Shown here: positions 1 to 64,000 of the stretch, in pieces
How positions within the stretch are numbered: position 1 is the stretch's first letter
How the letters are laid out: each line of letters begins with the position of its first letter
Assembly: GCF_004785955.1 (NCBI RefSeq)
Contig: NZ_SJER01000004.1
Span: 1-64,000, forward strand
Direction of reading: 5' to 3'
From: Halostella litorea
GTDB taxonomy: Archaea; Halobacteriota; Halobacteria; Halobacteriales; Natronoarchaeaceae
DNA: 64,000 bases
The notes under the pieces: model-generated
What the model was told of the DNA's origin: nothing
The model's database searches: none
What the model saw: the letters and a program-made list of their open reading frames with translations, nothing else
Position numbers and translations under genes: made by a program

Positions 1-126
1 GTGCTGCTCGATGACGTGCTCGGGAACGCTCCCCGTCTCGTAGAGGAGTCGCCCTACGAGTGTGCTCTTGCCGTGGTCGACGTGGCCGATGATGGCCAGG
101 TTCTGGTGCGGTTTGTCTTCGCTCAT
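1..126 (-). CDS. tuf: Translation elongation factor EF-1 alpha (N-terminal part)
   Basis: The first 42 codons of a gene that runs off the left edge. The start is [20 protein letters not shown], containing the P-loop GHVDHGKST of translational GTPases, and the following residues [19 protein letters not shown] match archaeal EF-1 alpha. The protein delivers aminoacyl-tRNA to the ribosome as a GTP complex in the cytoplasm. The ATG at 126 is the only plausible start. A TATA-like element (CCTAAAAC on the minus strand, near 147-155) lies about 28 nt upstream, so the mRNA is probably leaderless. Only the switch I-proximal N-terminus is visible, so the family rests on the P-loop region, which is very distinctive. 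Confidence 0.93.
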
Positions 127-431
127 TAGCCGAACCGTGTTTTGCTGTTTTAGGCAACACCCTTAGTGTTTGGGTTCTATGGGTAACACCACACATGGGA
201 TACCAATCCGATGTCGACCGGAGCGACCGAATTCGCGTCACCGAGATCCAGGTGACGGCAATTCGATGATGCAGTACCCGAGTGTCTTTGTACAGGCTCG
301 ATGCGCTCTGGTTCGTGGGAATTCACCGTCCTAAGTCGGGGGTTTCGAGTAATCTAACGGCTAACCGGGACCCGGACGAACGGCGGTATATGACTCAGGA
401 GAGCCTTGCCTCCTGCAGGCGGGAACAGTAG
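127..431. other. Gene-free stretch upstream of EF-1 alpha
   Basis: About 305 nt between the EF-1 alpha start and the end of the next minus-strand gene. Its left end holds the EF-1 alpha promoter (TATA-like element near 147-155). I see no tRNA cloverleaf, no convincing small gene and no long inverted repeat in the rest. Confidence 0.5.
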
Positions 432-1097
432 TTACTGGTTGATCTGCGGATCTATTCCGGTCGTATCGACGACATTCGAGAGACGTGGGTTCGGGGAGAT
501 CCGCTGTGCCGACTGGTCGTATTCGACCAGATCGACAGCGGCTAACTGTGGAAGGTCACGATGATGCAGCGTAATGCGAAGGGTTCGTTTTGCGTTGTAG
601 GACGTGGGTCGCGGGCCTAATCGTCGCTTCGTAAGTATGGTAGTGAGAGTCCCCAGGCTGATTCTGCCCGGAGCGGCCACGAGGCATTCCGCTAACTCCT
701 GCCGACGGGGATGGCTGAGGAGAACGCTGATCGGCTCCCAGAGGGGATGCTCGGGCTCTCGTAAGTCCGGGAGCGACATTCCCAGCGAATTAGTCGGTAA
801 GGGGTCAGCGGCGATGACCCCATCGGACTGCCGGTCGATACATTCGGCCGCCTCCAATTTCGGCAATATCCGGTGGGTGAGGTCTATCCGGATCGAGTGA
901 CGGTCCGAGCCCGGAATTTCCGTTGATTCACCGTCGGACTCCCGTTCCGTGAGGTGGCTGGTGAGTTCCTGGAGTGGGACGGGACTCGATCGGTTGACGA
1001 GAGTCGCGAGCACGCGTCGATACCGCAAATCACCTAGTACCGTGGATAACGTCTCCTGGTCACCCCCTCTCGTCGGCGCTTCGGGTCGGTGATTCAT
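432..1097 (-). CDS. Tandem DUF7344-type winged-helix protein
   Basis: A 221-residue protein made of two copies of the haloarchaeal DUF7344 fold. Each copy has a basic N-terminal helix (around residues 22-35 RYRRVLATL and 127-140 HPRRQELAECL), a central segment, and a closing stretch of the form LxHRxLPxLxAxxxI/V (around 75-85 and 180-190, the second ending DLVEYD). DUF7344 proteins are predicted DNA-binding regulators; no target is known here. Most relatives carry one copy, so the internal duplication could give an intramolecular dimer. I chose the ATG at 1097 rather than the upstream TTG at 1139, because a TATA element (ATATAT, 1139-1144) sits just upstream and would be inside the longer reading. 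Confidence 0.7.
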   Translation of the reverse strand: MNHRPEAPTRGGDQETLSTVLGDLRYRRVLATLVNRSSPVPLQELTSHLTERESDGESTEIPGSDRHSIRIDLTHRILPKLEAAECIDRQSDGVIAADPLPTNSLGMSLPDLREPEHPLWEPISVLLSHPRRQELAECLVAAPGRISLGTLTTILTKRRLGPRPTSYNAKRTLRITLHHRDLPQLAAVDLVEYDQSAQRISPNPRLSNVVDTTGIDPQINQ

Positions 1098-1138
1098 ACT
1101 ACCACCCTGACCAGGGAGCGTGATAGTTTGACGCACCA

Positions 1139-1144
1139 ATATAT
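1139..1144 (-). promoter_or_regulatory. TATA element before the DUF7344 gene
   Basis: ATATAT in GC-rich surroundings, about 44 nt before the ATG at 1097. Transcription would start near 1112, giving a leader of about 15 nt. Confidence 0.45.
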
Positions 1145-1166
1145 GTGACCGCCGGGGGAGAAGCTT

Positions 1167-3458
1167 TCAGAGTTCCTCAAATATCACTTCGAGAAGCTTG
1201 CTTTGGGCCTTCCGGACGTGCTGGTGATACGTGGAGGCATCGATATTTAGTGAGTCGGCTATCTCCCCGCCGGTTCGATGCCGGGGGCTGTTGAAAAACC
1301 CTCCAAAGTATCCTGCTTCGATGGCGACTCGCTGGCGTTCAGTGAGGTCGTCGGTGAGTAGATTGACCAGATCCTGTAGCGAAGGGGCCGACCGAGTCAC
1401 CTGCTGTTGTCGCACGAGCCTGCCGGCGGGGTACGTCTCCTGCACTCTCCCGATGACCGACCGGACATCTATCCCCGGTGGTAACTGGATCGTCGCGCTG
1501 AAGGCTCCGTTCTCGATTCGTCCCTGCTTGAAGTTGCCTCTGTGGTCCGCGATAGCCGAAGTGAGTGGGGCAGCCGAGAGGTGCTGTTCGAACCGAACTA
1601 CACCGTCCGTCTCATAGAACGTCTGAAGGTCCTTCCAGCCCTGGAGCCGTTCACTTAGCCCTTCGAGAACCGGTATGGCGCCTTCGGGGAGTCGTCCATA
1701 CATCAGATACTCGTTTCCGCCCAGTGGCGTCATCCGCTCGATGGTGATGGTGCCTGCCGTTGGTGGGACGTCCTCCGTGTCGAACAGGTCCGGGATCTGT
1801 AGTTCGAGTTCGATAACTTCCTCGCTGATGAGTGCCCGTTTGTGGTCTACCGCAGCGATCGCGTGGCCGATGACGTCGCTGAGTTGGCCGATGACTTCCC
1901 GCTCCGCCTCGGCAAAGGCATCCGGCCGTTCCGAACCCACACCGAGAACCCCATAGAGCACGCCCTGATGGAGGATCGGGATGATCGCGAGTGAACTGTA
2001 ATCGAACTGGCTCGCATGGTCCCGTAACGCGCCGGAACTCAGCTCCTGTCGGGCGTTCTGGATGACCTGCATCCGCTTGGTGTCGATGGCTTTCCGAACA
2101 GGGCCTTGCTCAGTAGACTCGGCCAGCGTCCGTACGGGCGGGACGTCGTCGTTTTCGCCAGCGCACCCCGACCACACTCGCGTTTCCAGATCGTGGGCCG
2201 AATCGAGCGACCCGACCCAGGCGAATCGATACGAACCGGAGTCGGCCAATCGGTCACAGACCACTTGCTCGATCTCCGTACGGGTGGATTGCTCGATGAC
2301 CGCCGTGGTGATACCACGTACGACGTTGTTCAATTCGTCGAGCGCGGCGAGTTGCTCACGTTGCCGTTCCAGGTCCCGCTCGTACTGCCGGCGCTCGGAG
2401 ATGTCCGTTGCCATTAGAATGGCGCCGTCGAACTCGCCGTCCCGGTGCACTGGGACCGCACGCCCGGTGAAGTAGGCCTCCTTTCCGTAGATCGATTCGA
2501 ACGGGAACGAAAACTCGATCGTTTCGCTATGCTTGAGGCTCTTGAAGAGATCCGACTGCCCCGTCTCGACGATCGGCGGGAGTTCGCTGATGTCCAGACC
2601 GATCGCGGCCGACGATTCCTTCTCATCAGGGAGACCGATTATCTCCTCAGCCCGCGGGTTCTCGTAGGTGATTCGAAGCTCTTCGTCAAGGCGAAACATC
2701 CCGAACGGGGCGTTTTCGACCAGTTCCTCGTTGAATTCACGCGCCTCACGGAGCTGTCGTTCGTTCTCCTTGCGGTCCGTGATGTCACGGACGACACAGA
2801 TGATGCCACCGGATTCGGAGGCCATCAGCGATATCTCCTGGGGAAACGTCGTGCCGTCCTGTTTCTTCCCGGTGGCTTCACCGCGCCAAGCGCCGTCTTC
2901 GGAAAGCGCCGGAATGATCTCGTCTTGGAACCGTGAGTACTCCTCGTCCGAGTAACACATCTTCCAGTGTTCCCCGAGAAACACATCCGGGTCGTCATAG
3001 CCGTACACGTCCGCGTGGGCCTGGTTCACGTAGAGGTACTCCCCGGATTCGCTGACGATGCCCAGGCCATCGATCAGCGACTCCAGCGTCTGTGACTGCC
3101 ACCGAGAGTGATTTTCCCCCGTCGATCCGTCGGCTGGTTCAACCGCTAAACGATGGCCATCTGAGGTATCATCCGCTTGGCTCTCCGTCTCCGACCTCGG
3201 CTGAGTCTCCTGATCGTGATCGCCTTGGGAACTCGCATCAGCGGAGTTTCGCCACCAAACCCGGGACCCGGACCCGGCCTTTTTCGTTTCGAGTCGGCCC
3301 CGTTCGGCCAGTTTTTCCAGTCGTTTGTGAATAGTTCGACGCTCCGCGTCGAGAGTTTGAGCCACTTCCGGGGTCGTGAGCGGTTCGTACTGGTCGTCGC
3401 GTTCGTCGAAGACGGCCAAGGTTTCGGCGTAGATATCCCGCCGCGATCCGGAGGCCAT
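1167..3458 (-). CDS. Bat-type regulator: HTH, two PAS, GAF, HTH-10
   Basis: A 763-residue cytoplasmic sensor-regulator. In order: an N-terminal winged helix (about residues 8-65, with TPEVAQTLDAERRTIHKRLEKL), a PAS domain (about 120-235, closing in VVRDITDRKE), a second PAS domain (about 240-355, closing in ATDISERRQ), a GAF domain (about 365-520), and a C-terminal bacterio-opsin-activator region with HTH-10 (last 55 residues, LTERQRVAIEAGYF). This is the architecture of the haloarchaeal Bat family, which senses light, redox or small ligands and controls transcription. The N-terminal winged helix is an additional DNA-binding module. The start at 3458 (MASGSRRD) is preferred over an ATG eight codons upstream. 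No adjacent opsin or carotenoid gene is present, so its regulon cannot be read from context. Confidence 0.85.
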   Translation of the reverse strand: MASGSRRDIYAETLAVFDERDDQYEPLTTPEVAQTLDAERRTIHKRLEKLAERGRLETKKAGSGSRVWWRNSADASSQGDHDQETQPRSETESQADDTSDGHRLAVEPADGSTGENHSRWQSQTLESLIDGLGIVSESGEYLYVNQAHADVYGYDDPDVFLGEHWKMCYSDEEYSRFQDEIIPALSEDGAWRGEATGKKQDGTTFPQEISLMASESGGIICVVRDITDRKENERQLREAREFNEELVENAPFGMFRLDEELRITYENPRAEEIIGLPDEKESSAAIGLDISELPPIVETGQSDLFKSLKHSETIEFSFPFESIYGKEAYFTGRAVPVHRDGEFDGAILMATDISERRQYERDLERQREQLAALDELNNVVRGITTAVIEQSTRTEIEQVVCDRLADSGSYRFAWVGSLDSAHDLETRVWSGCAGENDDVPPVRTLAESTEQGPVRKAIDTKRMQVIQNARQELSSGALRDHASQFDYSSLAIIPILHQGVLYGVLGVGSERPDAFAEAEREVIGQLSDVIGHAIAAVDHKRALISEEVIELELQIPDLFDTEDVPPTAGTITIERMTPLGGNEYLMYGRLPEGAIPVLEGLSERLQGWKDLQTFYETDGVVRFEQHLSAAPLTSAIADHRGNFKQGRIENGAFSATIQLPPGIDVRSVIGRVQETYPAGRLVRQQQVTRSAPSLQDLVNLLTDDLTERQRVAIEAGYFGGFFNSPRHRTGGEIADSLNIDASTYHQHVRKAQSKLLEVIFEEL

Positions 3459-3651
3459 ACGTGTAACGAGATAGCATTGCACATAGTTCCGTCGGCGGAA
3501 CTACCTCTGAGATGGCGACACTCGATTCGACGACGCATTCGGCAGTTCCGGTGGAGACGGCCATCTCGTAGGCCCAGTAGGGGACGTCGATCCTGTGAAG
3601 ATCCTCGGTCACTTCGACCACAGGAGATTCGTAGTCCGCAACCCGTCCCCG

Positions 3652-4224
3652 TCAGACCAGCAACTGGATGTCGGCGTCCGCCATGTCCCGCAGGGCCGTC
3701 GCGGCTCCGACGCCGGTGGTGACGCCGTCGTAGAAGTCACCTTCGTCGTAGTCCAGCAGGTCGATGGTCATCTGACAGGCCTGGAACTCCACGCCCATCT
3801 CGAGGCTCGTCTCGACGAGTTCCTCGACGGACGCGGTGTCGTTGTCCGCGATCCGTCGTTCCATCATCTTTGTCGTCACGCGGTCCATGCCGGGGAGCGC
3901 TGCGACCGCGTTCGGCACCGGCACGTTGGGGTTGCCGACGGAACTCAGCTTGAGGTCCTTCGAGCGCTCCTCGTGGAGGATATCCAGCCCCCAGAACGTG
4001 TGGAAGACGGTCACCTCGTAGCCGAACGCGGCGGCGGTGCTGGCGAGGATCAGCGGGGGATACGCCATGTCGAGGGTTCCCTTCGTCGCGATGATGCTCA
4101 CCTTCCTCGTGTCGTCCCCGCCGGTGGCTGCGTCGAGCGCGTCCTCGAGTTCGTCGACGCGTGCGGCCAGTTCCGCTCGGGAGGGCACCTCGTCGGCCGC
4201 CGCGTCGGGTGTGTCGGCGCTCAT
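3652..4224 (-). CDS. dsrE2: DsrE2-like sulfur carrier protein
   Basis: A 190-residue protein of the DsrE/DsrF/DrsH-like family. A short acidic helix (residues 15-35) precedes the alpha/beta DsrE fold (41-190), with VSIIATKGTLDMAYPPLILA opening it. Cys150 in QACQMTIDLL is the only cysteine and sits where DsrE2 proteins carry their reactive sulfur-binding residue. The gene starts 2 nt after the stop of tusA and lies opposite a rhodanese gene, reproducing the rhd-tusA-dsrE2 set known from sulfur oxidisers and sulfur-trafficking bacteria. A role in persulfide transfer between TusA and a partner is therefore likely; the final acceptor is not evident. Confidence 0.82.
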   Translation of the reverse strand: MSADTPDAAADEVPSRAELAARVDELEDALDAATGGDDTRKVSIIATKGTLDMAYPPLILASTAAAFGYEVTVFHTFWGLDILHEERSKDLKLSSVGNPNVPVPNAVAALPGMDRVTTKMMERRIADNDTASVEELVETSLEMGVEFQACQMTIDLLDYDEGDFYDGVTTGVGAATALRDMADADIQLLV

Positions 4225-4226
4225 CG

Positions 4227-4472
4227 TCACGCCGTCTTGCGAACGTAGTGGGTGTACACGTCGTCGCCCTCCGCCTGGTCGAGTAGTTCGACGCCCTCCG
4301 TTCCGGCCGCCCACCCGTCGATGTCGCTCACGCTGCCGGGGTCGGTCGCCAGCACTTCGAGGACGTCGCCGGCGGCCAGGTCGTCGATGGCGGCCTTCGC
4401 CTTCACCACGGGCATGGGACACGATGCGCCTTTCACGTCGAGCGTCTCCGCGATATCGAATTCGGTGCTCAT
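4227..4472 (-). CDS. tusA: TusA-family sulfur carrier
   Basis: An 81-residue TusA/SirA-like protein. The hallmark CPMP motif (Cys18) follows a short beta strand (LDVKGAS), as in E. coli TusA, where this cysteine carries a persulfide. I start at the ATG at 4472 rather than 14 codons upstream, because this gives the usual short N-terminus. It is the first gene of a two-gene minus-strand unit with dsrE2, divergent from the rhodanese-MBL operon. Two other TusA-like genes in this window (42867-43133 and 50358-50609) belong to a visibly different subgroup. Confidence 0.88.
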   Translation of the reverse strand: MSTEFDIAETLDVKGASCPMPVVKAKAAIDDLAAGDVLEVLATDPGSVSDIDGWAAGTEGVELLDQAEGDDVYTHYVRKTA

Positions 4473-4720
4473 TGGGTATCCGCTCCGTGTGTCTGTATTG
4501 GAGCTACCGCACAATATCCTACACTCGGTTAAAAGATTGTTGGTTCTTGTGCTTACTACAAATCACTACATCGCCTTCATTGGATAAATAAGCGTCTAAA
4601 ACGGCTATATTGGCGTTATATGGTATCGAACCGTGTTTCAACACCAGTTAGTATTGCTCTTCAAAGGAAATACTATGAAAACGCTTTTGTGCGGTCGACC
4701 GGTAGAGGCGACCACACGAC

Positions 4721-5914
4721 ATGAACGCCGACGACTTCCCGACGCCGGACGTCGCCGTGGAAACGGTCGATCCGGAATCGCTGAAGGACCGCATCGACGC
4801 CGGAGAGGCGGTCACGCTTCTCGACGCGCGCATGGGGTCCGACTACGACGAGTGGCACATCGACGACGAGAGCGTCACGTCGATCAACGTCCCGTACTAC
4901 GAGTTCCTCGAGGACGGGATCGACGAGGACGTCCTCGAGCGCGTCCCGAACGACCGCGAGGTGACCGTCGTCTGTGCGAAGGGCGGTGCCAGCGAGTACG
5001 TTGCTGGCACGCTCGCGGAACGCGGCTACGACGTGGACCACCTTGAGGGCGGGATGAACGGCTGGGCGAGCATCTACGAGGCCGTCGAAGTCACCGGCTA
5101 CGACGGTGCCGGCACGCTCCTGCAGTACCAGCGGCCCTCCTCGGGTTGTCTGGGCTATCTCCTCTACGACGGCGGCGACGCCGCGATCATCGACCCGCTG
5201 CGGGCGTTCACCGAGCGCTATCTGCAAGACGCCACCGACCTTGGCGTCGACCTCCGGTACGCGCTGGACACGCACGTCCACGCCGACCACGTCTCGGGGG
5301 TGCGGGACCTGGCCGACGAAGGCGTCGAGGGCGTCGTCCCCGAAGCGGCCGTCGACCGCGGCGTCACGTACGCGGACGACCTGACCACCGCCGAGGACGG
5401 CTACACGTTCCAGGTCGGCGACGCCACCATCGAGGCAGTCTACACGCCGGGGCACACCACGGGGATGACGTCCTACCTCGTCGACGGCAGCCTGCTTGCG
5501 ACCGGCGACGGCCTCTTCGTCGAGAGCGTCGCCCGCCCCGACCTGGAGGAGGGCAACGAGGGAGCGCCCGACGCGGCGCGACGGCTCTACGAGTCGCTGC
5601 AGGAGCGCGTGCTGGCGCTGCCCGACGACACGCTGGTCGGCGGCGCGCACTTCAGCGACGCCGCCGACCCGGCCGCCGACGGCACCTACACCGCGCCCAT
5701 CGGCGACCTCGTCGAGGAGATGGACGCGCTCACGATGACCGAGTACGAGTTCGTCGACGCCGTGCTCGCGGACATGCCGCCGCGGCCGGCCAACTACGAG
5801 GAGATCATCGCGACGAACCTCGGTCGGAACGCCGTCGACGACGAGGCGGCGTTCGCGCTCGAACTCGGCCCGAACAACTGCGCGGCGAGCCGGGACTCGC
5901 TCGCGGATGACTGA
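4721..5914 (+). CDS. Rhodanese and metallo-beta-lactamase fusion (persulfide dioxygenase-like)
   Basis: A 397-residue fusion. Residues 10-125 form a rhodanese domain with active-site loop CAKGGAS (Cys85). Residues 130-397 form a metallo-beta-lactamase domain with HVHADH (185-190), the metal ligand His245 in TPGHTTG, the bridging Asp263 in TGDG, and a late His310 in GGAHFSD. This combination is typical of persulfide dioxygenase (ETHE1/Blh) or related sulfur hydrolases. The usual order in bacterial fusions is MBL then rhodanese; here the rhodanese comes first. It heads an operon with two YeeE/YedE permeases and a PiT-type permease, and is divergent from tusA-dsrE2. A role in converting imported sulfane sulfur is likely. 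Confidence 0.85.
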   Translation: MNADDFPTPDVAVETVDPESLKDRIDAGEAVTLLDARMGSDYDEWHIDDESVTSINVPYYEFLEDGIDEDVLERVPNDREVTVVCAKGGASEYVAGTLAERGYDVDHLEGGMNGWASIYEAVEVTGYDGAGTLLQYQRPSSGCLGYLLYDGGDAAIIDPLRAFTERYLQDATDLGVDLRYALDTHVHADHVSGVRDLADEGVEGVVPEAAVDRGVTYADDLTTAEDGYTFQVGDATIEAVYTPGHTTGMTSYLVDGSLLATGDGLFVESVARPDLEEGNEGAPDAARRLYESLQERVLALPDDTLVGGAHFSDAADPAADGTYTAPIGDLVEEMDALTMTEYEFVDAVLADMPPRPANYEEIIATNLGRNAVDDEAAFALELGPNNCAASRDSLADD

Positions 5915-5922
5915 CGACACAG

Positions 5923-6414
5923 ATGGTGACTGACCTAGTCGGACTCCAGGTCGTCGCCGAACTGTTCCCGAACGGCGTCAGCCGGTACGCCGTCGGTGGG
6001 TTACTCGTGGGGCTCGGCACCGTCCTCATCTACCTCGGGACGGGGATTCACGCGGGGGCGAGCACGTTCCTGGAGTCGACGCTGTCGTACGTCTCGGACC
6101 GGTCGCGGTTCCAGCAGTACGTCGCCTCGCGGGACTGGCGGCTCGTGTTCACGCTCGGCATCGTTCTCGGCGCGGGCGTCTACGCCGTCGTCTACCAGGG
6201 CGGGGCGTGGACGACGGACGTGCAGCCGTGGCGGCTCCTGGTGGGCGGGTTCTTCGTCGGCGTCGGGACGCGCGTCGGCAAGGGCTGTACGTCCGGCCAC
6301 GGCATCTGCGGCGTCGGGTCGGCCTCGAAGACGTCAGTCGTCGGCGTCGTGACGTTTCTCGCGGTGGCTATCGTCACCGCACAGGTCGTCGCCGCACTCG
6401 GGGCGAGTCCGTAG
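5923..6414 (+). CDS. YeeE/YedE permease, first half-size subunit
   Basis: A 163-residue membrane protein of the YeeE/YedE (DUF395, sulfur transport) family with about four transmembrane segments. It carries the motif RVGKGCTSGHGICGVG, with cysteines that in the TsuA thiosulfate transporter lie on the substrate path. TsuA-type proteins are about twice this length, so this gene and the next appear to be the two halves of one transporter. Start 8 nt after the rhodanese-MBL stop; its stop abuts the next ATG. Likely imports thiosulfate or a related sulfur species; substrate is inferred from the family and the sulfur-handling neighbours. Confidence 0.85.
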   Translation: MVTDLVGLQVVAELFPNGVSRYAVGGLLVGLGTVLIYLGTGIHAGASTFLESTLSYVSDRSRFQQYVASRDWRLVFTLGIVLGAGVYAVVYQGGAWTTDVQPWRLLVGGFFVGVGTRVGKGCTSGHGICGVGSASKTSVVGVVTFLAVAIVTAQVVAALGASP

Positions 6415-6873
6415 ATGGCGGACCGCCATCCCCTGTTCGTGCCGCTGGTCCTCGTCGGCGGCCTCGTCTTCGGGTTCGGGCTCGCCTACAGCCACATGGC
6501 GCGCCCGGAGGTCGTGCTGGACTTCCTCCAGTTCGAGGACCTCGGGCTGGTGTTCGTGATGTTCGGCGGGGCGGCCGTCGCAGGATTGACGTTCCTCCTC
6601 GCGCCCCGGCTGCTCGGCCGCGCGCCCCTGACCGGCGACCGCTACGAGCGTCGCCTGAAGCCGTTCGACCGGGACGTGCTCGTCGGCGGCGCGGTCTTCG
6701 GCGTCGGCTGGGGCCTCTCCGGCATCTGTCCCGGGGCAGCCTACGCCAGCCTCGGCGTCGGCAACGTCGCCATCCTGTGGGCCCTCGCCGGGATGTTCCT
6801 CGGCGCGTACCTCCAGGGCTACTGGCGCAGCCGCGACCGGGCCCCCGAGACCGCCCCGTCGGGCGCGGACTGA
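6415..6873 (+). CDS. YeeE/YedE permease, second half-size subunit
   Basis: A 152-residue membrane protein of the same YeeE/YedE (DUF6691-like) family, about four transmembrane segments, with the signature GWGLSGICPGAAYASLG holding the single conserved cysteine. The start codon directly follows the stop of the first half, so the two are surely co-translated. The fused bacterial relative has both cysteine motifs in one chain; here each subunit provides one. Confidence 0.84.
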   Translation: MADRHPLFVPLVLVGGLVFGFGLAYSHMARPEVVLDFLQFEDLGLVFVMFGGAAVAGLTFLLAPRLLGRAPLTGDRYERRLKPFDRDVLVGGAVFGVGWGLSGICPGAAYASLGVGNVAILWALAGMFLGAYLQGYWRSRDRAPETAPSGAD

Positions 6874-6879
6874 CGCCCC

Positions 6880-8061
6880 GTGCCGATGGACCCCGCTCTC
6901 GTCGCCCTCTTCGTCGGTGCCGCGCTCGCCAGCCTGTTCATGGCCTGGGTCATCGGTGCCGGGTCGAGCGGTGCGACCCCGTTTGCCCCCGCCGTTGGAG
7001 CGAACGCCGTGGGGACGATGCGGGCCGCCTTTCTGGTCGGCATCTTCGGGTTCGCCGGCGCCGTCACCCAGGGTAGCAGCGTCTCGGAGGCCGTCGGGAC
7101 CGGGCTCGTCGGCGGGACGAGCATGCCGGTCGCCGGCGTCATCCTCGTGCTGGTGCTGGGTGCCGGACTGATGGCGGTCGGCATCGTCACTGGGTACCCG
7201 ATCGCGACCGCGTTCACCGTGACCGGTGCCGTCATCGGCATCGGCCTCGCGCTCGGCGGGACGCCGGTCTGGCCGAAGTATCGCCAGATCGCCGCCGTCT
7301 GGGTGGCGACCCCGTTCGTCGGCGGCGGGATCGCGTACGTCATCGCGAGTGTTCTCCCGCGCCCCGACGTGCCCGAGCGGTACAGCGTGCCCGCGCTCGT
7401 CGGGGTCGTCGCCGCCGTCCTCGTGAACGTCGAGTTCGGGTTCCTCGGCGGGGGCAGTTCCACCGGGACCGTCCGGGGAGTCGGCCAGGACGTGCTGGCG
7501 GTCGGCGAGTGGGCGTCGGCTGTCGTCGTCACCGGCGGTGCGGCCCTGACCGTCGCCGCCCTGGTCCGGTGGGACGTCGAACGGGACCAGTGCGGGGGGT
7601 TGCAGCGCGTGCTGCTCGCGCTCGGGTCGCTCGTCGCGTTCTCCGCGGGCGGCAGTCAGGTAGGACTCGCGGTCGGGCCGCTGCTTCCCCTCCTCGGCGA
7701 AGTCGGGTCGGCGTCGACGGTCGCGGTGCTGGTCGGCGGCGGTCTGGGGATGCTCGCGGGATCGTGGACGGGTGCCCCCAGGATGATCAAGTCACTCGCA
7801 CGGGACTACTCGTCGCTGGGGCCGCGGCGCGCCATCTCCGCGCTCGTCCCGTCGTTTCTGATCGCACAGCTAGCCGTCCTGCTCGGCGTCCCCGTGTCGT
7901 TCAACGAGATCGTGGTCAGCGCGATCATCGGGAGCGGTGCCGCCGTCGGGGGCCAGGCCGCGGTCGACGCGCGAAAGATCCTCGTGACGCTTTGCGCGTG
8001 GGCCGGGTCGTTCGCGCTCTCGTTCGTGCTCGCGTACGCCGCCGGGAGGCTCCTCCTGTAA
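6880..8061 (+). CDS. PiT-family inorganic anion permease
   Basis: A 393-residue integral membrane protein of the PiT (inorganic phosphate/sulfate permease) family with about ten transmembrane helices and the internal repeat typical of the fold: GATPFAPAVGANAVGTMRAA in the N half and VSAIIGSGAAVGGQAAVDA in the C half. Two starts are possible, GTG at 6880 and ATG at 6886, two codons apart. The gene follows the YeeE pair by 6 nt. PiT members include phosphate transporters and the sulfate permease CysP; its place at the end of a sulfur operon makes sulfate or thiosulfate as reasonable as phosphate. Confidence 0.82.
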   Translation: MPMDPALVALFVGAALASLFMAWVIGAGSSGATPFAPAVGANAVGTMRAAFLVGIFGFAGAVTQGSSVSEAVGTGLVGGTSMPVAGVILVLVLGAGLMAVGIVTGYPIATAFTVTGAVIGIGLALGGTPVWPKYRQIAAVWVATPFVGGGIAYVIASVLPRPDVPERYSVPALVGVVAAVLVNVEFGFLGGGSSTGTVRGVGQDVLAVGEWASAVVVTGGAALTVAALVRWDVERDQCGGLQRVLLALGSLVAFSAGGSQVGLAVGPLLPLLGEVGSASTVAVLVGGGLGMLAGSWTGAPRMIKSLARDYSSLGPRRAISALVPSFLIAQLAVLLGVPVSFNEIVVSAIIGSGAAVGGQAAVDARKILVTLCAWAGSFALSFVLAYAAGRLLL

Positions 8062-8148
8062 CCCGTCGCGGACGGGCTGTTCGCGGGCTTGACCCCCGGA
8101 TGGCGGCCGGCCACGGACGCGGTCACCGTCGCCCGAGCGGGGCGTCGT

Positions 8149-9330
8149 TTACTGGTCGAATTCGCCCCTGATGACCGCCGCGACCCGGTCACGGTCGAAC
8201 AGTTGTTCCTCCTCGGGGATCTCGGGATACGGCCCCTCGGTGTAGGTCGGCCACTCGCCGAACGCGTCGGGGTACAGCTGTTTGGCGGTCATCTCCAGCT
8301 GGAACAGGTTCAGGATCGGCCCCTGGTAGCGCGCCCCCTGGGCGTACACGCGGTCGTTCTGCACGGCGGGGAGCTGGCTCCCGGCCGCGTCGTCCGCGAG
8401 GCCGCTCCGGATCGCCCCGATGCTGGTCTGGGGGTGCATCCCGCCGAGCGCGAAGATCACGTCCGGGTTGGCTTCGAGGAGCGCCTCCATCCCGATCTGC
8501 GTCGTCGACCCGACCTCGTCGCTGAACGCGCTCACCGGCTCCAGCGGGCTGACGTGGGCCGTCAGGAAGCCGGGGTCGTCGAGCGGGTACGCGTAGATGC
8601 TGTCGAGGTCGCTGGCCCCGATGAGCACCGCGGTCGGTCGCTCTGATTCGGGCGGGAGCACCGATTCGAGCGTGTTCAGGAGGTCATCGTGGATCCCGGC
8701 GAGCGCTTCGTACCGGGCTTCCTCCTGAAACACCGCCGCGACGCGCTCGAACATCTCCCAAAGGCCGTAGTACTCGTAGTCGTCGACCCACTCCTCGGGC
8801 GGCGTGCCGTGCGAGTCGCTGAACTGGTTGCCGAACCACGGCCCGACGTCGGACCCTATCTCCTCGATGTCCTCCATGTTCCAGCTCTGGAGGGCGAACA
8901 CGCTCGCCGGGTCGGCCAGGTGGACGTCGCTGTTCAGGTCGTAGAGCTTCTCCTTGTCGGGGTCCCACGAGGAGTAGAGGCCGGACCAATCGAGCGAGAC
9001 GCCGTCGAGGTGCGGGGTGTACTGGTTCCAGAGCTGGTCGTAGTAGTCGGGCGCGTGCATCGCGTTCACGTCGTTGCCGCGCCCGAGCGCGAACGCCATC
9101 CCCGCGAGGTGCGTGAGCCGGGTGAAGATGCTCTCGGGCACGGCGTCGAACTCGGTCTCGCCCATCGGGGCCATCGACACGGTGTACGAGCCGTCCGTCC
9201 CGTCTCCGGACTCCTGTGACCCGCCGGTGCTGGTACAGCCGGCGAGCATCCCGCCGGCGACGAGCCCGCTGCCGCCCTGTATGAACTCCCTCCGCGTCGG
9301 TATCCCGCGTCCGATCGAATCGTCGACCAT
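8149..9330 (-). CDS. Iron-siderophore type ABC substrate-binding lipoprotein
   Basis: A 393-residue secreted lipoprotein. The N-terminus has a Tat-like TRREFIQGG, a hydrophobic stretch and a lipobox LAGC, after which a Ser/Gly/Asp-rich linker leads into a periplasmic-binding fold of the iron(III)/cobalamin class (features such as EALLEANPDVIFAL and a C-terminal AKQLYPDAF). Two perfect TTAGG..CCTAA iron boxes flank its promoter, so it is very likely repressed by a DtxR-type regulator when iron is plentiful. No permease or ATPase gene is adjacent, so it is an orphan receptor that must share a transporter encoded elsewhere. The ATG at 9330 is used; a TTG further upstream would overlap the operator. 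Confidence 0.85.
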   Translation of the reverse strand: MVDDSIGRGIPTRREFIQGGSGLVAGGMLAGCTSTGGSQESGDGTDGSYTVSMAPMGETEFDAVPESIFTRLTHLAGMAFALGRGNDVNAMHAPDYYDQLWNQYTPHLDGVSLDWSGLYSSWDPDKEKLYDLNSDVHLADPASVFALQSWNMEDIEEIGSDVGPWFGNQFSDSHGTPPEEWVDDYEYYGLWEMFERVAAVFQEEARYEALAGIHDDLLNTLESVLPPESERPTAVLIGASDLDSIYAYPLDDPGFLTAHVSPLEPVSAFSDEVGSTTQIGMEALLEANPDVIFALGGMHPQTSIGAIRSGLADDAAGSQLPAVQNDRVYAQGARYQGPILNLFQLEMTAKQLYPDAFGEWPTYTEGPYPEIPEEEQLFDRDRVAAVIRGEFDQ

Positions 9331-9334
9331 GGTT

Positions 9335-9348
9335 TTAGGCTCGCCTAA
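9335..9348. promoter_or_regulatory. Iron box 1 (DtxR/Idr/SirR-type operator)
   Basis: TTAGGCTCGCCTAA, a perfect inverted repeat with 6-nt arms. It lies between the TATA element (minus strand CGTTTATGC, 9354-9362) and the ATG at 9330, over the predicted transcription start, the classical place for a repressor. Confidence 0.82.
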
Positions 9349-9353
9349 CAATG

Positions 9354-9362
9354 CATAAACGC
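9354..9362 (-). promoter_or_regulatory. TATA element of the iron-regulated lipoprotein gene
   Basis: CGTTTATGC on the minus strand, centred about 28 nt before the ATG at 9330. It is sandwiched between the two iron boxes. Confidence 0.6.
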
Positions 9363-9370
9363 TACGATTT

Positions 9371-9384
9371 TTAGGTGGGCCTAA
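9371..9384. promoter_or_regulatory. Iron box 2 (DtxR/Idr/SirR-type operator)
   Basis: TTAGGTGGGCCTAA, with 5-nt TTAGG/CCTAA arms, 22 nt beyond the first box. It covers the position just upstream of TATA, where the TFB recognition element would be. Confidence 0.78.
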
Positions 9385-9527
9385 ACAGGGTGGTGGATCC
9401 GCCGGTTCGCTAACCGTCGACTCAACTTATGGACGTCAACTCGTTCACTGACCGACCGGATCGACGCCGGTGGGTCAGGATCCGACGGAGTAAACCCCAT
9501 CCCGGTGGCCCCCGTAGCGGTCCCCGT

Positions 9528-10253
9528 ATGACTGGTGCCAGCGTGCAGTTGATCCGCAACGCAACGGTTCTCGTGGACGTCGGCGACACGACGTTCCTCG
9601 TCGACCCGATGTTCACGCCGCAGGGGGAGAACCCGCCCGTGCCGAACTCGCCGAACGACCGAAAGAACCCGCTCGTCCCGATGCCCGACGTCGATCTCAC
9701 CTACGACGCCGTGGTCGTCACGCACCGCCACCCCGACCACTGGGACGAGGCGGCAAGCGAGGAACTCGACGCCGACGTCCCCCTCCTTTGCCAACCCGAG
9801 GAGGCGGAGGCCTTCGCCGACGAGGGGTTCACCGACGTGCGGCCTGTCGACGACGAGACCACCTTCGACGGCGTGACGGTCCACCGGACGCCGGGCCGAC
9901 ACGGACACGGCGACCTGGCCGAGGAGATGGGGCCGGTTTCGGGGTTCGTCTTCGCGGCCGACGAGACGGTGTACGTCGCCGGCGACACGGTCTGGTACGG
10001 GCCGGTCGAGGAGACGCTCGACCGGTTCGAGCCCGACCTGGTCGTCCTCAACGGCGGCGAAGCGCGGTTCGTGGAGGGCGATCCCATCACGATGGGCGTC
10101 GAGGACGTCGCCGCCGTCCGCGAGGCAACGGACGCAGCGGTCGTCGTCGTCCACATGGAGGCGATCAATCACTGCTTGCTGTCGCGCGAGGAACTGCGGG
10201 CGGGGACGGCGGACGTGTCCGTCCCCGAGGACGGCGAGCGGGTCGGGCTGTAA
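9528..10253 (+). CDS. Metallo-beta-lactamase fold hydrolase (UlaG-like)
   Basis: A 241-residue MBL-fold protein. The metal-binding motif is HRHPDH (residues 66-71), and the chain begins with the short strand pattern VQLIRNATVLVDVGDTTFLV found in UlaG-like and N-acyl-phosphatidylethanolamine-type hydrolases. A later GDTVWYG supplies the bridging aspartate. Start ATG at 9528; upstream in-frame codons read as low-complexity Arg/Pro. The gene is divergent from the iron-regulated lipoprotein, but the nearest iron box is about 145 nt away, so shared control is uncertain. The substrate cannot be deduced. Confidence 0.75.
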   Translation: MTGASVQLIRNATVLVDVGDTTFLVDPMFTPQGENPPVPNSPNDRKNPLVPMPDVDLTYDAVVVTHRHPDHWDEAASEELDADVPLLCQPEEAEAFADEGFTDVRPVDDETTFDGVTVHRTPGRHGHGDLAEEMGPVSGFVFAADETVYVAGDTVWYGPVEETLDRFEPDLVVLNGGEARFVEGDPITMGVEDVAAVREATDAAVVVVHMEAINHCLLSREELRAGTADVSVPEDGERVGL

Positions 10254-10281
10254 GACGGGTTCCCTCCCACCCGAGGTGGGA

Positions 10282-10289
10282 TATAAATA
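10282..10289 (+). promoter_or_regulatory. TATA box of the HTH-10 gene at 10315
   Basis: TATAAATA, a near-ideal archaeal TATA box, centred 29 nt before the ATG at 10315. The transcript should be leaderless. Confidence 0.7.
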
Positions 10290-10314
10290 CGTCGTCCCGC
10301 TACCTCCGTGGCGA

Positions 10315-10971
10315 ATGCGATACCTCACGGCGCTGGTCAAGCCGAACGACGGCGGCGCGTTCCATCCGCTCGGGGGGAAACTGGCGGAGGCCGCCTCCAT
10401 CGAGCGGCGGGCGATCCACCGTATCGAACTCCTCGGCGACGACACCGTGTTGCTGTTCGCCGAGGCCAGCGGCAGTCAGGAACGGTACAGGCAGATTATG
10501 GACGACTCCCCCTACGTTATCGAGTATCTCACCGCCGGCGAGGACCGCTGGATGGCGGTGAGTCAGTTCGAACCGACGGAACCGGTCCGACGGGCGCTCC
10601 GGCTTCAGCGGGAATCGCTTCTGGTGCTCGACACGCCGTTTCATTTCACCTCCGAGAACCATCTGGAGGTCACGTATCTGGGAACCGAAGACGCGTTCCG
10701 GGACCTGTTCGAATACGCCGAGGGGACGGAGTCGATCGGGTTCGAAGTCCTCGAAACGGGCGAGTACGAGGCCGACGGGTCGTCGCTCAGGGGGACGATC
10801 ACGTCCCGGCAGGAGGAGGTGCTCGAGGCGGCGGTCGATCTGGGGTACTACCGCGAACCCCGGCAGGCGTCGCTCGCGGACGTCGGCGATGCCGTCGGTA
10901 TCTCCCCGGCAACGGTGGGCGAACACCTCCGAAAGGTCGAGGAACGGGTGTTTCGCGGGATCGTTCGCTGA
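10315..10971 (+). CDS. HTH-10 (bacterio-opsin activator-like) regulator
   Basis: A 218-residue regulator. Residues 1-155 form the alpha/beta sensory domain common to stand-alone haloarchaeal HTH-10 proteins, and the last 55 residues form HTH-10, starting LTSRQEEVLEAAVDLGYY (the track-in motif TSRQ or TxRQ is diagnostic here as ITSRQEEVL) with the recognition helix around VGISPATVGEHLRKVE. Single-gene transcription unit with a strong TATA box. The regulated gene is not obvious; the next gene downstream is a hydrolase in the same orientation. Confidence 0.8.
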   Translation: MRYLTALVKPNDGGAFHPLGGKLAEAASIERRAIHRIELLGDDTVLLFAEASGSQERYRQIMDDSPYVIEYLTAGEDRWMAVSQFEPTEPVRRALRLQRESLLVLDTPFHFTSENHLEVTYLGTEDAFRDLFEYAEGTESIGFEVLETGEYEADGSSLRGTITSRQEEVLEAAVDLGYYREPRQASLADVGDAVGISPATVGEHLRKVEERVFRGIVR

Positions 10972-11050
10972 CGTGGTTTCGGGACCCGTTCGGGGCGGTC
11001 CCCACACGGGCTGTTCGCCTTACGACGCACCCGGCGCTTAAAAGGAGCCC

Positions 11051-11171
11051 CATGGCTGCGGCAGTCAGCATAATCGCCTTCGGAGCCTACGCCGACGTGG
11101 AGCAACGGTCCATGTCCGGGACAGTGACACCGAATCAAGTCGACGGTTCGAGCCGATACCGATGGCAGTGA
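11051..11171 (+). other. Possible short leader ORF (39 codons) before the hydrolase gene
   Basis: An ATG at 11051, preceded by GGAG (11041-11044) and a TATA-like CTTAAAAGG (11035-11043), opens a 39-codon frame starting MAAAVSIIAFGAYADVEQR that ends inside the first codons of the hydrolase gene. The hydrolase itself lacks a TATA box at the leaderless distance, so its transcript may begin near 11065 or earlier. No homologue is recognised, and the frame may be chance. Confidence 0.2.
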
Positions 11172-12055
11172 CGGAACCACAGGTCGACACCGATGCATCG
11201 CTGTTGACCGACCCCGAGGTCACGTCCACCTACCGCGAGGTAAACGGGGTCCGGTTACACGTCGTGACCGCCGGCGACCCCGACGCGCCGCTGGTCGTGC
11301 TGTTGCACGGGCATCCGGATTTCTGGTACGGCTGGCGCCACCAGATGGCGTCGCTCGTCGAGGCCGGCTTCCGCGTGGTCGTCCCGGACCAGCGGGGCTG
11401 TAACCTGAGCGAGGCGCCGGCGGGGATCGACGCCTATCGACAGTCGGAACTGACGGCCGACGTGCGCCAGCTGATCCGGAGCGAGGGGCGGGACTCGGCC
11501 CACGTCGTCGGGCACGACTTCGGCGGGTTCGTCGCCTGGAACGTGGCGCTCCGCCACCCCGATCTCGTGGACCGACTCGGGATCTTCAACGTCCCGCACC
11601 CGACGGTGTATCGGGCGACCCTGCGGTCCAGCCCCCAACAGATCGCCCTGAGTTGGTACGTGTGGTTCTATCAGGTGCCGAAGCTCCCGGAGTGGCTGCT
11701 GAGCCGGAACGACATGGCCAACATGGTCGACTCCCTCGAACTGACTTCGAACGAGGGCACGTTCGACGAGGCGTCGATCGACCGCTACCGGGCGGCCTGG
11801 CACCACACCGGCGTTTCACCCCGGCTGAACTGGTATCGCGGGTTCCGCCGTTCCGAGGGGCCACCACGCGACACGGTCACCCCGCCGACGCTGATCTGCT
11901 GGGGGGAAAACGACATCGCACTCCTCCCCTCGATGGCGAACCGGAGCATCGACTACTGTGAAGACGGTCGGCTCCGAACCTTCCCCGACGCCTCACACTG
12001 GGTCCACCACGAGCGCGAGGCCGTTACCGAAGAACTGCTCCGACACCTCGCGTAG
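11162..12055 (+). CDS. Alpha/beta hydrolase, epoxide hydrolase / dehalogenase type
   Basis: A 297-residue alpha/beta-hydrolase. It has the oxyanion-hole motif HGHPDFW (residues 50-56), VVPDQRGCNLSE (72-84), and the nucleophile elbow VGHDFGG with an aspartate nucleophile (Asp119) rather than serine. That aspartate is typical of epoxide hydrolases and haloacid/haloalkane dehalogenases (fluoroacetate dehalogenase group). The catalytic histidine is His279 in DASHWVHHE. Length fits soluble epoxide hydrolase-like enzymes. It stands alone, so the substrate is unknown; detoxification of epoxides or halogenated compounds is a family-based inference. Confidence 0.85.
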   Translation: MAVTEPQVDTDASLLTDPEVTSTYREVNGVRLHVVTAGDPDAPLVVLLHGHPDFWYGWRHQMASLVEAGFRVVVPDQRGCNLSEAPAGIDAYRQSELTADVRQLIRSEGRDSAHVVGHDFGGFVAWNVALRHPDLVDRLGIFNVPHPTVYRATLRSSPQQIALSWYVWFYQVPKLPEWLLSRNDMANMVDSLELTSNEGTFDEASIDRYRAAWHHTGVSPRLNWYRGFRRSEGPPRDTVTPPTLICWGENDIALLPSMANRSIDYCEDGRLRTFPDASHWVHHEREAVTEELLRHLA

Positions 12056-12198
12056 CGGGGTCGTACGCTGGAACCCATGACACACCTCCGCCGGGAACAC
12101 CGCCGGCGAAACGGCGACGTCACGGACGATGTGACGATACCCGGCCGGGGACCCAGTCCCGTGCCGGTCGGTAGCGACGCCACCTGAACGGGTGGGTG

Positions 12199-12207
12199 AT
12201 ATTAAAC
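12199..12207 (+). promoter_or_regulatory. TATA element of the membrane protein gene at 12231
   Basis: ATATTAAAC centred about 28 nt before the ATG at 12231, consistent with a leaderless transcript. Confidence 0.6.
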
Positions 12208-12230
12208 CGACGTGGAGCGAAGCCGTAACG

Positions 12231-12662
12231 ATGGCAACTACCCCGCCCGATTCGAAGTCCTCCGTCGGCAAGTCCGTGATCGTCGGGACGGCGGTTGGAA
12301 CGGCCGTCCTGCTCCTCTATCTCGTCTCCGGGCTCCTCTTCGCGTCGTGGAGCGTCGACGAGTTCCTCTCGAACCTCACCGTCGAAGCGGTCGGGACGCT
12401 CCTCCTTCTCGGCGGCGCGGGCATCGCCACGTTTGCGGTTCCGGTCGCCCTCTACCTCCACGCGCGCATTCGGGCGCCGCTCGCCGTGCTCTGTCTCGTC
12501 GTCGTCGGCTGGCTCGCCCTCGGCATCGGCTCCGGCAGTATCGGGGCGGGAGCGATATTCGGTTTGAGCCTCTACGCCGTCGGTCTCGCGCCGCTGTACG
12601 TCGCCCTGTATCTCGTCCTCGGCGGCGGGGAGTACTTTGCCCGCAAACGCGGCCTGGTATAG
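12231..12662 (+). CDS. Hypothetical four-helix membrane protein
   Basis: A 143-residue protein with a short hydrophilic N-terminus and four predicted transmembrane helices (about residues 15-38, 48-71, 78-98, 106-130). I do not recognise a named family. The ATG at 12231 sits at the right distance from a TATA element. Neighbours (hydrolase upstream, pirin downstream) have their own promoters, so no functional link is implied. Confidence 0.7.
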   Translation: MATTPPDSKSSVGKSVIVGTAVGTAVLLLYLVSGLLFASWSVDEFLSNLTVEAVGTLLLLGGAGIATFAVPVALYLHARIRAPLAVLCLVVVGWLALGIGSGSIGAGAIFGLSLYAVGLAPLYVALYLVLGGGEYFARKRGLV

Positions 12663-12752
12663 CCGGCACGACGGTCCGCCGTCCCGTACTGCGCGGCCGG
12701 TGGTTCCTCAAGTGTGCCCGAGCCGAGGCCGGCGCGTATCCGACGCAGAACC

Positions 12753-12759
12753 CATATAG
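12753..12759 (+). promoter_or_regulatory. TATA element of the pirin gene
   Basis: CATATAG centred about 27 nt before the ATG at 12783, consistent with a leaderless transcript. Confidence 0.5.
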
Positions 12760-12782
12760 CGACGGAGAGACTACGGTGGGTA

Positions 12783-13541
12783 ATGGAAGATACCGCCTCG
12801 CAACGGCCTCGCATCTACACGGCGCCGCGGACGGACGTCTCGCAGAACCAGGGGAAGTTCCGGATCCACCTCGACTTCCCCGGGCGTGCCGTCCCCGACC
12901 ACGACGACCACGGCTACGGTCCGCTGGCGACGGTCGTCGAGTCGTTCATGGACCCCGGAACGTTGATCCGGATGCACCAGCACCGCAACGAGGAGATCAT
13001 CTCCTGGGTGCCCGAGGGCGTGATGCGACACGACGACCGGCAAGGCAACGAACTCGTCACCGACCCCGACCACCTGATGGTGATGAACGCCGGCAGCGGC
13101 TTCTGGCACGCCGAGGAGACGCTCGCCGACGACCCGCCGCTGCGGATGCTCCAGATATTCGTCCGCCCGCACAGTCTGAATCTGGACCCCGACATCCAGC
13201 ACGAACCGATTCCCGACCCGACCCCCAACGAGTGGCGGCACCTGTTCGGTCCCAAGGGGACCGACGCCCCGCTGTACGTCCGAAACGAGGTCGACCTCTA
13301 CGACTGTCGGCTCGACGCCGGTGCCACCACGACGCTGCCCGCACGAGCGGGCCGGGACACGTACCTGTACGTCTTCGAGGGAGCGGTCGACGTCGGCGAC
13401 CAGTCGGTCGGCTTCACCGAGAGCGCGCTCGTGACCGGCGACGGCGACGTCGCCGTGACCGCAAGCGAGGACTCGATCTTGGTCGCGTTCGTGATCGACC
13501 CCGAGGCCCCGGTTACGCGACAGGGCACGATCGGCCGCTGA
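12783..13541 (+). CDS. Pirin family bicupin protein
   Basis: A 252-residue pirin-like protein. The N-terminal cupin carries the metal-ligand pattern MHQHRNEEII...MRHDD (His, His, Glu and His), as in human pirin and YhhW, which bind iron and in YhhW show quercetinase activity. The C-terminal cupin is the degenerate half of the bicupin. Start ATG at 12783 follows a TATA element at the leaderless distance. Substrate or partner is unknown; many pirins are stress-linked. Confidence 0.86.
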   Translation: MEDTASQRPRIYTAPRTDVSQNQGKFRIHLDFPGRAVPDHDDHGYGPLATVVESFMDPGTLIRMHQHRNEEIISWVPEGVMRHDDRQGNELVTDPDHLMVMNAGSGFWHAEETLADDPPLRMLQIFVRPHSLNLDPDIQHEPIPDPTPNEWRHLFGPKGTDAPLYVRNEVDLYDCRLDAGATTTLPARAGRDTYLYVFEGAVDVGDQSVGFTESALVTGDGDVAVTASEDSILVAFVIDPEAPVTRQGTIGR

Positions 13542-13955
13542 CCGGCGCGGACGCTGCCCTCTCAGGTAGTTGCGCTCGCCTCCCCGATTTTCGGTTGTCG
13601 ATAGTTGGCCGCCCTATACGACCCAGTATGACGTTGGTCCCGAAGCATCCGCCGTGTCCCCTCCAAACGACGCTGTTCCGCTCCAGTCCGACCAGATCGC
13701 GTCGGTAGCGGTGTCACCACCCGTAGCCGTGGTCTGGCCTACAAATAGATATACCATTATGTACTTTATTATGTATCGTACTCTCCGATATGCCGGTGTT
13801 ACAGGCCGGGGACGTCGATTTCGCCCGATGGCATAATACGTGTGCTTAGTGAGGTAAGCACGAGTAAGTATAAGGACCTCGCCGCCCTCCCCCACCGTGA
13901 TCACGATGGGATCGCTACGAACCGCGGGTTTCGGACTGGATATCGGGGGGCAAGC
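13542..13955. other. Gene-poor stretch before the tyrosine recombinase, with a possible small minus-strand ORF
   Basis: About 414 nt. The centre (13740-13800) is AT-rich. On the minus strand an ATG at 13757 opens a 47-codon frame to 13614 (MVYLFVGQTTATGGDTATD...), with no TATA at the expected spacing and no recognised homologue, so I do not call it a gene. The right part holds an inverted repeat (13842-13861) and a TATA-like TATAAG (13869-13874). Confidence 0.35.
13842..13861. promoter_or_regulatory. Inverted repeat upstream of the recombinase promoter
   Basis: GTGCTTA, a 6-nt spacer, TAAGCAC: perfect 7-nt arms, ending about 8 nt before a TATA-like TATAAG at 13869. The position suits an operator or activator site for the recombinase gene. 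Confidence 0.4.
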
Positions 13956-15074
13956 GTGACGCGTATCGAGGCCGTCGTCGACGACTTCCTCGCGGACAAG
14001 GGGAAGGGACGGGGCGGCGAATCGGGCAACTACCGGCGCGACGCGGCGCGGGAACTCGACCGCTTCGTGTCCTTCCTCGACGACGAGGGCAGGGAGTCGT
14101 TCGAGGAACTGTCGGCGGGGGACCTGCGCGCGTACGCCCGCCACCTCGCGCGGCAGGGGTGGACTGCCGGGACCGTCCGCACCTACTACGCCTACGTCTC
14201 GTCCTTTTGCGGCTGGGCAGTTCGGGAGGGGTATCTCCCGGAGAACATCGCCCAACGGCGCGACGCGACCGAACCGCTCCCCGCCGAGAACGGCCGTACG
14301 AGCGGCGAACAGCAGGCCTGGAGCTCCGAGGACCGCCGGGCGCTCACGGCGTTCGTCGACGAGCGCGCCGAGTCGGCGCTCGCGGGCGACGACCCGACCG
14401 ACGCGGTCAAGGCATGTCGCGACCGGGCGCTCGTCTACCTCCTCTCGTACTCGGGCGTCCGCGGGGCCGAGGTCCTCGCGGACCCGAACGACGACCGGCG
14501 GGACGGCCTCCGCTGGCGCGACGTGCACTTGGACGACCGCTACGTGACGGTGTTCGCCAAGAAGCAGCGGTACGACGACCGGGGCCTGCCGTCCCCAGTC
14601 GTAAATCCCATGCGACGATATCGAACTGTGCTCGACCCGCCGAGCGACGACTGGCCCGTCTTCCCGACGTTCCACCGGCCGACGCTCGCACGCCGGATCG
14701 ACACGGAACTGGCCGAACGGGGGTACGACGAGGCGGAGATCGACGGGCTCCGCGCCGACCGGACCGTGTTCGAGACGTGCCTGGAGTTCGACGTCGCGCC
14801 GCCGTCGATCACGACGGACGCCGGTCGGCGGATCCTGCGGACCCTCTGTGACGACGCCGCGATCGACGTCGGCGACGACCACGACTACCTCCAGCCACAC
14901 GGCGCGCGGCGCGGCGCGGGCGAGGTGCTGGTGCGGACGTTCGGCCACGCCGCCGCGGCCCGCGCGCTCGACAACTCCGAGGAGATCGTCCGCGAGCACT
15001 ACTCGCACATCGAGGCGGGCGACATGGCCGACCGGATGACCGACGCGTTCGAGGAGGTCGACGGCGGGGAGTGA
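13956..15074 (+). CDS. Tyrosine recombinase / XerC-D-like integrase
   Basis: A 372-residue tyrosine recombinase. The N-terminal SAM-like core-binding domain (about 5-100, including FLADKGKG and RFVSFLDDEGRE) is followed by the catalytic domain: first arginine in YSGVRGAEVL, a lysine in the beta-hairpin FAKKQRYDD, HGARRGAGEVL giving H-x-x-R, and the tyrosine nucleophile in REHYSHIE near the C-terminus. This is the haloarchaeal integrase type that is common as a single chromosomal gene, and may act in dimer resolution. I start at GTG 13956, giving the family's typical MTRIEAVVDDFLADKGKG-like opening. No attachment sites or prophage genes flank it. Confidence 0.86.
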   Translation: MTRIEAVVDDFLADKGKGRGGESGNYRRDAARELDRFVSFLDDEGRESFEELSAGDLRAYARHLARQGWTAGTVRTYYAYVSSFCGWAVREGYLPENIAQRRDATEPLPAENGRTSGEQQAWSSEDRRALTAFVDERAESALAGDDPTDAVKACRDRALVYLLSYSGVRGAEVLADPNDDRRDGLRWRDVHLDDRYVTVFAKKQRYDDRGLPSPVVNPMRRYRTVLDPPSDDWPVFPTFHRPTLARRIDTELAERGYDEAEIDGLRADRTVFETCLEFDVAPPSITTDAGRRILRTLCDDAAIDVGDDHDYLQPHGARRGAGEVLVRTFGHAAAARALDNSEEIVREHYSHIEAGDMADRMTDAFEEVDGGE

Positions 15075-15125
15075 TTTCGGCTCCGTGGAGTCAGATATTT
15101 GCCACCCCCGGCTGTACGTCGGCGT

Positions 15126-15551
15126 ATGTCGGAGATCCTGGTGCCGGTCGACGGTTCCCCGCTCGCGTACCGTGCCTTCGAATACGCTCTGGAGCACTTC
15201 CCGGACGACGACGTGACGACCCTGTACGTCATCGACCCGGTCGACGCGGCCTACCCCGCGGAGTTCGAGTCCGTGCCCGTCGGCGAGGAGTGGTACGAGA
15301 ACGCGATGGAGCGCGCGGAGGGGATCCACGACGAGGCCCGCGAGATAGCCGCGAAGTACGACGCCGAACTGTCGACGGAGACGGAGGTGGACCGCCCGCG
15401 ACACGCGATCATTGCCTACGCCGAGGACAACGACGTCGACGGCATCGTGATGGGGAGCCACGGCCGCGAGGGGATCCAGCGGCTCCTCCTCGGCAGCGTC
15501 GCCGAATCGGTGATGCGCCGGTCGGACGTCCCGGTCACCGTCGTTCGCTGA
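15126..15551 (+). CDS. UspA universal stress protein
   Basis: A 141-residue single-domain universal stress protein. It opens with EILVPVDGSPLA and ends with the nucleotide-binding signature GSHGREGIQRLLLGSVAESV (G-x2-G-x9-G-S type), then the closing strand VPVTVVR. Such proteins bind ATP and accumulate under stress. Start ATG at 15126; it stands alone downstream of the recombinase, with its own likely promoter. Confidence 0.9.
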   Translation: MSEILVPVDGSPLAYRAFEYALEHFPDDDVTTLYVIDPVDAAYPAEFESVPVGEEWYENAMERAEGIHDEAREIAAKYDAELSTETEVDRPRHAIIAYAEDNDVDGIVMGSHGREGIQRLLLGSVAESVMRRSDVPVTVVR

Positions 15552-15597
15552 CGCCCGACGGATCGGTGTTTTCACCCTCCGTACCGTAGCCTCCGGT

Positions 15598-15762
15598 ATG
15601 GCGCTACCGACCTGGGCTGAGTACTGGAACGAGATCGAGCCCACCGTCCTGTTGATCGTCGGCTTCGTGCTGTTCGTGATCCCGGAGCCCCTGACGTCCA
15701 CGCTCGGCGCGGGAATGATGCTGTTCGGGGCGGCGTGGTGGTTCTACGAGTGGGAGCGGTAG
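15598..15762 (+). CDS. Small two-helix membrane protein
   Basis: A 54-residue protein, MALPTWAEYWNEIEPTVLLI at the start, with two hydrophobic segments (about 15-30 and 34-48) and a charged end YEWER. ATG at 15598, 46 nt after the uspA stop. The family is not named to my knowledge, but the composition (a conserved-looking PEPLTSTLGAG turn between helices) makes it look like a real small gene rather than chance. Confidence 0.6.
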   Translation: MALPTWAEYWNEIEPTVLLIVGFVLFVIPEPLTSTLGAGMMLFGAAWWFYEWER

Positions 15763-15768
15763 CCCGGA

Positions 15769-16533
15769 TCAGGCCGCCTCGTCGACGATGGGGTTGACCG
15801 ACGCCTCGCCGAGCATGAACTGCGCGTAGCGGCCGGCGACCCAGGCGAACGCGTTCGTGACGTTCATCGCGGCGAGCAGGAAACAACAGCCTAGCAGCGA
15901 CATCAACAGTGCCTGGGGCAGGGTGGTGACCTCCCAGGACGTGATCGTCACGACGGTTTCGACGCCGACGAGCAAACTGTCCCACGGGATGGTCAGCGAG
16001 GGCGACACCTGGACCGGGCCGTGCATGATCAGGCCGACGTGGACCCCGGGCTGGTCGTAGAACAGCGGGACGGCCATCATCGTCCCGCTCGTCATGAAAA
16101 GCGTCAGTAGGAGGACGAACGAGACGATCCCCACGATAAGCTTGCTCGCGAGGTACAGCACCGCCTTCCACGTGTTCACGGAGAAGAACAGCCCGGCGGC
16201 GCGCCGCCACAAGCCCTCCTCCTGGAGCCAGACGCGGTCCGGCGTGTCGATGTCGACGCCGAGTAGAACGCTGGCGAGGATGCCCTCGAACCTGGCGACC
16301 CCGACGGCACAGACCAGCACCATCGCGGTCAGCGGCACGCCCACGACGAGGACGATAGCGGCGAGGGAAACCGAGAGTCCGACCGACAGCGCGATGAAGT
16401 ACGCCAGTCCGAGCGGGAACGCCAGCGCGAGATACAGGAGGTTCTTGTACGTCTGTGCGCGGAACGGGACGCCGACCACCGACCGAACCGTCGGCCGTCG
16501 AACCGGGAGGCTGGAGGGGCTACCGAGGGACAT
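15769..16533 (-). CDS. Stand-alone PF13796 sensor-domain membrane protein
   Basis: A 254-residue membrane protein consisting only of the putative sensor domain (PF13796) that usually precedes histidine kinases. It shows the family opening VPFRAQTYKNLLYLALAFPL (about residues 20-39), four to six transmembrane helices, and the extracellular motif PLFYDQPGVHV. No kinase or output domain follows. A paralogue sits at 52829-53548 (same VPFRxQTYxNLxYLALAFPLGLAYFI pattern). Start at 16533; a TTTATTG TATA-like element is near 16561-16567 on the minus strand. Partner unknown. Confidence 0.75.
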   Translation of the reverse strand: MSLGSPSSLPVRRPTVRSVVGVPFRAQTYKNLLYLALAFPLGLAYFIALSVGLSVSLAAIVLVVGVPLTAMVLVCAVGVARFEGILASVLLGVDIDTPDRVWLQEEGLWRRAAGLFFSVNTWKAVLYLASKLIVGIVSFVLLLTLFMTSGTMMAVPLFYDQPGVHVGLIMHGPVQVSPSLTIPWDSLLVGVETVVTITSWEVTTLPQALLMSLLGCCFLLAAMNVTNAFAWVAGRYAQFMLGEASVNPIVDEAA

Positions 16534-17114
16534 CAATCGTTTGACCCGACCGTTTCTCGGCCAATAAACGTTCGGGAACGTCTCGGACGAGTTAGACCGT
16601 GAGACGTGCGTATGTCGGGAGCGGCCGTCGGTACGGATCCAGTGATGCCGTCCGTCGACCGCCGGTCGGACGATAAAAACCACACTGATACGATCGTATC
16701 TATATCAGATAAATATAATATAAACACGCCGTTGGTTCGATAGCGTGCCTCGGTCGGTTCGTATCGACCAGGAACCGACGACACTATCGCCGATACGACG
16801 AATTTCCCGTCTCAGTAGCTCGATTCGGCGGCCTCGGTGCGAAACTGGATGGCTCCGTCGAGGATGGAGAATATATCTCCCGATATTCGCCCGCATTGGG
16901 GGCGATCAATCCGTCCCGATTACTGTCGCCGGCCGACGGAACGTGGTTTTGGCTAATGAGTTGGCGATCCGAGTGAACGCTAAACTAATTCTCCCAATTA
17001 CTATTGTCTTCAAATTATATATCCGCGTCGCCGACCTTGGACGGATTGTCGACAGTCCGAGTGCAGGCAGCGATACGCCCCGTCGCGGGAGGTTCCACAC
17101 CGTCGTGGTTCGGT
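16534..17114. other. AT-rich gene-free stretch between convergent/outward genes
   Basis: About 580 nt without a convincing gene. The segment 16680-16730 is strikingly AT-rich (runs such as TATATCAGATAAATATAATA) and contains the 14-nt palindrome at 16687-16700. A second AT-rich patch is at 16985-17030. The DNA looks like intergenic regulatory sequence or a remnant of lost genes. Confidence 0.45.
16687..16700. promoter_or_regulatory. Perfect 14-nt palindrome
   Basis: GATACGATCGTATC, fully self-complementary, in AT-rich DNA about 155 nt upstream of the sensor-protein gene. A dimeric regulator site is likely, but which gene it serves is open. Confidence 0.4.
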
Positions 17115-17945
17115 TCACGCTCCGGAGGCCGTGCCGTTCGGGGGTTCGTCGTGGAGAAACAGGTTGCGGTCGATGATCAGGTCGGCGATAGCGTCGCCGT
17201 CCATCGTCTCGGTGTCGACCTCGCCCGGGTCCGCGCCGTCGGGGTAGCGCTTCACCTCGAAGGCGTCCAGCGCGTTCCGGTTCTCTGTGACCGGTTCGAT
17301 CACCTCGATCAGTTCGTCGGCGACGGCGTCGCGGAACGTCCGGCCCGTCTCGAAGCCCACCACCGGCACGTCGGCCGGCCAGTCCCACTGGAAGTTGCGC
17401 ACGTACTGGTCGAACTGCCAGACGAGCTGTTCGGCCTCCCGCTCGTCCGCGTCGGCGTCCGCAGTCCGCTCCAGGGTGCGGTCCCAGTAGTCGATGACGC
17501 AGGCCTTGAGGTCGTCTCCCAGGTCGTCCTCGACCAGTTTCTCCTCGATGGGGTAGCCGATCTCGATGGCGATGATCGCGTGCTGGTCGAGGTGGGTGAG
17601 ACACCGCTGGCACTCCATCTCGAAGACGGAGACGTCGACGGGGTTGTCGAGCGTGAGGTGGGCCAACTCGTTCCCGCAGTTCGGGCACCAGAGAAAGAGG
17701 ACGCCGTTGTCCGCGCCGTGCAACTCGTCGAGGACGGTGAGGTCCTCGAACGCCTTGTCCGCGGGGGGTTGCGGCGATTCGGTTTCGGCGTCCGGCTCGG
17801 TGTCGACACCCTGCCCGGCGAACTTGGCGAGTTCGCGGTCCTTCAGCAGCGACTTGATGACGGAATCGTGCGACGAGTGCGATTCCTCCTCGAGGATCTT
17901 CTCGATCTGTTCTTTCGTCCAGTCCCGCACTCGGATCGTGGCCAT
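17115..17945 (-). CDS. Zinc-ribbon protein with RHH-like N-terminus, function unknown
   Basis: A 276-residue protein. Residues 1-40 (MATIRVRDWTKEQIEKILEE...) resemble the ribbon-helix-helix start of small haloarchaeal DNA-binding proteins. An acidic linker follows, then a four-cysteine pattern: CPNCG (Cys87, Cys90) and CQRC (Cys112, Cys115), likely one zinc. The C-terminal 150 residues are acidic and unassigned. This suggests a DNA-binding protein, but no target or phenotype is known. ATG at 17945 is well placed; it has no operon partner. Confidence 0.65.
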   Translation of the reverse strand: MATIRVRDWTKEQIEKILEEESHSSHDSVIKSLLKDRELAKFAGQGVDTEPDAETESPQPPADKAFEDLTVLDELHGADNGVLFLWCPNCGNELAHLTLDNPVDVSVFEMECQRCLTHLDQHAIIAIEIGYPIEEKLVEDDLGDDLKACVIDYWDRTLERTADADADEREAEQLVWQFDQYVRNFQWDWPADVPVVGFETGRTFRDAVADELIEVIEPVTENRNALDAFEVKRYPDGADPGEVDTETMDGDAIADLIIDRNLFLHDEPPNGTASGA

Positions 17946-18068
17946 TACGCATCATGATCCCGTTCGGAGCATTAACTTTTCCCCTGCCTACCCGCCGACG
18001 TTCGACGTGCGGGCGCTGGCGGGATCCGATGCTGTCCGGCCCCGCCTGCCCCGCTGGGCACCGGTGCG

Positions 18069-18998
18069 TTATCGCGTCGAGCCGGAGCCGCCGCGGTCGA
18101 TCCGTCGGCGCACCTCGCTCGGGGTCACGCTGATCCGCTCCGCGCCGAGCCGCTGCGTGACCAGGTCCAGCAGGGACGTCTCCGCGAGGAGCCGGCGTGC
18201 CTGATCCCGGTCGACGCCCAGCCGCTGGGTGACCTCGTACACCGTGTCCGACTCGTTGACGACGGCCGCGAGTTCGGCGACGGTCAGCCCCTTCGGGACC
18301 CCCAGCCCGTCGGCGACCAGCGCGTCGCCGCCGTCCCCGCCGCCCGACGCCGCCAGTAGCTCGGCGACGGTCGCGTCGTCGCGGTCGGACGACCCGGCCG
18401 GCTCCTCGGGTCCGCCGTCCCTGTGGGGGGAGCCGTCTGCCGGCTCGTCGTCACCGTCGTCGGCCGCGTCGGCCGACGCCTCGACGGTCACGTCGGGTCC
18501 GACGGGCGGCCCGCTCTCGGACGGGTCGTGGATGTCGTGCTCGACCGTGTACCGCCGCACCGTCTCCGAGGTGACGTCGACCCCGAGCGCCTCGGTCATC
18601 TCGGGGAAGGAGTCACACGCCTCGTAGGCGGCCCGCAGCGCCTCCGGGTCCCTGTACGCCGGGACGCCGTCCGACTCGGCCCGCCCGGGCGACCCGCCGT
18701 GTCGTGTCGACCCGGCCGGCGTCGCCGCGCCGTCGGTCGGGAGCGTCACCGTGAGGCCGACGGTCACCCGGCCGTCCCGCAGGTCGACGCCCTCGCCCTC
18801 GACCGTGACTCCGTCGGGGAGTTCCGCGCCGTCGATCACCGGGACGCCGACGGTCAGCGACGCGGTCAACTCGTCCCCGTCGGCCGCGACCCCCTCGCCG
18901 ATATCGACGTCCCTGACCGCGGCGTCGGACGACTCCAGCCGTTCGAGTACCTCCGTTAGCTCGCCGAAGGCGGCACTCACCATCATATGGCATGGCAT
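18069..18998 (-). CDS. HTH-containing third gene of the rdfA-sph cluster
   Basis: A 309-residue acidic protein, not recognised by name. Residues 7-100 form a beta-rich N-terminal domain; around 115-155 (DPEALRAAYEACDSFPEMTEAL...) and 230-280 (TVAELAAVVNESDTVYEVTQRL, then DRDQARRLL) lie two segments that look like helix-turn-helices, joined by Asp/Gly-rich linkers. A TATA-like GTTAAC (about 19020-19027) would give a leaderless start at 18998; other ATGs at 18986 and 18983 are possible. It lies downstream of sph. In Haloferax volcanii the rdfA-sph3 pair is followed by a third cell-shape gene, so a regulatory or shape role is plausible by position only. Confidence 0.6.
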   Translation of the reverse strand: MPCHMMVSAAFGELTEVLERLESSDAAVRDVDIGEGVAADGDELTASLTVGVPVIDGAELPDGVTVEGEGVDLRDGRVTVGLTVTLPTDGAATPAGSTRHGGSPGRAESDGVPAYRDPEALRAAYEACDSFPEMTEALGVDVTSETVRRYTVEHDIHDPSESGPPVGPDVTVEASADAADDGDDEPADGSPHRDGGPEEPAGSSDRDDATVAELLAASGGGDGGDALVADGLGVPKGLTVAELAAVVNESDTVYEVTQRLGVDRDQARRLLAETSLLDLVTQRLGAERISVTPSEVRRRIDRGGSGSTR

Positions 18999-19077
18999 AG
19001 CATCCCTTGCCTACAGCGTTCGTTAACCGGCAACATTCTCCGCCGGAGCACGGCGGGCCGTCACGGACCGGGCGCGG

Positions 19078-20871
19078 TCAGTCGGCGCTGGCACGCTCGT
19101 CGCGCGCGACGGTCCACTCCCCGGGGTCGATCTCGCGGCCCTCGAACGCGGTGTACTCGGGGTAGGCCGTGAACACGAGGTACTCCGTGCGCTCGTGGAG
19201 GTAGTCGATCAGCGTGTGGAGGTTGTCGTCGGCCAGCCCCCCGACGCCGTCGACCAGCAGGACCGGCACCGTCTCGGCCACGTCGAACGACTCGTAGCCG
19301 GCGAGCGCCGCGACGAAGCCGAGCAGTTCCAGTTCCCCCTCGCTCAGCGCGTCCAGGCGCGCCTCGCGGCCGTCGCGCGCGACGACAAGGTCGAACTCGG
19401 GGGTGAGCCGCGCCGTCTCGAACCCCGCGTCGAACCGCGCCAGCACGTCGTCCATCGCCTCGTCGAACGCCTCGCGGGCGCGGCGCTTGATCTCGTCTTT
19501 CCGGTTCCGGAGCTCCCGTATCTCCGTCCGGATCTCCTCGCTTTCGGCTTCGAGCGTCTCCACCTGCCCCGCGCGGCTTTCGAGCTCCGACAGTTCGCCC
19601 CTGGCGTCCTCCAGTTCGGCCTCGCGATACTTGATCTCGCTCTCGACGTCGGAGACGGCCTCGACCTCCTCGTCGACCGCCTCGGCGAGCGCCTCGACGC
19701 GCGCCGACGCGTCCTCGTACCGCTCCTCCGCCTCGGCCAGGCTCTCCCGCCTGTCCGCAAGTGTCTCCTCCAGCTCCGTTATCTCGGCGTTCAGGTCGCG
19801 CTTCCGGCGTTTCGCCTGGCTCAGCTCCTCCCGGCGCGCCTCCAGTTCGGCGACCTCGTCGCGGTATCGCTCGGCCCGGCTGCGCAGCTCCGCGACCTTC
19901 TCGCCGAGTTCGTCGAGCCGGTCCTCCAGGTCCCCGCGGTCGGCCTCGTCGCCGCAGGTCCAGCAGACGACGCGGTCGCCGGTCAGCTCCCGCTTGACCT
20001 CCGTCAGGAGGTCGAGCCGGCTCTCCTCCAGCACCAGCTCGTTGGCCGAGTACACCGACTGCAACACCTCGGAGTCGCGTTTCGCCCGCTGGAGCTTCTC
20101 CCGGGCCGTCGCGAGTTCGCTCTCGACGTCCTCCTCCTCAGGTAGCTCCAGTTCCGCCAGCTCGGCCCGGCGCTCGTCGAGGCGCTCCTCGGTCCGCTCG
20201 ATGGTCCGCTCCAGCCGCTCGATCCGGGTTTCGGCCCGACTCCGCTCGGTCTGGGCCGCGCTGAGCTGCTGCCGGGTCCGCGACCCCTCCTCGTCGTCCG
20301 GCGCGTCGGTCGCGTCCAGCGCGTCGCGCTTCTCGCGGAGCTCCTCGACCTCCCGTTCGAGCTGCGTGACCCGCTCCTGGATGCCCGGGAGACGCTTTTT
20401 CGCCTCCCTCGCGCCCGAGAGCTCGGACTGGACCTGCTCGCGTTCGCGCGTCAGGTCGGCGATCCGATCGTCGAGGTTCTGGAAGTCCAGCGGGCGCATG
20501 AGCTCCTCCTCCAGGTTCTCCCCGCGGCGGACGGCCCCCCGGACCTCGTTGCGCTCGTCGAGGCAGGCGAACAGCCCCGCACGGATGGCGTCGTACTCGT
20601 CGTCGAGGTACGGCGTCCCGTCGCGTCGGACGGTCCCGTTCTCGCGGACGAGGTCCACCGCGACCTCCCGGTCGGGCGTTTGCAGGCGGACGCCGCCGGC
20701 CTCCTCGCCCTCGGTCAGCTCCGTCGAGGTTCCCAGCGCCGTCTTGATCGCCTCGATGAAGCTCGACTTGCCCTGCCAGTTCGACCCCCTGACCGCGTTC
20801 AGCCCCGGGTCGACGGTCGCGCGCCCGTCCAGTATGCCGGCGATGTTCTCGATTTCGATGGTCCAGGTCAT
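19078..20871 (-). CDS. sph: Archaea-specific SMC-related protein (Sph type) with zinc hook
   Basis: A 597-residue SMC/Rad50-like ATPase. Walker A is GSNWQGKSS (residues 29-37). Two long coiled-coil arms (about 140-295 and 315-500) flank a CWTC zinc hook (Cys303, Cys306), as in Rad50. The C-terminal head holds the signature-like LSEGELEL and a Walker B-like strand VPVLLVDG. Such Sph proteins are haloarchaeal and shorter than true SMC. Its start codon overlaps the rdfA stop by 4 nt (ATGA), so the two are co-translated. In Haloferax, rdfA-sph gene pairs are linked to rod/disk cell shape. Whether this copy acts in shape or DNA organisation is inference. Confidence 0.88.
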   Translation of the reverse strand: MTWTIEIENIAGILDGRATVDPGLNAVRGSNWQGKSSFIEAIKTALGTSTELTEGEEAGGVRLQTPDREVAVDLVRENGTVRRDGTPYLDDEYDAIRAGLFACLDERNEVRGAVRRGENLEEELMRPLDFQNLDDRIADLTREREQVQSELSGAREAKKRLPGIQERVTQLEREVEELREKRDALDATDAPDDEEGSRTRQQLSAAQTERSRAETRIERLERTIERTEERLDERRAELAELELPEEEDVESELATAREKLQRAKRDSEVLQSVYSANELVLEESRLDLLTEVKRELTGDRVVCWTCGDEADRGDLEDRLDELGEKVAELRSRAERYRDEVAELEARREELSQAKRRKRDLNAEITELEETLADRRESLAEAEERYEDASARVEALAEAVDEEVEAVSDVESEIKYREAELEDARGELSELESRAGQVETLEAESEEIRTEIRELRNRKDEIKRRAREAFDEAMDDVLARFDAGFETARLTPEFDLVVARDGREARLDALSEGELELLGFVAALAGYESFDVAETVPVLLVDGVGGLADDNLHTLIDYLHERTEYLVFTAYPEYTAFEGREIDPGEWTVARDERASAD

Positions 20872-21515
20872 GGTCCGTCCGTCGCGGCGATCGGTCGGTC
20901 GTGCTGTTCGCAGACGTAGCCGCGTTCGAGCGCCACCTCGAACGGGACCCGGGTCGGACAGGAACTGCAGCCGACCTGGATCTGCACCTCGGTCTCCGCG
21001 GCGGCGGCCCCCGCTATCTCCCCCTTCGTGTCGAGCGAGGAGAGCGCCCGCTCGGCTTTCTCCCGGGCGACCCCGCGGGCCCTCTCGATGCTCTCGCGCT
21101 CCCACTCCGTCTCGGCGGTCGGCGTCGGCTTCTCCCCGCCGAGACACTCCTTCAGGTGCCGCCGCATCGACCCGTACGACACCATGGCGTCGCGGACCGC
21201 CTCCGCGTCGATCCCGTCCGCGCGGAGGCTCTCGACCGTCTCCTCGCTGACGAGGTCGTCGTCGCTTCGCAGCGCCTCGTAGTCGCTGTCGACGCGCGCC
21301 CCCAGGGCGTCGCGCCCGTGGTCGTCGTACACCCGCTTCAGGAGGCGCTTGTTGAACCACTCCGCGAGCGAGCGATACCCCATCGGGGCGCGGTCGTCGG
21401 TCCCCCGCCACCGGGCGAGCAGTCCGTCGTCGATCGACTCGTAGGCCGGGTCCGCGGACTCCAGCCCGTATCGCTCGACCGTCGTGTCCACCTTGCACCC
21501 CGGTTCGGTTGGCAT
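20868..21515 (-). CDS. rdfA: Rod-determining factor RdfA family protein
   Basis: A 215-residue protein with the RdfA family pattern: CKVDTTVERYGL near the start (Cys8), LLARWRG, then LAEWFNKRLL (FNxxLL) and a helical body to about residue 130. After that comes a C-terminal extension with CSSC and CEQH (about residues 186-208), which looks like a zinc site. RdfA is needed for rod cells in Haloferax volcanii; many haloarchaea hold several rdfA-sph pairs. Promoter: TATA-like CATTTATTAG on the minus strand (21539-21548), 29 nt before the ATG, so leaderless. A large inverted repeat lies further upstream (21598-21678). It heads the operon rdfA-sph. Confidence 0.84.
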   Translation of the reverse strand: MPTEPGCKVDTTVERYGLESADPAYESIDDGLLARWRGTDDRAPMGYRSLAEWFNKRLLKRVYDDHGRDALGARVDSDYEALRSDDDLVSEETVESLRADGIDAEAVRDAMVSYGSMRRHLKECLGGEKPTPTAETEWERESIERARGVAREKAERALSSLDTKGEIAGAAAAETEVQIQVGCSSCPTRVPFEVALERGYVCEQHDRPIAATDGP

Positions 21516-21538
21516 TACCTGCCTTTCACCCCGCTCCG

Positions 21539-21548
21539 CTAATAAATG
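21539..21548 (-). promoter_or_regulatory. TATA box of the rdfA-sph operon
   Basis: CATTTATTAG on the minus strand, centred about 29 nt before the rdfA ATG at 21515. Confidence 0.65.
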
Positions 21549-21597
21549 TTGACGACCGTGTACGGGGCGTACCGGGCACAGCCACGAGGCGGCGTTT

Positions 21598-21678
21598 CCG
21601 TAACGCCCTTAGTCCGTTACGAATTGGTCGTGAGCCCCGTAACCGACGGGCACGGATAACGGACTAAGCCCGTTACGG
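21598..21678. promoter_or_regulatory. Long imperfect inverted repeat upstream of rdfA
   Basis: The left arm is 21598-21620 and the right arm 21656-21678; the arms match at 20 of 23 positions and are separated by 35 nt. Each arm carries the core CTTAGTCCGTTA (or its complement) bounded by CCGTAACG-type ends, and the loop contains a further CCGTAACC (21637-21644). This gives five CGTWACG-like half sites in 81 bp, 50-130 nt upstream of the rdfA TATA box. It could be an activator or repressor array; a terminator for the upstream gene is the alternative, as that gene ends at 21720. Confidence 0.55.
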
Positions 21679-21719
21679 AGAATCGGCGGCCGCCGACGCG
21701 CCCCGGCGGTCCCGGCCGG

Positions 21720-23030
21720 TTACAGGCGTTCCCAGAGGTCGGCGCTGGCCTCGCCCACGGCGGCCATGTCCGCTTCGTCCACGCCGCGTACACCGTCCTC
21801 GGGGGTGTACACCGTCTCGCCGCCGACGACGGTCCGCGTCACGTCGGCACGGCTCGCGGCGCTGACGACGTAGTACGGCGCGCTCCCGGGCCGCACCGGG
21901 TTCGGCCCCAGGTCGAGCGTGACGAAGTCGGCGCGCTTGCCGGGTTCGATGCTGCCGACCCGGTCGGCCATGCCGAGCACCGCCGCGCTGCCGATCGTCG
22001 CCCACTCGAGGGCTTTGGCGTTGTCGAAGCCGCTCGGGTCGTTGTCCTTCAGCTTGTGGATCCCGGCGGCCGAGCGCATCGTCTCGAACATGTCGGGGTC
22101 CCAGCCGTCGTCCCCGATGCCGATCGTCAGGTCGTGGTCCGCCATCGTCTCCACGTCCGCGATGCCGACGGCGTTGTTGACGTTCGAGTACGGGTTGTGC
22201 GCGACCTTCACGTCGTTGTCCGCGAGGATCCCTATCTCCCGTTCCGTCGAGTGGACGCAGTGGGCGGCGATGACGTCGGCGTCGAAAAACCCCATCTCGT
22301 CGAGCGCCGGGACGGGCCGCTCGCCGTACTCCTTTATCGACTCGTGGACATCGACCAGCCCCTCCTCCAGGTGGATCTGGACGGGGCGGTCGTCCGCCAG
22401 CGCGTGGTCGACGGTCTCCTCGACGACGTCCTCGCTGTTCGTAAACAGCGTGTGGAGGCAGTAGTGCCCGCTGACGCGGTCGTACTCGTCCTCGGCCTCA
22501 CGGACGAACCGGCGGTTCTCCTCGATCCCGTCCAGCGCCTCGGCCTCCGAGTTGCGCGCCGTCGTCTCGAACGTGATCATGCCGCGGATCGGCGTCGCGG
22601 CGACGCCCTCGGCGACGGCGTCCAGCGCGCCGGGCAGCGTGTTCGGCCCGGAGTAGTTGTCGCAAAACGTCGTGACGCCGCCGGCCAGCATCTCCGCGCA
22701 GGAGCCGAGCGCGGACAGCCGCGCGTCGCGCTCCGTGAACGCCTCGTCGACCTCCCACCAGATATCGACCAGCGCCTCGTAGAAGCTCTCGGGGGACGCG
22801 GACAGCGGTGCCCCGCGGAGCGGCAGCGCGTACATGTGGGTGTGGCAGTTCACCAGCCCCGGAATGACCACCTCGTCGCGGGCGTCCACCGTCTCCTCGC
22901 CGCTTTCGTACCCGTCCGCCACCTCGACGACCTCGCCGTTTTCCACGACGACGTGGACCTCCTTCCGGACCTCGCGCTCGTCGTTCATGGTGACGAGCGT
23001 GCCTGCGTTGAGTATCACAGTTCGTGACAT
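21720..23030 (-). CDS. SsnA/AtzA-type amidohydrolase
   Basis: A 436-residue metal-dependent amidohydrolase of the SsnA/AtzA/guanine-deaminase branch. It opens with RTVILNAGTLVTM, has the metal motif CHTHMY (His63, His65) after VIPGLVN, a later QIHLEEG histidine, AAHCVHS, HNPYSNVNNAVG and the catalytic aspartate region GIGDDGW. In bacteria ssnA belongs to the purine/selenate cluster (ygfK-ssnA), so the position at the edge of this island fits. Likely deaminates or hydrolyses a purine-derived ring. The start at 23030 gives the standard MSRTVILNAG opening. Divergent from the allantoinase-like gene. Confidence 0.8.
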   Translation of the reverse strand: MSRTVILNAGTLVTMNDEREVRKEVHVVVENGEVVEVADGYESGEETVDARDEVVIPGLVNCHTHMYALPLRGAPLSASPESFYEALVDIWWEVDEAFTERDARLSALGSCAEMLAGGVTTFCDNYSGPNTLPGALDAVAEGVAATPIRGMITFETTARNSEAEALDGIEENRRFVREAEDEYDRVSGHYCLHTLFTNSEDVVEETVDHALADDRPVQIHLEEGLVDVHESIKEYGERPVPALDEMGFFDADVIAAHCVHSTEREIGILADNDVKVAHNPYSNVNNAVGIADVETMADHDLTIGIGDDGWDPDMFETMRSAAGIHKLKDNDPSGFDNAKALEWATIGSAAVLGMADRVGSIEPGKRADFVTLDLGPNPVRPGSAPYYVVSAASRADVTRTVVGGETVYTPEDGVRGVDEADMAAVGEASADLWERL

Positions 23031-23174
23031 ACTGTCGGTCGACAAAAAACTACCTCCGGACGCGGCGTCCGCCGGTCCCTGTCGCCGTAACCGTGCGACT
23101 GCGGCGGGGTCGGACATCGAACCCTCCCGCGCGGCCGGGACGACCCGTCGCACGCCAAACGTTTTGGTACTCCA

Positions 23175-23187
23175 CCACACGGTGTGG
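23175..23187. promoter_or_regulatory. CCACAC/GTGTGG palindrome at the allantoinase-like gene start
   Basis: CCACAC, one nt, GTGTGG: a perfect 13-nt palindrome, ending 3 nt before the ATG at 23191, between the likely TATA region (GTTTTGGTA, 23161-23169) and the start codon. The place and symmetry fit a repressor operator. Similar sites are at 28904-28954 and 32955-33024. Confidence 0.5.
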
Positions 23188-23190
23188 CGT

Positions 23191-24525
23191 ATGACCGACC
23201 GGCTCGTGACGGACGCGCGCATCGTGGACGCATCCGGCGTCCGGACCGGCGACATCGCCATCGCCGACGGGGAGATCGCAGCAGTGGGGCCCGGGGTCGC
23301 GACCGACCGCGACGCGGCCGACGTGGTCGACGCCGACGGCATGGTCGCGCTGCCGGGCGTCGTCGACGTCCACAACCACATGCACGACGCGGAACTGTTC
23401 CCGGAGGGGATCGACTTCGCCTCGGAGACGGCGAGCGCCGTCGCCGGCGGGGTGACAACCGTCGTCGAACTCCCGACCCAGACGCCCGTCACCACGCCCG
23501 AGGCGTTCCGGCGCAAGCGCGAGCAGTGTGGCGACCTCGCCCACGTCGACTTCGGGCTGGTCGCCGGCAACGTCGAGGAGCCGGGGATCGACGTCGAGGC
23601 GGTCGGTGCCGAGGGAACGCGGGACTTCAAGACGTTCACCGCGGAGCCGTACCTCGCGGACGACGGGACGATCGTCTCGCTGATGGAGCGGGTCGGCGAG
23701 GCCGGCGGCAAGGTCCGGGTCCACTGCGAGAGCCAGGGGATACTGGACCACGCCCGCGCGGGGGTCGACGGCGACGACCCCGAGGTGTACATGGACTCGC
23801 GGCCGCTGGAGGCGGAACTCGACGCGATAAGCAGGATGGGCTGGTTCGCGGAGTACGCCGACTGTCCCCTCCACGTCGTCCACGTCTCCAGCGGGAGCGG
23901 CGCGCGGGAGGGCGGCCGGTTCAAGTCCCGCGCGAACGTCCCGGTCACCCTCGAAACGTGTCCGCACTACCTCGCGTTCTCGAAGGCGGACGTCGCGGAG
24001 AAGGGGCCGTTCCTGAAGGTCAATCCGAGCCTCAAATCGCCCGAGGAGGTCGACCGACTCTGGACGGCGGTGCGGGACGGGACGATAGACCTGGTCGCGA
24101 GCGAGCACTTCCCGACGTACCGCGCGGAGCGCGAGCGCGGGTGGGACGACATCTGGGAGCCCTACGCCGGCCTGCCGAGCATCGAGACGATGCTGGAGTT
24201 CCTCGTCAGCGAGGGCGTCCACGAGGGGCGGCTCTCATGGCCGCGGCTCCACGAACTCGTCTGCGCCCGTCCGGCGAAGGAAGCCGGCGTCTACCCGCGG
24301 AAGGGGTCGCTCCGCGAGGGGACCGACGCGGACGTCGCGCTCGTCCGGGAGGAGCGGTTTGAGGTGTCGGCCGACGACCTGACGTTCGTCGGCGGCTGGA
24401 CGCCGTACGAGGGCCGCGAGTGGAGCGCGCGCGTCGACACCGTCCTCGCGGGCGGCGAGGTGGTCGCCCGGGACCACGAGGTGCGGTCCGCGCCCGGCCG
24501 CGGGGAGTTCCTCCCGCGGGCGTAG
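23191..24525 (+). CDS. Allantoinase / dihydroorotase-like cyclic amidohydrolase
   Basis: A 444-residue amidohydrolase of the dihydroorotase-allantoinase-hydantoinase group. Metal residues: DVHNHMHD (His61, His63), carboxylated lysine Lys147 in FKTFTAEP, His178 in VHCES and His231 in VHVSSGSG. The expected catalytic aspartate in the motif SDH is Glu304 (SEHFPTYR), an oddity worth checking. Length and order match allantoinases and hydantoinases. It should hydrolyse an amide in a five- or six-membered ring (allantoin, hydantoin or dihydropyrimidine). In the bacterial cluster the equivalent role is held by HydA/HyuA-type dihydropyrimidinase. ATG at 23191; leaderless from a TATA-like element about 26 nt upstream. 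Confidence 0.85.
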   Translation: MTDRLVTDARIVDASGVRTGDIAIADGEIAAVGPGVATDRDAADVVDADGMVALPGVVDVHNHMHDAELFPEGIDFASETASAVAGGVTTVVELPTQTPVTTPEAFRRKREQCGDLAHVDFGLVAGNVEEPGIDVEAVGAEGTRDFKTFTAEPYLADDGTIVSLMERVGEAGGKVRVHCESQGILDHARAGVDGDDPEVYMDSRPLEAELDAISRMGWFAEYADCPLHVVHVSSGSGAREGGRFKSRANVPVTLETCPHYLAFSKADVAEKGPFLKVNPSLKSPEEVDRLWTAVRDGTIDLVASEHFPTYRAERERGWDDIWEPYAGLPSIETMLEFLVSEGVHEGRLSWPRLHELVCARPAKEAGVYPRKGSLREGTDADVALVREERFEVSADDLTFVGGWTPYEGREWSARVDTVLAGGEVVARDHEVRSAPGRGEFLPRA

Positions 24526-24605
24526 CGTGATCGCTCGGTGCATGCCGCGCCTACACGGTCGTCGGGTCGCGGCGGCGTCGGGCGCGTTACCCGCGGTGAC
24601 GCGTG

Positions 24606-24613
24606 GTTTTTAG
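24606..24613 (+). promoter_or_regulatory. TATA-like element of the threonine-synthase-like gene
   Basis: GTTTTTAG centred about 28 nt before the ATG at 24638. Confidence 0.45.
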
Positions 24614-24637
24614 TGGTGGCCTCGCGTGGTCCCGCGT

Positions 24638-25891
24638 ATGGCAATGGAGCATGTCACCGCGCTAGAGTGCACTATCTGCGGGAAGGAGTACGACCCGGAC
24701 CGGATCATCTACACCTGCCCCGAGCACGAGGGCGTCAAGGGGATCCTGGAGGTCACGTACGACTACGACGTGATAGACGACGAGTTCGACGCCGACCTCG
24801 ACGGGAACATCCGGAGCCAGTGGAAGTACGAGGCGTTCCTGCCGGTCGACGACGACGCCGACGTCGTGACGCTGAACGAGGGCGGCACAGACCTGTTCGA
24901 CGCGCCGAACCTGAGCGAGGCCCTCGGCGTCGAGACGCTCGTCAAGGACGACGGCCGGAACCCGACCGGCTGCTTCAAGGACCGCGCCAGTTCCATCGCG
25001 GTGACGAAGGCGCGACACGCCGGCCGCGACATCATCACCTGCGCCTCGACGGGGAACGCGGCGGCGTCGCTCTCGGGCTACGCGGCCCGCGGCGGGCTGG
25101 ACTGTCGCATCTTCGTGCCCGGCGACGCGCCGGTCGGCAAGCTCGCCCAGCCGCTCGTGTACGGCGCGGACGTGCTCGCGGTCAACGGTTCGTACGACGA
25201 GGCGTACGACCTGAGCGTCGAGGTCACCGAGGAGTACGGCTGGTACAACCGCAACGCCGCGATCAACCCCTTCCAGGTGGAGGGCAAACGCACCGTCGGC
25301 CACGAACTCGCTGAGCAGTCGAAGGTCCGCGGCGAGGTGCCCGACTGGGTCGTGTTCTCGATGGGCGACGGCTGTACGATCGCCGGCGCGTGGAAGGGGT
25401 TCAAGGAGTTCTACGACCTGGGCTACGTCGACGACCACCCGAAGATGCTCGGCGTGCAGGCCGAGGGCGCGTCGGCGATCCACGACGCGTTCCAGGGCCA
25501 CGACGACGTCGACGACATCGCGGACACGGTCGCCGACAGCATCGCCGTCGGCCGGCCACGTAACACGATCAAGGCCTGCCGTGCGCCCGCCCAGAGCGGC
25601 GGCGACACCGTGCTCGTCTCCGACGAGGAGATACTCGAGGCCGAGAAGCTGCTGGGCAGCACCGAGGGCATCTACTCCGAGCCGGCGGGCGCGACGCCCG
25701 TGGCCGGCGTCAAGCAGGCGCTGGCGGACGGCATCATCGACGAGGACGAGACGGTCGTGGTCGTCTCGACCGGCTTCGGCCTCAAGGACACCGAGAGCGC
25801 GAAGGCGGCGACCGGCGACGTGAACCGGATCGACCCCGAACTCTCCGAGGTCGAGGCGCTGTTCGGCGAGGCCGCCGCGGCCGACGACTGA
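24638..25891 (+). CDS. Threonine synthase-like PLP enzyme
   Basis: A 417-residue fold-type II PLP enzyme. It has a zinc-ribbon start (Cys11, Cys14, Cys27, His30), as in archaeal threonine synthases, and the PLP lysine Lys114 in NPTGCFKDRAS; the phosphate loop is near STGNAAASLSGYAAR. Canonical threonine synthase motifs are TGSFKDRG-like, so the C-F-K-D-R-A-S variant points to a paralogue. It sits inside the purine island, between an allantoinase-like and an F420-type enzyme, where bacterial clusters carry YgeX, a diaminopropionate ammonia-lyase of the same fold type. The role is therefore either threonine synthesis or elimination of an amino acid made from purines. I cannot decide from sequence. 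Confidence 0.82.
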   Translation: MAMEHVTALECTICGKEYDPDRIIYTCPEHEGVKGILEVTYDYDVIDDEFDADLDGNIRSQWKYEAFLPVDDDADVVTLNEGGTDLFDAPNLSEALGVETLVKDDGRNPTGCFKDRASSIAVTKARHAGRDIITCASTGNAAASLSGYAARGGLDCRIFVPGDAPVGKLAQPLVYGADVLAVNGSYDEAYDLSVEVTEEYGWYNRNAAINPFQVEGKRTVGHELAEQSKVRGEVPDWVVFSMGDGCTIAGAWKGFKEFYDLGYVDDHPKMLGVQAEGASAIHDAFQGHDDVDDIADTVADSIAVGRPRNTIKACRAPAQSGGDTVLVSDEEILEAEKLLGSTEGIYSEPAGATPVAGVKQALADGIIDEDETVVVVSTGFGLKDTESAKAATGDVNRIDPELSEVEALFGEAAAADD

Positions 25892-26005
25892 GGCGGCCGC
25901 CGACCGGGTTCACGCCATTTCGCTTGACGGCTCGCTGGCCGTCGTGTTGCGGGGGCGGCGACCGTGGCACGCCGCGGGCGCGCCGAGTCGTCGGACGCCG
26001 GACCG

Positions 26006-27043
26006 TTACAGGTAGCCGTCCGCGAACTCGTCTATCATCAGTTCGCGGTCGTCGCCCAGCGGGTAGAGGACCGGGCACTGGCAGCCGTTCTCGGCGTACT
26101 CGCGGACCTTCTCGCGGCACTGCTCCGGGGTGCCGCTGGCGGTGAGCTTGTGGACGACCTCGTCGGGGATAAGGTCCATCCCCTCCTCGATGTCCTCCTT
26201 GTCGGCCGGCCACCCGCCGATGGCCTCGCCCACCTCGTCGATGAGGTCCTGGCTCACGCCGCTTGCCTTCATGATGTGGGGCTGCTGGCCGAGGTACTGG
26301 GTGATGAGTTCGCGGGCGTTGTCGAGCGCCACGTCGACGTCGTGGTCCATCGAGCAGACGACCAGTTGCGGGCGGTCGATGTCCTCCAGCGAGCGCCCGC
26401 CCCGCTCCGCGCCGGTTTCGAGCGCGTCGAGGGCCTTCTGGTTGTACTCGGGGCTGACGAGGTAGTTCAGCACGGCCCCGTCGGCGAAGTGGCCGGTGAG
26501 TTCGAGCATCTTGAACCCGGTCGCGCCGACGTAGACGGGGACCGTCCGCGGCCCGTCGTCGCCGTGGACCACGTCCAGTTCCACGTCGCGCATCTGGACG
26601 AAGTCGCCGTCGTAGGTGACGTTCTCCATGGCCAGCAGGTCCTGGGTCACCTCGACGCACTCGCGCATGGCCCGGAGCGCGCCGCTCCGGTCGATGCCGA
26701 CCTTCTCGGCGAGCGGGTCCCACCAGGCCCCGATCCCACACTGGATCCGGTCCGGCCCGGCGAGTTCCTCCAGGGTGCTCATTGTCTGGGCGATGAGGGC
26801 GGCGTTTCGCGTCCAGTTGTTGATGACGCCCGTGCCGAGTTTGATCTCGTCGGTCACCGCCGCGTACGCGCCGAGCGGCGTGACCCCGTCCCGGGCGAGC
26901 CGTGACTCCGCCTGCCACACCTCGTCGATCCCCTGCCGTTCCGCGTACTGGACGAGGTCTAGGTTCTCCTGCAGGGAGTGTTTGTCCTGCAAGTAGATGC
27001 CCACACGGTCGCCTCTGTCGAACACCTGTTTGCTAGCGCTCAT
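26006..27043 (-). CDS. LLM-class (F420-dependent type) oxidoreductase
   Basis: A 345-residue luciferase-like monooxygenase-fold enzyme of the F420-dependent group (5,10-methylene-tetrahydromethanopterin reductase-like). Seen: VGIYLQDKHSLQEN early strand, GIDEVWQAESRLARDG, IKLGTGVINNWTRN, and PVYVGATGFKMLEL, all typical of the TIM barrel with F420 or FMN. Haloarchaea make F420, so F420 is likelier than FMN. Start ATG at 27043; a TATA-like CTTATTTA lies near 27080 on the minus strand. In an island for purine breakdown it could reduce or oxidise a ring intermediate, but this is only context. Confidence 0.82.
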   Translation of the reverse strand: MSASKQVFDRGDRVGIYLQDKHSLQENLDLVQYAERQGIDEVWQAESRLARDGVTPLGAYAAVTDEIKLGTGVINNWTRNAALIAQTMSTLEELAGPDRIQCGIGAWWDPLAEKVGIDRSGALRAMRECVEVTQDLLAMENVTYDGDFVQMRDVELDVVHGDDGPRTVPVYVGATGFKMLELTGHFADGAVLNYLVSPEYNQKALDALETGAERGGRSLEDIDRPQLVVCSMDHDVDVALDNARELITQYLGQQPHIMKASGVSQDLIDEVGEAIGGWPADKEDIEEGMDLIPDEVVHKLTASGTPEQCREKVREYAENGCQCPVLYPLGDDRELMIDEFADGYL

Positions 27044-27177
27044 TGGAAGTCCGTTGGCATCTATTCCTACGCCGGGTAAATAAGTATGGGTGAGAACCAC
27101 ACGCTCGGTCGGCGGGCGATCGCGGGGCGGCGGCGGGATCCGTTTCGAGCGATGGGAGTTGCCTCGCCGCGCGGCCG

Positions 27178-28896
27178 TCACTCCGCCGCCGACCGGTCGA
27201 GCGTCGGCCGCGTCTCGCCGCCCCACTCCTCGGTCGAGCGCAACACGTCGCCGTTGCGGACGCCGGTCGACTCGCCGTCCTCCACGGCGACCCTGCCGCC
27301 GACCAGCACGAACTCGAACCCGCCGGTGTACTGGAGCGGCTCCTCGTAGGTGGCGTTCGCCGACACCGCCTCCAGGTCGAACGCGACGAGGTCGGCCACG
27401 TACCCCTCCCGCACGTAGCCGCGGTCGTCGAGACCGAGGATGTCCGCCGGGTGGCCGGCGGCCTTGCGCGCCATCGCGGCCGGCGACAGCACGTCGCGCT
27501 CGCGGACGTAGCGTTCGAGGATGCGGCCGAAACTGCCCAGCACCCGGGGATGTGGTTTGCCGCCGAAGATGCCGTCGGTACAGAAGGTGCCGCGGCCGTC
27601 CGCGAGGAAGCGCTGGATGTCCTCCTCGGCCATGATGAAGTCGGCCATCGTCACGTCGAGTTCCTCCTCGACCAGGAGCCCGCACATCGCGGGGACCGGG
27701 TCGAGGCCTCGCTCGTCGGCGATCGACGCTATCGTCTCCCCCTGGTGGTCGCCGCTCCCCGTCCGCGTGACGAGGATGTTGTCCCAGGTGCCGGCCGCGC
27801 GGGCGAGGTTCTCCCACTCGCCGGGGGCGTCGATGTCCGCGGCTATCTCCTCGACGGTGCCGGGGACTTCCAGCCGGTCGAGGATGTCCTCGGAGTCGCC
27901 CTGCCGCGCCCACGGCGGGAGCAGCGCCGTGAGCATCGTCGACCCCGCGGTGTAGGGGTACTGGTCGAACGTGACGCGCTGGCCGGCCGCCTCGGCCTCG
28001 TCGAACAGGTCGAGGACGGCCTCGGAGTCGCCCCAGTTGGCCTCGCCGCCGACCTTGAGGTGGGAGACGTGAGCGTGACAGCCCGCCCGCCGGCAGATGT
28101 CGAGGTAGCGCTCGATGGACTCGACGACCCGATCCGTCTCGTTCCAGACGTGCGAGACCATAAAGGAGTCGCGCGCGGCGAGCGTCTCGGCGAGCGCCTC
28201 CAGTTCGTCCTCCCGGGCGTAGGAGCTCGGGGGGTAGATCATCCCCTTCGACATGCCGAACGCGCCCTGGTCGATGGCGGCGTCGAGTTCGGTCTGGAGC
28301 ACGCCGAGCGCGCCGGGCGCGGCCCCGTGCCCGGCTTCCGCCCGCGTCCCCCCGACCGTGATCTCCCGGTTCGTCCCGGCGGCGGCGACGTTCTCGGTCC
28401 CAACCGGCCTGTCCTCGAACCCCGTCAGCAGCGAGCGGAGGTTGCCGTGGGGCGCGTAGTACGCGCAGTTCACGGCGGGCGAGGCGGCGTCGAGTTCGTC
28501 GAGATAGCCCCCGACGTCGTTCCACGGCCACGTCCCGTCGAAGGTCCCGTCGAGCGAGGCGACCCGCTCGGCCCACTCGGCCTTGAGGTCCGCCGGAACC
28601 GGCGCGACGCTCACCCCGTCCTGTCCCAGCACCTCAGTCGTGATCCCCTGGGTGAGCTTCTCCGCCGCGCCGGGGTGATCGAACAGGCGCAGTTCCGAGT
28701 GGGCGTGCATGTCGACGAAGCCGGGGGCGAGGTAGGAGCCGTCGAGGTCGACCTCGCGGTCGGCCCCCGCCGGGTCCTCGCCGACCCGCCTGACGCGCCC
28801 GTCGGCGACGAGGACGTGCGCGGAGAACGGGGGGCGGCCGCTCCCGTCGAGGACCCGGGCGTTTCGAAACTCGATAGACCCGTCCGTGGCGGTCAT
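27178..28896 (-). CDS. D-aminoacylase-like amidohydrolase
   Basis: A 572-residue enzyme of the N-acyl-D-amino-acid deacylase (D-aminoacylase/amidohydrolase 3) family. Metal motif VDMHAHSE after LAPGF, HVSHLK mid-chain, and the catalytic aspartate region CTDGIFG. The chain contains an unusual loop AGTNREITVGGTRAEAGHGA (near residues 180-200) that I do not recall from family members. It is divergent from the carbamoylase-like gene with a shared 105-nt promoter region holding facing GTGTGTG and CACACAC motifs. Probably cleaves an N-acyl or N-carbamoyl group from a D-amino acid or ring-opened purine product. Confidence 0.82.
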   Translation of the reverse strand: MTATDGSIEFRNARVLDGSGRPPFSAHVLVADGRVRRVGEDPAGADREVDLDGSYLAPGFVDMHAHSELRLFDHPGAAEKLTQGITTEVLGQDGVSVAPVPADLKAEWAERVASLDGTFDGTWPWNDVGGYLDELDAASPAVNCAYYAPHGNLRSLLTGFEDRPVGTENVAAAGTNREITVGGTRAEAGHGAAPGALGVLQTELDAAIDQGAFGMSKGMIYPPSSYAREDELEALAETLAARDSFMVSHVWNETDRVVESIERYLDICRRAGCHAHVSHLKVGGEANWGDSEAVLDLFDEAEAAGQRVTFDQYPYTAGSTMLTALLPPWARQGDSEDILDRLEVPGTVEEIAADIDAPGEWENLARAAGTWDNILVTRTGSGDHQGETIASIADERGLDPVPAMCGLLVEEELDVTMADFIMAEEDIQRFLADGRGTFCTDGIFGGKPHPRVLGSFGRILERYVRERDVLSPAAMARKAAGHPADILGLDDRGYVREGYVADLVAFDLEAVSANATYEEPLQYTGGFEFVLVGGRVAVEDGESTGVRNGDVLRSTEEWGGETRPTLDRSAAE

Positions 28897-28903
28897 ATCA
28901 CCA

Positions 28904-28954
28904 GTGTGTGTCGCTCCGGGGTATTGTTCTTTCGGTCGTTACCACGCCACACAC
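28904..28954. promoter_or_regulatory. Facing GTGTGTG/CACACAC motifs in a divergent promoter
   Basis: GTGTGTG at 28904-28910 and CACACAC at 28948-28954 form an inverted pair 37 nt apart between the D-aminoacylase-like gene and the carbamoylase-like gene. The first lies just upstream of the ATG at 28896. Likely operator sites of the same type as the CCACA palindromes elsewhere in the island. Confidence 0.4.
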
Positions 28955-29001
28955 GTCGCGCCGGCACAATGTTGAAGGTGGCACTCCGAGAGGTGTCGCG
29001 T

Positions 29002-30234
29002 ATGGCAGACCCGACAGTCGATGGCGAGCGGTTCCGCCGGCGGTTCGACGAGTTCAGCGATATCGGCGCGACCGAGAACGGCGGCGTGAACCGGCCGAGC
29101 CTCTCCGACGAGAACAAGGCGGCCAGGGACACCGTCGTCGAGTGGTTCCGCGAGGCGGGGCTGGCGGTCACGGTCGACGAGATGGGCAACATCTTCGGCC
29201 GGCGGGCGGGCGCGAACCCCGATGCGGACCCGGTTCTGTTTGGATCCCACGTCGACAGCCAGTACAACGGCGGCCGGTACGACGGCGTGGTCGGCGTCCT
29301 CGGCGCGCTGGAGGCCGTCGAGGCGCTGAACGACGCGGACGTGACCACCGACCGCCCGCTGGAGGTCGTCGCCTGGAGCAACGAGGAGGGGGTGCGGTTC
29401 CAGCCCGACATGCTCGGCAGCGGCGTGTTCTGCGACCAGTTCGACCTGGAGTACGCCTACGAGCGCGAGGACAAGGACGGCAAGAGGTTCGGCGAGGAAC
29501 TGGAGCGCATCGGCTACAAGGGCGACGCGCCCTGCGAGCCCCGCGACCTCCATTGCTACTTCGAGATGCACGTCGAGCAGGGGCCGTTCCTCGAACAGGA
29601 GGGCCTCCCGGTCGCGGCCGTCGAGGGCGTGTTCGGCTTTTCGTGGATGAACGTGACGTTCGAGGGGCAGGCGAACCACGCCGGCCCGACGCCGATGGAC
29701 ATGCGCCACGACGCGTTCGTCGCGACGGCCGACGTGACCCGGAGCGTCCGACGGCTCACGGCGACGGAGGGCACCGACCTCGTCGGCACCGTCGGCAGCG
29801 TCGACGTGTGGCCGAACGCGATCAACGTGATCCCCGAGACGGTGGAGTTCACGGTCGACTTCCGGTCGTACGACGACGCGGTCGTCGACGCCGCCGTCGA
29901 GCAGATCCAGCGGGAGATCGCCCACGCCGCCGAGCGCGAGGGCCTCGAGTACGAGTTCGAGGAGATCATGCGCGTCGACGCCGACCCGTTCGACCAGAGC
30001 TGTATCGACACGGTCGTCGACGCCGCCGAGACGGTCGGCTGCGAGTACACGCGGCTCGTCAGCGGGGCCGGCCACGACGCGAACTACCTCAACAAGATCG
30101 CCCCGACGAGCATGATCTTCGTCCCGAGCGTCGACGGCATCAGCCACCGCGAGAGCGAGTTCACGGAGTGGGAGGACATTGTGACGGGCACGGAGGTACT
30201 GCTGGAGGCCGTCCGGTCGAAGGCCGCCGAGTGA
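29002..30234 (+). CDS. Hydantoinase/carbamoylase family amidase (M20)
   Basis: A 410-residue enzyme of the M20 family that includes N-carbamoyl-L-amino-acid hydrolase, allantoate amidohydrolase and beta-ureidopropionase. Metal ligands: GSHVDSQYNGGRYDG (His83, Asp94), SNEEG (Glu128, Glu129), MHVEQGP, and a late SGAGHDANYL. HAGPTPMDMRHDA is the dimerisation-domain motif. Start ATG at 29002, on a promoter shared with the D-aminoacylase-like gene. It should release carbamate (CO2 and ammonia) from an N-carbamoyl amino acid such as allantoate or a ureidopropionate. The equivalent in the bacterial yge cluster is YgeY. Confidence 0.88.
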   Translation: MADPTVDGERFRRRFDEFSDIGATENGGVNRPSLSDENKAARDTVVEWFREAGLAVTVDEMGNIFGRRAGANPDADPVLFGSHVDSQYNGGRYDGVVGVLGALEAVEALNDADVTTDRPLEVVAWSNEEGVRFQPDMLGSGVFCDQFDLEYAYEREDKDGKRFGEELERIGYKGDAPCEPRDLHCYFEMHVEQGPFLEQEGLPVAAVEGVFGFSWMNVTFEGQANHAGPTPMDMRHDAFVATADVTRSVRRLTATEGTDLVGTVGSVDVWPNAINVIPETVEFTVDFRSYDDAVVDAAVEQIQREIAHAAEREGLEYEFEEIMRVDADPFDQSCIDTVVDAAETVGCEYTRLVSGAGHDANYLNKIAPTSMIFVPSVDGISHRESEFTEWEDIVTGTEVLLEAVRSKAAE

Positions 30235-30282
30235 GCGACCGCGCCGTCCGGGCGTCCCGTCCCCCTGTGCCGCGACGGCAGA

Positions 30283-31170
30283 TCAGGTGAGCTGACGCCG
30301 GAGCCGCCCGGCGAGCACGTCGCCGAGTACGACCAGCGCGAAGACGGCGGCGATAGCCGTCACGAGCCTGGCGTACTGGAGCCGCTGGATGGTGACGACG
30401 AGGTAGTAGCCGATGCCGCCCGCGCCGACGAAGCCGAGGATCGTCGCCGAGCGGATCGTACACTCCCAGCGGTACAGCGTGTACGAGGCGACCGTCGCGG
30501 TCACCTGTGGCACCATCCCGTGACAGACCGCCTGGAACCGGGTCGCGCCGCCGGTCACAACCGCCTCCGTCGTCCGCGGGTCGGTGTCCTCCAGGAAGTC
30601 CGCGTACAGTTTGCCGAGGACGCCGGCGTTGTGGACGCCAAGCGCCAGCGCGCCGGCGAAGGGGCCCAGGCCCACGGCGGTGACGAACAAAAAGCCCCAG
30701 ACCAGCCCCGGGACCGAGCGGAGGAAGCTGAGGAGAAAGCGGCTCCCGCCGGCGACCGCGCGGCCGACCGCACGGCGCGTATCGGAGGCGTCGGCGTACA
30801 GCGGCCCCCGGTAGGTGACCGTCGCCGCGGCCAGCAGCGCCAGCGGGACGGCCAGTCCGACGGCAATCACCGTGGCCACGACGCTGATCGCGAGCGTCTC
30901 GACGACGGCCCACAGCAGGCCGTCCCTGAGCGTCCGGCCGAACAGGTAGTCGCCGCTCGTGTCGGGCGGGACCCCCTCGGCGACGAACGCCAGCAACTGC
31001 TCGCGCGCCCCCGGCGAGACCAGCGCGGCCACGTCGACCTCCGCGACCCACGCCGAGAGCAGGACCAGGACCGCCGCGGCCAGCGCCCACCCCAGCCCTC
31101 GCTTCGAGAGGACCGACGCGCCGGTGCCGGGGTCGAACTCCGCCGTTCGGTTCGGCGGCCCGTCAGACAT
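30283..31170 (-). CDS. phnE: PhnE-like ABC permease
   Basis: A 295-residue ABC permease of the phosphonate/phosphite (PhnE/PtxC) family with about six transmembrane helices. The cytoplasmic loop [19 protein letters not shown] corresponds to the EAA-type coupling motif. Start at 31170 overlaps the phnC stop by 8 nt. It makes a complete three-gene importer with the next two genes. The position inside a purine/ureide island, with no phosphonate-degrading gene near, leaves the substrate open. Confidence 0.82.
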
Positions 31171-31972
31171 GCCACTCGGGCTCCCGCCGGGGGTACTCCG
31201 ATACCGCTTCCGTCCCGGGTCCGTGCTCCGGCCCGTCGCCGCCGCCCGGGGTGGATGCACCCGCCGCGAACAGGGCCGCGAGCCGGTCGTCGGTCACCTC
31301 GGCGGCCGGTTCGTCGAACCGCACGCGGCCGTCCGCCAGCCCCACGATCCGGTCGTAGCGCTCCACCGCCAGGTCCACATCGTGCAGCACGGTCAGGAGG
31401 ACGCGGTCGCCGGCGGCCGCCTCCAGCACGTCGAGCACGTTCGCCCGCGAGGCGGGGTCGAGGTTCGCCGTCGGCTCGTCGGCCAGCATGGCCGGCACGT
31501 CCCGAACCACCGCGCGGGCGAAGGCGACCCGCTGGCGTTCGCCGGCACTGAGGCGGTCGGCCCGCACGTCCGCTTTCCCCCGGAGGCCCACCGCCGCCAG
31601 CGCGTCCAGGGCCGGCCCGGGTCGCCGCGGTGCCAGCGGTTCAAGCAGCCCGCGCCACCACGGAAGCTCGCCCATCCGTCCGCCGAGGACGTTCGACAGC
31701 GCCGTTCGCCGGTCGACGAGCGTGTCGCCGCCGTAGGCGACCGCGACGTCGTCGCTGGTCGCCGGCTCGCCGTCGAGCACGACCCGCCCGCTGTCGGGGC
31801 GCACCGAGCCGTTGGCGACCCGGAGCAGGGTCGTCTTGCCCGCGCCCGAGGGACCGACGAGCGCGACGCGCTCCCCCTCCTCGACGTGGAAGGACACGTC
31901 GTCGAGGACCCGCTCCCCGTCGAACGACGCCGTGACGCCGTCGAAGCGGAGTTCGGAGCCGGCGTCGGTCAC
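31163..31972 (-). CDS. phnC: PhnC-like ABC ATPase with atypical Q-loop
   Basis: A 269-residue ABC ATPase. Walker [10 protein letters not shown] (residues 40-48), signature LSAGERQR and Walker [12 protein letters not shown] are intact. The Q-loop glutamine expected around residues 78-85 is not visible: the segment reads [15 protein letters not shown]. Most PhnC proteins read MVFQQFNL there. Loss or displacement of this residue would alter coupling to the permease, or be compensated. Overlaps phnE; starts 4 nt before the phnD stop. Confidence 0.84.
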
Positions 31973-32868
31973 GGGTTCGCCCCCGACTCGTCCCCGTCGA
32001 GCAGCCCGGCCATCTCGACGCCCTCGTTCAGCGACGTGAAGTCGTCGTGGCTCACGGGGACGTACTCATCGACGTTCTGGGTGTCGAGTATCCCCGTCCG
32101 GTCGCGGTCGTCAAGCTTCATGAACGCCTCCCGGATGCGCCCCACCCGGTCCGAGTCGACGGTCGGGGCGACGGCCCACGGGTAGTCCGGGAACCCCGGC
32201 GTGCGCCACAGTTCGACGACGTCGTCGCCGACGTCGCCGCTCTCGACGAGCGCGTCGTAGATGCGGGCGTTCAGCGCGCCGACGTCGCCGCTCGCGTTGG
32301 CTATCGCCCCGGCCGTGGCGTCGTGCGCGCCGACGTGGGTGGTCGAGGCGAAGTCGTCGGGTCGCGTGTCGAACTCCGTTCGGAGGTAGTACGTCGGCAT
32401 CACCGTCCCGCTGGTGCTGATCGGGTCGCCGAAGACGAGGTCGTAGTCGCCGGGCGCGGCGACGACGTCCTCCATGCTCGACGGCCCGTCCGCGTGGGCG
32501 ACGAACGCGGAGTGCCACTCCGTCGACCCGCCCTCCGACCCGACGACGACGGGTTCGGCGTCCGCGCGGTGGCGGGCGAGGATGTACGAGACGCCGCCGA
32601 AGTACGCGAGGTCGACCTGTTCGGCGGCCATCGCCCGGACCATCCCCGCGTAGTCCGCCGACGTGTCGACGTCGACGGTGGCGTCGAGGTGGCTCTCCAG
32701 GTACTCCGCGAGCCCGGTGTTTTGCTGGACCGCGGTGTCCGGGTCGACGTCGGGGACGACGCCCATCCGCACCGTGGACGTACCCGTTCCTCCGAGGCAA
32801 CCGCCGGTCAGGGCCGCGCCGCCGACGGCGGCGAGGTACGAGCGACGGCTGGTCGAACGCCGTGTCAT
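31969..32868 (-). CDS. phnD: PhnD-like substrate-binding lipoprotein
   Basis: A 299-residue secreted protein of the phosphate/phosphite/phosphonate binding family. Double arginine ([15 protein letters not shown]) suggests Tat export, and TGGC is the lipobox. The body has [11 protein letters not shown], a GGVSYILA motif and [10 protein letters not shown], as in PhnD. First gene of phnDCE, divergent from the hydroxylase operon. The ligand could be a phosphonate or, given the neighbours, a purine-derived anion; sequence alone does not tell. Confidence 0.82.
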
Positions 32869-32954
32869 ATCCGCACGTGTCCATCGACCGAGATAACGGT
32901 TCGGGTCGGTACCCCTGTCACGACGGGCACGCCCGTTTGCCGGGGCTGTGGGAC

Positions 32955-33024
32955 GTGTGCCACACTGGCCGCTGGGCCGTTCGCCTGTGGCACACCGCCC
33001 CGCCGGCGCGTGCCACAGTGTGGC
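32955..33024. promoter_or_regulatory. Cluster of three CCACA/TGTGG palindromes
   Basis: GTGTGCCACAC (32955-32965, perfect 11-nt palindrome), TGTGGCACA (32986-32994) and GCCACA-g-TGTGGC (33012-33024) lie within 70 nt, in the divergent region between phnD and the molybdenum hydroxylase operon. They end about 25 nt upstream of the TTATAT box at 33050. This looks like a multi-site operator for one or both directions. Confidence 0.55.
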
Positions 33025-33049
33025 TCGACAGTGTGAGGCTCACCCATAG

Positions 33050-33055
33050 TTATAT
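33050..33055 (+). promoter_or_regulatory. TATA element of the first hydroxylase operon
   Basis: TTATAT about 70 nt upstream of the GTG at 33123, so transcription starts near 33079 and leaves a leader of about 44 nt that carries a Shine-Dalgarno site. Confidence 0.5.
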
Positions 33056-33110
33056 GTGAGGGTATCCCGCATCTTCACCTACGACGTGCCCGCGCGTGGC
33101 ACCCCTTAAC

Positions 33111-33115
33111 GGAGG
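33111..33115 (+). promoter_or_regulatory. Shine-Dalgarno site deciding the GTG start
   Basis: GGAGG, 7 nt before the GTG at 33123. It supports this start over the GTG at 33096. Confidence 0.6.
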
Positions 33116-33122
33116 AACTACC

Positions 33123-33641
33123 GTGGAAATTCAACTGACTGTCAACGACGATCCGACGACCGCGACGGTCGGACCGGACGACGACCTGGCGACGGTACTG
33201 CGACGCAACGGCTACACCGGCGTGAAATGCGGCTGCGACGGCGGCGTCTGCGGCGCGTCGAAGGTGTTCGTCGACGGCGAGGTCGTGATGGCCTGTGGCG
33301 TCGACGCCAGCGAGGCCGACGGCGCGGACGTGCGGACGATCGCGGCCCTCGGGACCCAGGACGACCTCCACCCGATCCAGGCCGCGTTCGTCGACCACTT
33401 CGCCGTCCAGTGTGGCTTCTGCATCCCCGGGATGATAATCGAGGCGGAGTCGCTGCTGGCGGAGAACCCGGACCCGACCGAGGCGGAGGTCCGCGAGGCC
33501 ATCGACGACAACCGCTGTCGCTGCACCGGCTACCAGAAGCCCGTCGAGGCGATCCTCGACGCGGCCGACCGCATGGACGGAGGCCGGGTCGCGGCCGACG
33601 GCGGCGCGCGGCCCGACGAGGAGGGAGAGACCCATGAGTGA
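33123..33641 (+). CDS. Molybdenum hydroxylase [2Fe-2S] subunit 1 (XdhC/CoxS type), Cys-to-Ser change
   Basis: A 172-residue subunit with two [2Fe-2S] domains. The C-terminal alpha-helical site is intact (QCGFCIPGM and RCRCTGYQK). The N-terminal plant-type site normally reads GCxxGxCGxC; here it is CGCDGGVCGAS, so the third ligand is Ser46 instead of Cys. An extra Cys36 stands two residues before Cys38 and might replace it. Cys43 and Cys58 are retained. It transfers electrons from the molybdenum site; no FAD subunit is present. Overlaps the next gene by 8 nt. Start at GTG 33123, supported by GGAGG. Confidence 0.88.
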   Translation: MEIQLTVNDDPTTATVGPDDDLATVLRRNGYTGVKCGCDGGVCGASKVFVDGEVVMACGVDASEADGADVRTIAALGTQDDLHPIQAAFVDHFAVQCGFCIPGMIIEAESLLAENPDPTEAEVREAIDDNRCRCTGYQKPVEAILDAADRMDGGRVAADGGARPDEEGETHE

Positions 33642-36081
33642 CGACCGGACCGACCCCGCACCCGACGGCGGCACCGCTTCCCAGCCGGCGACGGACGAGC
33701 GCGAGGCGTTCGAGGAACACCCCCTCGAGTGGGACGAACCGGCGAACAACGACAAGGCCCCCGAGGAGCGCGACAGCGTCTCGCAGCCCGCCGAGAAGTA
33801 CGACGACCGGAAGCTCGTCACCGGGCAGGCGAAGTACACCGCGGACTACGGGGAGCGGTTCCCGGACCTCGCCCACGCGGCGGTCGTCCGCAGCGAGGTG
33901 CCCCACGGCCGCGTGACCGACGTCGACACGGACGCGGCCGAGGCGATGGACGACGTCCACGCCGTGCTCACGCCGTGGTCCGAGGCGGTGCCGGACGCCA
34001 AGTACACGAGCGCCGGCCAGTCGTACCCCGAGCCGAGCCCGTGGGACATGAACGTGCTCAACGAACACGTCCGATACGTCGGCGACCCGGTCGCGGCCGT
34101 CGCCGCCGAGGACCCGGACACGGCGGCGGCCGCGGCCGACGCCGTCGATGTCGAGTACGAGGAGCACGACCACGTCGTCGACCCCGAGGAGGCGTTCGAC
34201 GCGGACGCTCCGCAACTGTTCGCGGAGAGCGAGGTCGAAAACGGGATCGTCGGCCACGACTACGAGCGCAACCGGATGGCACACATCGACGGCGAGGTCG
34301 GCGACGTCGAGGCCGCGCTGGCCCGCGACGACGTCCACGTCCACGAGACGGAGTGGGAGACGATCCGGCAGTCCCACGCCCAGATCGAGAAGCACACGAC
34401 GCTCGCCTACACCGACGAGGACGACCGGCAGGTGGTGATCACGAGCACGCAGGTCCCCAACCACACCCGCCGCCAGCTCGCCCACCTGTTCGACGTCCCG
34501 ATCCGCGACATCAGGGTGAAGAAACCGCGCGTCGGCGGCGGGTTCGGCGGCAAGCAGGCGATGGTCGTCGAGCCGATCCCGATGGCGCTGTCGCTGGCGA
34601 CCGACCGCCCCGTCATGTACGAGGCCAGCCGCGAGGAGGAGTTCGGCGCGATGCGCTCGCGGCACCCGATGCAGGTCCGGGCGCGGACGGCCGTCACCGA
34701 CGACGGCGACATCGCGGCGATGGAGCTGTACGCGCTGTCGAACACCGGCGCGTACGGCAGCCACGGGATGACCGTCGCCGGCAACGTCGGCAGCAAGCCG
34801 ATGCCGCTGTACTCGAAGGTGCCAAACGTCCGCTTCGAGGCCGACATCGTCCACACGAACACGCCCCAGACCGGCGCGATGCGGGGCTACGGCGCGCCCC
34901 AGGGCACGCTCGCGCTGGAGGGGCACCTCGACGAGGTGGCCCGCGACCTCGGGCTCGACCCCGTCGAGTTCCGCCGGGAGCACTACATGGAGGTCGGCGA
35001 CCTGGACGAGATCGCCGGCATGATGGGCGGCGAGGGCGCCGAGCGCCGCATCCGCTCCTGCGGCCTCGACGAGTGCGTCGAGCGCGGCAAGGAAGCGATC
35101 GGCTGGGACGACGTCGACCAGCCAGACGAGGACGGCCGCCACCGCGGGATCGGGATGGCGCTGTCCGCCCAGGGGACCGGCGTCGCCGGCGACGAACTCG
35201 GCGCGGCCCAGATCATGATGAACGAGGACGGCTCGTTCCACCTGCAGGTCGGCGGCGTCGACATCGGCACCGGCGCGGACACGGCGTTCATCCAGATCGC
35301 CGCCGAGGTGCTGGGCTGCGACGAGGACGACGTCGTCGTGAAGTCCTCCGACACGGACAACACGCCGTTCGACTACGGCGCGTACGCCTCCTCGACCACC
35401 TACATCAGCGGCATGGCCGTCAAGAAGGCCGCCGAGGACGCCAAGGAGCGGATCCTCGACTGGGCGTCCCGGATGCTGGACGAACCCGTCGAGAACCTGG
35501 AAACGGCCGACGGCGAGGTGTACAGCGAGGCGACCGGCGACTCGGTGACGCTGGAGGACGTCGGCTACGAGTCGGTGTACGGCCACGACGACCGCGAGCA
35601 CATCCTCGGCAAGGGCACCCACTCCACGGAGGAGAGCCCGCCGCCGTTCGCCGCGCAGTTCGCCGACGTGACCGTCGACGAGGAAACCGGCGAGTTCGAG
35701 GTCAACAAGCTCGTCGTGGCGGTCGACTGCGGCGTCGCCATCAACCCCGGAATGGCCGAGGGACAGGTCGAGGGCGCGAACCACATGAGCTACGAGATGG
35801 CCGTCAGCGAGGGGATCACGGTCGACGGGGACGGCCGCGCGGAGGTGTCGGACTTCGACGAGTACGGCCTCCCCTCGGCGTCCGAGACGCCGCCAATCGA
35901 GAGCATCCTCGTGGAGACCCACGAACCGACCGGCCCGTTCGGCGCGAAGTCGGTCGCGGAGGTGCCGACCAACACGGTGCCACCCGCTATCTCGAACGCC
36001 GTCCGCGAGGCGGTCGGCGTCCGGATCAACGAGATGCCGATCACCGCCGAGAAGATCAGGGCGAAACTCGACGAAGAGTAG
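33634..36081 (+). CDS. Molybdenum hydroxylase molybdopterin subunit 1 (xanthine dehydrogenase family)
   Basis: An 815-residue large subunit of the xanthine dehydrogenase/aldehyde oxidase family. An acidic 45-residue extension precedes the usual start (KLVTGQAKYTADY). Cofactor motifs: GGGFGGKQ, MRGYGAPQG, a NTPFDYGAYASSTTY stretch, and near the C-terminus GPFGAKSVAE, the position of the catalytic glutamate (VGE in xanthine dehydrogenase). A CoxL-type VAYRCSFR loop is absent, so it is not a CO dehydrogenase. Paralogue of 36765-39224. With the selenium accessory genes nearby it is a candidate Se/Mo-dependent purine hydroxylase; substrate is inferred. Confidence 0.88.
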   Translation: MSDDRTDPAPDGGTASQPATDEREAFEEHPLEWDEPANNDKAPEERDSVSQPAEKYDDRKLVTGQAKYTADYGERFPDLAHAAVVRSEVPHGRVTDVDTDAAEAMDDVHAVLTPWSEAVPDAKYTSAGQSYPEPSPWDMNVLNEHVRYVGDPVAAVAAEDPDTAAAAADAVDVEYEEHDHVVDPEEAFDADAPQLFAESEVENGIVGHDYERNRMAHIDGEVGDVEAALARDDVHVHETEWETIRQSHAQIEKHTTLAYTDEDDRQVVITSTQVPNHTRRQLAHLFDVPIRDIRVKKPRVGGGFGGKQAMVVEPIPMALSLATDRPVMYEASREEEFGAMRSRHPMQVRARTAVTDDGDIAAMELYALSNTGAYGSHGMTVAGNVGSKPMPLYSKVPNVRFEADIVHTNTPQTGAMRGYGAPQGTLALEGHLDEVARDLGLDPVEFRREHYMEVGDLDEIAGMMGGEGAERRIRSCGLDECVERGKEAIGWDDVDQPDEDGRHRGIGMALSAQGTGVAGDELGAAQIMMNEDGSFHLQVGGVDIGTGADTAFIQIAAEVLGCDEDDVVVKSSDTDNTPFDYGAYASSTTYISGMAVKKAAEDAKERILDWASRMLDEPVENLETADGEVYSEATGDSVTLEDVGYESVYGHDDREHILGKGTHSTEESPPPFAAQFADVTVDEETGEFEVNKLVVAVDCGVAINPGMAEGQVEGANHMSYEMAVSEGITVDGDGRAEVSDFDEYGLPSASETPPIESILVETHEPTGPFGAKSVAEVPTNTVPPAISNAVREAVGVRINEMPITAEKIRAKLDEE

Positions 36082-36225
36082 GTCCCGGCTCCTCCCTGTC
36101 GCCCCACCGGCGACCCGGTGTTCGGGTTTAATTACGACCTTCTCACGGCCAAAACCTCGATGGATATTTACGGCCATGCGAGCGATACTCCGACGAACCG
36201 AGAGACTCCTTCCCAAGGTGTGCTC

Positions 36226-36768
36226 ATGCAACTCGAACTGGAACTCAACGGCAAACGGCGCACGTTCGACGCGGCGAAGTCGGACGTGTTGCTCGACGTG
36301 TTGCGGCGGAACGGATACACCGGCCCGAAGCGCGGCTGCGACACCGGCGCGTGCGGGATGTGTACGGTCCAGATCGACGGCGAGCCGGCGATGTCCTGCG
36401 TCACGCCGGTCGCGAGGGCCGACGGGTCGTCGGTGGAGACGATAGAGGGGCTGGGGTCCCAGGACGACCTCCACCCGATCCAGGCGGCGTTCGTCGACAA
36501 CTCCGCGCTCCAGTGTGGCTTCTGCATCCCCGGGATGATCATGCGCTCGAAGGCGCTGCTGGAGGAGAATCCGGACCCCTCGGAGGCGGAGGTCCGCGAG
36601 GCGCTGTCGGACAACCTCTGTCGGTGCACGGGGTACAAGAAGATCGTCGAGGCGGTGCTGGACGCGGCCGACCGCATGGACGGCGACGCGGCGCTGGCGG
36701 CCGACGGCGGAACGGTCGCGCTCGACCGGGAGTACCCGACGCGCCGCGGGGAGGGGGAGTCGCGATGA
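36226..36768 (+). CDS. Molybdenum hydroxylase [2Fe-2S] subunit 2
   Basis: A 180-residue subunit, paralogue of 33123-33641, with both iron-sulfur sites complete: GCDTGACGMC plus a later SC for the plant-type cluster, and QCGFCIPGM with LCRCTGYKK for the second. The ATG at 36226 gives the family opening MQLELELNGKRRTF. A weak TATA-like GATATTTA lies near 36160-36168. It overlaps the next gene by 4 nt, so the second hydroxylase is its own transcription unit or a continuation of the first. Confidence 0.9.
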   Translation: MQLELELNGKRRTFDAAKSDVLLDVLRRNGYTGPKRGCDTGACGMCTVQIDGEPAMSCVTPVARADGSSVETIEGLGSQDDLHPIQAAFVDNSALQCGFCIPGMIMRSKALLEENPDPSEAEVREALSDNLCRCTGYKKIVEAVLDAADRMDGDAALAADGGTVALDREYPTRRGEGESR

Positions 36769-39224
36769 GCAACGTCGGGGAGGACCGGGACGAGGCCGAC
36801 GGACGCGGAAACCGGCAGGTTGCGGAGGGGGCCACCGAGACGGACGCGTCGCCGGCGGAGCGCGAGGGCGGCGAGGACGACCGCCGGGCGGGCGCGGAGC
36901 GCGAACACCTGTCCGAGGACGTCGAGAAGGACGACGCGCGGAAGATAGTCACGGGCGAGGCCCGGTACACCGCCGACTACCGCGAGCGCTTCCCCGATCT
37001 GGCCGAGGGGAAGGTGATCAGAAGCGACGTCGCACACGGGTACGTCCGCGACGTCGATACGAGCGAGGCCGAGGCGATGGACGGCGTGTACGCCGTGATC
37101 ACGCCGTGGGACGACGTCGTCCCGGACGAGCCGTACTCCAGTTCGGGCCAGTCGTACCCCGAGCCGAGCCCGTGGGACCTGCGCGTGCTCCGCGAGCACG
37201 TCCGGTTCGTCGGCGACCCGGTCGCGGCCGTCGCCGCCGAGGACTCGGAGACGGCCGACCGCGCCGCCCGGAAGGTCGAGGTGGAGTACGAGGAACTGGA
37301 GCCGGTGCTCGACCCCGAGGAGGCGACGGAGCCGGACGCGCCGCAGCTGTTCGAGCCGGACGACGTCGAGAACAAGCAGGCCGGCGCGGACTACGAGCGG
37401 AACCTCGAATCGCACTTCGAGGGCGAGATCGGCGACGTGGCGCGGGCGTTCGACCGGGCGGACGACGAGCACGTGGTCGAGACGGAGTGGGAGACGCCGT
37501 ACCAGTCCCACTGCGTCCCCGAGCCCCACACGACGATCGTCCACACCGACGAGGACGACCGGTACCACTTCATCACGGCCACGCAGGTCCCGTTCCACAC
37601 GCGCCGGCAGATCGCCCACCTGTTCGACGTCCCGATCCGCGACGTCCGCGTCACCAAGCCGCGGATCGGCGCGGGCTTCGGCGCGAAACAGGAGATGGCG
37701 ATCGAGCCGATCGCCTTCGCGCTTCACCTGGCGGCCGGCAAGCCCGTCAAACTGGAGATGAGCCGCCGCGAGGAGTTCTACGCGCTGCGGTTCCGCCACC
37801 CGATGCGGATGCGGATGAAGACGGCCGTCAGCGAGGACGGCGACGTCGAGGCGATGGACCTGTACACGCTGTCGAACTCCGGGGCGTACGGCACGCACGG
37901 GATGACCGTCGCCAACAACGTCGGCACGAAGCCGCTGCCGCTGTACCCCCGCGTTCCGAACGTCCGGTTCGAGGGCGACGTGGTCCACACGAACCTGCCG
38001 ATGGGCGCGGCGATGCGGGGCTACGGCGCGCCCCAGGGCCACTTCGCCGTCGAGTCCCACATGGACGAGGTCGCCCGGCGACTCGACCTCGACCCGGTCG
38101 AGTTCCGGAAGCGCAACGCCGTCCGCGAGGGAGACGTCGACCGCAGCGTCGCCATCCTGAAGGAGGGCGACCGGTTCGCCCGGGAGATCCGCTCCTGCGG
38201 GCTCCGCGAGTGCATCGAGCGCGGCAAGGACGCCATCGGCTACGACGACATCGACCAGCCCGACGAGGACCACCTGCACCGCGGCGTCGGCGTGGCGCTC
38301 ATCGCGCAGGGCAGCGGCGTCGCCGGGAAGGAACTCGGCGCGGCCCAGATCAAGATGAACGAGGACGGCTCCTTCGTCCTCCAGGTCGGCGGCGTCGACA
38401 CCGGCACGGGCGCGGACACGATGTTCGGACAGGTCGCCGCGGAGGTGCTCGGCTGCGATCCCGAGGACGTGGTCGTCGTCGCCTCGGACACGGACCTGAC
38501 GCCGTTCGACTACGGCGCGTACGCCTCCTCGACCACCTACATCAGCGGGCAGGCGGTCAAGGAGGCCGCCGAGGACGCCCGGGAACGCATCCTCGACTGG
38601 GCGTCCCGGATGCTGGACGAACCCGCGGATGACCTGACGGCGGCCGACGGCGCGGTCGTCAGCGAGGCGACCGGCGAGCGCGTCTCGCTGAAGGAGGTCG
38701 GCTACGAGGCGACCTACGGCGACGACGGCCGCGAACACATCCTCGGGAAGGGGAGCCACTCGACCGACGAGTCGCCGCCGCCGTACGGCGCGCAGTTCGT
38801 CGACGTGACCGTCGACGAGCGGACCGGCGAGTACGAGATAAACGAGATGGTCTTCGCCGCGGACTGCGGCGTCGCCATCAACCCCGCGCTCGTCGAGGGC
38901 CAGATCGAGGGCGGCGAACACATGAGCCTGGAGTTCGCGACGAGCGGCGGCCTGGAGTTCGACGACGAGGGCAACCCCGAGACGCTGGGCTTCCGGGGGT
39001 ACGGGATGCCCCGCACCACCGACCACCCGCCGATGGAGACGATCATCGTCGAGACCCACGAGCCGACCGGCCCGTTCGGCGCGAAGTCGATCGCCGAACT
39101 GCCGACCAACGGCGTGCCGCCCGCGCTCAGCAACGCCGTCCGCGACGCCGTCGGCGTGCGGGTCACCTCGCTGCCGATCACGGCCGAGGACGTGAAGGCG
39201 GCGCTGGACGAACGGTCGGCGTGA
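36765..39224 (+). CDS. Molybdenum hydroxylase molybdopterin subunit 2
   Basis: An 819-residue large subunit, paralogue of 33634-36081. It has a longer acidic N-terminal extension (about 55 residues), then KIVTGEARYTADY, GAGFGAKQ in place of GGGFGGK, MRGYGAPQG, DLTPFDYGAYASSTTY, and GPFGAKSIAE with the catalytic Glu. The pairs share many blocks of near-identical DNA (for example around 35390-35420 and 38520-38550), showing a tandem duplication. No FAD-binding subunit accompanies either pair, so electrons must leave through the Fe-S subunit to an unknown acceptor. Substrate specificity may differ between the two. Confidence 0.9.
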   Translation: MSNVGEDRDEADGRGNRQVAEGATETDASPAEREGGEDDRRAGAEREHLSEDVEKDDARKIVTGEARYTADYRERFPDLAEGKVIRSDVAHGYVRDVDTSEAEAMDGVYAVITPWDDVVPDEPYSSSGQSYPEPSPWDLRVLREHVRFVGDPVAAVAAEDSETADRAARKVEVEYEELEPVLDPEEATEPDAPQLFEPDDVENKQAGADYERNLESHFEGEIGDVARAFDRADDEHVVETEWETPYQSHCVPEPHTTIVHTDEDDRYHFITATQVPFHTRRQIAHLFDVPIRDVRVTKPRIGAGFGAKQEMAIEPIAFALHLAAGKPVKLEMSRREEFYALRFRHPMRMRMKTAVSEDGDVEAMDLYTLSNSGAYGTHGMTVANNVGTKPLPLYPRVPNVRFEGDVVHTNLPMGAAMRGYGAPQGHFAVESHMDEVARRLDLDPVEFRKRNAVREGDVDRSVAILKEGDRFAREIRSCGLRECIERGKDAIGYDDIDQPDEDHLHRGVGVALIAQGSGVAGKELGAAQIKMNEDGSFVLQVGGVDTGTGADTMFGQVAAEVLGCDPEDVVVVASDTDLTPFDYGAYASSTTYISGQAVKEAAEDARERILDWASRMLDEPADDLTAADGAVVSEATGERVSLKEVGYEATYGDDGREHILGKGSHSTDESPPPYGAQFVDVTVDERTGEYEINEMVFAADCGVAINPALVEGQIEGGEHMSLEFATSGGLEFDDEGNPETLGFRGYGMPRTTDHPPMETIIVETHEPTGPFGAKSIAELPTNGVPPALSNAVRDAVGVRVTSLPITAEDVKAALDERSA

Positions 39225-39241
39225 TCCGGACCGGCGGAACA

Positions 39242-39249
39242 GTTATTGT
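39242..39249 (+). promoter_or_regulatory. TATA-like element before the DsrEFH operon
   Basis: GTTATTGT centred about 28 nt before the ATG at 39273. It suggests that the sulfur-relay and XdhC-YqeB genes form a separate, leaderless transcription unit. Confidence 0.45.
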
Positions 39250-39272
39250 CCGCTCGGTTCGAACGGTAACCA

Positions 39273-39644
39273 ATGGCGTACATCGGGTTTCTCCTCACCG
39301 GCGGCCCGTTCGACAGCGAGCGCTGGCGGACGGCCTATGAACTGGGCCGGGCGGCGCTGGACCGCGGCCACGAGGTGACGTTCTTCCACTACCTCGACGG
39401 CGCGCTCGTCCCGGTCGCGGACCAGACGTTCCCGGACTGCTCGGACACGGGGCTGTACGACGAGATGCCGACCGAGAAGTTCCAGGAGCTGGTCGCGGAC
39501 GGCGCGGAGGTCATCTGCTGTGGCCTCTGTGTCGACGCGCGCGGCATCGACGCGCCCGACGACTACCCCGACGGCGTCGAGGTCGGACTCCTGCCGGACC
39601 TGGCCGACGTGATCGGGGAAGCCGACCGGGTGGTGTCGCTATGA
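39273..39644 (+). CDS. DsrE/TusD-like sulfur relay protein
   Basis: A 123-residue DsrE-family protein. It has the opening strand IGFLLTGGPFDSERWRTAYE and the reactive region VICCGLCVDARGID, in which the cysteine before VDARGI corresponds to the TusD/DsrE catalytic cysteine. First of three overlapping or adjacent genes (dsrE, dsrF, dsrH types) that in other organisms form a hexameric sulfur-transfer complex. Here they lie between molybdenum hydroxylases and the XdhC-YqeB gene, so transfer of sulfur or selenium to the molybdenum cofactor is the best guess. Confidence 0.8.
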   Translation: MAYIGFLLTGGPFDSERWRTAYELGRAALDRGHEVTFFHYLDGALVPVADQTFPDCSDTGLYDEMPTEKFQELVADGAEVICCGLCVDARGIDAPDDYPDGVEVGLLPDLADVIGEADRVVSL

Positions 39645-39994
39645 AGCGGGACGTCGTCGTGTTGCTGACGCGCGCGCCGTACGGCCGCGTGCATGTCCCC
39701 GAGGGCCTGCGGGCCGCCCGCGGCGTCGCCGCCGGGTTCGACGGCCACGACGTGACTGTCGTGTTTACGCAGGACGGCACGTACGCCGCGCGGGAAGCCG
39801 TCGACCGCGAGGCGCTCAACATGCCGGGCCACGTCGCCGACCTGCACGAGGGGGACGGCGCGATGGTGGTCGACGCCGCCGCGATGGCCGAGCGGGGGAT
39901 CGACGCGGGCGAGATAGCCGACGACGTGACCGTCCGGCCGGGCGAGGAGGTGACGGCGCTCGTCCGGGACGCTGACTGCACGCTGGACTTCTGA
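39641..39994 (+). CDS. DsrF/TusC-like sulfur relay protein
   Basis: A 117-residue DsrE/F-like protein, MKRDVVVLLTRAPYGRVHVP at the start, with the alpha/beta pattern of the family. It starts 4 nt before the end of the previous gene. The only cysteine is near the C-terminus (RDADCTLDF), not at the DsrE active site. In DsrEFH and TusBCD complexes the F/C subunit is structural, which fits. Confidence 0.75.
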   Translation: MKRDVVVLLTRAPYGRVHVPEGLRAARGVAAGFDGHDVTVVFTQDGTYAAREAVDREALNMPGHVADLHEGDGAMVVDAAAMAERGIDAGEIADDVTVRPGEEVTALVRDADCTLDF

Positions 39995-39996
39995 CC

Positions 39997-40242
39997 ATGC
40001 TCTACCTGCTAGACAAGCCGCTGGCCGAGGTCGGACTTCGAACCGTCGCGGAAGACCCCGACGCGCACGTCGTGCTGATCCAGGACGGCGTCTACCTGTC
40101 GCCGGACGTCGACGCCGAACTCTACGCCGTCGGGAAGGACGTCGACGTGCGCGGCGTCGACCTCCCGCCGGCGGTCGAGCGCGTCCCGTACGACGCCGTG
40201 GTCGAACTGATGGAGGAGCACGAGGTGCGGAGCTTCGTATGA
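39997..40242 (+). CDS. DsrH/TusB-like sulfur relay protein
   Basis: An 81-residue protein, MLYLLDKPLAEVGLRTVAED at the start and LIQDGVYLS in the middle, as in DsrH/TusB proteins. It contains no cysteine, although many DsrH proteins carry one reactive cysteine, so it is probably structural. It begins 2 nt after the dsrF-like stop and overlaps the XdhC-YqeB gene by 4 nt. Confidence 0.75.
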   Translation: MLYLLDKPLAEVGLRTVAEDPDAHVVLIQDGVYLSPDVDAELYAVGKDVDVRGVDLPPAVERVPYDAVVELMEEHEVRSFV

Positions 40243-41819
40243 GCCTCTTCGATCGCGTCGCCGAACTGGTCGACCGCGGCGAGGCCGCCGCGATGCTGAC
40301 CATCGTGGACAAGGACGGGAGCGCCCCGCGCGACGTCGGCGACCGGATGCTCGTCACGCCGGACGACGCGTTCGGCACGATCGGCGGCGGGCACGTCGAA
40401 CACCTCGCCGTCCAGGACGCGCGGGCGGTGCTCGCCGACGAGGCCGAGTCCGGCGTCCGGACGTACGAGCTCGAACCCGACGGCAACACCGGGATGGTCT
40501 GTGGCGGCACGATGGACGTGTTCGTCGATCGGATCCGCGGCAACGCGCGCCTCTACGTCGCCGGGGCCGGCCACATCGCGCTCGAACTCGCTCCGCTGGC
40601 CGAGCGACTCGGCTACGACGTGACGGTGGTCGACGACCGCGCGGAGTACGCCGACCCCGAGAGCTTCCCCGACGGGGTGGACGTGATACACGGCGATTAC
40701 GAGGCCGCGCTCGGCGACCTGCCGATGACCGCCGAGACCGCAGTCGCCGTCGCGACGCGGAGCGGGACGTTCGACCGGCGCGCCGTCGCCGCGGCGCTGG
40801 ACGGCGGCGCGGGCTACGTCGGCCTAGTCGCCAGCGGGACGAAGGCCGATCGGGTGATCGACGGGCTCGCGGAGGAGGGGTACGGCCGGCGTGACCTCGC
40901 CCGGGTCCGCGCGCCGGTCGGACTCGACCTCGGCGGCAGCGGCCCGGAGGACGTCGCGCTCTCGGTCCTCTCCGAGGTGCACATGGACCGGCACGACGCC
41001 ACCGGTCGGCGCGCGACCCGGTTGGACCTCGACGACCTCGCCGTGGTCCGGGGCGGCGGCGACCTCGGCAGCGGCGTCGTCTACCGACTGCATCAGGCCG
41101 GGTTCCCGGTTGTCGTGACCGAGGTCGAGCGACCGACCGTCGTTCGCCGCGGGGTGGCGTTCGGCGCGGCGATGTACGAGGACGAGGTGTCGGTCGAAGG
41201 GGTCGACGCGCGACGCGCGGCCGACGTCGACGAGGCCGTCGCGGTGCTCGCCGACGACGCGGTCCCGGTGCTCGCCGACCCGGACGCGGCGGTCGCCGCG
41301 GAACTGGACGCCGCCGTGCTCGTGGACGCGATCATGGCGAAGGGACGGACCGACACCGGCACCCGCCGCGGCGACGCCGACGTGGTCGTGGGCCTCGGCC
41401 CCGGGTTCGAGGCCGGCGCGGACGTCGACGCCGTCGTCGAGACGGACCGCGGCCACGAACTGGGCCGCGCCATCTACGAGGGGCGGGCGAGCCCGTACGA
41501 CGGCGAACCCGGCGAGCGCCGCGGCTACACGCACGAGCGCGTCCTCCGCGCGCCCGGCGCGGGGGTCTGGGAGCCGACCGTCGATATCGGCGACCTCGTC
41601 TCGGCCGGCGATACCGTCGGCCACGTCGGGAGCGAGGCCGTGACCATGGAGATAGACGGGCTGGTCCGCGGGCTGGTCCACGGCGGCCTGGACGTCGACG
41701 AGGGGACGAAACTCGGCGACGTCGACCCCCGCGGCGAGGAAGTCGATCCGGCGAAGATATCCGACAAGGCGCTCTGTCTCGGCGGCGGCGTGCTGGAGGC
41801 CCTGTTGCGCTTGCGGTGA
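40239..41819 (+). CDS. XdhC-YqeB fusion, selenium-dependent molybdenum hydroxylase maturation
   Basis: A 526-residue fusion. Residues 1-255 are XdhC-like: LFDRVAELVDRGEAAAMLTI, GGGHVEH (49-55), and a Rossmann segment LYVAGAGHIALELAPLAERL (105-124). Residues about 265-526 are YqeB/EF2563-like: VVRGGGDLGSGVVYRLHQAG (269-288), VTEVERPTVVRRGVAFGAA, and VVGLGPGFEAGADVD. XdhC inserts sulfur into the molybdenum cofactor of xanthine dehydrogenase; YqeB marks selenium-dependent hydroxylases. In bacteria these are normally separate genes. Overlaps the dsrH-like gene by 4 nt, so it is translated with the relay trio. Convergent with selD. Confidence 0.87.
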   Translation: MSLFDRVAELVDRGEAAAMLTIVDKDGSAPRDVGDRMLVTPDDAFGTIGGGHVEHLAVQDARAVLADEAESGVRTYELEPDGNTGMVCGGTMDVFVDRIRGNARLYVAGAGHIALELAPLAERLGYDVTVVDDRAEYADPESFPDGVDVIHGDYEAALGDLPMTAETAVAVATRSGTFDRRAVAAALDGGAGYVGLVASGTKADRVIDGLAEEGYGRRDLARVRAPVGLDLGGSGPEDVALSVLSEVHMDRHDATGRRATRLDLDDLAVVRGGGDLGSGVVYRLHQAGFPVVVTEVERPTVVRRGVAFGAAMYEDEVSVEGVDARRAADVDEAVAVLADDAVPVLADPDAAVAAELDAAVLVDAIMAKGRTDTGTRRGDADVVVGLGPGFEAGADVDAVVETDRGHELGRAIYEGRASPYDGEPGERRGYTHERVLRAPGAGVWEPTVDIGDLVSAGDTVGHVGSEAVTMEIDGLVRGLVHGGLDVDEGTKLGDVDPRGEEVDPAKISDKALCLGGGVLEALLRLR

Positions 41820-41838
41820 GGCGGCGCGTCCGCCGGAC

Positions 41839-42864
41839 TCACCGACTGACCGGCTCCAGTTCGGGGCCGCGAAGCGTCACCCCGGAGCCGTCGGTGACGC
41901 GGCCGATCCGGCGGTAGAAGACGCCGGCGGCGTCGAACCGCGATTCGAGGTCGGCGGCGCGCGCGGCCGGAACCGACAGGAGCAGCCCCCCACTGGTCTC
42001 CGCGCTCTCGCCGTCGGCCAGCCCGTAGCCGAACAACTCGGAGAGGTCTTCGGTCCCCTCGATGACGGGCAGGCGCGTCACCTCGACGCCGACGCCGGAG
42101 TTCGCCGCGAGCACCGCCGACTGGCCGACGAGGCCGAAACCGGTGACGTCCGTCGCCGCGCCCGCGAGGTCGCGGGCGGCCTCGGCGGCCGCGCGGTTCG
42201 GCGTCGTCATCCACGCCAGCGCCTCCTCGCCGATCCGCTCGACCGGCCGCCCGGCGGCGTCGGCGACGAGGTCGGCGAACTCGCCGTCCGTGACGCGGAG
42301 CGCGCCCATCGCCGACTGCGTGCCGAGCGGCTTCGTGAGGTACAGTTCGTCGCCCGGCGTCGCGCCCTGGGAGGTCAGCAGGACGTCGGGCGAGGCGGTC
42401 GCGGAGACCGCACCGCCCGCGAACGGCCACGGGCTGACGATCGTGTGGCCGCCCGCGACGACGCCGCCCATCCCCTCGACCGCGTCGGCGACGCCCGCGA
42501 GCAGCGCCGGCGCGACATCCGTCAGTTCCTGCGGGAGGCCGAGGACGACGAGGAAGTCGAGGTTCTCCGTCGCCCCCGTGGCGAACGCGTCGCTCGCGGC
42601 GTTGCAGGCGGCGACGCGGCCGAAGTCGTACGGGTCGTCGACGATGGGCGTGAAGAAGTCGACCGTCGACACCAGCGCGAGGTCGTCGGTCAGCCGCCGC
42701 GCGGCGGCGTCTTCGCCGACGCCGAACAGCAGGTCGTCGCTGGGCTCGGTGAGGCCCGCCTCCCCGAGCAGGTCGTCGAGGTCGCCCTGCCCGACCTTGC
42801 ACGAGCAGCCGTGGAGCTCCGCGTACTCGGTGAGGCGGACGTCGGCGTCGGGGCCGTCCGCCAT
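41839..42864 (-). CDS. selD: Selenophosphate synthetase (selenide, water dikinase)
   Basis: A 341-residue SelD. It opens LTEYAELHGCSCKVG, matching the active-site loop GCGCK of E. coli SelD; Cys20 and Lys23 correspond to the essential Cys17 and Lys20. The nucleotide-binding part shows VDFFTPIVDDPYDFGRVAAC and NAASDAF. Cysteine, not selenocysteine, is at the active position. ATG at 42864 starts 2 nt after the stop of the tusA-like gene. SelD supplies selenophosphate; in this window no selA, selB, selC or ybbB is visible, so it appears tied to the molybdenum hydroxylases. Confidence 0.93.
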   Translation of the reverse strand: MADGPDADVRLTEYAELHGCSCKVGQGDLDDLLGEAGLTEPSDDLLFGVGEDAAARRLTDDLALVSTVDFFTPIVDDPYDFGRVAACNAASDAFATGATENLDFLVVLGLPQELTDVAPALLAGVADAVEGMGGVVAGGHTIVSPWPFAGGAVSATASPDVLLTSQGATPGDELYLTKPLGTQSAMGALRVTDGEFADLVADAAGRPVERIGEEALAWMTTPNRAAAEAARDLAGAATDVTGFGLVGQSAVLAANSGVGVEVTRLPVIEGTEDLSELFGYGLADGESAETSGGLLLSVPAARAADLESRFDAAGVFYRRIGRVTDGSGVTLRGPELEPVSR

Positions 42865-42866
42865 CG

Positions 42867-43133
42867 CTACGCCCCCGGGACGTCGGCGTCCTCGGTCACC
42901 TCTATCGCCAGTTCGAACGCGTCGGCGTCCGCGCCGGCCCCGTCCGCCGACTCCCCGTCGGCGTCGGAGACGGCGAACCCGTGCTTGCGACACATGCGGC
43001 GGAGGTTCCGCTCGGCCGGCGGGTAGTCCCCGCGGACCACTAGTTCGTCCCCCGCGTTGAGTTCGGCGAGTTCGCGGCGGACGATCAGCGCCGGGCGCGG
43101 GCACACTTCGCCGGTGACGTCAACGCGTGCCAT
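42867..43133 (-). CDS. TusA/SirA-like protein next to selD
   Basis: An 88-residue TusA-like protein. CPRP motif at Cys11 and a second conserved Cys48 in RRMCRKHG. The stretch GDYPPAERNLRRMCRKHG is shared with the protein at 50358-50609 but not with the sulfur-operon TusA at 4227-4472. An acidic tail follows. Co-transcribed with selD, so it is a candidate selenium or sulfur carrier, as proposed for SirA-like proteins near selD in bacteria. Divergent from yqeC. Confidence 0.85.
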   Translation of the reverse strand: MARVDVTGEVCPRPALIVRRELAELNAGDELVVRGDYPPAERNLRRMCRKHGFAVSDADGESADGAGADADAFELAIEVTEDADVPGA

Positions 43134-43189
43134 ACGGGCCGGTATGCGAGTGGATCGCAAAACGGTGTCGGCTCGGTGCGTCGCAAAGG

Positions 43190-43194
43190 TATAT
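43190..43194 (+). promoter_or_regulatory. TATA element of yqeC
   Basis: TATAT centred about 27 nt before the ATG at 43219. Confidence 0.55.
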
Positions 43195-43218
43195 CCATCC
43201 GGCCCGTGCAGGGTGGGT

Positions 43219-43995
43219 ATGCGACTGTCCGAGGCCCTCCCGCTCGGCGACCGCGAACTCGTCGCGTTCGTCGGCGCGGGCGGGAAGAAGACCGCGATGG
43301 GGCGGCTCGCGGCGGAGGGCACCGAACGGGGCTACGACGTCGGATACACCACGACGACCCGGATGCCCCCACCGCCCGACCTGCCGCTGACCGTCGCGGA
43401 CGTCGAGGCGTCGCCGTACGCTGTCGCGGAGGACGAACCGCCCGCGGCGTTCGCCGCCTCGTGGGTGGCCGACCCCGAGCGCGTCGACCGCAAGGTCGAG
43501 GGGTTCGACCCCGACGCGCTCGACGACTTCTTCGCCAGGGGGATCTTCGACTGGCTGGTCGTGAAAGCCGACGGGGCGCGCCGGCGCGAGTTCAAAGCGC
43601 CCGGGCCCGACGAACCGGCGGTCCCCGACAGGGCGACCCACGTCGTCCCCGTGGCCTCGGTGGCCGCCGTCGGCGACCTGCTCGACGAGGCGACCGTCCA
43701 CCGCCCGGAGCGCGTCGCGGCGATCACGGACCTCGCGGTCGGCGACGCGATCACGCCCGAGGCGGTCGGGGCCGTCCTCGCGAGCCCCGACGGCGGCCTG
43801 AAAGGCGCACCCGACGCCGCGACCGTCACCCCGGTCGTCAACAAGGCCGACACGCCGGAGCGGCGTGAGACTGCGCGGGCGGTTCTCGACCACGCCATCG
43901 GCCGCACCGACCGCTTCGACCGCGGCCTCGTCACCTCCTTCGAGCGCGACGTCTGTCTCCCGGTCGAGGGGCGGCCGTCCCGCCGGCGGGCGTAA
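43219..43995 (+). CDS. yqeC: YqeC, selenium-dependent hydroxylase accessory protein
   Basis: A 258-residue protein of the YqeC family. The N-terminal P-loop is VGAGGKKTA (residues 18-26), followed by YTTTTRMPPP, and later DWLVVKADGARRREFKAP and VTPVVNKAD, all typical. YqeC is found in genomes with orphan SelD and selenium-dependent molybdenum hydroxylases; its exact biochemical role is unknown. ATG at 43219, leaderless. Divergent from the tusA-selD unit and upstream of mocA. Confidence 0.9.
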   Translation: MRLSEALPLGDRELVAFVGAGGKKTAMGRLAAEGTERGYDVGYTTTTRMPPPPDLPLTVADVEASPYAVAEDEPPAAFAASWVADPERVDRKVEGFDPDALDDFFARGIFDWLVVKADGARRREFKAPGPDEPAVPDRATHVVPVASVAAVGDLLDEATVHRPERVAAITDLAVGDAITPEAVGAVLASPDGGLKGAPDAATVTPVVNKADTPERRETARAVLDHAIGRTDRFDRGLVTSFERDVCLPVEGRPSRRRA

Positions 43996-44086
43996 CGGGG
44001 CAGCTGGTCGGGAGCAGATCCGGGGGTCGGACACGTCGCCGGGCGCCGGGGAAAGAACCAGTACCGTTCCGGCCCCACGATGAGAT

Positions 44087-44791
44087 ATGACCGACCAGCC
44101 CGGAACGCGGTCCGACGGCGCTTCGGCCCGGCGGACCGACGGCGGCCCGGAGGACGGCGTCGACGGAGCGAACGACGCGGACGGTCCGGACGACTCGGCT
44201 ACGTCCCCCCGCGTCGGCGGCGTGGTGCTCGCGGCGGGCCTGGGATCCCGATTCGAGGGCGGGAACAAACTCCTCGCCGAGGTCGACGGGAGGCCGGTCG
44301 TCGAACGCGCGGCGAAGACCCTGCGTCGGTCGGCGGTCGCCGAGGTGGTCGCCGTCGTCGGACACGAGGCCGAGCGGGTGACGGCGGCCGTCGACGGCCT
44401 CACGGACGCCGTCAGGCGGAACGAGGACTACGCGGCGGGACAGAGCACCTCGGTCCGGGTCGGCGTCGCCGCCGCCCGGGAGCGGGGCTGGGACGCCGCC
44501 GTCTTCATGCTGGGCGACATGCCGTTCGTCCGCCCGGCCACGGTCGACGCCGTGGTGGCGGCGTACGCGCGCGGCGACGGATCTATCGTCGCCCCAGCCT
44601 ACGACGGCCGGCGCGGCAACCCCGCGCTGTTCGGGAAGCGCCACTACGACGCCCTGGCGGACGTGTCCGGTGACCGCGGGGGGCGGGACCTGATCGAGAC
44701 CCACGAGGACAGCGTTCTCGTCGATGTCGACGACCCCGGCGTGACGCGGGACGTCGACTTCCGGGCGGACCTGGAATCGGACGCCGAATAG
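44087..44791 (+). CDS. mocA: MocA/YgfJ-like molybdenum cofactor cytidylyltransferase
   Basis: A 234-residue nucleotidyltransferase. After a 40-residue acidic, disordered start comes VVLAAGLGSRFEGGNKLLAE, the GT-A signature of MocA/MobA, and MLGDMPFV with the metal aspartate. MocA adds CMP to molybdopterin to give MCD, the cofactor form used by xanthine dehydrogenase family enzymes in many bacteria, and YgfJ is part of the bacterial selenium hydroxylase cluster. The start is taken at ATG 44087; no shorter start is obvious. Follows yqeC by 91 nt. Confidence 0.88.
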   Translation: MTDQPGTRSDGASARRTDGGPEDGVDGANDADGPDDSATSPRVGGVVLAAGLGSRFEGGNKLLAEVDGRPVVERAAKTLRRSAVAEVVAVVGHEAERVTAAVDGLTDAVRRNEDYAAGQSTSVRVGVAAARERGWDAAVFMLGDMPFVRPATVDAVVAAYARGDGSIVAPAYDGRRGNPALFGKRHYDALADVSGDRGGRDLIETHEDSVLVDVDDPGVTRDVDFRADLESDAE

Positions 44792-44800
44792 CAGCCCACC

Positions 44801-46468
44801 TCAGGACACCACGACGTCCACGTACGCCGCCTCCTCGACGTCGACGAGGCCGTTGTTCGTGAGCCGGTACTCCGGGATCACCTCCAGGGCGAGGAACGAC
44901 AGCTCCATCAGGCCGCTTTTGGCCATCCCCAGTTCGACGGCCCGCCGCTCGACCGCCTCGAACCGCTCGCGGACCACCTCGACCGGTTCGTCGGACATCA
45001 GCCCGGCGACCGGGAGCGCGATGGCCGAGAGTTCGTCGGTCGCGGGGTCGTACGCGGCGACCCCGCCGTTCATCTCCCGCAGTTCGTTCGCCACCGTCGC
45101 CATCGCCGCGTGGTCCGCGCCGGCGACGACGCAGTTGTGGGCGTCGTGGGCGACCGTCGAGCCGACCGCGCCGCGCTCGACGCCGAGGCCGTGGACGAAG
45201 CCGCGGCCGATCCCGCCGCTCCCGCCGTGGCGCTCGATGACCGCCAGGGCCGCCACGTCGTCGTCCGGGGCCGCGACGAGCGTCCCGTCCCGGACCGGCA
45301 CAGCCGTCTCCATGCGGGCGGTTTGGAGCCCGCCGACCGCGTCGACGACCCGGACGCGCTCGGTGCCGTCGCGGCCGTCCGGGACCGTGATCGCGAGGTC
45401 CGCGGCCGACACCGCCGGGAACTCGACCGTGTCCGTCGCGACGTTGGTCGACGGCGGGGAGCTGCCGTCCGTCGTCGGGTCGACCTCGCCGTCGACCAGC
45501 ACGCGGTCGACGTCCCACGCCGCCAGGTCGTCGAGGAGGACCAGATCCGCCGGCGCGCCGGGTTCGATGCGGCCGAACGGGAGGTCGTAGGCCTCGGCGG
45601 TGTTTATCGTCGCCATCTGCACGGCCTCGACGGGGTCCGCGCCCTCCCGGACCGCCGTCCGGAGCGCGCAGTCGACGCCGCCTTCCTCGACCAGGTCCGT
45701 CACCTCGCGGTCGTCGGTACAGAGCGAGAGCCGCCGGCTGTCGACCTCGTCGGCGAGGGGCAGCAGGTCGGCGAGGTTCCTGCTGGACGAGCCCTCGCGC
45801 AGGTACACGCGGAGGCCGGCGTCGACCTTCTCCCGGGCCTCGACGAGGGTGATGCTCTCGTGGTCGGTGTCGAGGTAACGTGCCGCCTCCTGGAGGTCGG
45901 AGCCGGTCAGCCGGGGTATGTGGCCGTCGACTGTCAGGTCGCGCTCCCGGGCCGCCCGGATCTTCGCGTGGACCTCCTCGTCGCCCGCGAGCAGGCCGGG
46001 GGCGTTCATCACCTCGCCCAGCGCCACGACGTTCGGTTCGTCGAGCAGGTCCGCCACGGCGTCGGCCGGAAGCGTCGCCCCGCCGTCCTGGAGGTCCGAC
46101 GCCGGGACGCTCGACGGGACGGTGAACCGCGCCTTCAGGGGCGTGTGCTCGGCGTCCGCGACGACCGCGCGGACGCCCGCCGCGCCGACCACGTTCGCTA
46201 TCTCGTGGGGGTCGTGGATCACGCTCGTCACGCCGCGTGGCACGACGGCCGCCCCGTACTGGGGGAGCGTCACCATGCTCGACTCGACGTGCATGTGCGC
46301 GTCGATGAGGCCCGGGGCGACGTAGTTCGCCGTCAGTTCCCGGTCGGCGGGCCGTTTCTCCAGCGCGACGACGACCCCGTCGTCTATCGCCACGGCTCCC
46401 TCTTCTAAGTTCCCGGTGGCGACGTTGACGACCGTGCCGCGGACGAGCGTGTCGACGCTGTCGGTCAC
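44801..46468 (-). CDS. ade: Adenine deaminase
   Basis: A 555-residue amidohydrolase of the adenine deaminase family. Motifs: DAHMHVESSM (metal His pair), VIHDPHEIANV, CTDDREVTDLVEEGG, and in the C half SGLMELSFLALEVIPEYRLT. Length matches AdeC. It converts adenine to hypoxanthine, feeding the molybdenum hydroxylases. Convergent with mocA. No TATA element at leaderless distance from the ATG at 46468, so the transcript may carry a leader. Confidence 0.93.
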   Translation of the reverse strand: MTDSVDTLVRGTVVNVATGNLEEGAVAIDDGVVVALEKRPADRELTANYVAPGLIDAHMHVESSMVTLPQYGAAVVPRGVTSVIHDPHEIANVVGAAGVRAVVADAEHTPLKARFTVPSSVPASDLQDGGATLPADAVADLLDEPNVVALGEVMNAPGLLAGDEEVHAKIRAARERDLTVDGHIPRLTGSDLQEAARYLDTDHESITLVEAREKVDAGLRVYLREGSSSRNLADLLPLADEVDSRRLSLCTDDREVTDLVEEGGVDCALRTAVREGADPVEAVQMATINTAEAYDLPFGRIEPGAPADLVLLDDLAAWDVDRVLVDGEVDPTTDGSSPPSTNVATDTVEFPAVSAADLAITVPDGRDGTERVRVVDAVGGLQTARMETAVPVRDGTLVAAPDDDVAALAVIERHGGSGGIGRGFVHGLGVERGAVGSTVAHDAHNCVVAGADHAAMATVANELREMNGGVAAYDPATDELSAIALPVAGLMSDEPVEVVRERFEAVERRAVELGMAKSGLMELSFLALEVIPEYRLTNNGLVDVEEAAYVDVVVS

Positions 46469-46646
46469 GCCGGGTCACCCCCGCCCGCTGCGGCCCGGGT
46501 CCGTGTCCGTGGTCGGCCTCCGTCCGGCTCTGTGAGTCCCTCGCTACCGAATCGCATACCCAAACCCGGCTCCCCGCCGGGAAATACTTTGCCATGAGAT
46601 CGGTTCACTCGGGGCGGGCGTTCGTCGCCGCCGCGCCGGGAGGGGA

Positions 46647-48074
46647 TCAGTCGTCGTCACCCCCGGCGGGGTCGGGGACGTCCCCCTCCACGTCCATCGG
46701 CGTGTCGGGCGCGAGGCCGTCGGTGTACTCGGTCGGCCCCGTGCCGACGCCGCCGCCCGGCAACACGACGTTCAACAGCAGCGCGGCCATGCCGCCGGTC
46801 ACGAGCGCGGAGCCGAACAGGGTCTGAACCTCTGACGGGAACGCCTGGAGGACCGCCGGGCGGAACGAGACGCCGAGCCCCAGCGCCATCGACAGCGCGA
46901 GGATCGTCGAGTTCCGGTGGTCGAGCGTGACGTTCGACGTGACGATGCGCGCGCCCGACGAGAAGATCATCGCGAACAGGACCAGCGCGCCGCCGCCGAG
47001 CACCGCGTCCGGCATCGCCGAGACGACCGCGCCGATCTTGGGGACGAACCCGAGCACCAGCAGGACGACGCCGCCGATCCCGACGACGTACCGGCTGGCG
47101 ACGCCCGTGAAGTTGACGAGGCCGACGTTCTGCGAGAAGGACGTGTTGGGCATGGCGTTGAACACCGCGCCGACCATGCTCATCACCCCGTCGGCGATGA
47201 GGCCGCCGCGCAGTTCCGACTGGGTCGCGTCGCGCCCCGTCGCCGAGACCGTCCCCGAGATGTCGCCGATCGTCTCCATCCCGGTGATGACATAGAGGAA
47301 GGCGACGGTGACGACGGCGCTGGGCTCGAAGGCGAGGCCGTACTTGAGCGGCTGGGGGACCATCACCCACCCGGCGGAGGCGACGGGCGAGAGGTCGACC
47401 ACGTTCAGCGCGAGCGCGGCGGCGTAGCCGACGACGATGCCGACGAAGACGCTGATGACGCGGAGGAAGCCCTCGAAGAACTGGTTGAGGACGACGGTCA
47501 CGACCAGCACGAGGCCGGCCAGGCCGAGGTTGGTGAGGGAGCCGTACCCCTCGGCCGACGGGCCGGCGGAGGCCCCCGCCGCGTAGTCCATCCCCGTCGG
47601 GATCAGCGTGAGGCCGATGAGCATCACGACGATCCCGGTGACGAGCGGCGGGAAGTAGTCCCGGAAGCGGTCGAGCGAGACGCCCATCGCCATCTCGACG
47701 GGGGCCGCGATCAGCGACGCGCCGAAGACGGCCGCGATGCCGAACTGGTTCCCGATCGCGATGAGCGGCGAGAGGAAGGCGAAACTGGTCCCCATGACGA
47801 CGGGGAGCCGCGCGCCCACCGGGCCGACCGGATACGCCTGCACGATCGTCGACACGCCCGCGACGATGAGCGCCATCTGGACGAGGAACGTCGTCTCACC
47901 CGTCACCGACCCCACCGCGCCCGCGAGGATGAGCGGGGGCGCGACGTTCCCAAGGAACATCGCGAGGACGTGCTGTATCCCGAGCGGGATCGCTTCCCCC
48001 AGCGGGGGTCTGTCCTCGATATCGTACAACACGACCGAGTCCCCGTCCGTGTCGGGGCGCTCCGGAGTGCTCAT
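46647..48074 (-). CDS. NCS2 xanthine/uracil permease, copy 1
   Basis: A 475-residue nucleobase permease of the NCS2 (uracil-xanthine/NAT) family with about 14 transmembrane spans. Signature QNVGLVNFTGVASRYV is the NAT motif of purine transporters; GLTLIPTGMDYA and MVPQPLKYGLAFEPSAV are also typical. The start ATG is at 48074 rather than four codons upstream. Likely imports xanthine, uric acid or other purines for the island. Tandem with another copy at 48356-49741. Confidence 0.9.
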   Translation of the reverse strand: MSTPERPDTDGDSVVLYDIEDRPPLGEAIPLGIQHVLAMFLGNVAPPLILAGAVGSVTGETTFLVQMALIVAGVSTIVQAYPVGPVGARLPVVMGTSFAFLSPLIAIGNQFGIAAVFGASLIAAPVEMAMGVSLDRFRDYFPPLVTGIVVMLIGLTLIPTGMDYAAGASAGPSAEGYGSLTNLGLAGLVLVVTVVLNQFFEGFLRVISVFVGIVVGYAAALALNVVDLSPVASAGWVMVPQPLKYGLAFEPSAVVTVAFLYVITGMETIGDISGTVSATGRDATQSELRGGLIADGVMSMVGAVFNAMPNTSFSQNVGLVNFTGVASRYVVGIGGVVLLVLGFVPKIGAVVSAMPDAVLGGGALVLFAMIFSSGARIVTSNVTLDHRNSTILALSMALGLGVSFRPAVLQAFPSEVQTLFGSALVTGGMAALLLNVVLPGGGVGTGPTEYTDGLAPDTPMDVEGDVPDPAGGDDD

Positions 48075-48355
48075 GTTCCGTGTCACACACCGACACGTCG
48101 TTTCAAGGTTTGGATCATTACACCTTATATTCGAAAATGTGTATTACTACGTCGCGGTTCGGTGACCGTACACAGCGTTTTCTCAGACTTACCTTACTAT
48201 TCGGTATTCGTCGCTTACGCGGGGAAGATCACGCCTTCCGACTCGTTACAGCAATACACCTGTAACGAGCTATGCGGCTCGTGTCCCGGGATTCGGTCGG
48301 GGTCGTCCGGGACGATCGTCTGCCGAACGGCCGCACGTCCGGCGGCAGGGAGCCG
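48075..48355. other. AT-rich spacer between the two NCS2 genes
   Basis: 281 nt with no gene. It holds GTGTC...GACAC (48080-48096) close to the copy 1 start, AT-rich DNA around 48115-48150, and the perfect inverted repeat at 48242-48269. Confidence 0.45.
48242..48269. promoter_or_regulatory. Perfect inverted repeat between the NCS2 genes
   Basis: CTCGTTACAG, 8-nt spacer, CTGTAACGAG: 10-nt arms with no mismatch, about 87 nt beyond the stop of the second permease and 170 nt upstream of the first. It could be a terminator hairpin for the second gene or an operator for the first; there is no T-run on the minus strand. Confidence 0.45.
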
Positions 48356-49741
48356 TCAGTCCTCGCTTGCGGGGGTGGCGTCCGGCCCGAGGTCGTCCTC
48401 CAGGTCGCCCGTCACCTCCGCCTCGTCGATGTCCGAGTCGGCCTCCCGCGGCACCAGCGTGTTGAGCAGGACCGCGGAGATGGCCGTCATGATGATCGCG
48501 TTGCCGAAGAAGATGGTCGCCCGGTCCGGCAGCGCGCTGAGCGCCTCCGGCCGGAACTCCACGCCCAGTCCGAGCGTGATCGACGTGGCGATGATGACCA
48601 TGTTCCGGCGGTTCATCCGCTCGTTCAGGAAGATGAGGCGGATGCCGCTCGACATGATCATCCCGAACATGACAAGCACCGCGCCCCCGAGCACTGCGCT
48701 CGGGATGGTCGTCACGACGGCGCTTATCTTCGGGACGAATCCGAGCACGACGAGGACGGCGCCGCTGACGCCGACGACGTAGCGACTCATCACGCCGGTG
48801 AAGTTGATGAGCCCGACGTTCTGCGAGAACGTCGTCAGCGGGAACGCCCCGAACACCGCGCCGAGGGAGCTACCGAGGCCGTCGACGAAGAGCCCACCGG
48901 TGATCTCGTCGTCGTCAGGGTTGCGCCCCTCCGCGGCGGTGATGCCGGTGATGTCGCCGATCGACTCGATCGCGGCGGTGATGTGGATGGCGGTGAACGT
49001 GAGGATCGCGACCGGTTCGAACGAGAACCCGAACCGCCCCGGCGTCGGCACCGCGAACCACCCCGCCTGGCCGACCGCCGAGAAGTCGACGACGCCGAGC
49101 GCGATCGCCGCGACGTAGCCGACCGTGATCCCGACCAGGATGCTCAGTATCCGTAACGTCCCCTCGGAGAAGAGGTTCAGCCCGACGGTGACCGCCAGCA
49201 CGAGCATGCCGAGGCCGAGGTTCTCGTAGGAGCCGTAGTCGGCGGCCCCCGCCCCGCCGGCCAGGTAGTCGACCCCGACCGGAACGAGGTACAGGCCGAT
49301 GATCATGACGATGAGGCCGGTGACCAGCGGCGGGAAGAACCGTTTGATGCGGTCGAACTGCCACCCGATCAGCACCTCGACCAGCGCCGCGACCACGATA
49401 GCGCCGAACACGGCGTCGAGGCCGTATTCGAGCCCTATCGTGATCGAAGCGCCGACAAACGCGAAACTCGTCCCCATGACGACCGGGAGGCGGGCCCCGA
49501 CGGGGCCGATCGGGAACACCTGTACGAGCGTCGCGAGGCCGGAGAACACGAGCACCATCTGCACCATGAACGAGACGTCGGCGGTACCGGCTCCGACGCC
49601 GTTCCCGACGATGAGGGCCACCGCGGTGGCCGGCACGATCATGGCCGCGACGTGCTGGATACCGAGGAAGGCCGCCTTCGCCGCCGGCGGTTTGTCTTCG
49701 AGTTCGTACGCCAGATCGATGGATCCGTCCCTCTCTGTCAT
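48356..49741 (-). CDS. NCS2 xanthine/uracil permease, copy 2
   Basis: A 461-residue NCS2 permease, paralogue of the previous one, with the NAT motif QNVGLINFTGVMSRYV and about 14 transmembrane segments. The two differ in the N-terminus and in the substrate-pocket region (MIIGLYLVPVGVDYLAG against MLIGLTLIPTGMDYAAG), so they may take different purines. ATG at 49741; divergent from ridA, with TATA-like CTATTAGT near 49775 on the minus strand. Confidence 0.9.
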   Translation of the reverse strand: MTERDGSIDLAYELEDKPPAAKAAFLGIQHVAAMIVPATAVALIVGNGVGAGTADVSFMVQMVLVFSGLATLVQVFPIGPVGARLPVVMGTSFAFVGASITIGLEYGLDAVFGAIVVAALVEVLIGWQFDRIKRFFPPLVTGLIVMIIGLYLVPVGVDYLAGGAGAADYGSYENLGLGMLVLAVTVGLNLFSEGTLRILSILVGITVGYVAAIALGVVDFSAVGQAGWFAVPTPGRFGFSFEPVAILTFTAIHITAAIESIGDITGITAAEGRNPDDDEITGGLFVDGLGSSLGAVFGAFPLTTFSQNVGLINFTGVMSRYVVGVSGAVLVVLGFVPKISAVVTTIPSAVLGGAVLVMFGMIMSSGIRLIFLNERMNRRNMVIIATSITLGLGVEFRPEALSALPDRATIFFGNAIIMTAISAVLLNTLVPREADSDIDEAEVTGDLEDDLGPDATPASED

Positions 49742-49913
49742 GTGCTGTCGATTCCCACAGATGTCGTATCGGTACTAATAGCTTATTGACACACATGCGA
49801 TCACTCCGGCGGACCCGCGACGGATGTCGTACGCGCGTGGCCGTCCCCTGACGGCGGGCGAGGGAGGCGGCGTCGGGGAAATCATTAAGGGGCGATGCTC
49901 GGAGTGTTTCCGT

Positions 49914-50294
49914 ATGAAACGAGTCATCAGCACGGACGATGCCCCTGCGGCGGTCGGCGCGTACAGTCAGGCGACGACGAACGGCGACGTGGTGTTCACG
50001 GCGGGTCAGCTTCCGATGACGCCCGACGGGGAACTGCTCGACGACGAGCCGATCGCCGCGCAGGCCGAGCAGGCGCTCTCGAACGTCGAGGGGGTCCTCG
50101 CGGCGGAGGGACTGGGGATGAGCGACGTACTGAAAGTGACCGTGTTCATGGACGACATCGACGACTTCGACGAGATGAACGAGACGTACGCCGGGTTCTT
50201 CGACGACGAACCGCCGGCCCGGAGCGCGGTCGAAGTCGCGAGCCTGCCGAAGGACGCGGGGCTTGAGATCGAGGCGATCGCCGCGAACGAGTGA
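49914..50294 (+). CDS. ridA: RidA enamine/imine deaminase
   Basis: A 126-residue RidA (YjgF) protein. Arg103 (PARSAVEV) and Glu120 (LEIEAIA) match the active-site Arg and Glu of E. coli RidA. It hydrolyses 2-aminoacrylate and similar enamines made by PLP enzymes. A PLP enzyme (24638-25891) is part of the same island, so RidA may clear its intermediate. TATA-like CATTAAG (49883-49889) gives a leaderless start at 49914. Confidence 0.92.
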   Translation: MKRVISTDDAPAAVGAYSQATTNGDVVFTAGQLPMTPDGELLDDEPIAAQAEQALSNVEGVLAAEGLGMSDVLKVTVFMDDIDDFDEMNETYAGFFDDEPPARSAVEVASLPKDAGLEIEAIAANE

Positions 50295-50357
50295 CACGCG
50301 GGTCGTAACACACCGGCGGGGCCGCCGGTCCCAGCGTTCGACGGCAAGCACCGGCGG

Positions 50358-50609
50358 TCAGTCGGCCGAGGCCGGGCGCGTCGCCTCCTCGGTGACGCGG
50401 ATCCGCAGCGCGAACTCCGCGTCGGGGTCCGCGGTCGACGCCGACGTCACGGGGTAGCCGTGCTTGTGGCACGACCGCCGGATGCTCCGCTCGGCGGGCG
50501 GGTAGTCCCCGACGACAGTCAACTCCTCCCCGGGCGATAGCTCCGCCAGACAGCGCTTCACGACCAGTACCGTCTGCGGGCACACGGTTCCGCTCACGTC
50601 GACTTCCAT
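50358..50609 (-). CDS. TusA-like protein, second of the GDYPPAER subgroup
   Basis: An 83-residue TusA-like protein. Cys10 stands in VCPQT (the second proline of CPxP is replaced), with Cys20 and Cys47 as extra cysteines. GDYPPAERSIRRSCHKHG closely matches the selD-linked copy at 42867-43133. It lies between ridA and the guanine-deaminase-type gene. A chalcogen-carrier role is inferred. Confidence 0.8.
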   Translation of the reverse strand: MEVDVSGTVCPQTVLVVKRCLAELSPGEELTVVGDYPPAERSIRRSCHKHGYPVTSASTADPDAEFALRIRVTEEATRPASAD

Positions 50610-50670
50610 GTGGGATGGCAACGTACGTACTACCAATAACGTTTCCCAGCGGCGGGCCGCGACGTGACGG

Positions 50671-51999
50671 TCAGGGCTTCACTTCCCGCGCCGCCTCGCG
50701 GTGGTCGTCGAGCGAGAGGCCGACGTCGGCCGCCTCCTGTCGGATCTCCTCGGCGTCGACGGCCGTCACCTCGCCGTCGTCGACGAGGACGTTCCCGTCG
50801 ACCATCGTGAACTCGACGTCGTCGCCGTGTGCGCCGAACACGAGGTGCGAGAGCACGTCGTGCAGCGGCGTCGCCCGGGTGACGTCCGTCCGCAGGCCGA
50901 CGATGTCCGCGCGCCAGCCCTCGCGGATCGCGCCGAGCCGGTCGAAGCCGGCCGCCTTCGCGCCGTTTATCGTGGCCATCTCGAATATCTCCCTCGCGGG
51001 CGTCGCCGTCGGGTCGAGCCGGTCGACCTTCTGGAGGAGGCTGGCCTGGCGCATCTCGGTGAACGGGTCGAGCGTGTTGTTACACGGCGGCCCGTCGTTG
51101 CCCAGCGCGACGTTGATGTCGCGGTCGAGGTAGTCCCACACCGGCGCGACCCCGCTCGCGAGCTTCATGTTCGACGACGGGCAGTGGGTGACGTGGGTGC
51201 CCGTCTCCGCGAGCACCTCCCGCTCGCTCTCGTCGGTCCAGACGCAGTGGGCGAGGACGACGTCCTCGCCGGTCAGCCCCACCTCGTCCAGCCAGTGGAT
51301 GTTCCGCATCCCGGTGTCCTCCTTCACCGTCTCGATTTCGCTCTGGTTCTCGCTCGCGTGCGTGTGGATCCGGACTCCGTCGTATTTATCGGCGAGTTCC
51401 CGGGCGCCCCGCAGGCACTCCTCGGTGCAGGACACCGCGAACCGCGGCGTCACGGCGTAGCGGATGCGGTCGTCGAACGAGCCGTGGTACTCCCGGATCA
51501 GCCGCTCGGACTCCGCGAGCGCGTCCTCGGTGTCCTCCAGCAGCCCCCGCGGCGACCGCCGGTCCATCAGCACCTTCCCCAGCACGCCCCGGATGCCGAC
51601 CTCGCCGGCCGCCTCGAACGCCCGGTCCGCGTGGTCGACCGAGAGGTGGTCGACGCAGGTCGTCGTCCCGCTCTCGATCATCTCCAGGTAGCCCAGTTTG
51701 GCGGCGATTTCCATCTCCTCGGCCGACAGCGAGGCCTCCATCGGCAGGATGTAGTCGAACAGCCAGTCGAGCAGTTCCGTGTCGTCCGCGATGCCCCTCC
51801 CAAGGCTCTGGACGGAGTGGATGTGCCCCCCGACCAGCCCCGGCAGGAGCACGTCGTACTCCCGCCGCTCGTGCCCGGGATACCGGTCGACGAGGTCGTC
51901 CCGGTCCCCGACGGCCGCTATCTCCGAGCCGTCCACCACGACTGCGCCGTCGTGAACGACGGTCCCCGAATCCGCGACTACCGTCCCGCTGAGCAACAT
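50671..51999 (-). CDS. Guanine-deaminase / AtzA-type amidohydrolase
   Basis: A 442-residue amidohydrolase. Metal motif GGHIHSVQ (His59, His61), HTHASEN, HCVWTDES and GNDGPPCNN with the catalytic aspartate. This is the guanine deaminase / hydroxyatrazine-type / 5'-deoxyadenosine deaminase branch. In this setting deamination of guanine to xanthine is the most likely reaction; 8-oxoguanine deaminase is an alternative. Start ATG at 51999, with CACACAC at 52016-52022 upstream. Confidence 0.85.
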   Translation of the reverse strand: MLLSGTVVADSGTVVHDGAVVVDGSEIAAVGDRDDLVDRYPGHERREYDVLLPGLVGGHIHSVQSLGRGIADDTELLDWLFDYILPMEASLSAEEMEIAAKLGYLEMIESGTTTCVDHLSVDHADRAFEAAGEVGIRGVLGKVLMDRRSPRGLLEDTEDALAESERLIREYHGSFDDRIRYAVTPRFAVSCTEECLRGARELADKYDGVRIHTHASENQSEIETVKEDTGMRNIHWLDEVGLTGEDVVLAHCVWTDESEREVLAETGTHVTHCPSSNMKLASGVAPVWDYLDRDINVALGNDGPPCNNTLDPFTEMRQASLLQKVDRLDPTATPAREIFEMATINGAKAAGFDRLGAIREGWRADIVGLRTDVTRATPLHDVLSHLVFGAHGDDVEFTMVDGNVLVDDGEVTAVDAEEIRQEAADVGLSLDDHREAAREVKP

Positions 52000-52123
52000 A
52001 CGTTCTCAGGAGCCGCACACACGGGGAAAAGTCTTTCCTCATCGCCCCTGAGCGCCGCGCTGGGACACGAGCGCGGCCGGCCGGCGCGTTCCGCGGACCG
52101 CCGGGAACCGGTCCCCGTACTGG

Positions 52124-52306
52124 TCAGACCTCGACTTTCTGCCGGGTGATGTAGCCCGCGATCCGGTTGCGGAGGCGCGTCGACCCGACGTCCGTCACGT
52201 CCGTCACGACCCGTTTGTTCGTGCTGAACTCGTTCGAGAACGAGTCCGGATGCTGCCGGAGCAGGCGGTCGCCGACGCTGATGATGTCCTCCGGGTCCGC
52301 TGTCAT
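52124..52306 (-). CDS. Paralogue of ribosomal protein S17e
   Basis: A 60-residue protein. From residue 9 it reads like archaeal S17e: VGDRLLRQHPDSFSNEFSTN, then TDVGSTRLRNRIAGYITRQK (compare LERYPDAF..DFExNKxxV and VRNRIAGYVTRK). The N-terminus (MTADPEDI) lacks the standard AIKPxYVK start, which binds rRNA in S17e. It is therefore probably a divergent second copy, not the main ribosomal protein. It sits alone between a catabolic gene and an AT-rich stretch. A specialised ribosome subunit or an RNA-binding role is possible. Confidence 0.8.
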   Translation of the reverse strand: MTADPEDIISVGDRLLRQHPDSFSNEFSTNKRVVTDVTDVGSTRLRNRIAGYITRQKVEV

Positions 52307-52828
52307 GGGGGCAGACGTTCGGCCATCGGCGGCTTAAGTGCTTTGTTCACCCGTCAGCCGCCCGTACCACGCGCTCATCATTGCACCTTCACGAGCATCA
52401 CCGGGACGAGAGTGCGAGTTCCCAAGAACCAACAATACATAATATTCCAATGTATTATTTAAATCTGTTATTTAGTGGCGATGGATCGGTAACGGCAGTT
52501 GATCGCCAACTTGGACTCATAGGATACGGATATTCCCGAAAACTGTCCCTATTTCTCTTTCCTGGGCTATATACTGCCGATACGCCTACGATTCGCCAGC
52601 TACCAACCGAACGGCGATCTATTTAGTCAGATCAGGGATTTAAAGTCCAATAAAGGATTTAAGCGGAGTATTCTGTGTAAACGTGGACCAGCGATCCCAT
52701 CCCGGAGTCAGCGCCGAACTCCCGGACAAGTAAAGTTCAAAATTTAGTATGTCTTAAAACTACACGGGATAGTTATGTTTTGTGCGCCCGGTGAGCAGAA
52801 CGCAACCCCGACGTCGTCCGTCGGAGGG
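52307..52828. other. AT-rich gene-free stretch
   Basis: About 520 nt, clearly richer in A and T from 52380 to 52780 than flanking genes. It holds an inverted repeat AATACAT (52434-52440) with ATGTATT (52450-52456), and two GGATTTAA copies about 20 nt apart (near 52635 and 52657). A plus-strand frame at 52381-52626 has no recognisable homologue and no good start. Possibly a decayed gene or acquired DNA. Confidence 0.4.
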
Positions 52829-53548
52829 TCAGGAGGCTCCGGCGTCCCCGTCCGACCCGGGGTCGGCGGGTTCGGCGTCGGACCGTTCGTTCGCGACGTC
52901 GAGGAGGGCGGCGGTCACGGCCGCGCCGGCCTCCGCGAGGCGGTTCAGCAGGTAAAACCCGACGAACACGCCGACGAGGCCGGCCCCGCTTATCGCCAGC
53001 GCGGTTTCGAGCGTCGTCACCGTGTAGCCCCCGACGTGGTACACGACGCCGGGCTGATCATAGAGCAGCGGGGCGCCGAGCGCGGTGGCGACGGTCGCGC
53101 CGGTCGCCACCAGCGCGGAGAACGCGACGACACCGAAAACGAACTTCACCAGGACGAGCAGGAGGCTCGTCCACGTCGTCGGCCGGAGGAGAAACCGGAC
53201 GACGGCCGCGATGACGCCCTCGCCGGGCCGGGGGACGTTCGAGGGGTCGAACCCGCGGAGCGACGGCGGGGACTGGGCGTCCGTGCCGACGAGTCGGCGT
53301 GCGAGCGCCGCTTCGAAGCCGGCGATGACCGTGGCGGCGGCGATGGTGCCAAGCAGTATCGGCACGCCGATCCACACGATCACCAGCGCCCCGCCGAAGG
53401 AGAGGCCGAGCGTGATCCCGATGAAGTACGCCAGGCCCAGCGGGAAGGCAAGCGCCAGGTACGCGAGGTTGCTGTACGTCTGCGTGCGGAACGGCACGCC
53501 GAGGAACCGCCGGAGGGGACCGGGCGGGCTGTGGTCAGCGGTTGACAT
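52829..53548 (-). CDS. Stand-alone PF13796 sensor-domain membrane protein, second copy
   Basis: A 239-residue membrane protein with the family opening VPFRTQTYSNLAYLALAFPL and the extracellular PLLYDQPGVVYHV. Four to six transmembrane helices and no output domain, as in its paralogue at 15769-16533. A CGTTATAC element on the minus strand near 53580-53588 could be its TATA. Function unknown. Confidence 0.75.
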   Translation of the reverse strand: MSTADHSPPGPLRRFLGVPFRTQTYSNLAYLALAFPLGLAYFIGITLGLSFGGALVIVWIGVPILLGTIAAATVIAGFEAALARRLVGTDAQSPPSLRGFDPSNVPRPGEGVIAAVVRFLLRPTTWTSLLLVLVKFVFGVVAFSALVATGATVATALGAPLLYDQPGVVYHVGGYTVTTLETALAISGAGLVGVFVGFYLLNRLAEAGAAVTAALLDVANERSDAEPADPGSDGDAGAS

Positions 53549-53633
53549 CGTTTACGGTTCGACCTTTCGGCGGGACGACCGTATAACGGGGAACAGCGTT
53601 GCCGCGTCGGCGACCCGGCGAAACGAATAAGTA

Positions 53634-53906
53634 TCAGCCCCGAAGGGTCGCGTAGATCACGACCAGTCCGGCGGTGTGGGAGACGAGCACGGCGAGCAGC
53701 CCCTGGCCGTCGGTCAGCCGCGCCGCGGGCGTGACGACGTTGATGACGAGGAACGGCACGACGGCGATGAGGACGATGCCGACCGCGAGCGCCCGCATGA
53801 CGGGGCTCGCGTTCTTCCGGTACCCGCGGTAGGCGAGGTACGCGACGTACAGTCCGACGACGGCGGTGAGCGCGGTCGCGGCGTCGGCGATCGGTTGTGA
53901 TATCAT
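53634..53906 (-). CDS. Small three-helix membrane protein (DUF7521-like)
   Basis: A 90-residue membrane protein with three predicted helices, start MISQPIADAATALTAVVGLY, motif YLAYRGYRKNASPVMRALAV. Last gene of a three-gene minus-strand unit (helix-turn-helix, 118-residue membrane protein, this one), each overlapping by 4 nt. Haloarchaea often carry such a regulator with two DUF7521-like proteins; function unknown. Confidence 0.65.
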   Translation of the reverse strand: MISQPIADAATALTAVVGLYVAYLAYRGYRKNASPVMRALAVGIVLIAVVPFLVINVVTPAARLTDGQGLLAVLVSHTAGLVVIYATLRG

Positions 53907-54259
53907 GGGTCGTACACCACGTAGAGGATCGTCAGGAGCCCGGCCAGTTCGGTCACCGCGACGACGAAGATCCGCGTCGTCGGGGGGACGGCGTTCAGGT
54001 TCCCGAGCAGCAGGCGGAGGAACATCGGGGCGCTGGCCAGCAGGAACACGCCGACGGCGAGCAACAGCATCGGCCGCCGCTGGGACTGCCGGTAGCCGCG
54101 GACGCACTGGTACGTGACGACCACCGACAGCGCCAGGGCGACGAAGAACGTCACGAGCGCCGCGACGGCGACGCCGACGGAGCCGCCCGAAACCTCGATC
54201 TGCGCGACCGCTGCCGGCCCGAGCGTGCCCGCGGCCGTCCCGATGGATGCCCCCATCAT
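53903..54259 (-). CDS. Small membrane protein (DUF7521-like)
   Basis: A 118-residue protein with three predicted helices and the segment CVRGYRQSQRRPMLLLAVGV, which mirrors the YRGYRKN...MRALAVGI pattern of the next gene. Overlaps the regulator gene upstream and the smaller membrane gene downstream by 4 nt each, so the three are co-translated. Function unknown. Confidence 0.65.
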   Translation of the reverse strand: MMGASIGTAAGTLGPAAVAQIEVSGGSVGVAVAALVTFFVALALSVVVTYQCVRGYRQSQRRPMLLLAVGVFLLASAPMFLRLLLGNLNAVPPTTRIFVVAVTELAGLLTILYVVYDP

Positions 54260-54615
54260 CCGGCGAACTCCTCGTACAGTCTGGTGAAGCGGTTCGCCGC
54301 GTCCTCCTCGGCGCGGTCGACCTCGACGACGAAGCCGTCGTCGGTCAGCTCGACTGACACGCGCCGGAGCGTGGCCACGAACACCTCGCGGTGGTGGCCG
54401 TCCGGGTCGAGTTGCTGTCGGCTCTCGACCAGGCCGTGGTCCTGCAGGCGTTCGATGCGTCTGTAGATAGTCGATCGCGAGGCGTCACAGGCCTCGCTCA
54501 GCGCCCTCGCCGAGCGCGGCTCGTCGTGGGTCTCGACGAGGATCTCGCGGGCGTAGTCGTCCTCCAGGAGCGTGAAGAGGGCCTCGTTCGGCTCCTGTCC
54601 GTCGCCCGCGCTCAT
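54256..54615 (-). CDS. Winged-helix regulator of the small membrane operon
   Basis: A 119-residue ArsR-like winged-helix protein: LFTLLEDDYAREILVETHDE, then the HTH SARALSEACDASRSTIYRRI and wing DHGLVESRQQ. First gene of the operon. Minus-strand TATA (GTTTTTTATAC, 54639-54649) centred about 29 nt before the ATG at 54615. It may regulate its own operon. Confidence 0.82.
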   Translation of the reverse strand: MSAGDGQEPNEALFTLLEDDYAREILVETHDEPRSARALSEACDASRSTIYRRIERLQDHGLVESRQQLDPDGHHREVFVATLRRVSVELTDDGFVVEVDRAEEDAANRFTRLYEEFAG

Positions 54616-54638
54616 CGTCGGTCCCTTCCGTCGGCTGG

Positions 54639-54649
54639 TATAAAAAACC
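54639..54649 (-). promoter_or_regulatory. TATA box of the regulator-membrane operon
   Basis: GTTTTTTATAC on the minus strand, about 29 nt before the ATG at 54615. Confidence 0.6.
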
Positions 54650-54815
54650 GCATACACTCGTCGGACCCGCCGGACTCGCTCGCATACGCGGGAGCGGGGG
54701 AAGGCCCGTCGACCGATCGTTCGATCACGGCAACGCTTTTGCCCGAACCGGGCCGTGGGGACGGTAGACACGCAGGATGTTCGGACACGACACACCGCTG
54801 CGGGGCGTAAACGGC

Positions 54816-54822
54816 GAGGTGA
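54816..54822 (+). promoter_or_regulatory. Shine-Dalgarno site deciding the hyuA start
   Basis: GAGGTGA, 7 nt before the GTG at 54830. It supports this start over the codons upstream. Confidence 0.55.
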
Positions 54823-54829
54823 CCGCCGC

Positions 54830-56842
54830 GTGAGCAGCGCGCGGGTGGGCGTCGACGTGGGCGGGACGTTCACCGACGTCGTGCTCGTCACGGGCGAGAG
54901 CGACCTCGTCACGGCGAAGGTGCCGACGACCGACGACCAGAGCGTCGGCGTGGTCGAGGGGATCCGCAAGGCCTGCCGGACCGCCGGGATCGAACCCGGC
55001 GAGATCGAGGAGTTCGTCCACGGGACGACGGTGTCGGTCAACGCCCTGCTCGAACGGGCCGGCGCGACGACTGCGCTCGTCACGACCGAGGGGTTCCGCG
55101 ACGTGCTGGAGATCGGCCGGCAGGCCCGGCCGGCGCTGTACGACCTCGACGCCGAGAAGCCGGCCCCCCTGGTCCCGCGGCGGCGGCGCTACGAGGTGAC
55201 GGAGCGGACGACGCCCGACGGCGTCGAGACGCCGGTCGACGGGGGCGAGTTGCGCGGGGTGGCCGCCGAACTGCGGTCGGCCGGCGTCGAGAGCGTCGCC
55301 GTCGCGTTCCTCCACGCTTACGCCCACCCCGAGAACGAGCGCCGCGCCGCCGCCGTCCTCCGCGAGGAACTGGACGTCCCGGTGTCGGCGTCCCACGAGG
55401 TGCTGGCCGAGTTCCGCGAGTTCGAGCGGACGGCGACGACTGCGGTCGACGCGTACGTCGCGCCGACCGTCGACGCCTACCTCGGCCGCCTCGTCGAGCG
55501 CACGGGGGAGGCGGGGGTTCCGTCGCCGCGGGTCATGCAGTCCAACGGCGGCGTCGCCACGGCCGACGCGGTGCGGAGCAGGCCGGTCGGGACGGTGCTC
55601 TCCGGGCCGGCGGCGGGCGTCGTGGGCGCGAGCCGCGCCGGAGAGGCGGTCCGCGACGAGCGCGACCTGGCCGGCCTCGTCACGTTCGACATGGGCGGCA
55701 CGTCGAGCGACGTGAGCCTCGTCCGGGACGGCCGCGCGGAGCGCACCGCGGACGCCGACGTGGACGGCATCCCGGTCCGGACGCGGATGGTCGACGTGCA
55801 CACGGTCGGCTCCGGCGGCGGGAGCGTCGCGTGGGTCGATTCGGGCGAGGCGCTCCGCGTGGGGCCGGAGTCCGCCGGTGCCGACCCCGGGCCGGCCTGC
55901 TACGGCCGGGGCGGCGAGCGCGCCACCGTCACGGACGCCGCCGTCGCCCTCGGCTACGTCGACGAGTCGGCGGCGCTGGGCGGCGAACTCGAACTCGACG
56001 CCGCGGCGGCCCACGACGCGCTCGCCGACCTCGCGGACGACACGGGCCTGGACGGCGCGCTGGCGGCCGCACGCGGGGTCTACCGCGTGGCGAACGCGAC
56101 GATGACGCGGGCGATCCGCGAGGTGACGGTCGAGCGCGGGGTCGACCCCCGCGAGTTCGGGCTGGTCGCCTTCGGCGGTGCAGGGCCGATGCACGCCGCG
56201 GCGCTCGCGGCCGAACTCGGCCTCGACCCGGTCGTCGTCCCGCTGCCGAGCGGCGTCCTCTCGGCGTACGGCTTGCTCGACGCCGACGAGGAGCACGACG
56301 CGGTCCGCACCCGGCTGGTCCGCCTCGACGACGCCGACCCGGCCGCCGTGGACGAGGTATTCGCGGAGTTGGCCGACGAGGCGCTGGCGGACGTGACGGA
56401 GCCGGACGCGGCGGCCGTCGAGCGGACCGCCGACTGCCGCTACGCGGGCCAGAGCTTCGAACTCCCGGTCCGGGTCGACGGCGACTTCGACGCCGCGGCG
56501 GTCCGCGAGCGCTTCCGCGCCGCCCACGAACGGGCGTACGGCTACAGCGTCGACGAACCGGTCGAGGCCGTCACGCTCCGGGCGACCGCGCGGGTCGAGC
56601 GCGGGGTCGCCGACACCGTCCACGACCCCGAGGACGACGCCCGCCGGGGCACCCGCGAGGCGTGGTTCGACGGCGAGGCCCGTGAAGCCGCCGTCTACGA
56701 CCGGCGGTCGCTGTCGCCCGGGTCGCGGGTCGACGGCCCCGCGGTCCTCGACGGCCGGGAGAGCACGACGGTCGTGCCGCCGGCGTGGGCCGGCACCGTC
56801 CGGCGCGACGGGGCGGTGGTCCTCACGGAGGGGTCACAGTGA
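54830..56842 (+). CDS. hyuA: Hydantoinase/oxoprolinase A subunit
   Basis: A 670-residue HyuA. The ATP-binding actin-like fold shows GVDVGGTFTDVVLV at the N-terminus, HGTTVSVNALLERAG, and FDMGGTSSDVSLV. HyuA with HyuB makes an ATP-dependent enzyme opening hydantoin, N-methylhydantoin or 5-oxoproline rings. Start at GTG 54830 with a Shine-Dalgarno site. Stop overlaps hyuB. It may extend the ring-opening capacity of the island about 3 kb away. Confidence 0.88.
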   Translation: MSSARVGVDVGGTFTDVVLVTGESDLVTAKVPTTDDQSVGVVEGIRKACRTAGIEPGEIEEFVHGTTVSVNALLERAGATTALVTTEGFRDVLEIGRQARPALYDLDAEKPAPLVPRRRRYEVTERTTPDGVETPVDGGELRGVAAELRSAGVESVAVAFLHAYAHPENERRAAAVLREELDVPVSASHEVLAEFREFERTATTAVDAYVAPTVDAYLGRLVERTGEAGVPSPRVMQSNGGVATADAVRSRPVGTVLSGPAAGVVGASRAGEAVRDERDLAGLVTFDMGGTSSDVSLVRDGRAERTADADVDGIPVRTRMVDVHTVGSGGGSVAWVDSGEALRVGPESAGADPGPACYGRGGERATVTDAAVALGYVDESAALGGELELDAAAAHDALADLADDTGLDGALAAARGVYRVANATMTRAIREVTVERGVDPREFGLVAFGGAGPMHAAALAAELGLDPVVVPLPSGVLSAYGLLDADEEHDAVRTRLVRLDDADPAAVDEVFAELADEALADVTEPDAAAVERTADCRYAGQSFELPVRVDGDFDAAAVRERFRAAHERAYGYSVDEPVEAVTLRATARVERGVADTVHDPEDDARRGTREAWFDGEAREAAVYDRRSLSPGSRVDGPAVLDGRESTTVVPPAWAGTVRRDGAVVLTEGSQ

Positions 56843-58521
56843 CCGACCGCGGTCCCGGGGACGACCCGGACGGGGTCGCGGGCGGCGAAGTGGACCCCGT
56901 GACGCTGGAGGTGCTGCGGAACCGGCTGGAGGGGATCGCCGAGGAGATGGGGACGGTGCTGGTCCGGGGCGCGTACTCGCCGAACATCAAGGAGCGCAAG
57001 GACTGCTCGGCGGCGCTGTTCGACGCGGACGGCCGCATGGTCGCCCAGGCCGAGCACATCCCGGTCCACCTCGGCGCGATGCCGGCGGCCGTCGACGCGG
57101 TGCGGGAGCGCGACCCCGCGCCGGGCGACGCGTACGTCCTGAACGACCCCTTCGCCGGCGGCACGCACCTGCCGGACGTGACCATCGTCTCGCCGGTCGC
57201 GCCCGAGGGCCGGATCGTCGGCTTCGCGGCGACCCGCGCCCACCACGCGGACGTCGGCGGCTCCGCCCCCGGGAGCATGCCGGCCGGGGCGACGGAGGTG
57301 TACCAGGAGGGGATCCGGCTCCCGCCGGTCGCACTCCGGGCGGCCGGCGAGGTGGTCGAGGACGTGCGCGACCTGTTCCTGACGAACGTGCGGAACCCCG
57401 AGGAGCGCCGCGCCGACCTCCGGGCCCAGTTGGCGGCCAACGACCGCGGCGAGGAGCGCGTCGGCGAACTGCTGGCCGAACGGGGCCGCGACCGGCTTTC
57501 GACCGCGTTCGACGCCGTGATCGACTACTCCCGGGAGCGGGTCGAACGCGAACTGGCCGCGGTCCCGGACGGCACCTACCGCGCCAGCGACGCGATGGAG
57601 GGCGACGGCGTGACGGACGGCCCCGCCGGGGACGCCGACGTCCCGGTCGCGGTCGAACTGACCGTCGACGGCTCCGCGGTGACGGTCGACTTCGCGGGCA
57701 CGGCCGACCAGGTGCCGGGCAACGTCAACGCGCCGCTGGCCGTGACGAAAAGCGCCGTCTACTTCGTCGTCCGGGCGGTGACGGACCCGGAGATACCGCC
57801 GAATCACGGCTGTTACGAGCCGATCACCGTCCACGCGCCCGAGGGGTCGCTGCTGAACCCGCGCCCGCCGGCGGCCGTGGTCGGCGGCAACGTCGAGACG
57901 AGCCAGCGCGTCGCCGACGTGACGCTGTCGGCGTTCCGCGAGGCGCTGCCCGGCGAACTGCCCGCGGACGGGCAGGGGACGATGAACAACCTCGTCGTCG
58001 GGGGCCGCGGCGCGGACGGCTACACCTACTACGAGACGGTCGGCGGCGGCTTCGGCGGGCGGCCCGGCCGCGACGGGATGGACGGCGTGCAGGTCGGGAT
58101 GACGAACACGCTCAACACGCCCGTCGAATCGATCGAGACGGAGTACCCGCTCCGCGTGGAGCGGTACGCGCTCCGCCCCGACAGCGGCGGCGACGGCGAA
58201 CACCGCGGCGGCCTCGGGCTGGAACGCGCGGTGACGGTCGAGACGGACGCCGTCGTCTCCCTGCTGACCGAGCGCCGTCGCCGCGCGCCCGCCGGCGTCG
58301 CGGACGGCGCGGACGGGGCGACCGGCGAGAACCGCATCGACGGCGACGCGGTCCCGCCGAAGTGCACCCGGGAGGTGTCCGCCGGCACGACCGTCGCGGT
58401 GCTGACGCCGGGTGGCGGGGGGTACGGCGACCCCGCGGCCCGCGACCCCGAGGCGCGCCGGCGGGACTGGGCCGACGGCAAGGCGGGCGACGGCCCGGAC
58501 GCGAACCCGGACGACGGCTAA
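56839..58521 (+). CDS. hyuB: Hydantoinase/oxoprolinase B subunit
   Basis: A 560-residue HyuB with [20 protein letters not shown] near the start, [31 protein letters not shown], and [12 protein letters not shown]-like [15 protein letters not shown] start at 56839 overlaps the hyuA stop by 4 nt. Forms the second half of the hydantoinase; the long acidic C-terminus is halophile-typical. Confidence 0.88.
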
Positions 58522-58746
58522 CGGATCGCCGCGACCGCAACCACTTGGGGTCCGGCGGCGCGGCTGACCGGCCGCTCGGGGCTCCGCCGTCCCGACGGGC
58601 GAGTGCTGGTCGTTGTCCGCCACGTCGGCGAGCGACGCCATCCGTAGAGCCGGACGGCGGCCGAGACGGCCTGCGCGTGGACAGTTTCAAGGGGGCGGGG
58701 TTCGACGGCGGGCGTAACGAATGAACGAGCACGGTCGGTGGGACGG

Positions 58747-59565
58747 ATGGTGATCGAGTCGCTGTTCGGCTCGGACCCGATCGTCAACGGCCTGGTCGGC
58801 GGCCTCTTCATCGCGACGCTCAACCTGATCGGGGCGTCGCTGGTGTTCGTCTGGCGGGACCCGTCCGAGCGCGCGCTCGACGGGACGCTCGGCTTCGCCG
58901 CGGGCGTAATGCTGGCGGCCAGTTTCACGAGCCTCATCATCCCCGGCATCGAGACGTACTCGGGCGGCGACCCGATACCCACGCTGGTCGGCGTGGCGCT
59001 GGGCGCGGTGGTGCTGGACCGGTCCGACGTGCTCGTCCCCCACGCCCACTACCTGCTGTCCGGCCGTCGCCGGCCGGACGCGGCGAACCCGAGCGACTCG
59101 CTGCCGGTGGCGGACGAGCGCCTCGCCGGCGTGGTGCTGTTCGTGCTGGCGATCACGATCCACAACATGCCCGAGGGGCTGGCCGTCGGCGTCGGCTTCG
59201 GCAGCGGCGACCTCGGCACCGCGATCCCGCTGATGCTTGCGATCGGGATCCAGAACGTGCCCGAGGGGCTTGCGGTGTCGGTCGCCGCGATCAACGCCGG
59301 CCTCGACCGGCGCGACTACGCGGTGTTTACCGGGATCCGCGCCGGCGTCGTGGAGATCCCGCTGGCCGTGCTCGGCGCGTACGCGGTCGGGGCCGTCTCG
59401 GCCCTGCTGCCCTACGCGATGGGCTTCGCGGCGGGTGCCATGCTGTTCGTCATCAGCGACGAGATAGTGCCCGAGACTCACGCCCGCGGCCACGAGCGCG
59501 TCGCCACCGCCGGGACGATAGCGGGCGTGATCGTGATGCTGTACCTCGATATCGCGCTCGGATAG
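58747..59565 (+). CDS. ZIP family metal transporter
   Basis: A 272-residue ZIP-family protein with about eight transmembrane helices. The two metal motifs are HNMPEGLAVG (helix IV) and QNVPEGLAVS (helix V). Likely imports zinc or iron. I start at ATG 58747; an earlier GTG at 58738 is possible. It stands alone. Confidence 0.87.
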   Translation: MVIESLFGSDPIVNGLVGGLFIATLNLIGASLVFVWRDPSERALDGTLGFAAGVMLAASFTSLIIPGIETYSGGDPIPTLVGVALGAVVLDRSDVLVPHAHYLLSGRRRPDAANPSDSLPVADERLAGVVLFVLAITIHNMPEGLAVGVGFGSGDLGTAIPLMLAIGIQNVPEGLAVSVAAINAGLDRRDYAVFTGIRAGVVEIPLAVLGAYAVGAVSALLPYAMGFAAGAMLFVISDEIVPETHARGHERVATAGTIAGVIVMLYLDIALG

Positions 59566-59583
59566 GCCGCCGGCGAGGGGTCG

Positions 59584-59592
59584 CTTAAAAAC
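59584..59592 (+). promoter_or_regulatory. TATA element before the winged-helix gene
   Basis: CTTAAAAAC about 57 nt before the GTG at 59645, so transcription would start near 59613 with a leader of about 30 nt. Confidence 0.45.
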
Positions 59593-59644
59593 GACTGCAT
59601 TTTGGAGCGGACGGCCCTTCCGAGGTTCCCGCGTACCTGTAACC

Positions 59645-60001
59645 GTGTCGGCGAGCACCACGCGCGAGGACCGCGCCTCGCGCAACGGCGACGGGCGATC
59701 CGACAGCGGGCTTCCGGACCCGGCGACAGTCGTCGAGCTACTGGCCGACGACGACGCCGTGCGGCTCTTCCGGGCGGCGACGAAGCCGAAGCCGGTGTCG
59801 ACGCTCGCCGAGGAGAGCGAGCTCCCGCTGTCGACGACGTACAGGAAAGTCGAGAAGCTCGAAGCCGCGGGGCTGTTGCGACGGGTGACGCCGTACTCGT
59901 CGGGCGGGACGCCCCCCGCGCAGTACGAGCGCTCCGTCGAGGCGGTGTCCGTCACGCTCGACGGCGACCTGACCGTGCGCGTCAGACGGACCGAGGCGTA
60001 A
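59645..60001 (+). CDS. Winged-helix regulator upstream of etf genes
   Basis: A 118-residue winged-helix protein: a 25-residue disordered start, then VVELLADDDAVRLFRAATKP, STLAEESELPLSTTYRKVEKL (HTH), and LLRRVTPYSSGG wing. Start GTG 59645. CTTAAAAAC (59584-59592) is its TATA. It precedes etfB by 41 nt, so it may control the etf operon. Confidence 0.78.
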   Translation: MSASTTREDRASRNGDGRSDSGLPDPATVVELLADDDAVRLFRAATKPKPVSTLAEESELPLSTTYRKVEKLEAAGLLRRVTPYSSGGTPPAQYERSVEAVSVTLDGDLTVRVRRTEA

Positions 60002-60042
60002 CGTTCCGATGACCACGCGACCGACATCACCGTGCCACAACG

Positions 60043-60831
60043 ATGCCTGATAGATGGACGGTCGTCGTCGGCGTCAAGCAGGTACCCGACGAGGACGACG
60101 TGTCGATAAACCCCGACACGGGCACCCTCGACCGGGCCGACGCCGCGGCGATCCTGAACCGACCGGACCGCAACGCGCTGGAGGCGGCGCTCGAACTGAA
60201 AGACGAGGTCGACGCCCGCGTCGTCGCGATGACGATGGGGCCGCCGATGGCGTCGCCGGTGCTGGAGACGGCGGTGGCGATGGGCTGTGACGACGCCGTG
60301 CTGGTGACCGACCGGGCGTTCGGCGGCAGCGACACCTGGCCGACGAGCCTCGCGCTCGCGGAGACGGCGAACTACCTCGACGCCGACGTCGTGGTCTGTG
60401 GCGAGGAGACGACCGACTCCTCGACGGGGCAGGTGCCGCCCGGGATCGCCGCCCACAACGGCTGGGCGCAACTGACCTACGCCGAGGGGGTCGAGGCGCT
60501 GCCCGAGGAGGACCAACTGGCCGCCCGGCGCGACGTCGAGGGCGGCTACGAGCGCGTCGTCGCGGACCTGCCGGTCGTCGTCGCCGTCGCCTACGGGGAG
60601 AACGAACCCCGGCCCGCCGGCCTCCACCGGAAGATCTACGCCGAGACGGAGTTCGAACCCGCACAGGTGGACGCCGACGACCTCGGGATCGACGAGGACG
60701 CGGTCGGACTCGCCGCCTCGCCGACGCAGGTCGGCGGGATGGAGACGGTCGAGCCGGTCGACCGCGAGCGCGAGCGCGTCGACACGGCGGCCGAACTGAC
60801 CGAGCGCCTCGCCGAGGAGGGGGTGGTGTAG
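60043..60831 (+). CDS. etfB: Electron transfer flavoprotein beta subunit
   Basis: A 262-residue ETF beta (FixA) protein: VVGVKQVPDEDDVSINPDTG, DRNALEAALELKD, MGPPMASPVLETAVAMGCDD, and the ETF motif VVVCGEETTDSSTGQVPPG. First gene of etfB-etfA-fixC-fixX. Passes electrons from dehydrogenases to the quinone pool. ATG at 60043. Confidence 0.92.
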   Translation: MPDRWTVVVGVKQVPDEDDVSINPDTGTLDRADAAAILNRPDRNALEAALELKDEVDARVVAMTMGPPMASPVLETAVAMGCDDAVLVTDRAFGGSDTWPTSLALAETANYLDADVVVCGEETTDSSTGQVPPGIAAHNGWAQLTYAEGVEALPEEDQLAARRDVEGGYERVVADLPVVVAVAYGENEPRPAGLHRKIYAETEFEPAQVDADDLGIDEDAVGLAASPTQVGGMETVEPVDRERERVDTAAELTERLAEEGVV

Positions 60832-61848
60832 ATGGCGACCGTCGACGTCTCCGAACACGCCGACGTCTGGGTGTTCGTCGAGGAACACGACGGCGACGTG
60901 GCGGGCGTCTCCTGGGAACTGCTCGCACAGGGGCGCACCCTCGCAGACGAACTGGGCGAGGACCTGGTCGCGCTGGTGATCGGCGAGGACGTCGCGGACG
61001 TCGGGCGCGAGGCCGTCGAGCGCGGGGCCGACCGGGCGCTCGTCGCGGACGACCCCGTCTTCGAGCCGTACCGCGCCGACCCGTACGGCGAGCAGTTCCG
61101 CCACCTCGTCGAGCAGCGCAAGCCCGACGTGGTCCTCATCGGCGGGACCCACACCGGCCGGGACTTCGCGGGGCGGGTCGCCGTCCCCGCCCACGCCGGC
61201 CTCACCGCCGACTGCACGGAGCTTGGGATCGACGAGGACGGCCACCTGGAGGCGCGCCGCCCGGCGTTCGGCGGGAACGTGCTCGCGACGATCAAGTGCG
61301 AGCGCCACCGGCCGCAGATGGCGACCGTCCGGGCCGGCGTGTTCGAGCCCGCCGCCCCCGACCCCGAGCGTGACGGCGAGGTCGAGCGCGTCGACGTCGT
61401 CGTCAACGAGGCCGACACGCTGACCGCCGTGCTTGAGCGGTCCGTCGGCGAGACGGTCGACATCACGGCGGCCGACCGGGTCGTCGCCGCGGGCGGCGGC
61501 ACGGACGGGGAACTGGACCCAGTGCTCGACCTGGCTGACGCGCTCGACGCCGAACTCGCGGCGAGTCGGAAGGCCGTCGACGAGGGCTGGGTCGGCCACG
61601 ACCGGCAGGTCGGGCAGACCGGCAAGACGGTCCGGCCGGAGCTGTACGTCGCGGTCGGCATCTCCGGGGCGGTCCAGCACGTCGAGGGGATGAACGACAG
61701 CGACGTGGTGGTGGCGATAAACGACGACCCGAACGCGCCGATCTTCGACCACGCGGACTACGGCATCGTCGGCGACCTGTTCGAGGTGTGTCCGGCGCTG
61801 GCCGACCGGCTCCGGGACGCCGACGACCCACAGGAGGTGATCGCATGA
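60832..61848 (+). CDS. etfA: Electron transfer flavoprotein alpha subunit
   Basis: A 338-residue ETF alpha (FixB) protein. C-terminal FAD-binding half reads VAVGISGAVQHVEGMNDSDV and INDDPNAPIFDHADYGIVGD, the ETF alpha signature. ATG at 60832 directly follows the etfB stop. Partner of EtfB and the FixC/FixX quinone branch. Confidence 0.92.
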   Translation: MATVDVSEHADVWVFVEEHDGDVAGVSWELLAQGRTLADELGEDLVALVIGEDVADVGREAVERGADRALVADDPVFEPYRADPYGEQFRHLVEQRKPDVVLIGGTHTGRDFAGRVAVPAHAGLTADCTELGIDEDGHLEARRPAFGGNVLATIKCERHRPQMATVRAGVFEPAAPDPERDGEVERVDVVVNEADTLTAVLERSVGETVDITAADRVVAAGGGTDGELDPVLDLADALDAELAASRKAVDEGWVGHDRQVGQTGKTVRPELYVAVGISGAVQHVEGMNDSDVVVAINDDPNAPIFDHADYGIVGDLFEVCPALADRLRDADDPQEVIA

Positions 61849-63248
61849 CTACTGCTACGGACGACGGGGCGGAAGCGACGGAACCGGACGACGCCGGCCT
61901 CGGGACCGACCGGGTCCCGGCGGCCCCGAACTACGACGGCGCGTTCGACGCCGTCGTCGTGGGTGCGGGGTTGGCCGGCAGCGCCGCGGCGATCACGATG
62001 GCCCGCGAGGGGCTGGACGTGGCGATGATAGAGCGGGGCACCTCGCCGGGCGCGAAGAACGTGTTCGGCGGCGTGCTGTACACGCCGACGGTCCGGGAAC
62101 TCGTCGACCTCGACGACGCGCCGCTCGAACGCTACGTCGGCGAGAAGCGCTTCGGGATGCTCTCGCCCGACGACGAGACGGCCGTCACGCTCCGGCCCGG
62201 CGAGTGGCGCGAGGAGCCCCACAACGACTCCTACACCGTGCTCCGCGGGGAGTTCGACGAGTGGTTCGCCGAACAGGCCGTCGAGGCCGGGGCGACGCTG
62301 GTCACCGAGACGACAGTGACGGACCTGCTCCGGGACGGGACGGGGACCGTCGTCGGCGTCGACACGGACCGCCCGGACGGCGAACTGCGCGCGCCGATGG
62401 TCGTCCTCGCGGAGGGCGGGAACTCGCTGGTCGGCGAGCGCGCCGGCCTGAAGGAGACGGCCGACCGCGAGAACGTCGCCGTCGCGGTCAAGGAGGTCCT
62501 GGAGTTCCCGGACCGCGAGGACGCGATCCCCGAGCGCTTCCGGCTGGCCGACGACGCCGGCGCGGCCTACCACTACTTCGGGGAGGGGGCGGTCGGCGAC
62601 GCCTTCGGCGGCGCGTTCATCTACACCAACGACGACACGCTGAGCGTCGGGCTGGCCTACCGGATCGAGGACGCGGTGACGGGCCAGCCGAAGCCCGAGC
62701 GGACGCTGAACCGGTTCAAGTCCCACCCCGCCGTCGCGCCGCTGGTCCGGGGCGGGCGCACCGTGGAGTACGCCGCCAAGACGATCCCGGAGGGCGGCGC
62801 GGAGGCGATGCCCGACCTCGTCCACGACGGCGCGGTCGTCGTCGGCGACGCCGCCGGCCTCGTGCTCAACAACGGCGTCCACCTCGAGGGGACGAACATG
62901 GCCGTCGAGAGCGGCTACCACGCCGGCCGGACGGTCGCGTCGGCGCTGGAGAGCGATCGGACGGACGCCGGGGCGCTGCGGTCCTACCCGCGGAAGCTCG
63001 ACGAGTCGTTCGTCGTCCGGAACCTGGAGCACTACGAGTGGCTGATGGCGGCGGCCCGCGAGGACAAGGACCTGCTGTTCGGCGAGCTCCCGGAGGCGAT
63101 CGCCGACGCCGGCGAGGAGTACTTCAGCATCGACCGCAGACCGAAAGCGGACCACGCGGCCGACGCGAAGGAGCGGCTGCTCGGCACCGTCGGCGGCTGG
63201 CGCGGTGCCGCGAAGCTGGCCTGGCGCTACCGAAAGGTGATAGCATGA
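61845..63248 (+). CDS. fixC: FixC-like ETF:quinone oxidoreductase flavoprotein
   Basis: A 467-residue FAD protein, with the dinucleotide motif VVVGAGLAGSAAAITMAREG near residue 37 and GDAAGLVLNNGVHLEGTNMA near the C-terminus. A 35-residue acidic start is not typical of bacterial FixC. Overlaps etfA by 4 nt. With FixX it oxidises ETF and reduces menaquinone, or takes part in flavin-based bifurcation. Confidence 0.9.
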   Translation: MTTATDDGAEATEPDDAGLGTDRVPAAPNYDGAFDAVVVGAGLAGSAAAITMAREGLDVAMIERGTSPGAKNVFGGVLYTPTVRELVDLDDAPLERYVGEKRFGMLSPDDETAVTLRPGEWREEPHNDSYTVLRGEFDEWFAEQAVEAGATLVTETTVTDLLRDGTGTVVGVDTDRPDGELRAPMVVLAEGGNSLVGERAGLKETADRENVAVAVKEVLEFPDREDAIPERFRLADDAGAAYHYFGEGAVGDAFGGAFIYTNDDTLSVGLAYRIEDAVTGQPKPERTLNRFKSHPAVAPLVRGGRTVEYAAKTIPEGGAEAMPDLVHDGAVVVGDAAGLVLNNGVHLEGTNMAVESGYHAGRTVASALESDRTDAGALRSYPRKLDESFVVRNLEHYEWLMAAAREDKDLLFGELPEAIADAGEEYFSIDRRPKADHAADAKERLLGTVGGWRGAAKLAWRYRKVIA

Positions 63249-63562
63249 GCACGCAACCCAAGACGCCGGACGTCGACAACTCGACGCTGGAGGACCGCCT
63301 GTACACCGTCAAGTACGAGGATCCGGGGGAGTCCCACCTCGACGTGAAGGTCCCGGGGTTCTGTGCGGACCGGTGTGACACCGACGACTGCGTCGAGGTC
63401 TGCCCGGCCGACGTCTGGCGGATCGAGGACGGCGACGACGTGCCGACGATCGCCTACGAGAACTGCCTGGAGTGTGGGAGCTGCCGGTTCGCCTGCCCGT
63501 ACAACAACGTCGACTGGGAGTACCCCGACAACGGGGCCGGCGTCACCTACCACTATGGGTGA
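63245..63562 (+). CDS. fixX: FixX-like ferredoxin
   Basis: A 105-residue ferredoxin-like FixX. Two groups of four cysteines: CADRCDTDDCVEVCPADVW and CLECGSCRFACP. Typical FixX binds one [4Fe-4S]; the two sets suggest two clusters or one cluster with spare cysteines. Overlaps fixC by 4 nt. Completes the four-gene set. Confidence 0.9.
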   Translation: MSTQPKTPDVDNSTLEDRLYTVKYEDPGESHLDVKVPGFCADRCDTDDCVEVCPADVWRIEDGDDVPTIAYENCLECGSCRFACPYNNVDWEYPDNGAGVTYHYG

Positions 63563-64000
63563 GATAGCGCCGCAGGGCGGGACCGAACCCGTCGCGGACG
63601 GGGCATCGTGTGACCGCTGGCACCCCACCGACTGCGAGGGGACGGCCCACTGCCCGCCGCGGTGTCCCCGGTTCGTCGACCGGCAGGACGTCGCCTGGCT
63701 CGTGCGGCCGTTCGAGCCGGCCGACCGGGAGCCGCTGCTCGACATGTACCGGGAGTTCGATTCGATGGAGCGGGCACAGGGGATCCCCCCGGTCGACGAG
63801 GGACGGCTCGAACGCTGGGTCGACCGCCTCGTGGCGGAGGGCTGTAACTTCGTCGCGGTCCGGGACGGCCGGATCGCCGGTCACTCGGTGTACACGCCGA
63901 CCGAGGAGGACGAACCCGAACTCGCCGTGTTCGTCCACCAGGAGTACCAGGGCCGGGGGCTCGGGACGGAGCTGTGTCGCCACGTCGTCGCCGCCGCCGC
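63555..64000 (+). CDS. GNAT acetyltransferase with Cys-rich N-terminus (partial)
   Basis: The first 148 codons of a gene cut by the right edge. An N-terminal Cys-rich patch (CDRWHPTDCEG, then HCPPRCPRF, four cysteines in about 22 residues) precedes a GNAT domain with VRPFEPADREPLLDMYREF and the acetyl-CoA loop QGRGLGTELC. The start ATG at 63555 overlaps the fixX stop. Substrate unknown. Confidence 0.8.
   Translation, partial: MGEIAPQGGTEPVADGASCDRWHPTDCEGTAHCPPRCPRFVDRQDVAWLVRPFEPADREPLLDMYREFDSMERAQGIPPVDEGRLERWVDRLVAEGCNFVAVRDGRIAGHSVYTPTEEDEPELAVFVHQEYQGRGLGTELCRHVVAAA

Follow-up and report, generated by a model that had tools for sequence, protein, structure and literature searches.

A selenium gene cassette for molybdenum hydroxylases in Halostella litorea, with a candidate TusA–DsrEFH carrier

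Gene content of the locus

Profile searches of the open reading frames place the gene set of the third selenium trait at positions 33123-44791 of the window, the 64,000-nt stretch of Halostella litorea DNA analysed here. All the components named in the initial annotation, namely two XDH-type Fe-S/Mo pairs, an XdhC-YqeB fusion, SelD, TusA, YqeC and a MocA-like protein, were located at the positions given there. Two components were absent from that annotation: dsrE-dsrF-dsrH (39273-40242), which lies between the second XDH pair and xdhC-yqeB, directly before the latter, and a PhnDCE-type ABC transporter (30283-32868). The features are as follows (coordinates, strand, description).

30283-31260, minus: PhnE-like ABC permease (BPD_transp_1; the Haloarcula marismortui relative is named phnE)
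31163-31972, minus: PhnC-like ABC ATPase (ABC_tran; best model PhnC, below its cut-off)
31969-32868, minus: PhnD-like binding protein, candidate selenium-oxyanion binder (best NCBIfam model TIGR04553, putative selenate SBP, 179 bits, below the cut-off of 250)
33123-33641, plus: XDH-type [2Fe-2S] subunit, pair 1 (Fer2 and Fer2_2 above Pfam cut-offs; ORF opens at 33096, start as in the initial annotation)
33634-36081, plus: XDH-type molybdopterin-binding subunit, pair 1 (MoCoBD_1 and MoCoBD_2 above Pfam cut-offs)
36226-36768, plus: XDH-type [2Fe-2S] subunit, pair 2 (Fer2, Fer2_2; ORF from 36118, probable start from the length of relatives)
36765-39224, plus: XDH-type molybdopterin-binding subunit, pair 2 (MoCoBD_1 and MoCoBD_2 above Pfam cut-offs)
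39273-39644, plus: dsrE, DsrE/TusD-like, CCGLC motif (Pfam DsrE, 71 bits)
39641-39994, plus: dsrF, DsrF/TusC-like (Pfam DsrE, 38.6 bits; best solved match DsrF 2hy5_B, E 4.7e-7)
39997-40242, plus: dsrH, DsrH/TusB-like (Pfam DsrH, 30.7 bits, cut-off 24.4; TM0979 1rhx, E 2.5e-8)
40239-41819, plus: xdhC-yqeB fusion, XdhC half first, then YqeB (TIGR03309, 354 bits, cut-off 220)
41839-42864, minus: selD, Cys-type (GCSCK) (TIGR00476, 268 bits, cut-off 125; alternative GTG start at 42870)
about 42867-43133, minus: tusA-like, CPRP motif, directly upstream of selD, inside a longer ORF
43219-43995, plus: yqeC (TIGR03172, 187 bits, cut-off 73; probable start)
44087-44791, plus: mocA-like nucleotidyltransferase (Pfam NTP_transf_3; TIGR03310, 137 bits, below the cut-off of 186)
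44801-46468, minus: adenine deaminase-like (TIGR01178, 464.9 bits, just below the cut-off of 472.5)
46647-48086, minus: NCS2 transporter, xanthine permease subfamily (TIGR03173, 439 bits, cut-off 414)
48356-49741, minus: NCS2 transporter, xanthine permease subfamily (TIGR03173, 448 bits, cut-off 414)
50671-51999, minus: 5'-deoxyadenosine deaminase family amidohydrolase (NF005557, 706 bits, cut-off 522)

SelD, YqeB and YqeC each score above the curated cut-offs of their NCBIfam profiles, which assigns the locus to the third selenium trait. The trait itself is already known, as the initial annotation recognized: it was proposed in 2008 from a locus with matching gene order on plasmid pNG700 of H. 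marismortui (Haft & Self 2008, PMC2276186; Zhang et al. 2008, PMC2432076), and the archaea that possess it are all Halobacteriales (Lin 2015). The order shared with pNG700 extends over the xdh pairs, dsrE-F-H, xdhC-yqeB, selD-tusA, yqeC and mocA, and that organism likewise has no selenocysteine or selenouridine system; the two loci differ in that the PhnDCE transporter of the window lies on the opposite side of the cassette and that an adenine deaminase and permeases follow the window cassette. The available text of the two 2008 papers does not list the haloarchaeal DsrE/F/H among the components. The description of the system as complete is better grounded than the initial annotation could have known because the locus further encodes a DsrEFH-like trio and an ABC transporter that may import selenium oxyanions. 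At E<=1e-30, the PhnD-like protein is confined to SelD-positive genomes (14 of 24), and none of the 243 haloarchaeal genomes contains a match above the cut-off of 250 to TIGR04553 (selenate ABC binding protein), so that this protein falls outside the family as delimited by the profile.

The predicted structure of the complete fusion is informative mainly for the XdhC half, the identity of which the predicted fold backs, and YqeB was therefore folded alone. The resulting model suggests a Rossmann-like part combined with a BCCP-like barrel; parts of its middle have pLDDT <50, and the second structure comparison covered Foldseek's own candidates only.

Orphan SelD and the molybdenum hydroxylases

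SelD is apparently an orphan, with no selenocysteine or selenouridine system found among those searched for. In the 24 SelD-positive genomes, there were no above-cut-off matches to SelB or SenB and no matches at all to SepSecS; SenB did not exceed its cut-off in any of the 14 control genomes either, so that this search has no positive control. YbbB exceeded the cut-off in none of the 243 genomes, with partial sub-cut-off matches in 28, the genome of the window (G000) not among them. A tRNA-Sec prediction above the threshold was obtained in one of the 24 genomes (G083, not G000) and was dismissed as a tRNA-Ser(TGA) within a tRNA array. The initial annotation had coupled an orphan SelD with YqeB and YqeC, and the genome-wide searches, which addressed SelB, SepSecS, tRNA-Sec, YbbB and SenB, support this: none of these five was found to explain SelD.

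It is very likely that the cassette attaches selenium to both molybdenum enzymes; the labile selenium that the initial annotation attributed to them is putative. In the literature, no biochemical demonstration of selenium in a haloarchaeal hydroxylase was found. For both large subunits, the best model is XdhA NF043082 (669 and 657 bits vs a cut-off of 780) and the scores for Se_dep_XDH TIGR03311 are 270 and 292 bits vs a cut-off of 830; no matched NCBIfam model exceeds its cut-off for either protein. Naming of the substrate from sequence was abandoned since the nearest solved structure of both large subunits is that of 4-hydroxybenzoyl-CoA reductase (1rm6_A), followed, for pair 1, by nicotinate dehydrogenase (3hrd_A). 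The putative activity on purines is assigned only from the neighbouring genes for the adenine deaminase-like protein, the two transporters of the xanthine permease subfamily and the 5'-deoxyadenosine deaminase family protein. Among the other genes of the window, SsnA was dropped for 50671-51999 in favour of 5'-deoxyadenosine deaminase, SsnA is the best, sub-cut-off match of 21723-23948, and the PALP gene at 24626-25888 was ruled out as a YgeX-type purine enzyme because it matches threonine synthase.

Distribution and linkage of the cassette

SelD, YqeB and the haloarchaeal DsrE are found in an identical set of 24 of the 243 haloarchaeal genomes, which represent six families, with 14 of the 24 in a single family. 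Within this set, dsrE-F-H are contiguous and tusA is next to selD in every genome, and dsrEFH adjoins yqeB in 23. Linked genes travel together, and therefore the 24/24 figures do not stand for 24 independent events; mirror-tree correlations, which are high across all the linked genes, were not used as evidence, and Fisher co-occurrence tests, which ignore relatedness and linkage, were not relied on. Pfam DsrH (PF04077) was discarded as the census marker of the trio in favour of DsrE alignment: it matches only three of the 243 genomes and misses that of the window, a lack of sensitivity that is apparent because direct comparison finds dsrH in all 24.

Each of the 24 loci also contains at least one hydroxylase large subunit. 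This constancy, together with the XdhC-YqeB fusion and the lack of other detected selenium users among those searched, speaks against a reading, improbable in our view, of the hydroxylases as conventional sulfur enzymes beside selenium genes devoted to some unknown selenium product. In favour of that reading, the yqeBC genes of Escherichia coli sit in its purine region, yet according to PMC11448449 this bacterium would 'likely not make SDMHs' (selenium-dependent molybdenum hydroxylases), and a hydroxylase gene has outlasted the selenium genes in Natronococcus jeotgali, where the maturation set is deleted and, in the piece examined, one large subunit is still open. Either this deletion is recent or the hydroxylase can function without selenium.

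A MoCoBD_1 hydroxylase (E<=1e-30) is encoded in 115 genomes. SelD is missing from 91 of them, and an intact DsrE of the cassette type occurs in none of the 91; the trio therefore follows selenium rather than molybdenum. The same count makes it doubtful that the trio replaces a NifS-type desulfurase as the source of sulfur for the normal Mo=S ligand, with selenium arriving by another route, since haloarchaeal molybdenum hydroxylases in general would manage without it, with the proviso that some of the 91 may be CO-dehydrogenase-like, with another cofactor. Such a sulfur supply would agree with the carrier role of DsrEFH in the known case, as described in the accessible part of PMC6620896, and with the annotation of a cysteine desulfurase in none of the five neighbourhoods examined (the gene tables are incomplete). 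Thiolation of tRNA by DsrEFH/TusA, as performed by E. coli TusABCD, is suggested by the shared protein families and is extremely improbable: the trio is present in only 24 of the 243 genomes, always with SelD and YqeB, whereas far more would be expected for tRNA thiolation.

In the plasmid collection, the 15 records with the full-length haloarchaeal XdhC-YqeB are also those with DsrE (>=80% identity) and with DsrF. Since MOB-suite classifies the 15 plasmids that bear DsrF as non-mobilizable, the cassette is described here as plasmid-borne and not as mobile.

The DsrEFH-like trio and a possible selenium carrier

TusBCD is a sulfur carrier. The haloarchaeal trio resembles DsrEFH of Allochromatium vinosum and TusBCD of E. 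coli in consisting of three small subunits encoded by adjacent genes, one of each subunit type, each matching its counterpart, and in the cysteine of DsrE that corresponds to Cys78 of 2hy5_A (Cys83 here; a position derived from a low-scoring, 22-bit alignment). Cys83 and Cys86 are invariant in all 24 haloarchaeal copies. The differences are that the haloarchaeal DsrE contains a CxxC motif, that DsrH has no conserved cysteine (none at all in the window copy; DsrF lacks a conserved one as well) and that the genes are in a selenium context, not that of sulfur oxidation or tRNA. The equivalog cut-offs are not reached (TusD TIGR03012, 19.5 vs 89 bits; TusC TIGR03010, 26.9 vs 94; TusB TIGR03011, 32.7 vs 49). 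DsrE ranks first in conservation among the 12 cassette proteins that were compared: its copies have a median identity of 91.9% to that of the window and a median dN/dS of 0.08. The conserved cysteine of DsrE is the sulfur-carrying site of DsrEFH, according to the available part of PMC6620896.

In bacteria, a comparable combination is found in Enterococcus faecalis, where sclA-selD-yedF-DUF3343-yqeC-yqeB form a single run. This SDMH run (XdhC, xdh, mocA, sclA, selD, yedF, DUF3343, yqeC, yqeB) shares with the haloarchaeal cassette SelD, YqeB, YqeC, MocA, XdhC and XDH, as well as a TusA domain and a CGxC DsrE domain, but in E. faecalis the latter two are fused as YedF, and SclA and DUF3343 are added, whereas in the haloarchaea TusA is separate, DsrE is accompanied by DsrF and DsrH, and XdhC is fused to YqeB. 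The TusA-like protein scores 29.3 bits with TsuB/YeeD (the top model, that of a thiosulfate protein), with the YedF and TusA models all at 27-29 bits, all below the cut-offs; with TusA and DsrE as separate genes and about 27.5-28.8 bits for TusA alone vs a cut-off of 110, it is not a member of YedF TIGR03527. Profile comparison of YedF and DsrE gives a weak match (E 0.003, probability 11%). A clostridial yqeB region of 32.7 kb contains no annotated DsrE-family gene, and therefore the gene for such a carrier need not lie close by.

Taken jointly, the observations make it somewhat probable that the locus, a largely plasmid-borne cassette carried by plasmids of many haloarchaea, provides two molybdenum hydroxylases with a selenium cofactor, and that TusA and DsrEFH pass the selenium on from SelD to XdhC-YqeB. 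A selenium oxyanion would be imported by the ABC transporter, and selenophosphate would be made by SelD, for which absence of any other selenium user among those searched served as the test. TusA and the DsrEFH-type heterotrimer would then carry selenium from SelD to XdhC-YqeB on cysteines, presumably that of the TusA CPRP motif and Cys83/Cys86 of DsrE, a step suggested by gene coupling, co-occurrence and motif. Judging from the families, XdhC would hold the molybdenum cofactor and YqeB would help place selenium on molybdenum; the two hydroxylase pairs would oxidise purines, e.g. hypoxanthine or xanthine. TusA and DsrE would perform as separate proteins the role that the fused YedF seems to play in bacteria. 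More tentatively, the relay may be dedicated to insertion of selenium on molybdenum. Weighing against the overall reading are the sub-cut-off scores of the TusA-like protein and of the hydroxylases, the weak YedF/DsrE match, the surviving hydroxylase gene of N. jeotgali, the clostridial region, the MOB-suite result for the plasmids and the C. difficile yqeC result described below.

An unlikely alternative, yet one with some evidence on its side, is that TusA and DsrEFH act upstream of SelD, binding and reducing incoming selenium (or holding toxic selenide on protein) and passing selenide to SelD, with no part in molybdenum loading. The coupling of tusA to selD in all 24 genomes and the bacterial SclA-SelD-YedF run fit such a supply role, and Haft & Self (PMC2276186) put the SirA-like protein probably ahead of selenophosphate synthesis; against it, dsrEFH adjoins xdhC-yqeB, not selD, in 23 of the 24.

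Among previously studied systems, the accessible text of PMC11448449 reports that selD and yqeB mutants of Clostridioides difficile share a growth defect on xanthine/urate, whereas loss of yqeC has no obvious phenotype, and describes selenium delivery to molybdenum in these enzymes as the least understood selenium pathway; in Methanococcus maripaludis, TusAD transcripts rise by ~4.5 log2 upon selenium depletion (PMC11097638). No link between DsrEFH and the third selenium trait was found in the literature, and the three-protein carrier of this cassette is apparently undescribed so far.

One compact cassette thus holds what looks like every step of the pathway, in a setting where SelD has no other detected job. 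Genetic tools exist for Haloarcula hispanica, which is among the cassette-bearing organisms, and for the carrier step the conserved DsrEFH/TusA set is a specific candidate that is ready for knock-out. If the relay proposed here is real, this selenium version of a sulfur relay would supply the carrier step so far missing from the selenium pathway that is understood least.

Composition of the selenium cassette

Every gene that the initial annotation assigned to the selenium cassette was found at 33123–44791, where SelD, YqeB and YqeC score 268, 354 and 187 bits against curated cut-offs of 125, 220 and 73 bits, respectively. Two elements absent from that annotation, an ABC transporter and the dsrE-dsrF-dsrH trio, are included in the following list.

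Genes of the cassette and its surroundings, left to right
30283–32868: PhnDCE-like ABC transporter
33123–44791: the cassette, starting with two XDH-type pairs ([2Fe-2S] and molybdopterin subunits)
39273–40242: dsrE, dsrF and dsrH
next in the cassette: xdhC-yqeB fusion
next, opposite strand: selD and tusA
next: yqeC
last in the cassette: mocA-like gene
downstream: adenine deaminase-like gene, scoring slightly below its cut-off
downstream: two NCS2 transporters, both exceeding the xanthine permease subfamily cut-off
downstream: 5'-deoxyadenosine deaminase family gene

For the binding protein of the transporter, the top NCBIfam model is TIGR04553 ('putative selenate ABC transporter substrate-binding protein'; 179 bits, below the cut-off of 250). 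No XDH-type FAD-binding subunit was detected among 40 window ORFs scanned with Pfam or in the incomplete gene tables of five annotated relatives. Consecutive genes at 60043–63245 encode ETF beta, ETF alpha and a FixC-like oxidoreductase. The product of 21723–23948 resembles the amidohydrolase SsnA, with a TIGR03314 score of 255 bits that stays below the cut-off; in other genomes, this gene is linked to selenium metabolism.

The window adds one more example of the third selenium trait (SelD, YqeB, YqeC), which the initial annotation rightly regarded as not new: the literature already describes the trait and the TusA-like gene of H. marismortui. The sources covered are Haft & Self 2008 (PMC2276186), Zhang 2008 (PMC2432076), Lin 2015 (PMC5322559), a 2022 review (PMC9312934), a C. 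difficile paper (PMC11448449) and one on M. maripaludis (PMC11097638). The weak point of the finding is that selenium in the hydroxylases and their substrate are sequence-based, not biochemical, predictions.

In the fusion, the XdhC half is predicted to adopt the fold of XdhC (2we7_A; Z 21.2, rmsd 4.3 over 240 residues). YqeB modeled alone (mean pLDDT 75, poor in the middle) combines a Rossmann-like N-terminal part with a biotin-carrier-like barrel at residues 167–235, which matches P. horikoshii BCCP (Z 11, rmsd 1.0–1.1 over 63–65 residues) in a tie with other barrels and dehydrogenases. The stretch expected to hold the biotin-type motif lacks a conserved lysine, only one of 12 sequences having one there. 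This picture agrees with the AccB similarity tentatively noted for C. difficile YqeB (PMC11448449).

A probable orphan SelD and its co-occurring genes

Among the 243 haloarchaeal genomes of the order, SelD exceeds the cut-off in 24, and YqeB in the identical 24. Some SelD match is found in all 243 genomes, as expected from related AIRS-domain proteins, with the top score below the cut-off being 97 bits vs 238 bits for the lowest true one. The check that the initial annotation proposed, for selenocysteine or selenouridine genes that could explain selD, turned up no real ones among YbbB, SelB, SenB, SepSecS and tRNA-Sec: YbbB is over the cut-off in none of the 243 genomes (weak partial matches, none above 30 bits, occur in 28, of which only G189 is within the 24), and, within the 24, SelB is over the cut-off in none, SenB likewise (with no control genome over it either), and SepSecS yields zero matches, with the M. 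jannaschii control positive. A tRNA-Sec match over the threshold occurs in one of the 24 (H. litorea is below, 40.6 vs 47 bits) and was rejected, the same place being a tRNA-Ser with the anticodon TGA. This tRNA-Ser(TGA), scored by Rfam as tRNA-Sec, lies among 26 closely packed tRNA genes of a 285-kb contig (L101 6166–9734, G083:C4), which recall the tRNA clusters found in viruses or plasmids.

A MoCoBD_1 hydroxylase (E ≤ 1e-30) is encoded in 115 of the 243 genomes, including all 24; the 91 others have no SelD or YqeB over the cut-off and no intact DsrE of the haloarchaeal cassette type, so that the trio is not a mere companion of molybdenum hydroxylases. The TIGR04553-like binding protein (E ≤ 1e-30) is found in 14 genomes, each within the 24. 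Given the linkage of the cassette genes and a single family accounting for 14 of the 24 genomes, these co-occurrence counts are not independent events. In G217, the PhnD-like gene matches at just 38%, PhnC has no match and a PhnE match is kept (L053 from 13663); this transporter looks decayed, with SelD and the trio retained.

The cassette is often borne by plasmids or secondary replicons and is patchy among species. The window is the beginning of a 383,975-base contig; the DsrE gene is carried by the Halostella pelagica plasmid CP040679.1 (322,915 bases) and by 'chromosome 2' of Actinarchaeum halophilum. The fusion matches 401 plasmid records, 19 with at least 80% coverage, 15 of these haloarchaeal; MOB-suite classifies all 15 as non-mobilizable. 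Among 72,556 plasmid records, DsrF matches only these 15 (E ≤ 0.01), and DsrE at ≥80% identity occurs in the same set, alongside the full-length haloarchaeal fusion; nine further records have DsrE-family matches at 27–31%. Two exact DsrE peptide patterns, insensitive to distant relatives, hit 18 loci (17 whole-length and one fragment) in the genomes of 84,980 species, all haloarchaeal by title.

The DsrE-DsrF-DsrH trio

A haloarchaeal DsrE profile, built from 10 of 15 representatives, scores 219–250 bits in exactly the 24 SelD/YqeB genomes; 24 other genomes match at E ≤ 1e-5, yet with at most 54.6 bits. The three genes are contiguous in all 24 loci and adjoin xdhC-yqeB in 23, the trio of the incomplete genome G184 lying elsewhere on the same 9-kb contig, and tusA adjoins selD in all 24. 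Among the cassette proteins compared, DsrE is the most conserved (identity to the window copy: median 91.9%, lowest 61.8%), and the median dN/dS is 0.08 for dsrE, 0.16 for dsrF and 0.18 for dsrH (226, 235 and 249 of 276 pairs, respectively, with dS 0.05–2). Cys83 and Cys86 of DsrE are invariant in the 24 loci; no cysteine is conserved there in DsrF or DsrH. Among solved structures, the counterpart of DsrE is DsrE 2hy5_A (E 0.001), with Cys83 placed on its Cys78 at low local confidence; those of DsrF and DsrH are DsrF 2hy5_B (E 4.7e-7) and TM0979 (E 2.5e-8).

A possible selenium relay

TusA and DsrEFH are proposed to hand selenium on from SelD to XdhC-YqeB; the main rival to this relay is that they act on the supply side, before SelD. 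The bacterial parallel is the E. faecalis run sclA-selD-yedF-DUF3343-yqeC-yqeB, in which YedF unites a TusA domain and a CGxC-bearing DsrE domain in one protein, the motif being noted in PMC5322559. In the window, unlike in YedF, TusA is separate and adjoins selD, whereas DsrE (CGLC) is accompanied by DsrF and DsrH and adjoins yqeB. The profile comparison of the haloarchaeal DsrE with the DsrE part of YedF is weak (E 0.003, probability 11%), so that it is motif and context that carry the parallel. The incomplete gene table of a Peptoclostridium yqeB region lists no DsrE-family gene within 32.7 kb.

A natural deletion in Natronococcus jeotgali counts against the relay as much as for it. The cassette remnant (L088 10001–12468; by coordinates, L088 is the locus G202:C102:2367–2468) joins dsrE codons 1–34 to ~15 xdhC codons and keeps an adenine deaminase, a permease and, uninterrupted but cut at its start by the contig end, a hydroxylase large subunit; dsrF, dsrH, selD, tusA, yqeB and yqeC are missing from the piece analysed, and SelD and YqeB are not over the cut-off in the genome. 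The remnant points either to a recent loss or to an enzyme able to work without selenium.

Of PMC13188914, PMC2398784, PMC1794560 and PMC6620896, three treat DsrE as a UxxC selenoprotein family and the other as a sulfur carrier, unconnected to the trait; in PMC5322559 and PMC9312934, YqeB and DsrE appear together, the latter being brought up in connection with YedF and with a selenoprotein. No literature tying DsrE, DsrF or DsrH to the trait was found in titles, abstract starts and passages, a scope that excludes figures (e.g. the gene map of Zhang 2008) and most subscription papers. As far as these searches show, a dedicated DsrEFH trio with a separate TusA is undescribed as a component of the trait, and the strength of the finding is that a long-open step is made testable.
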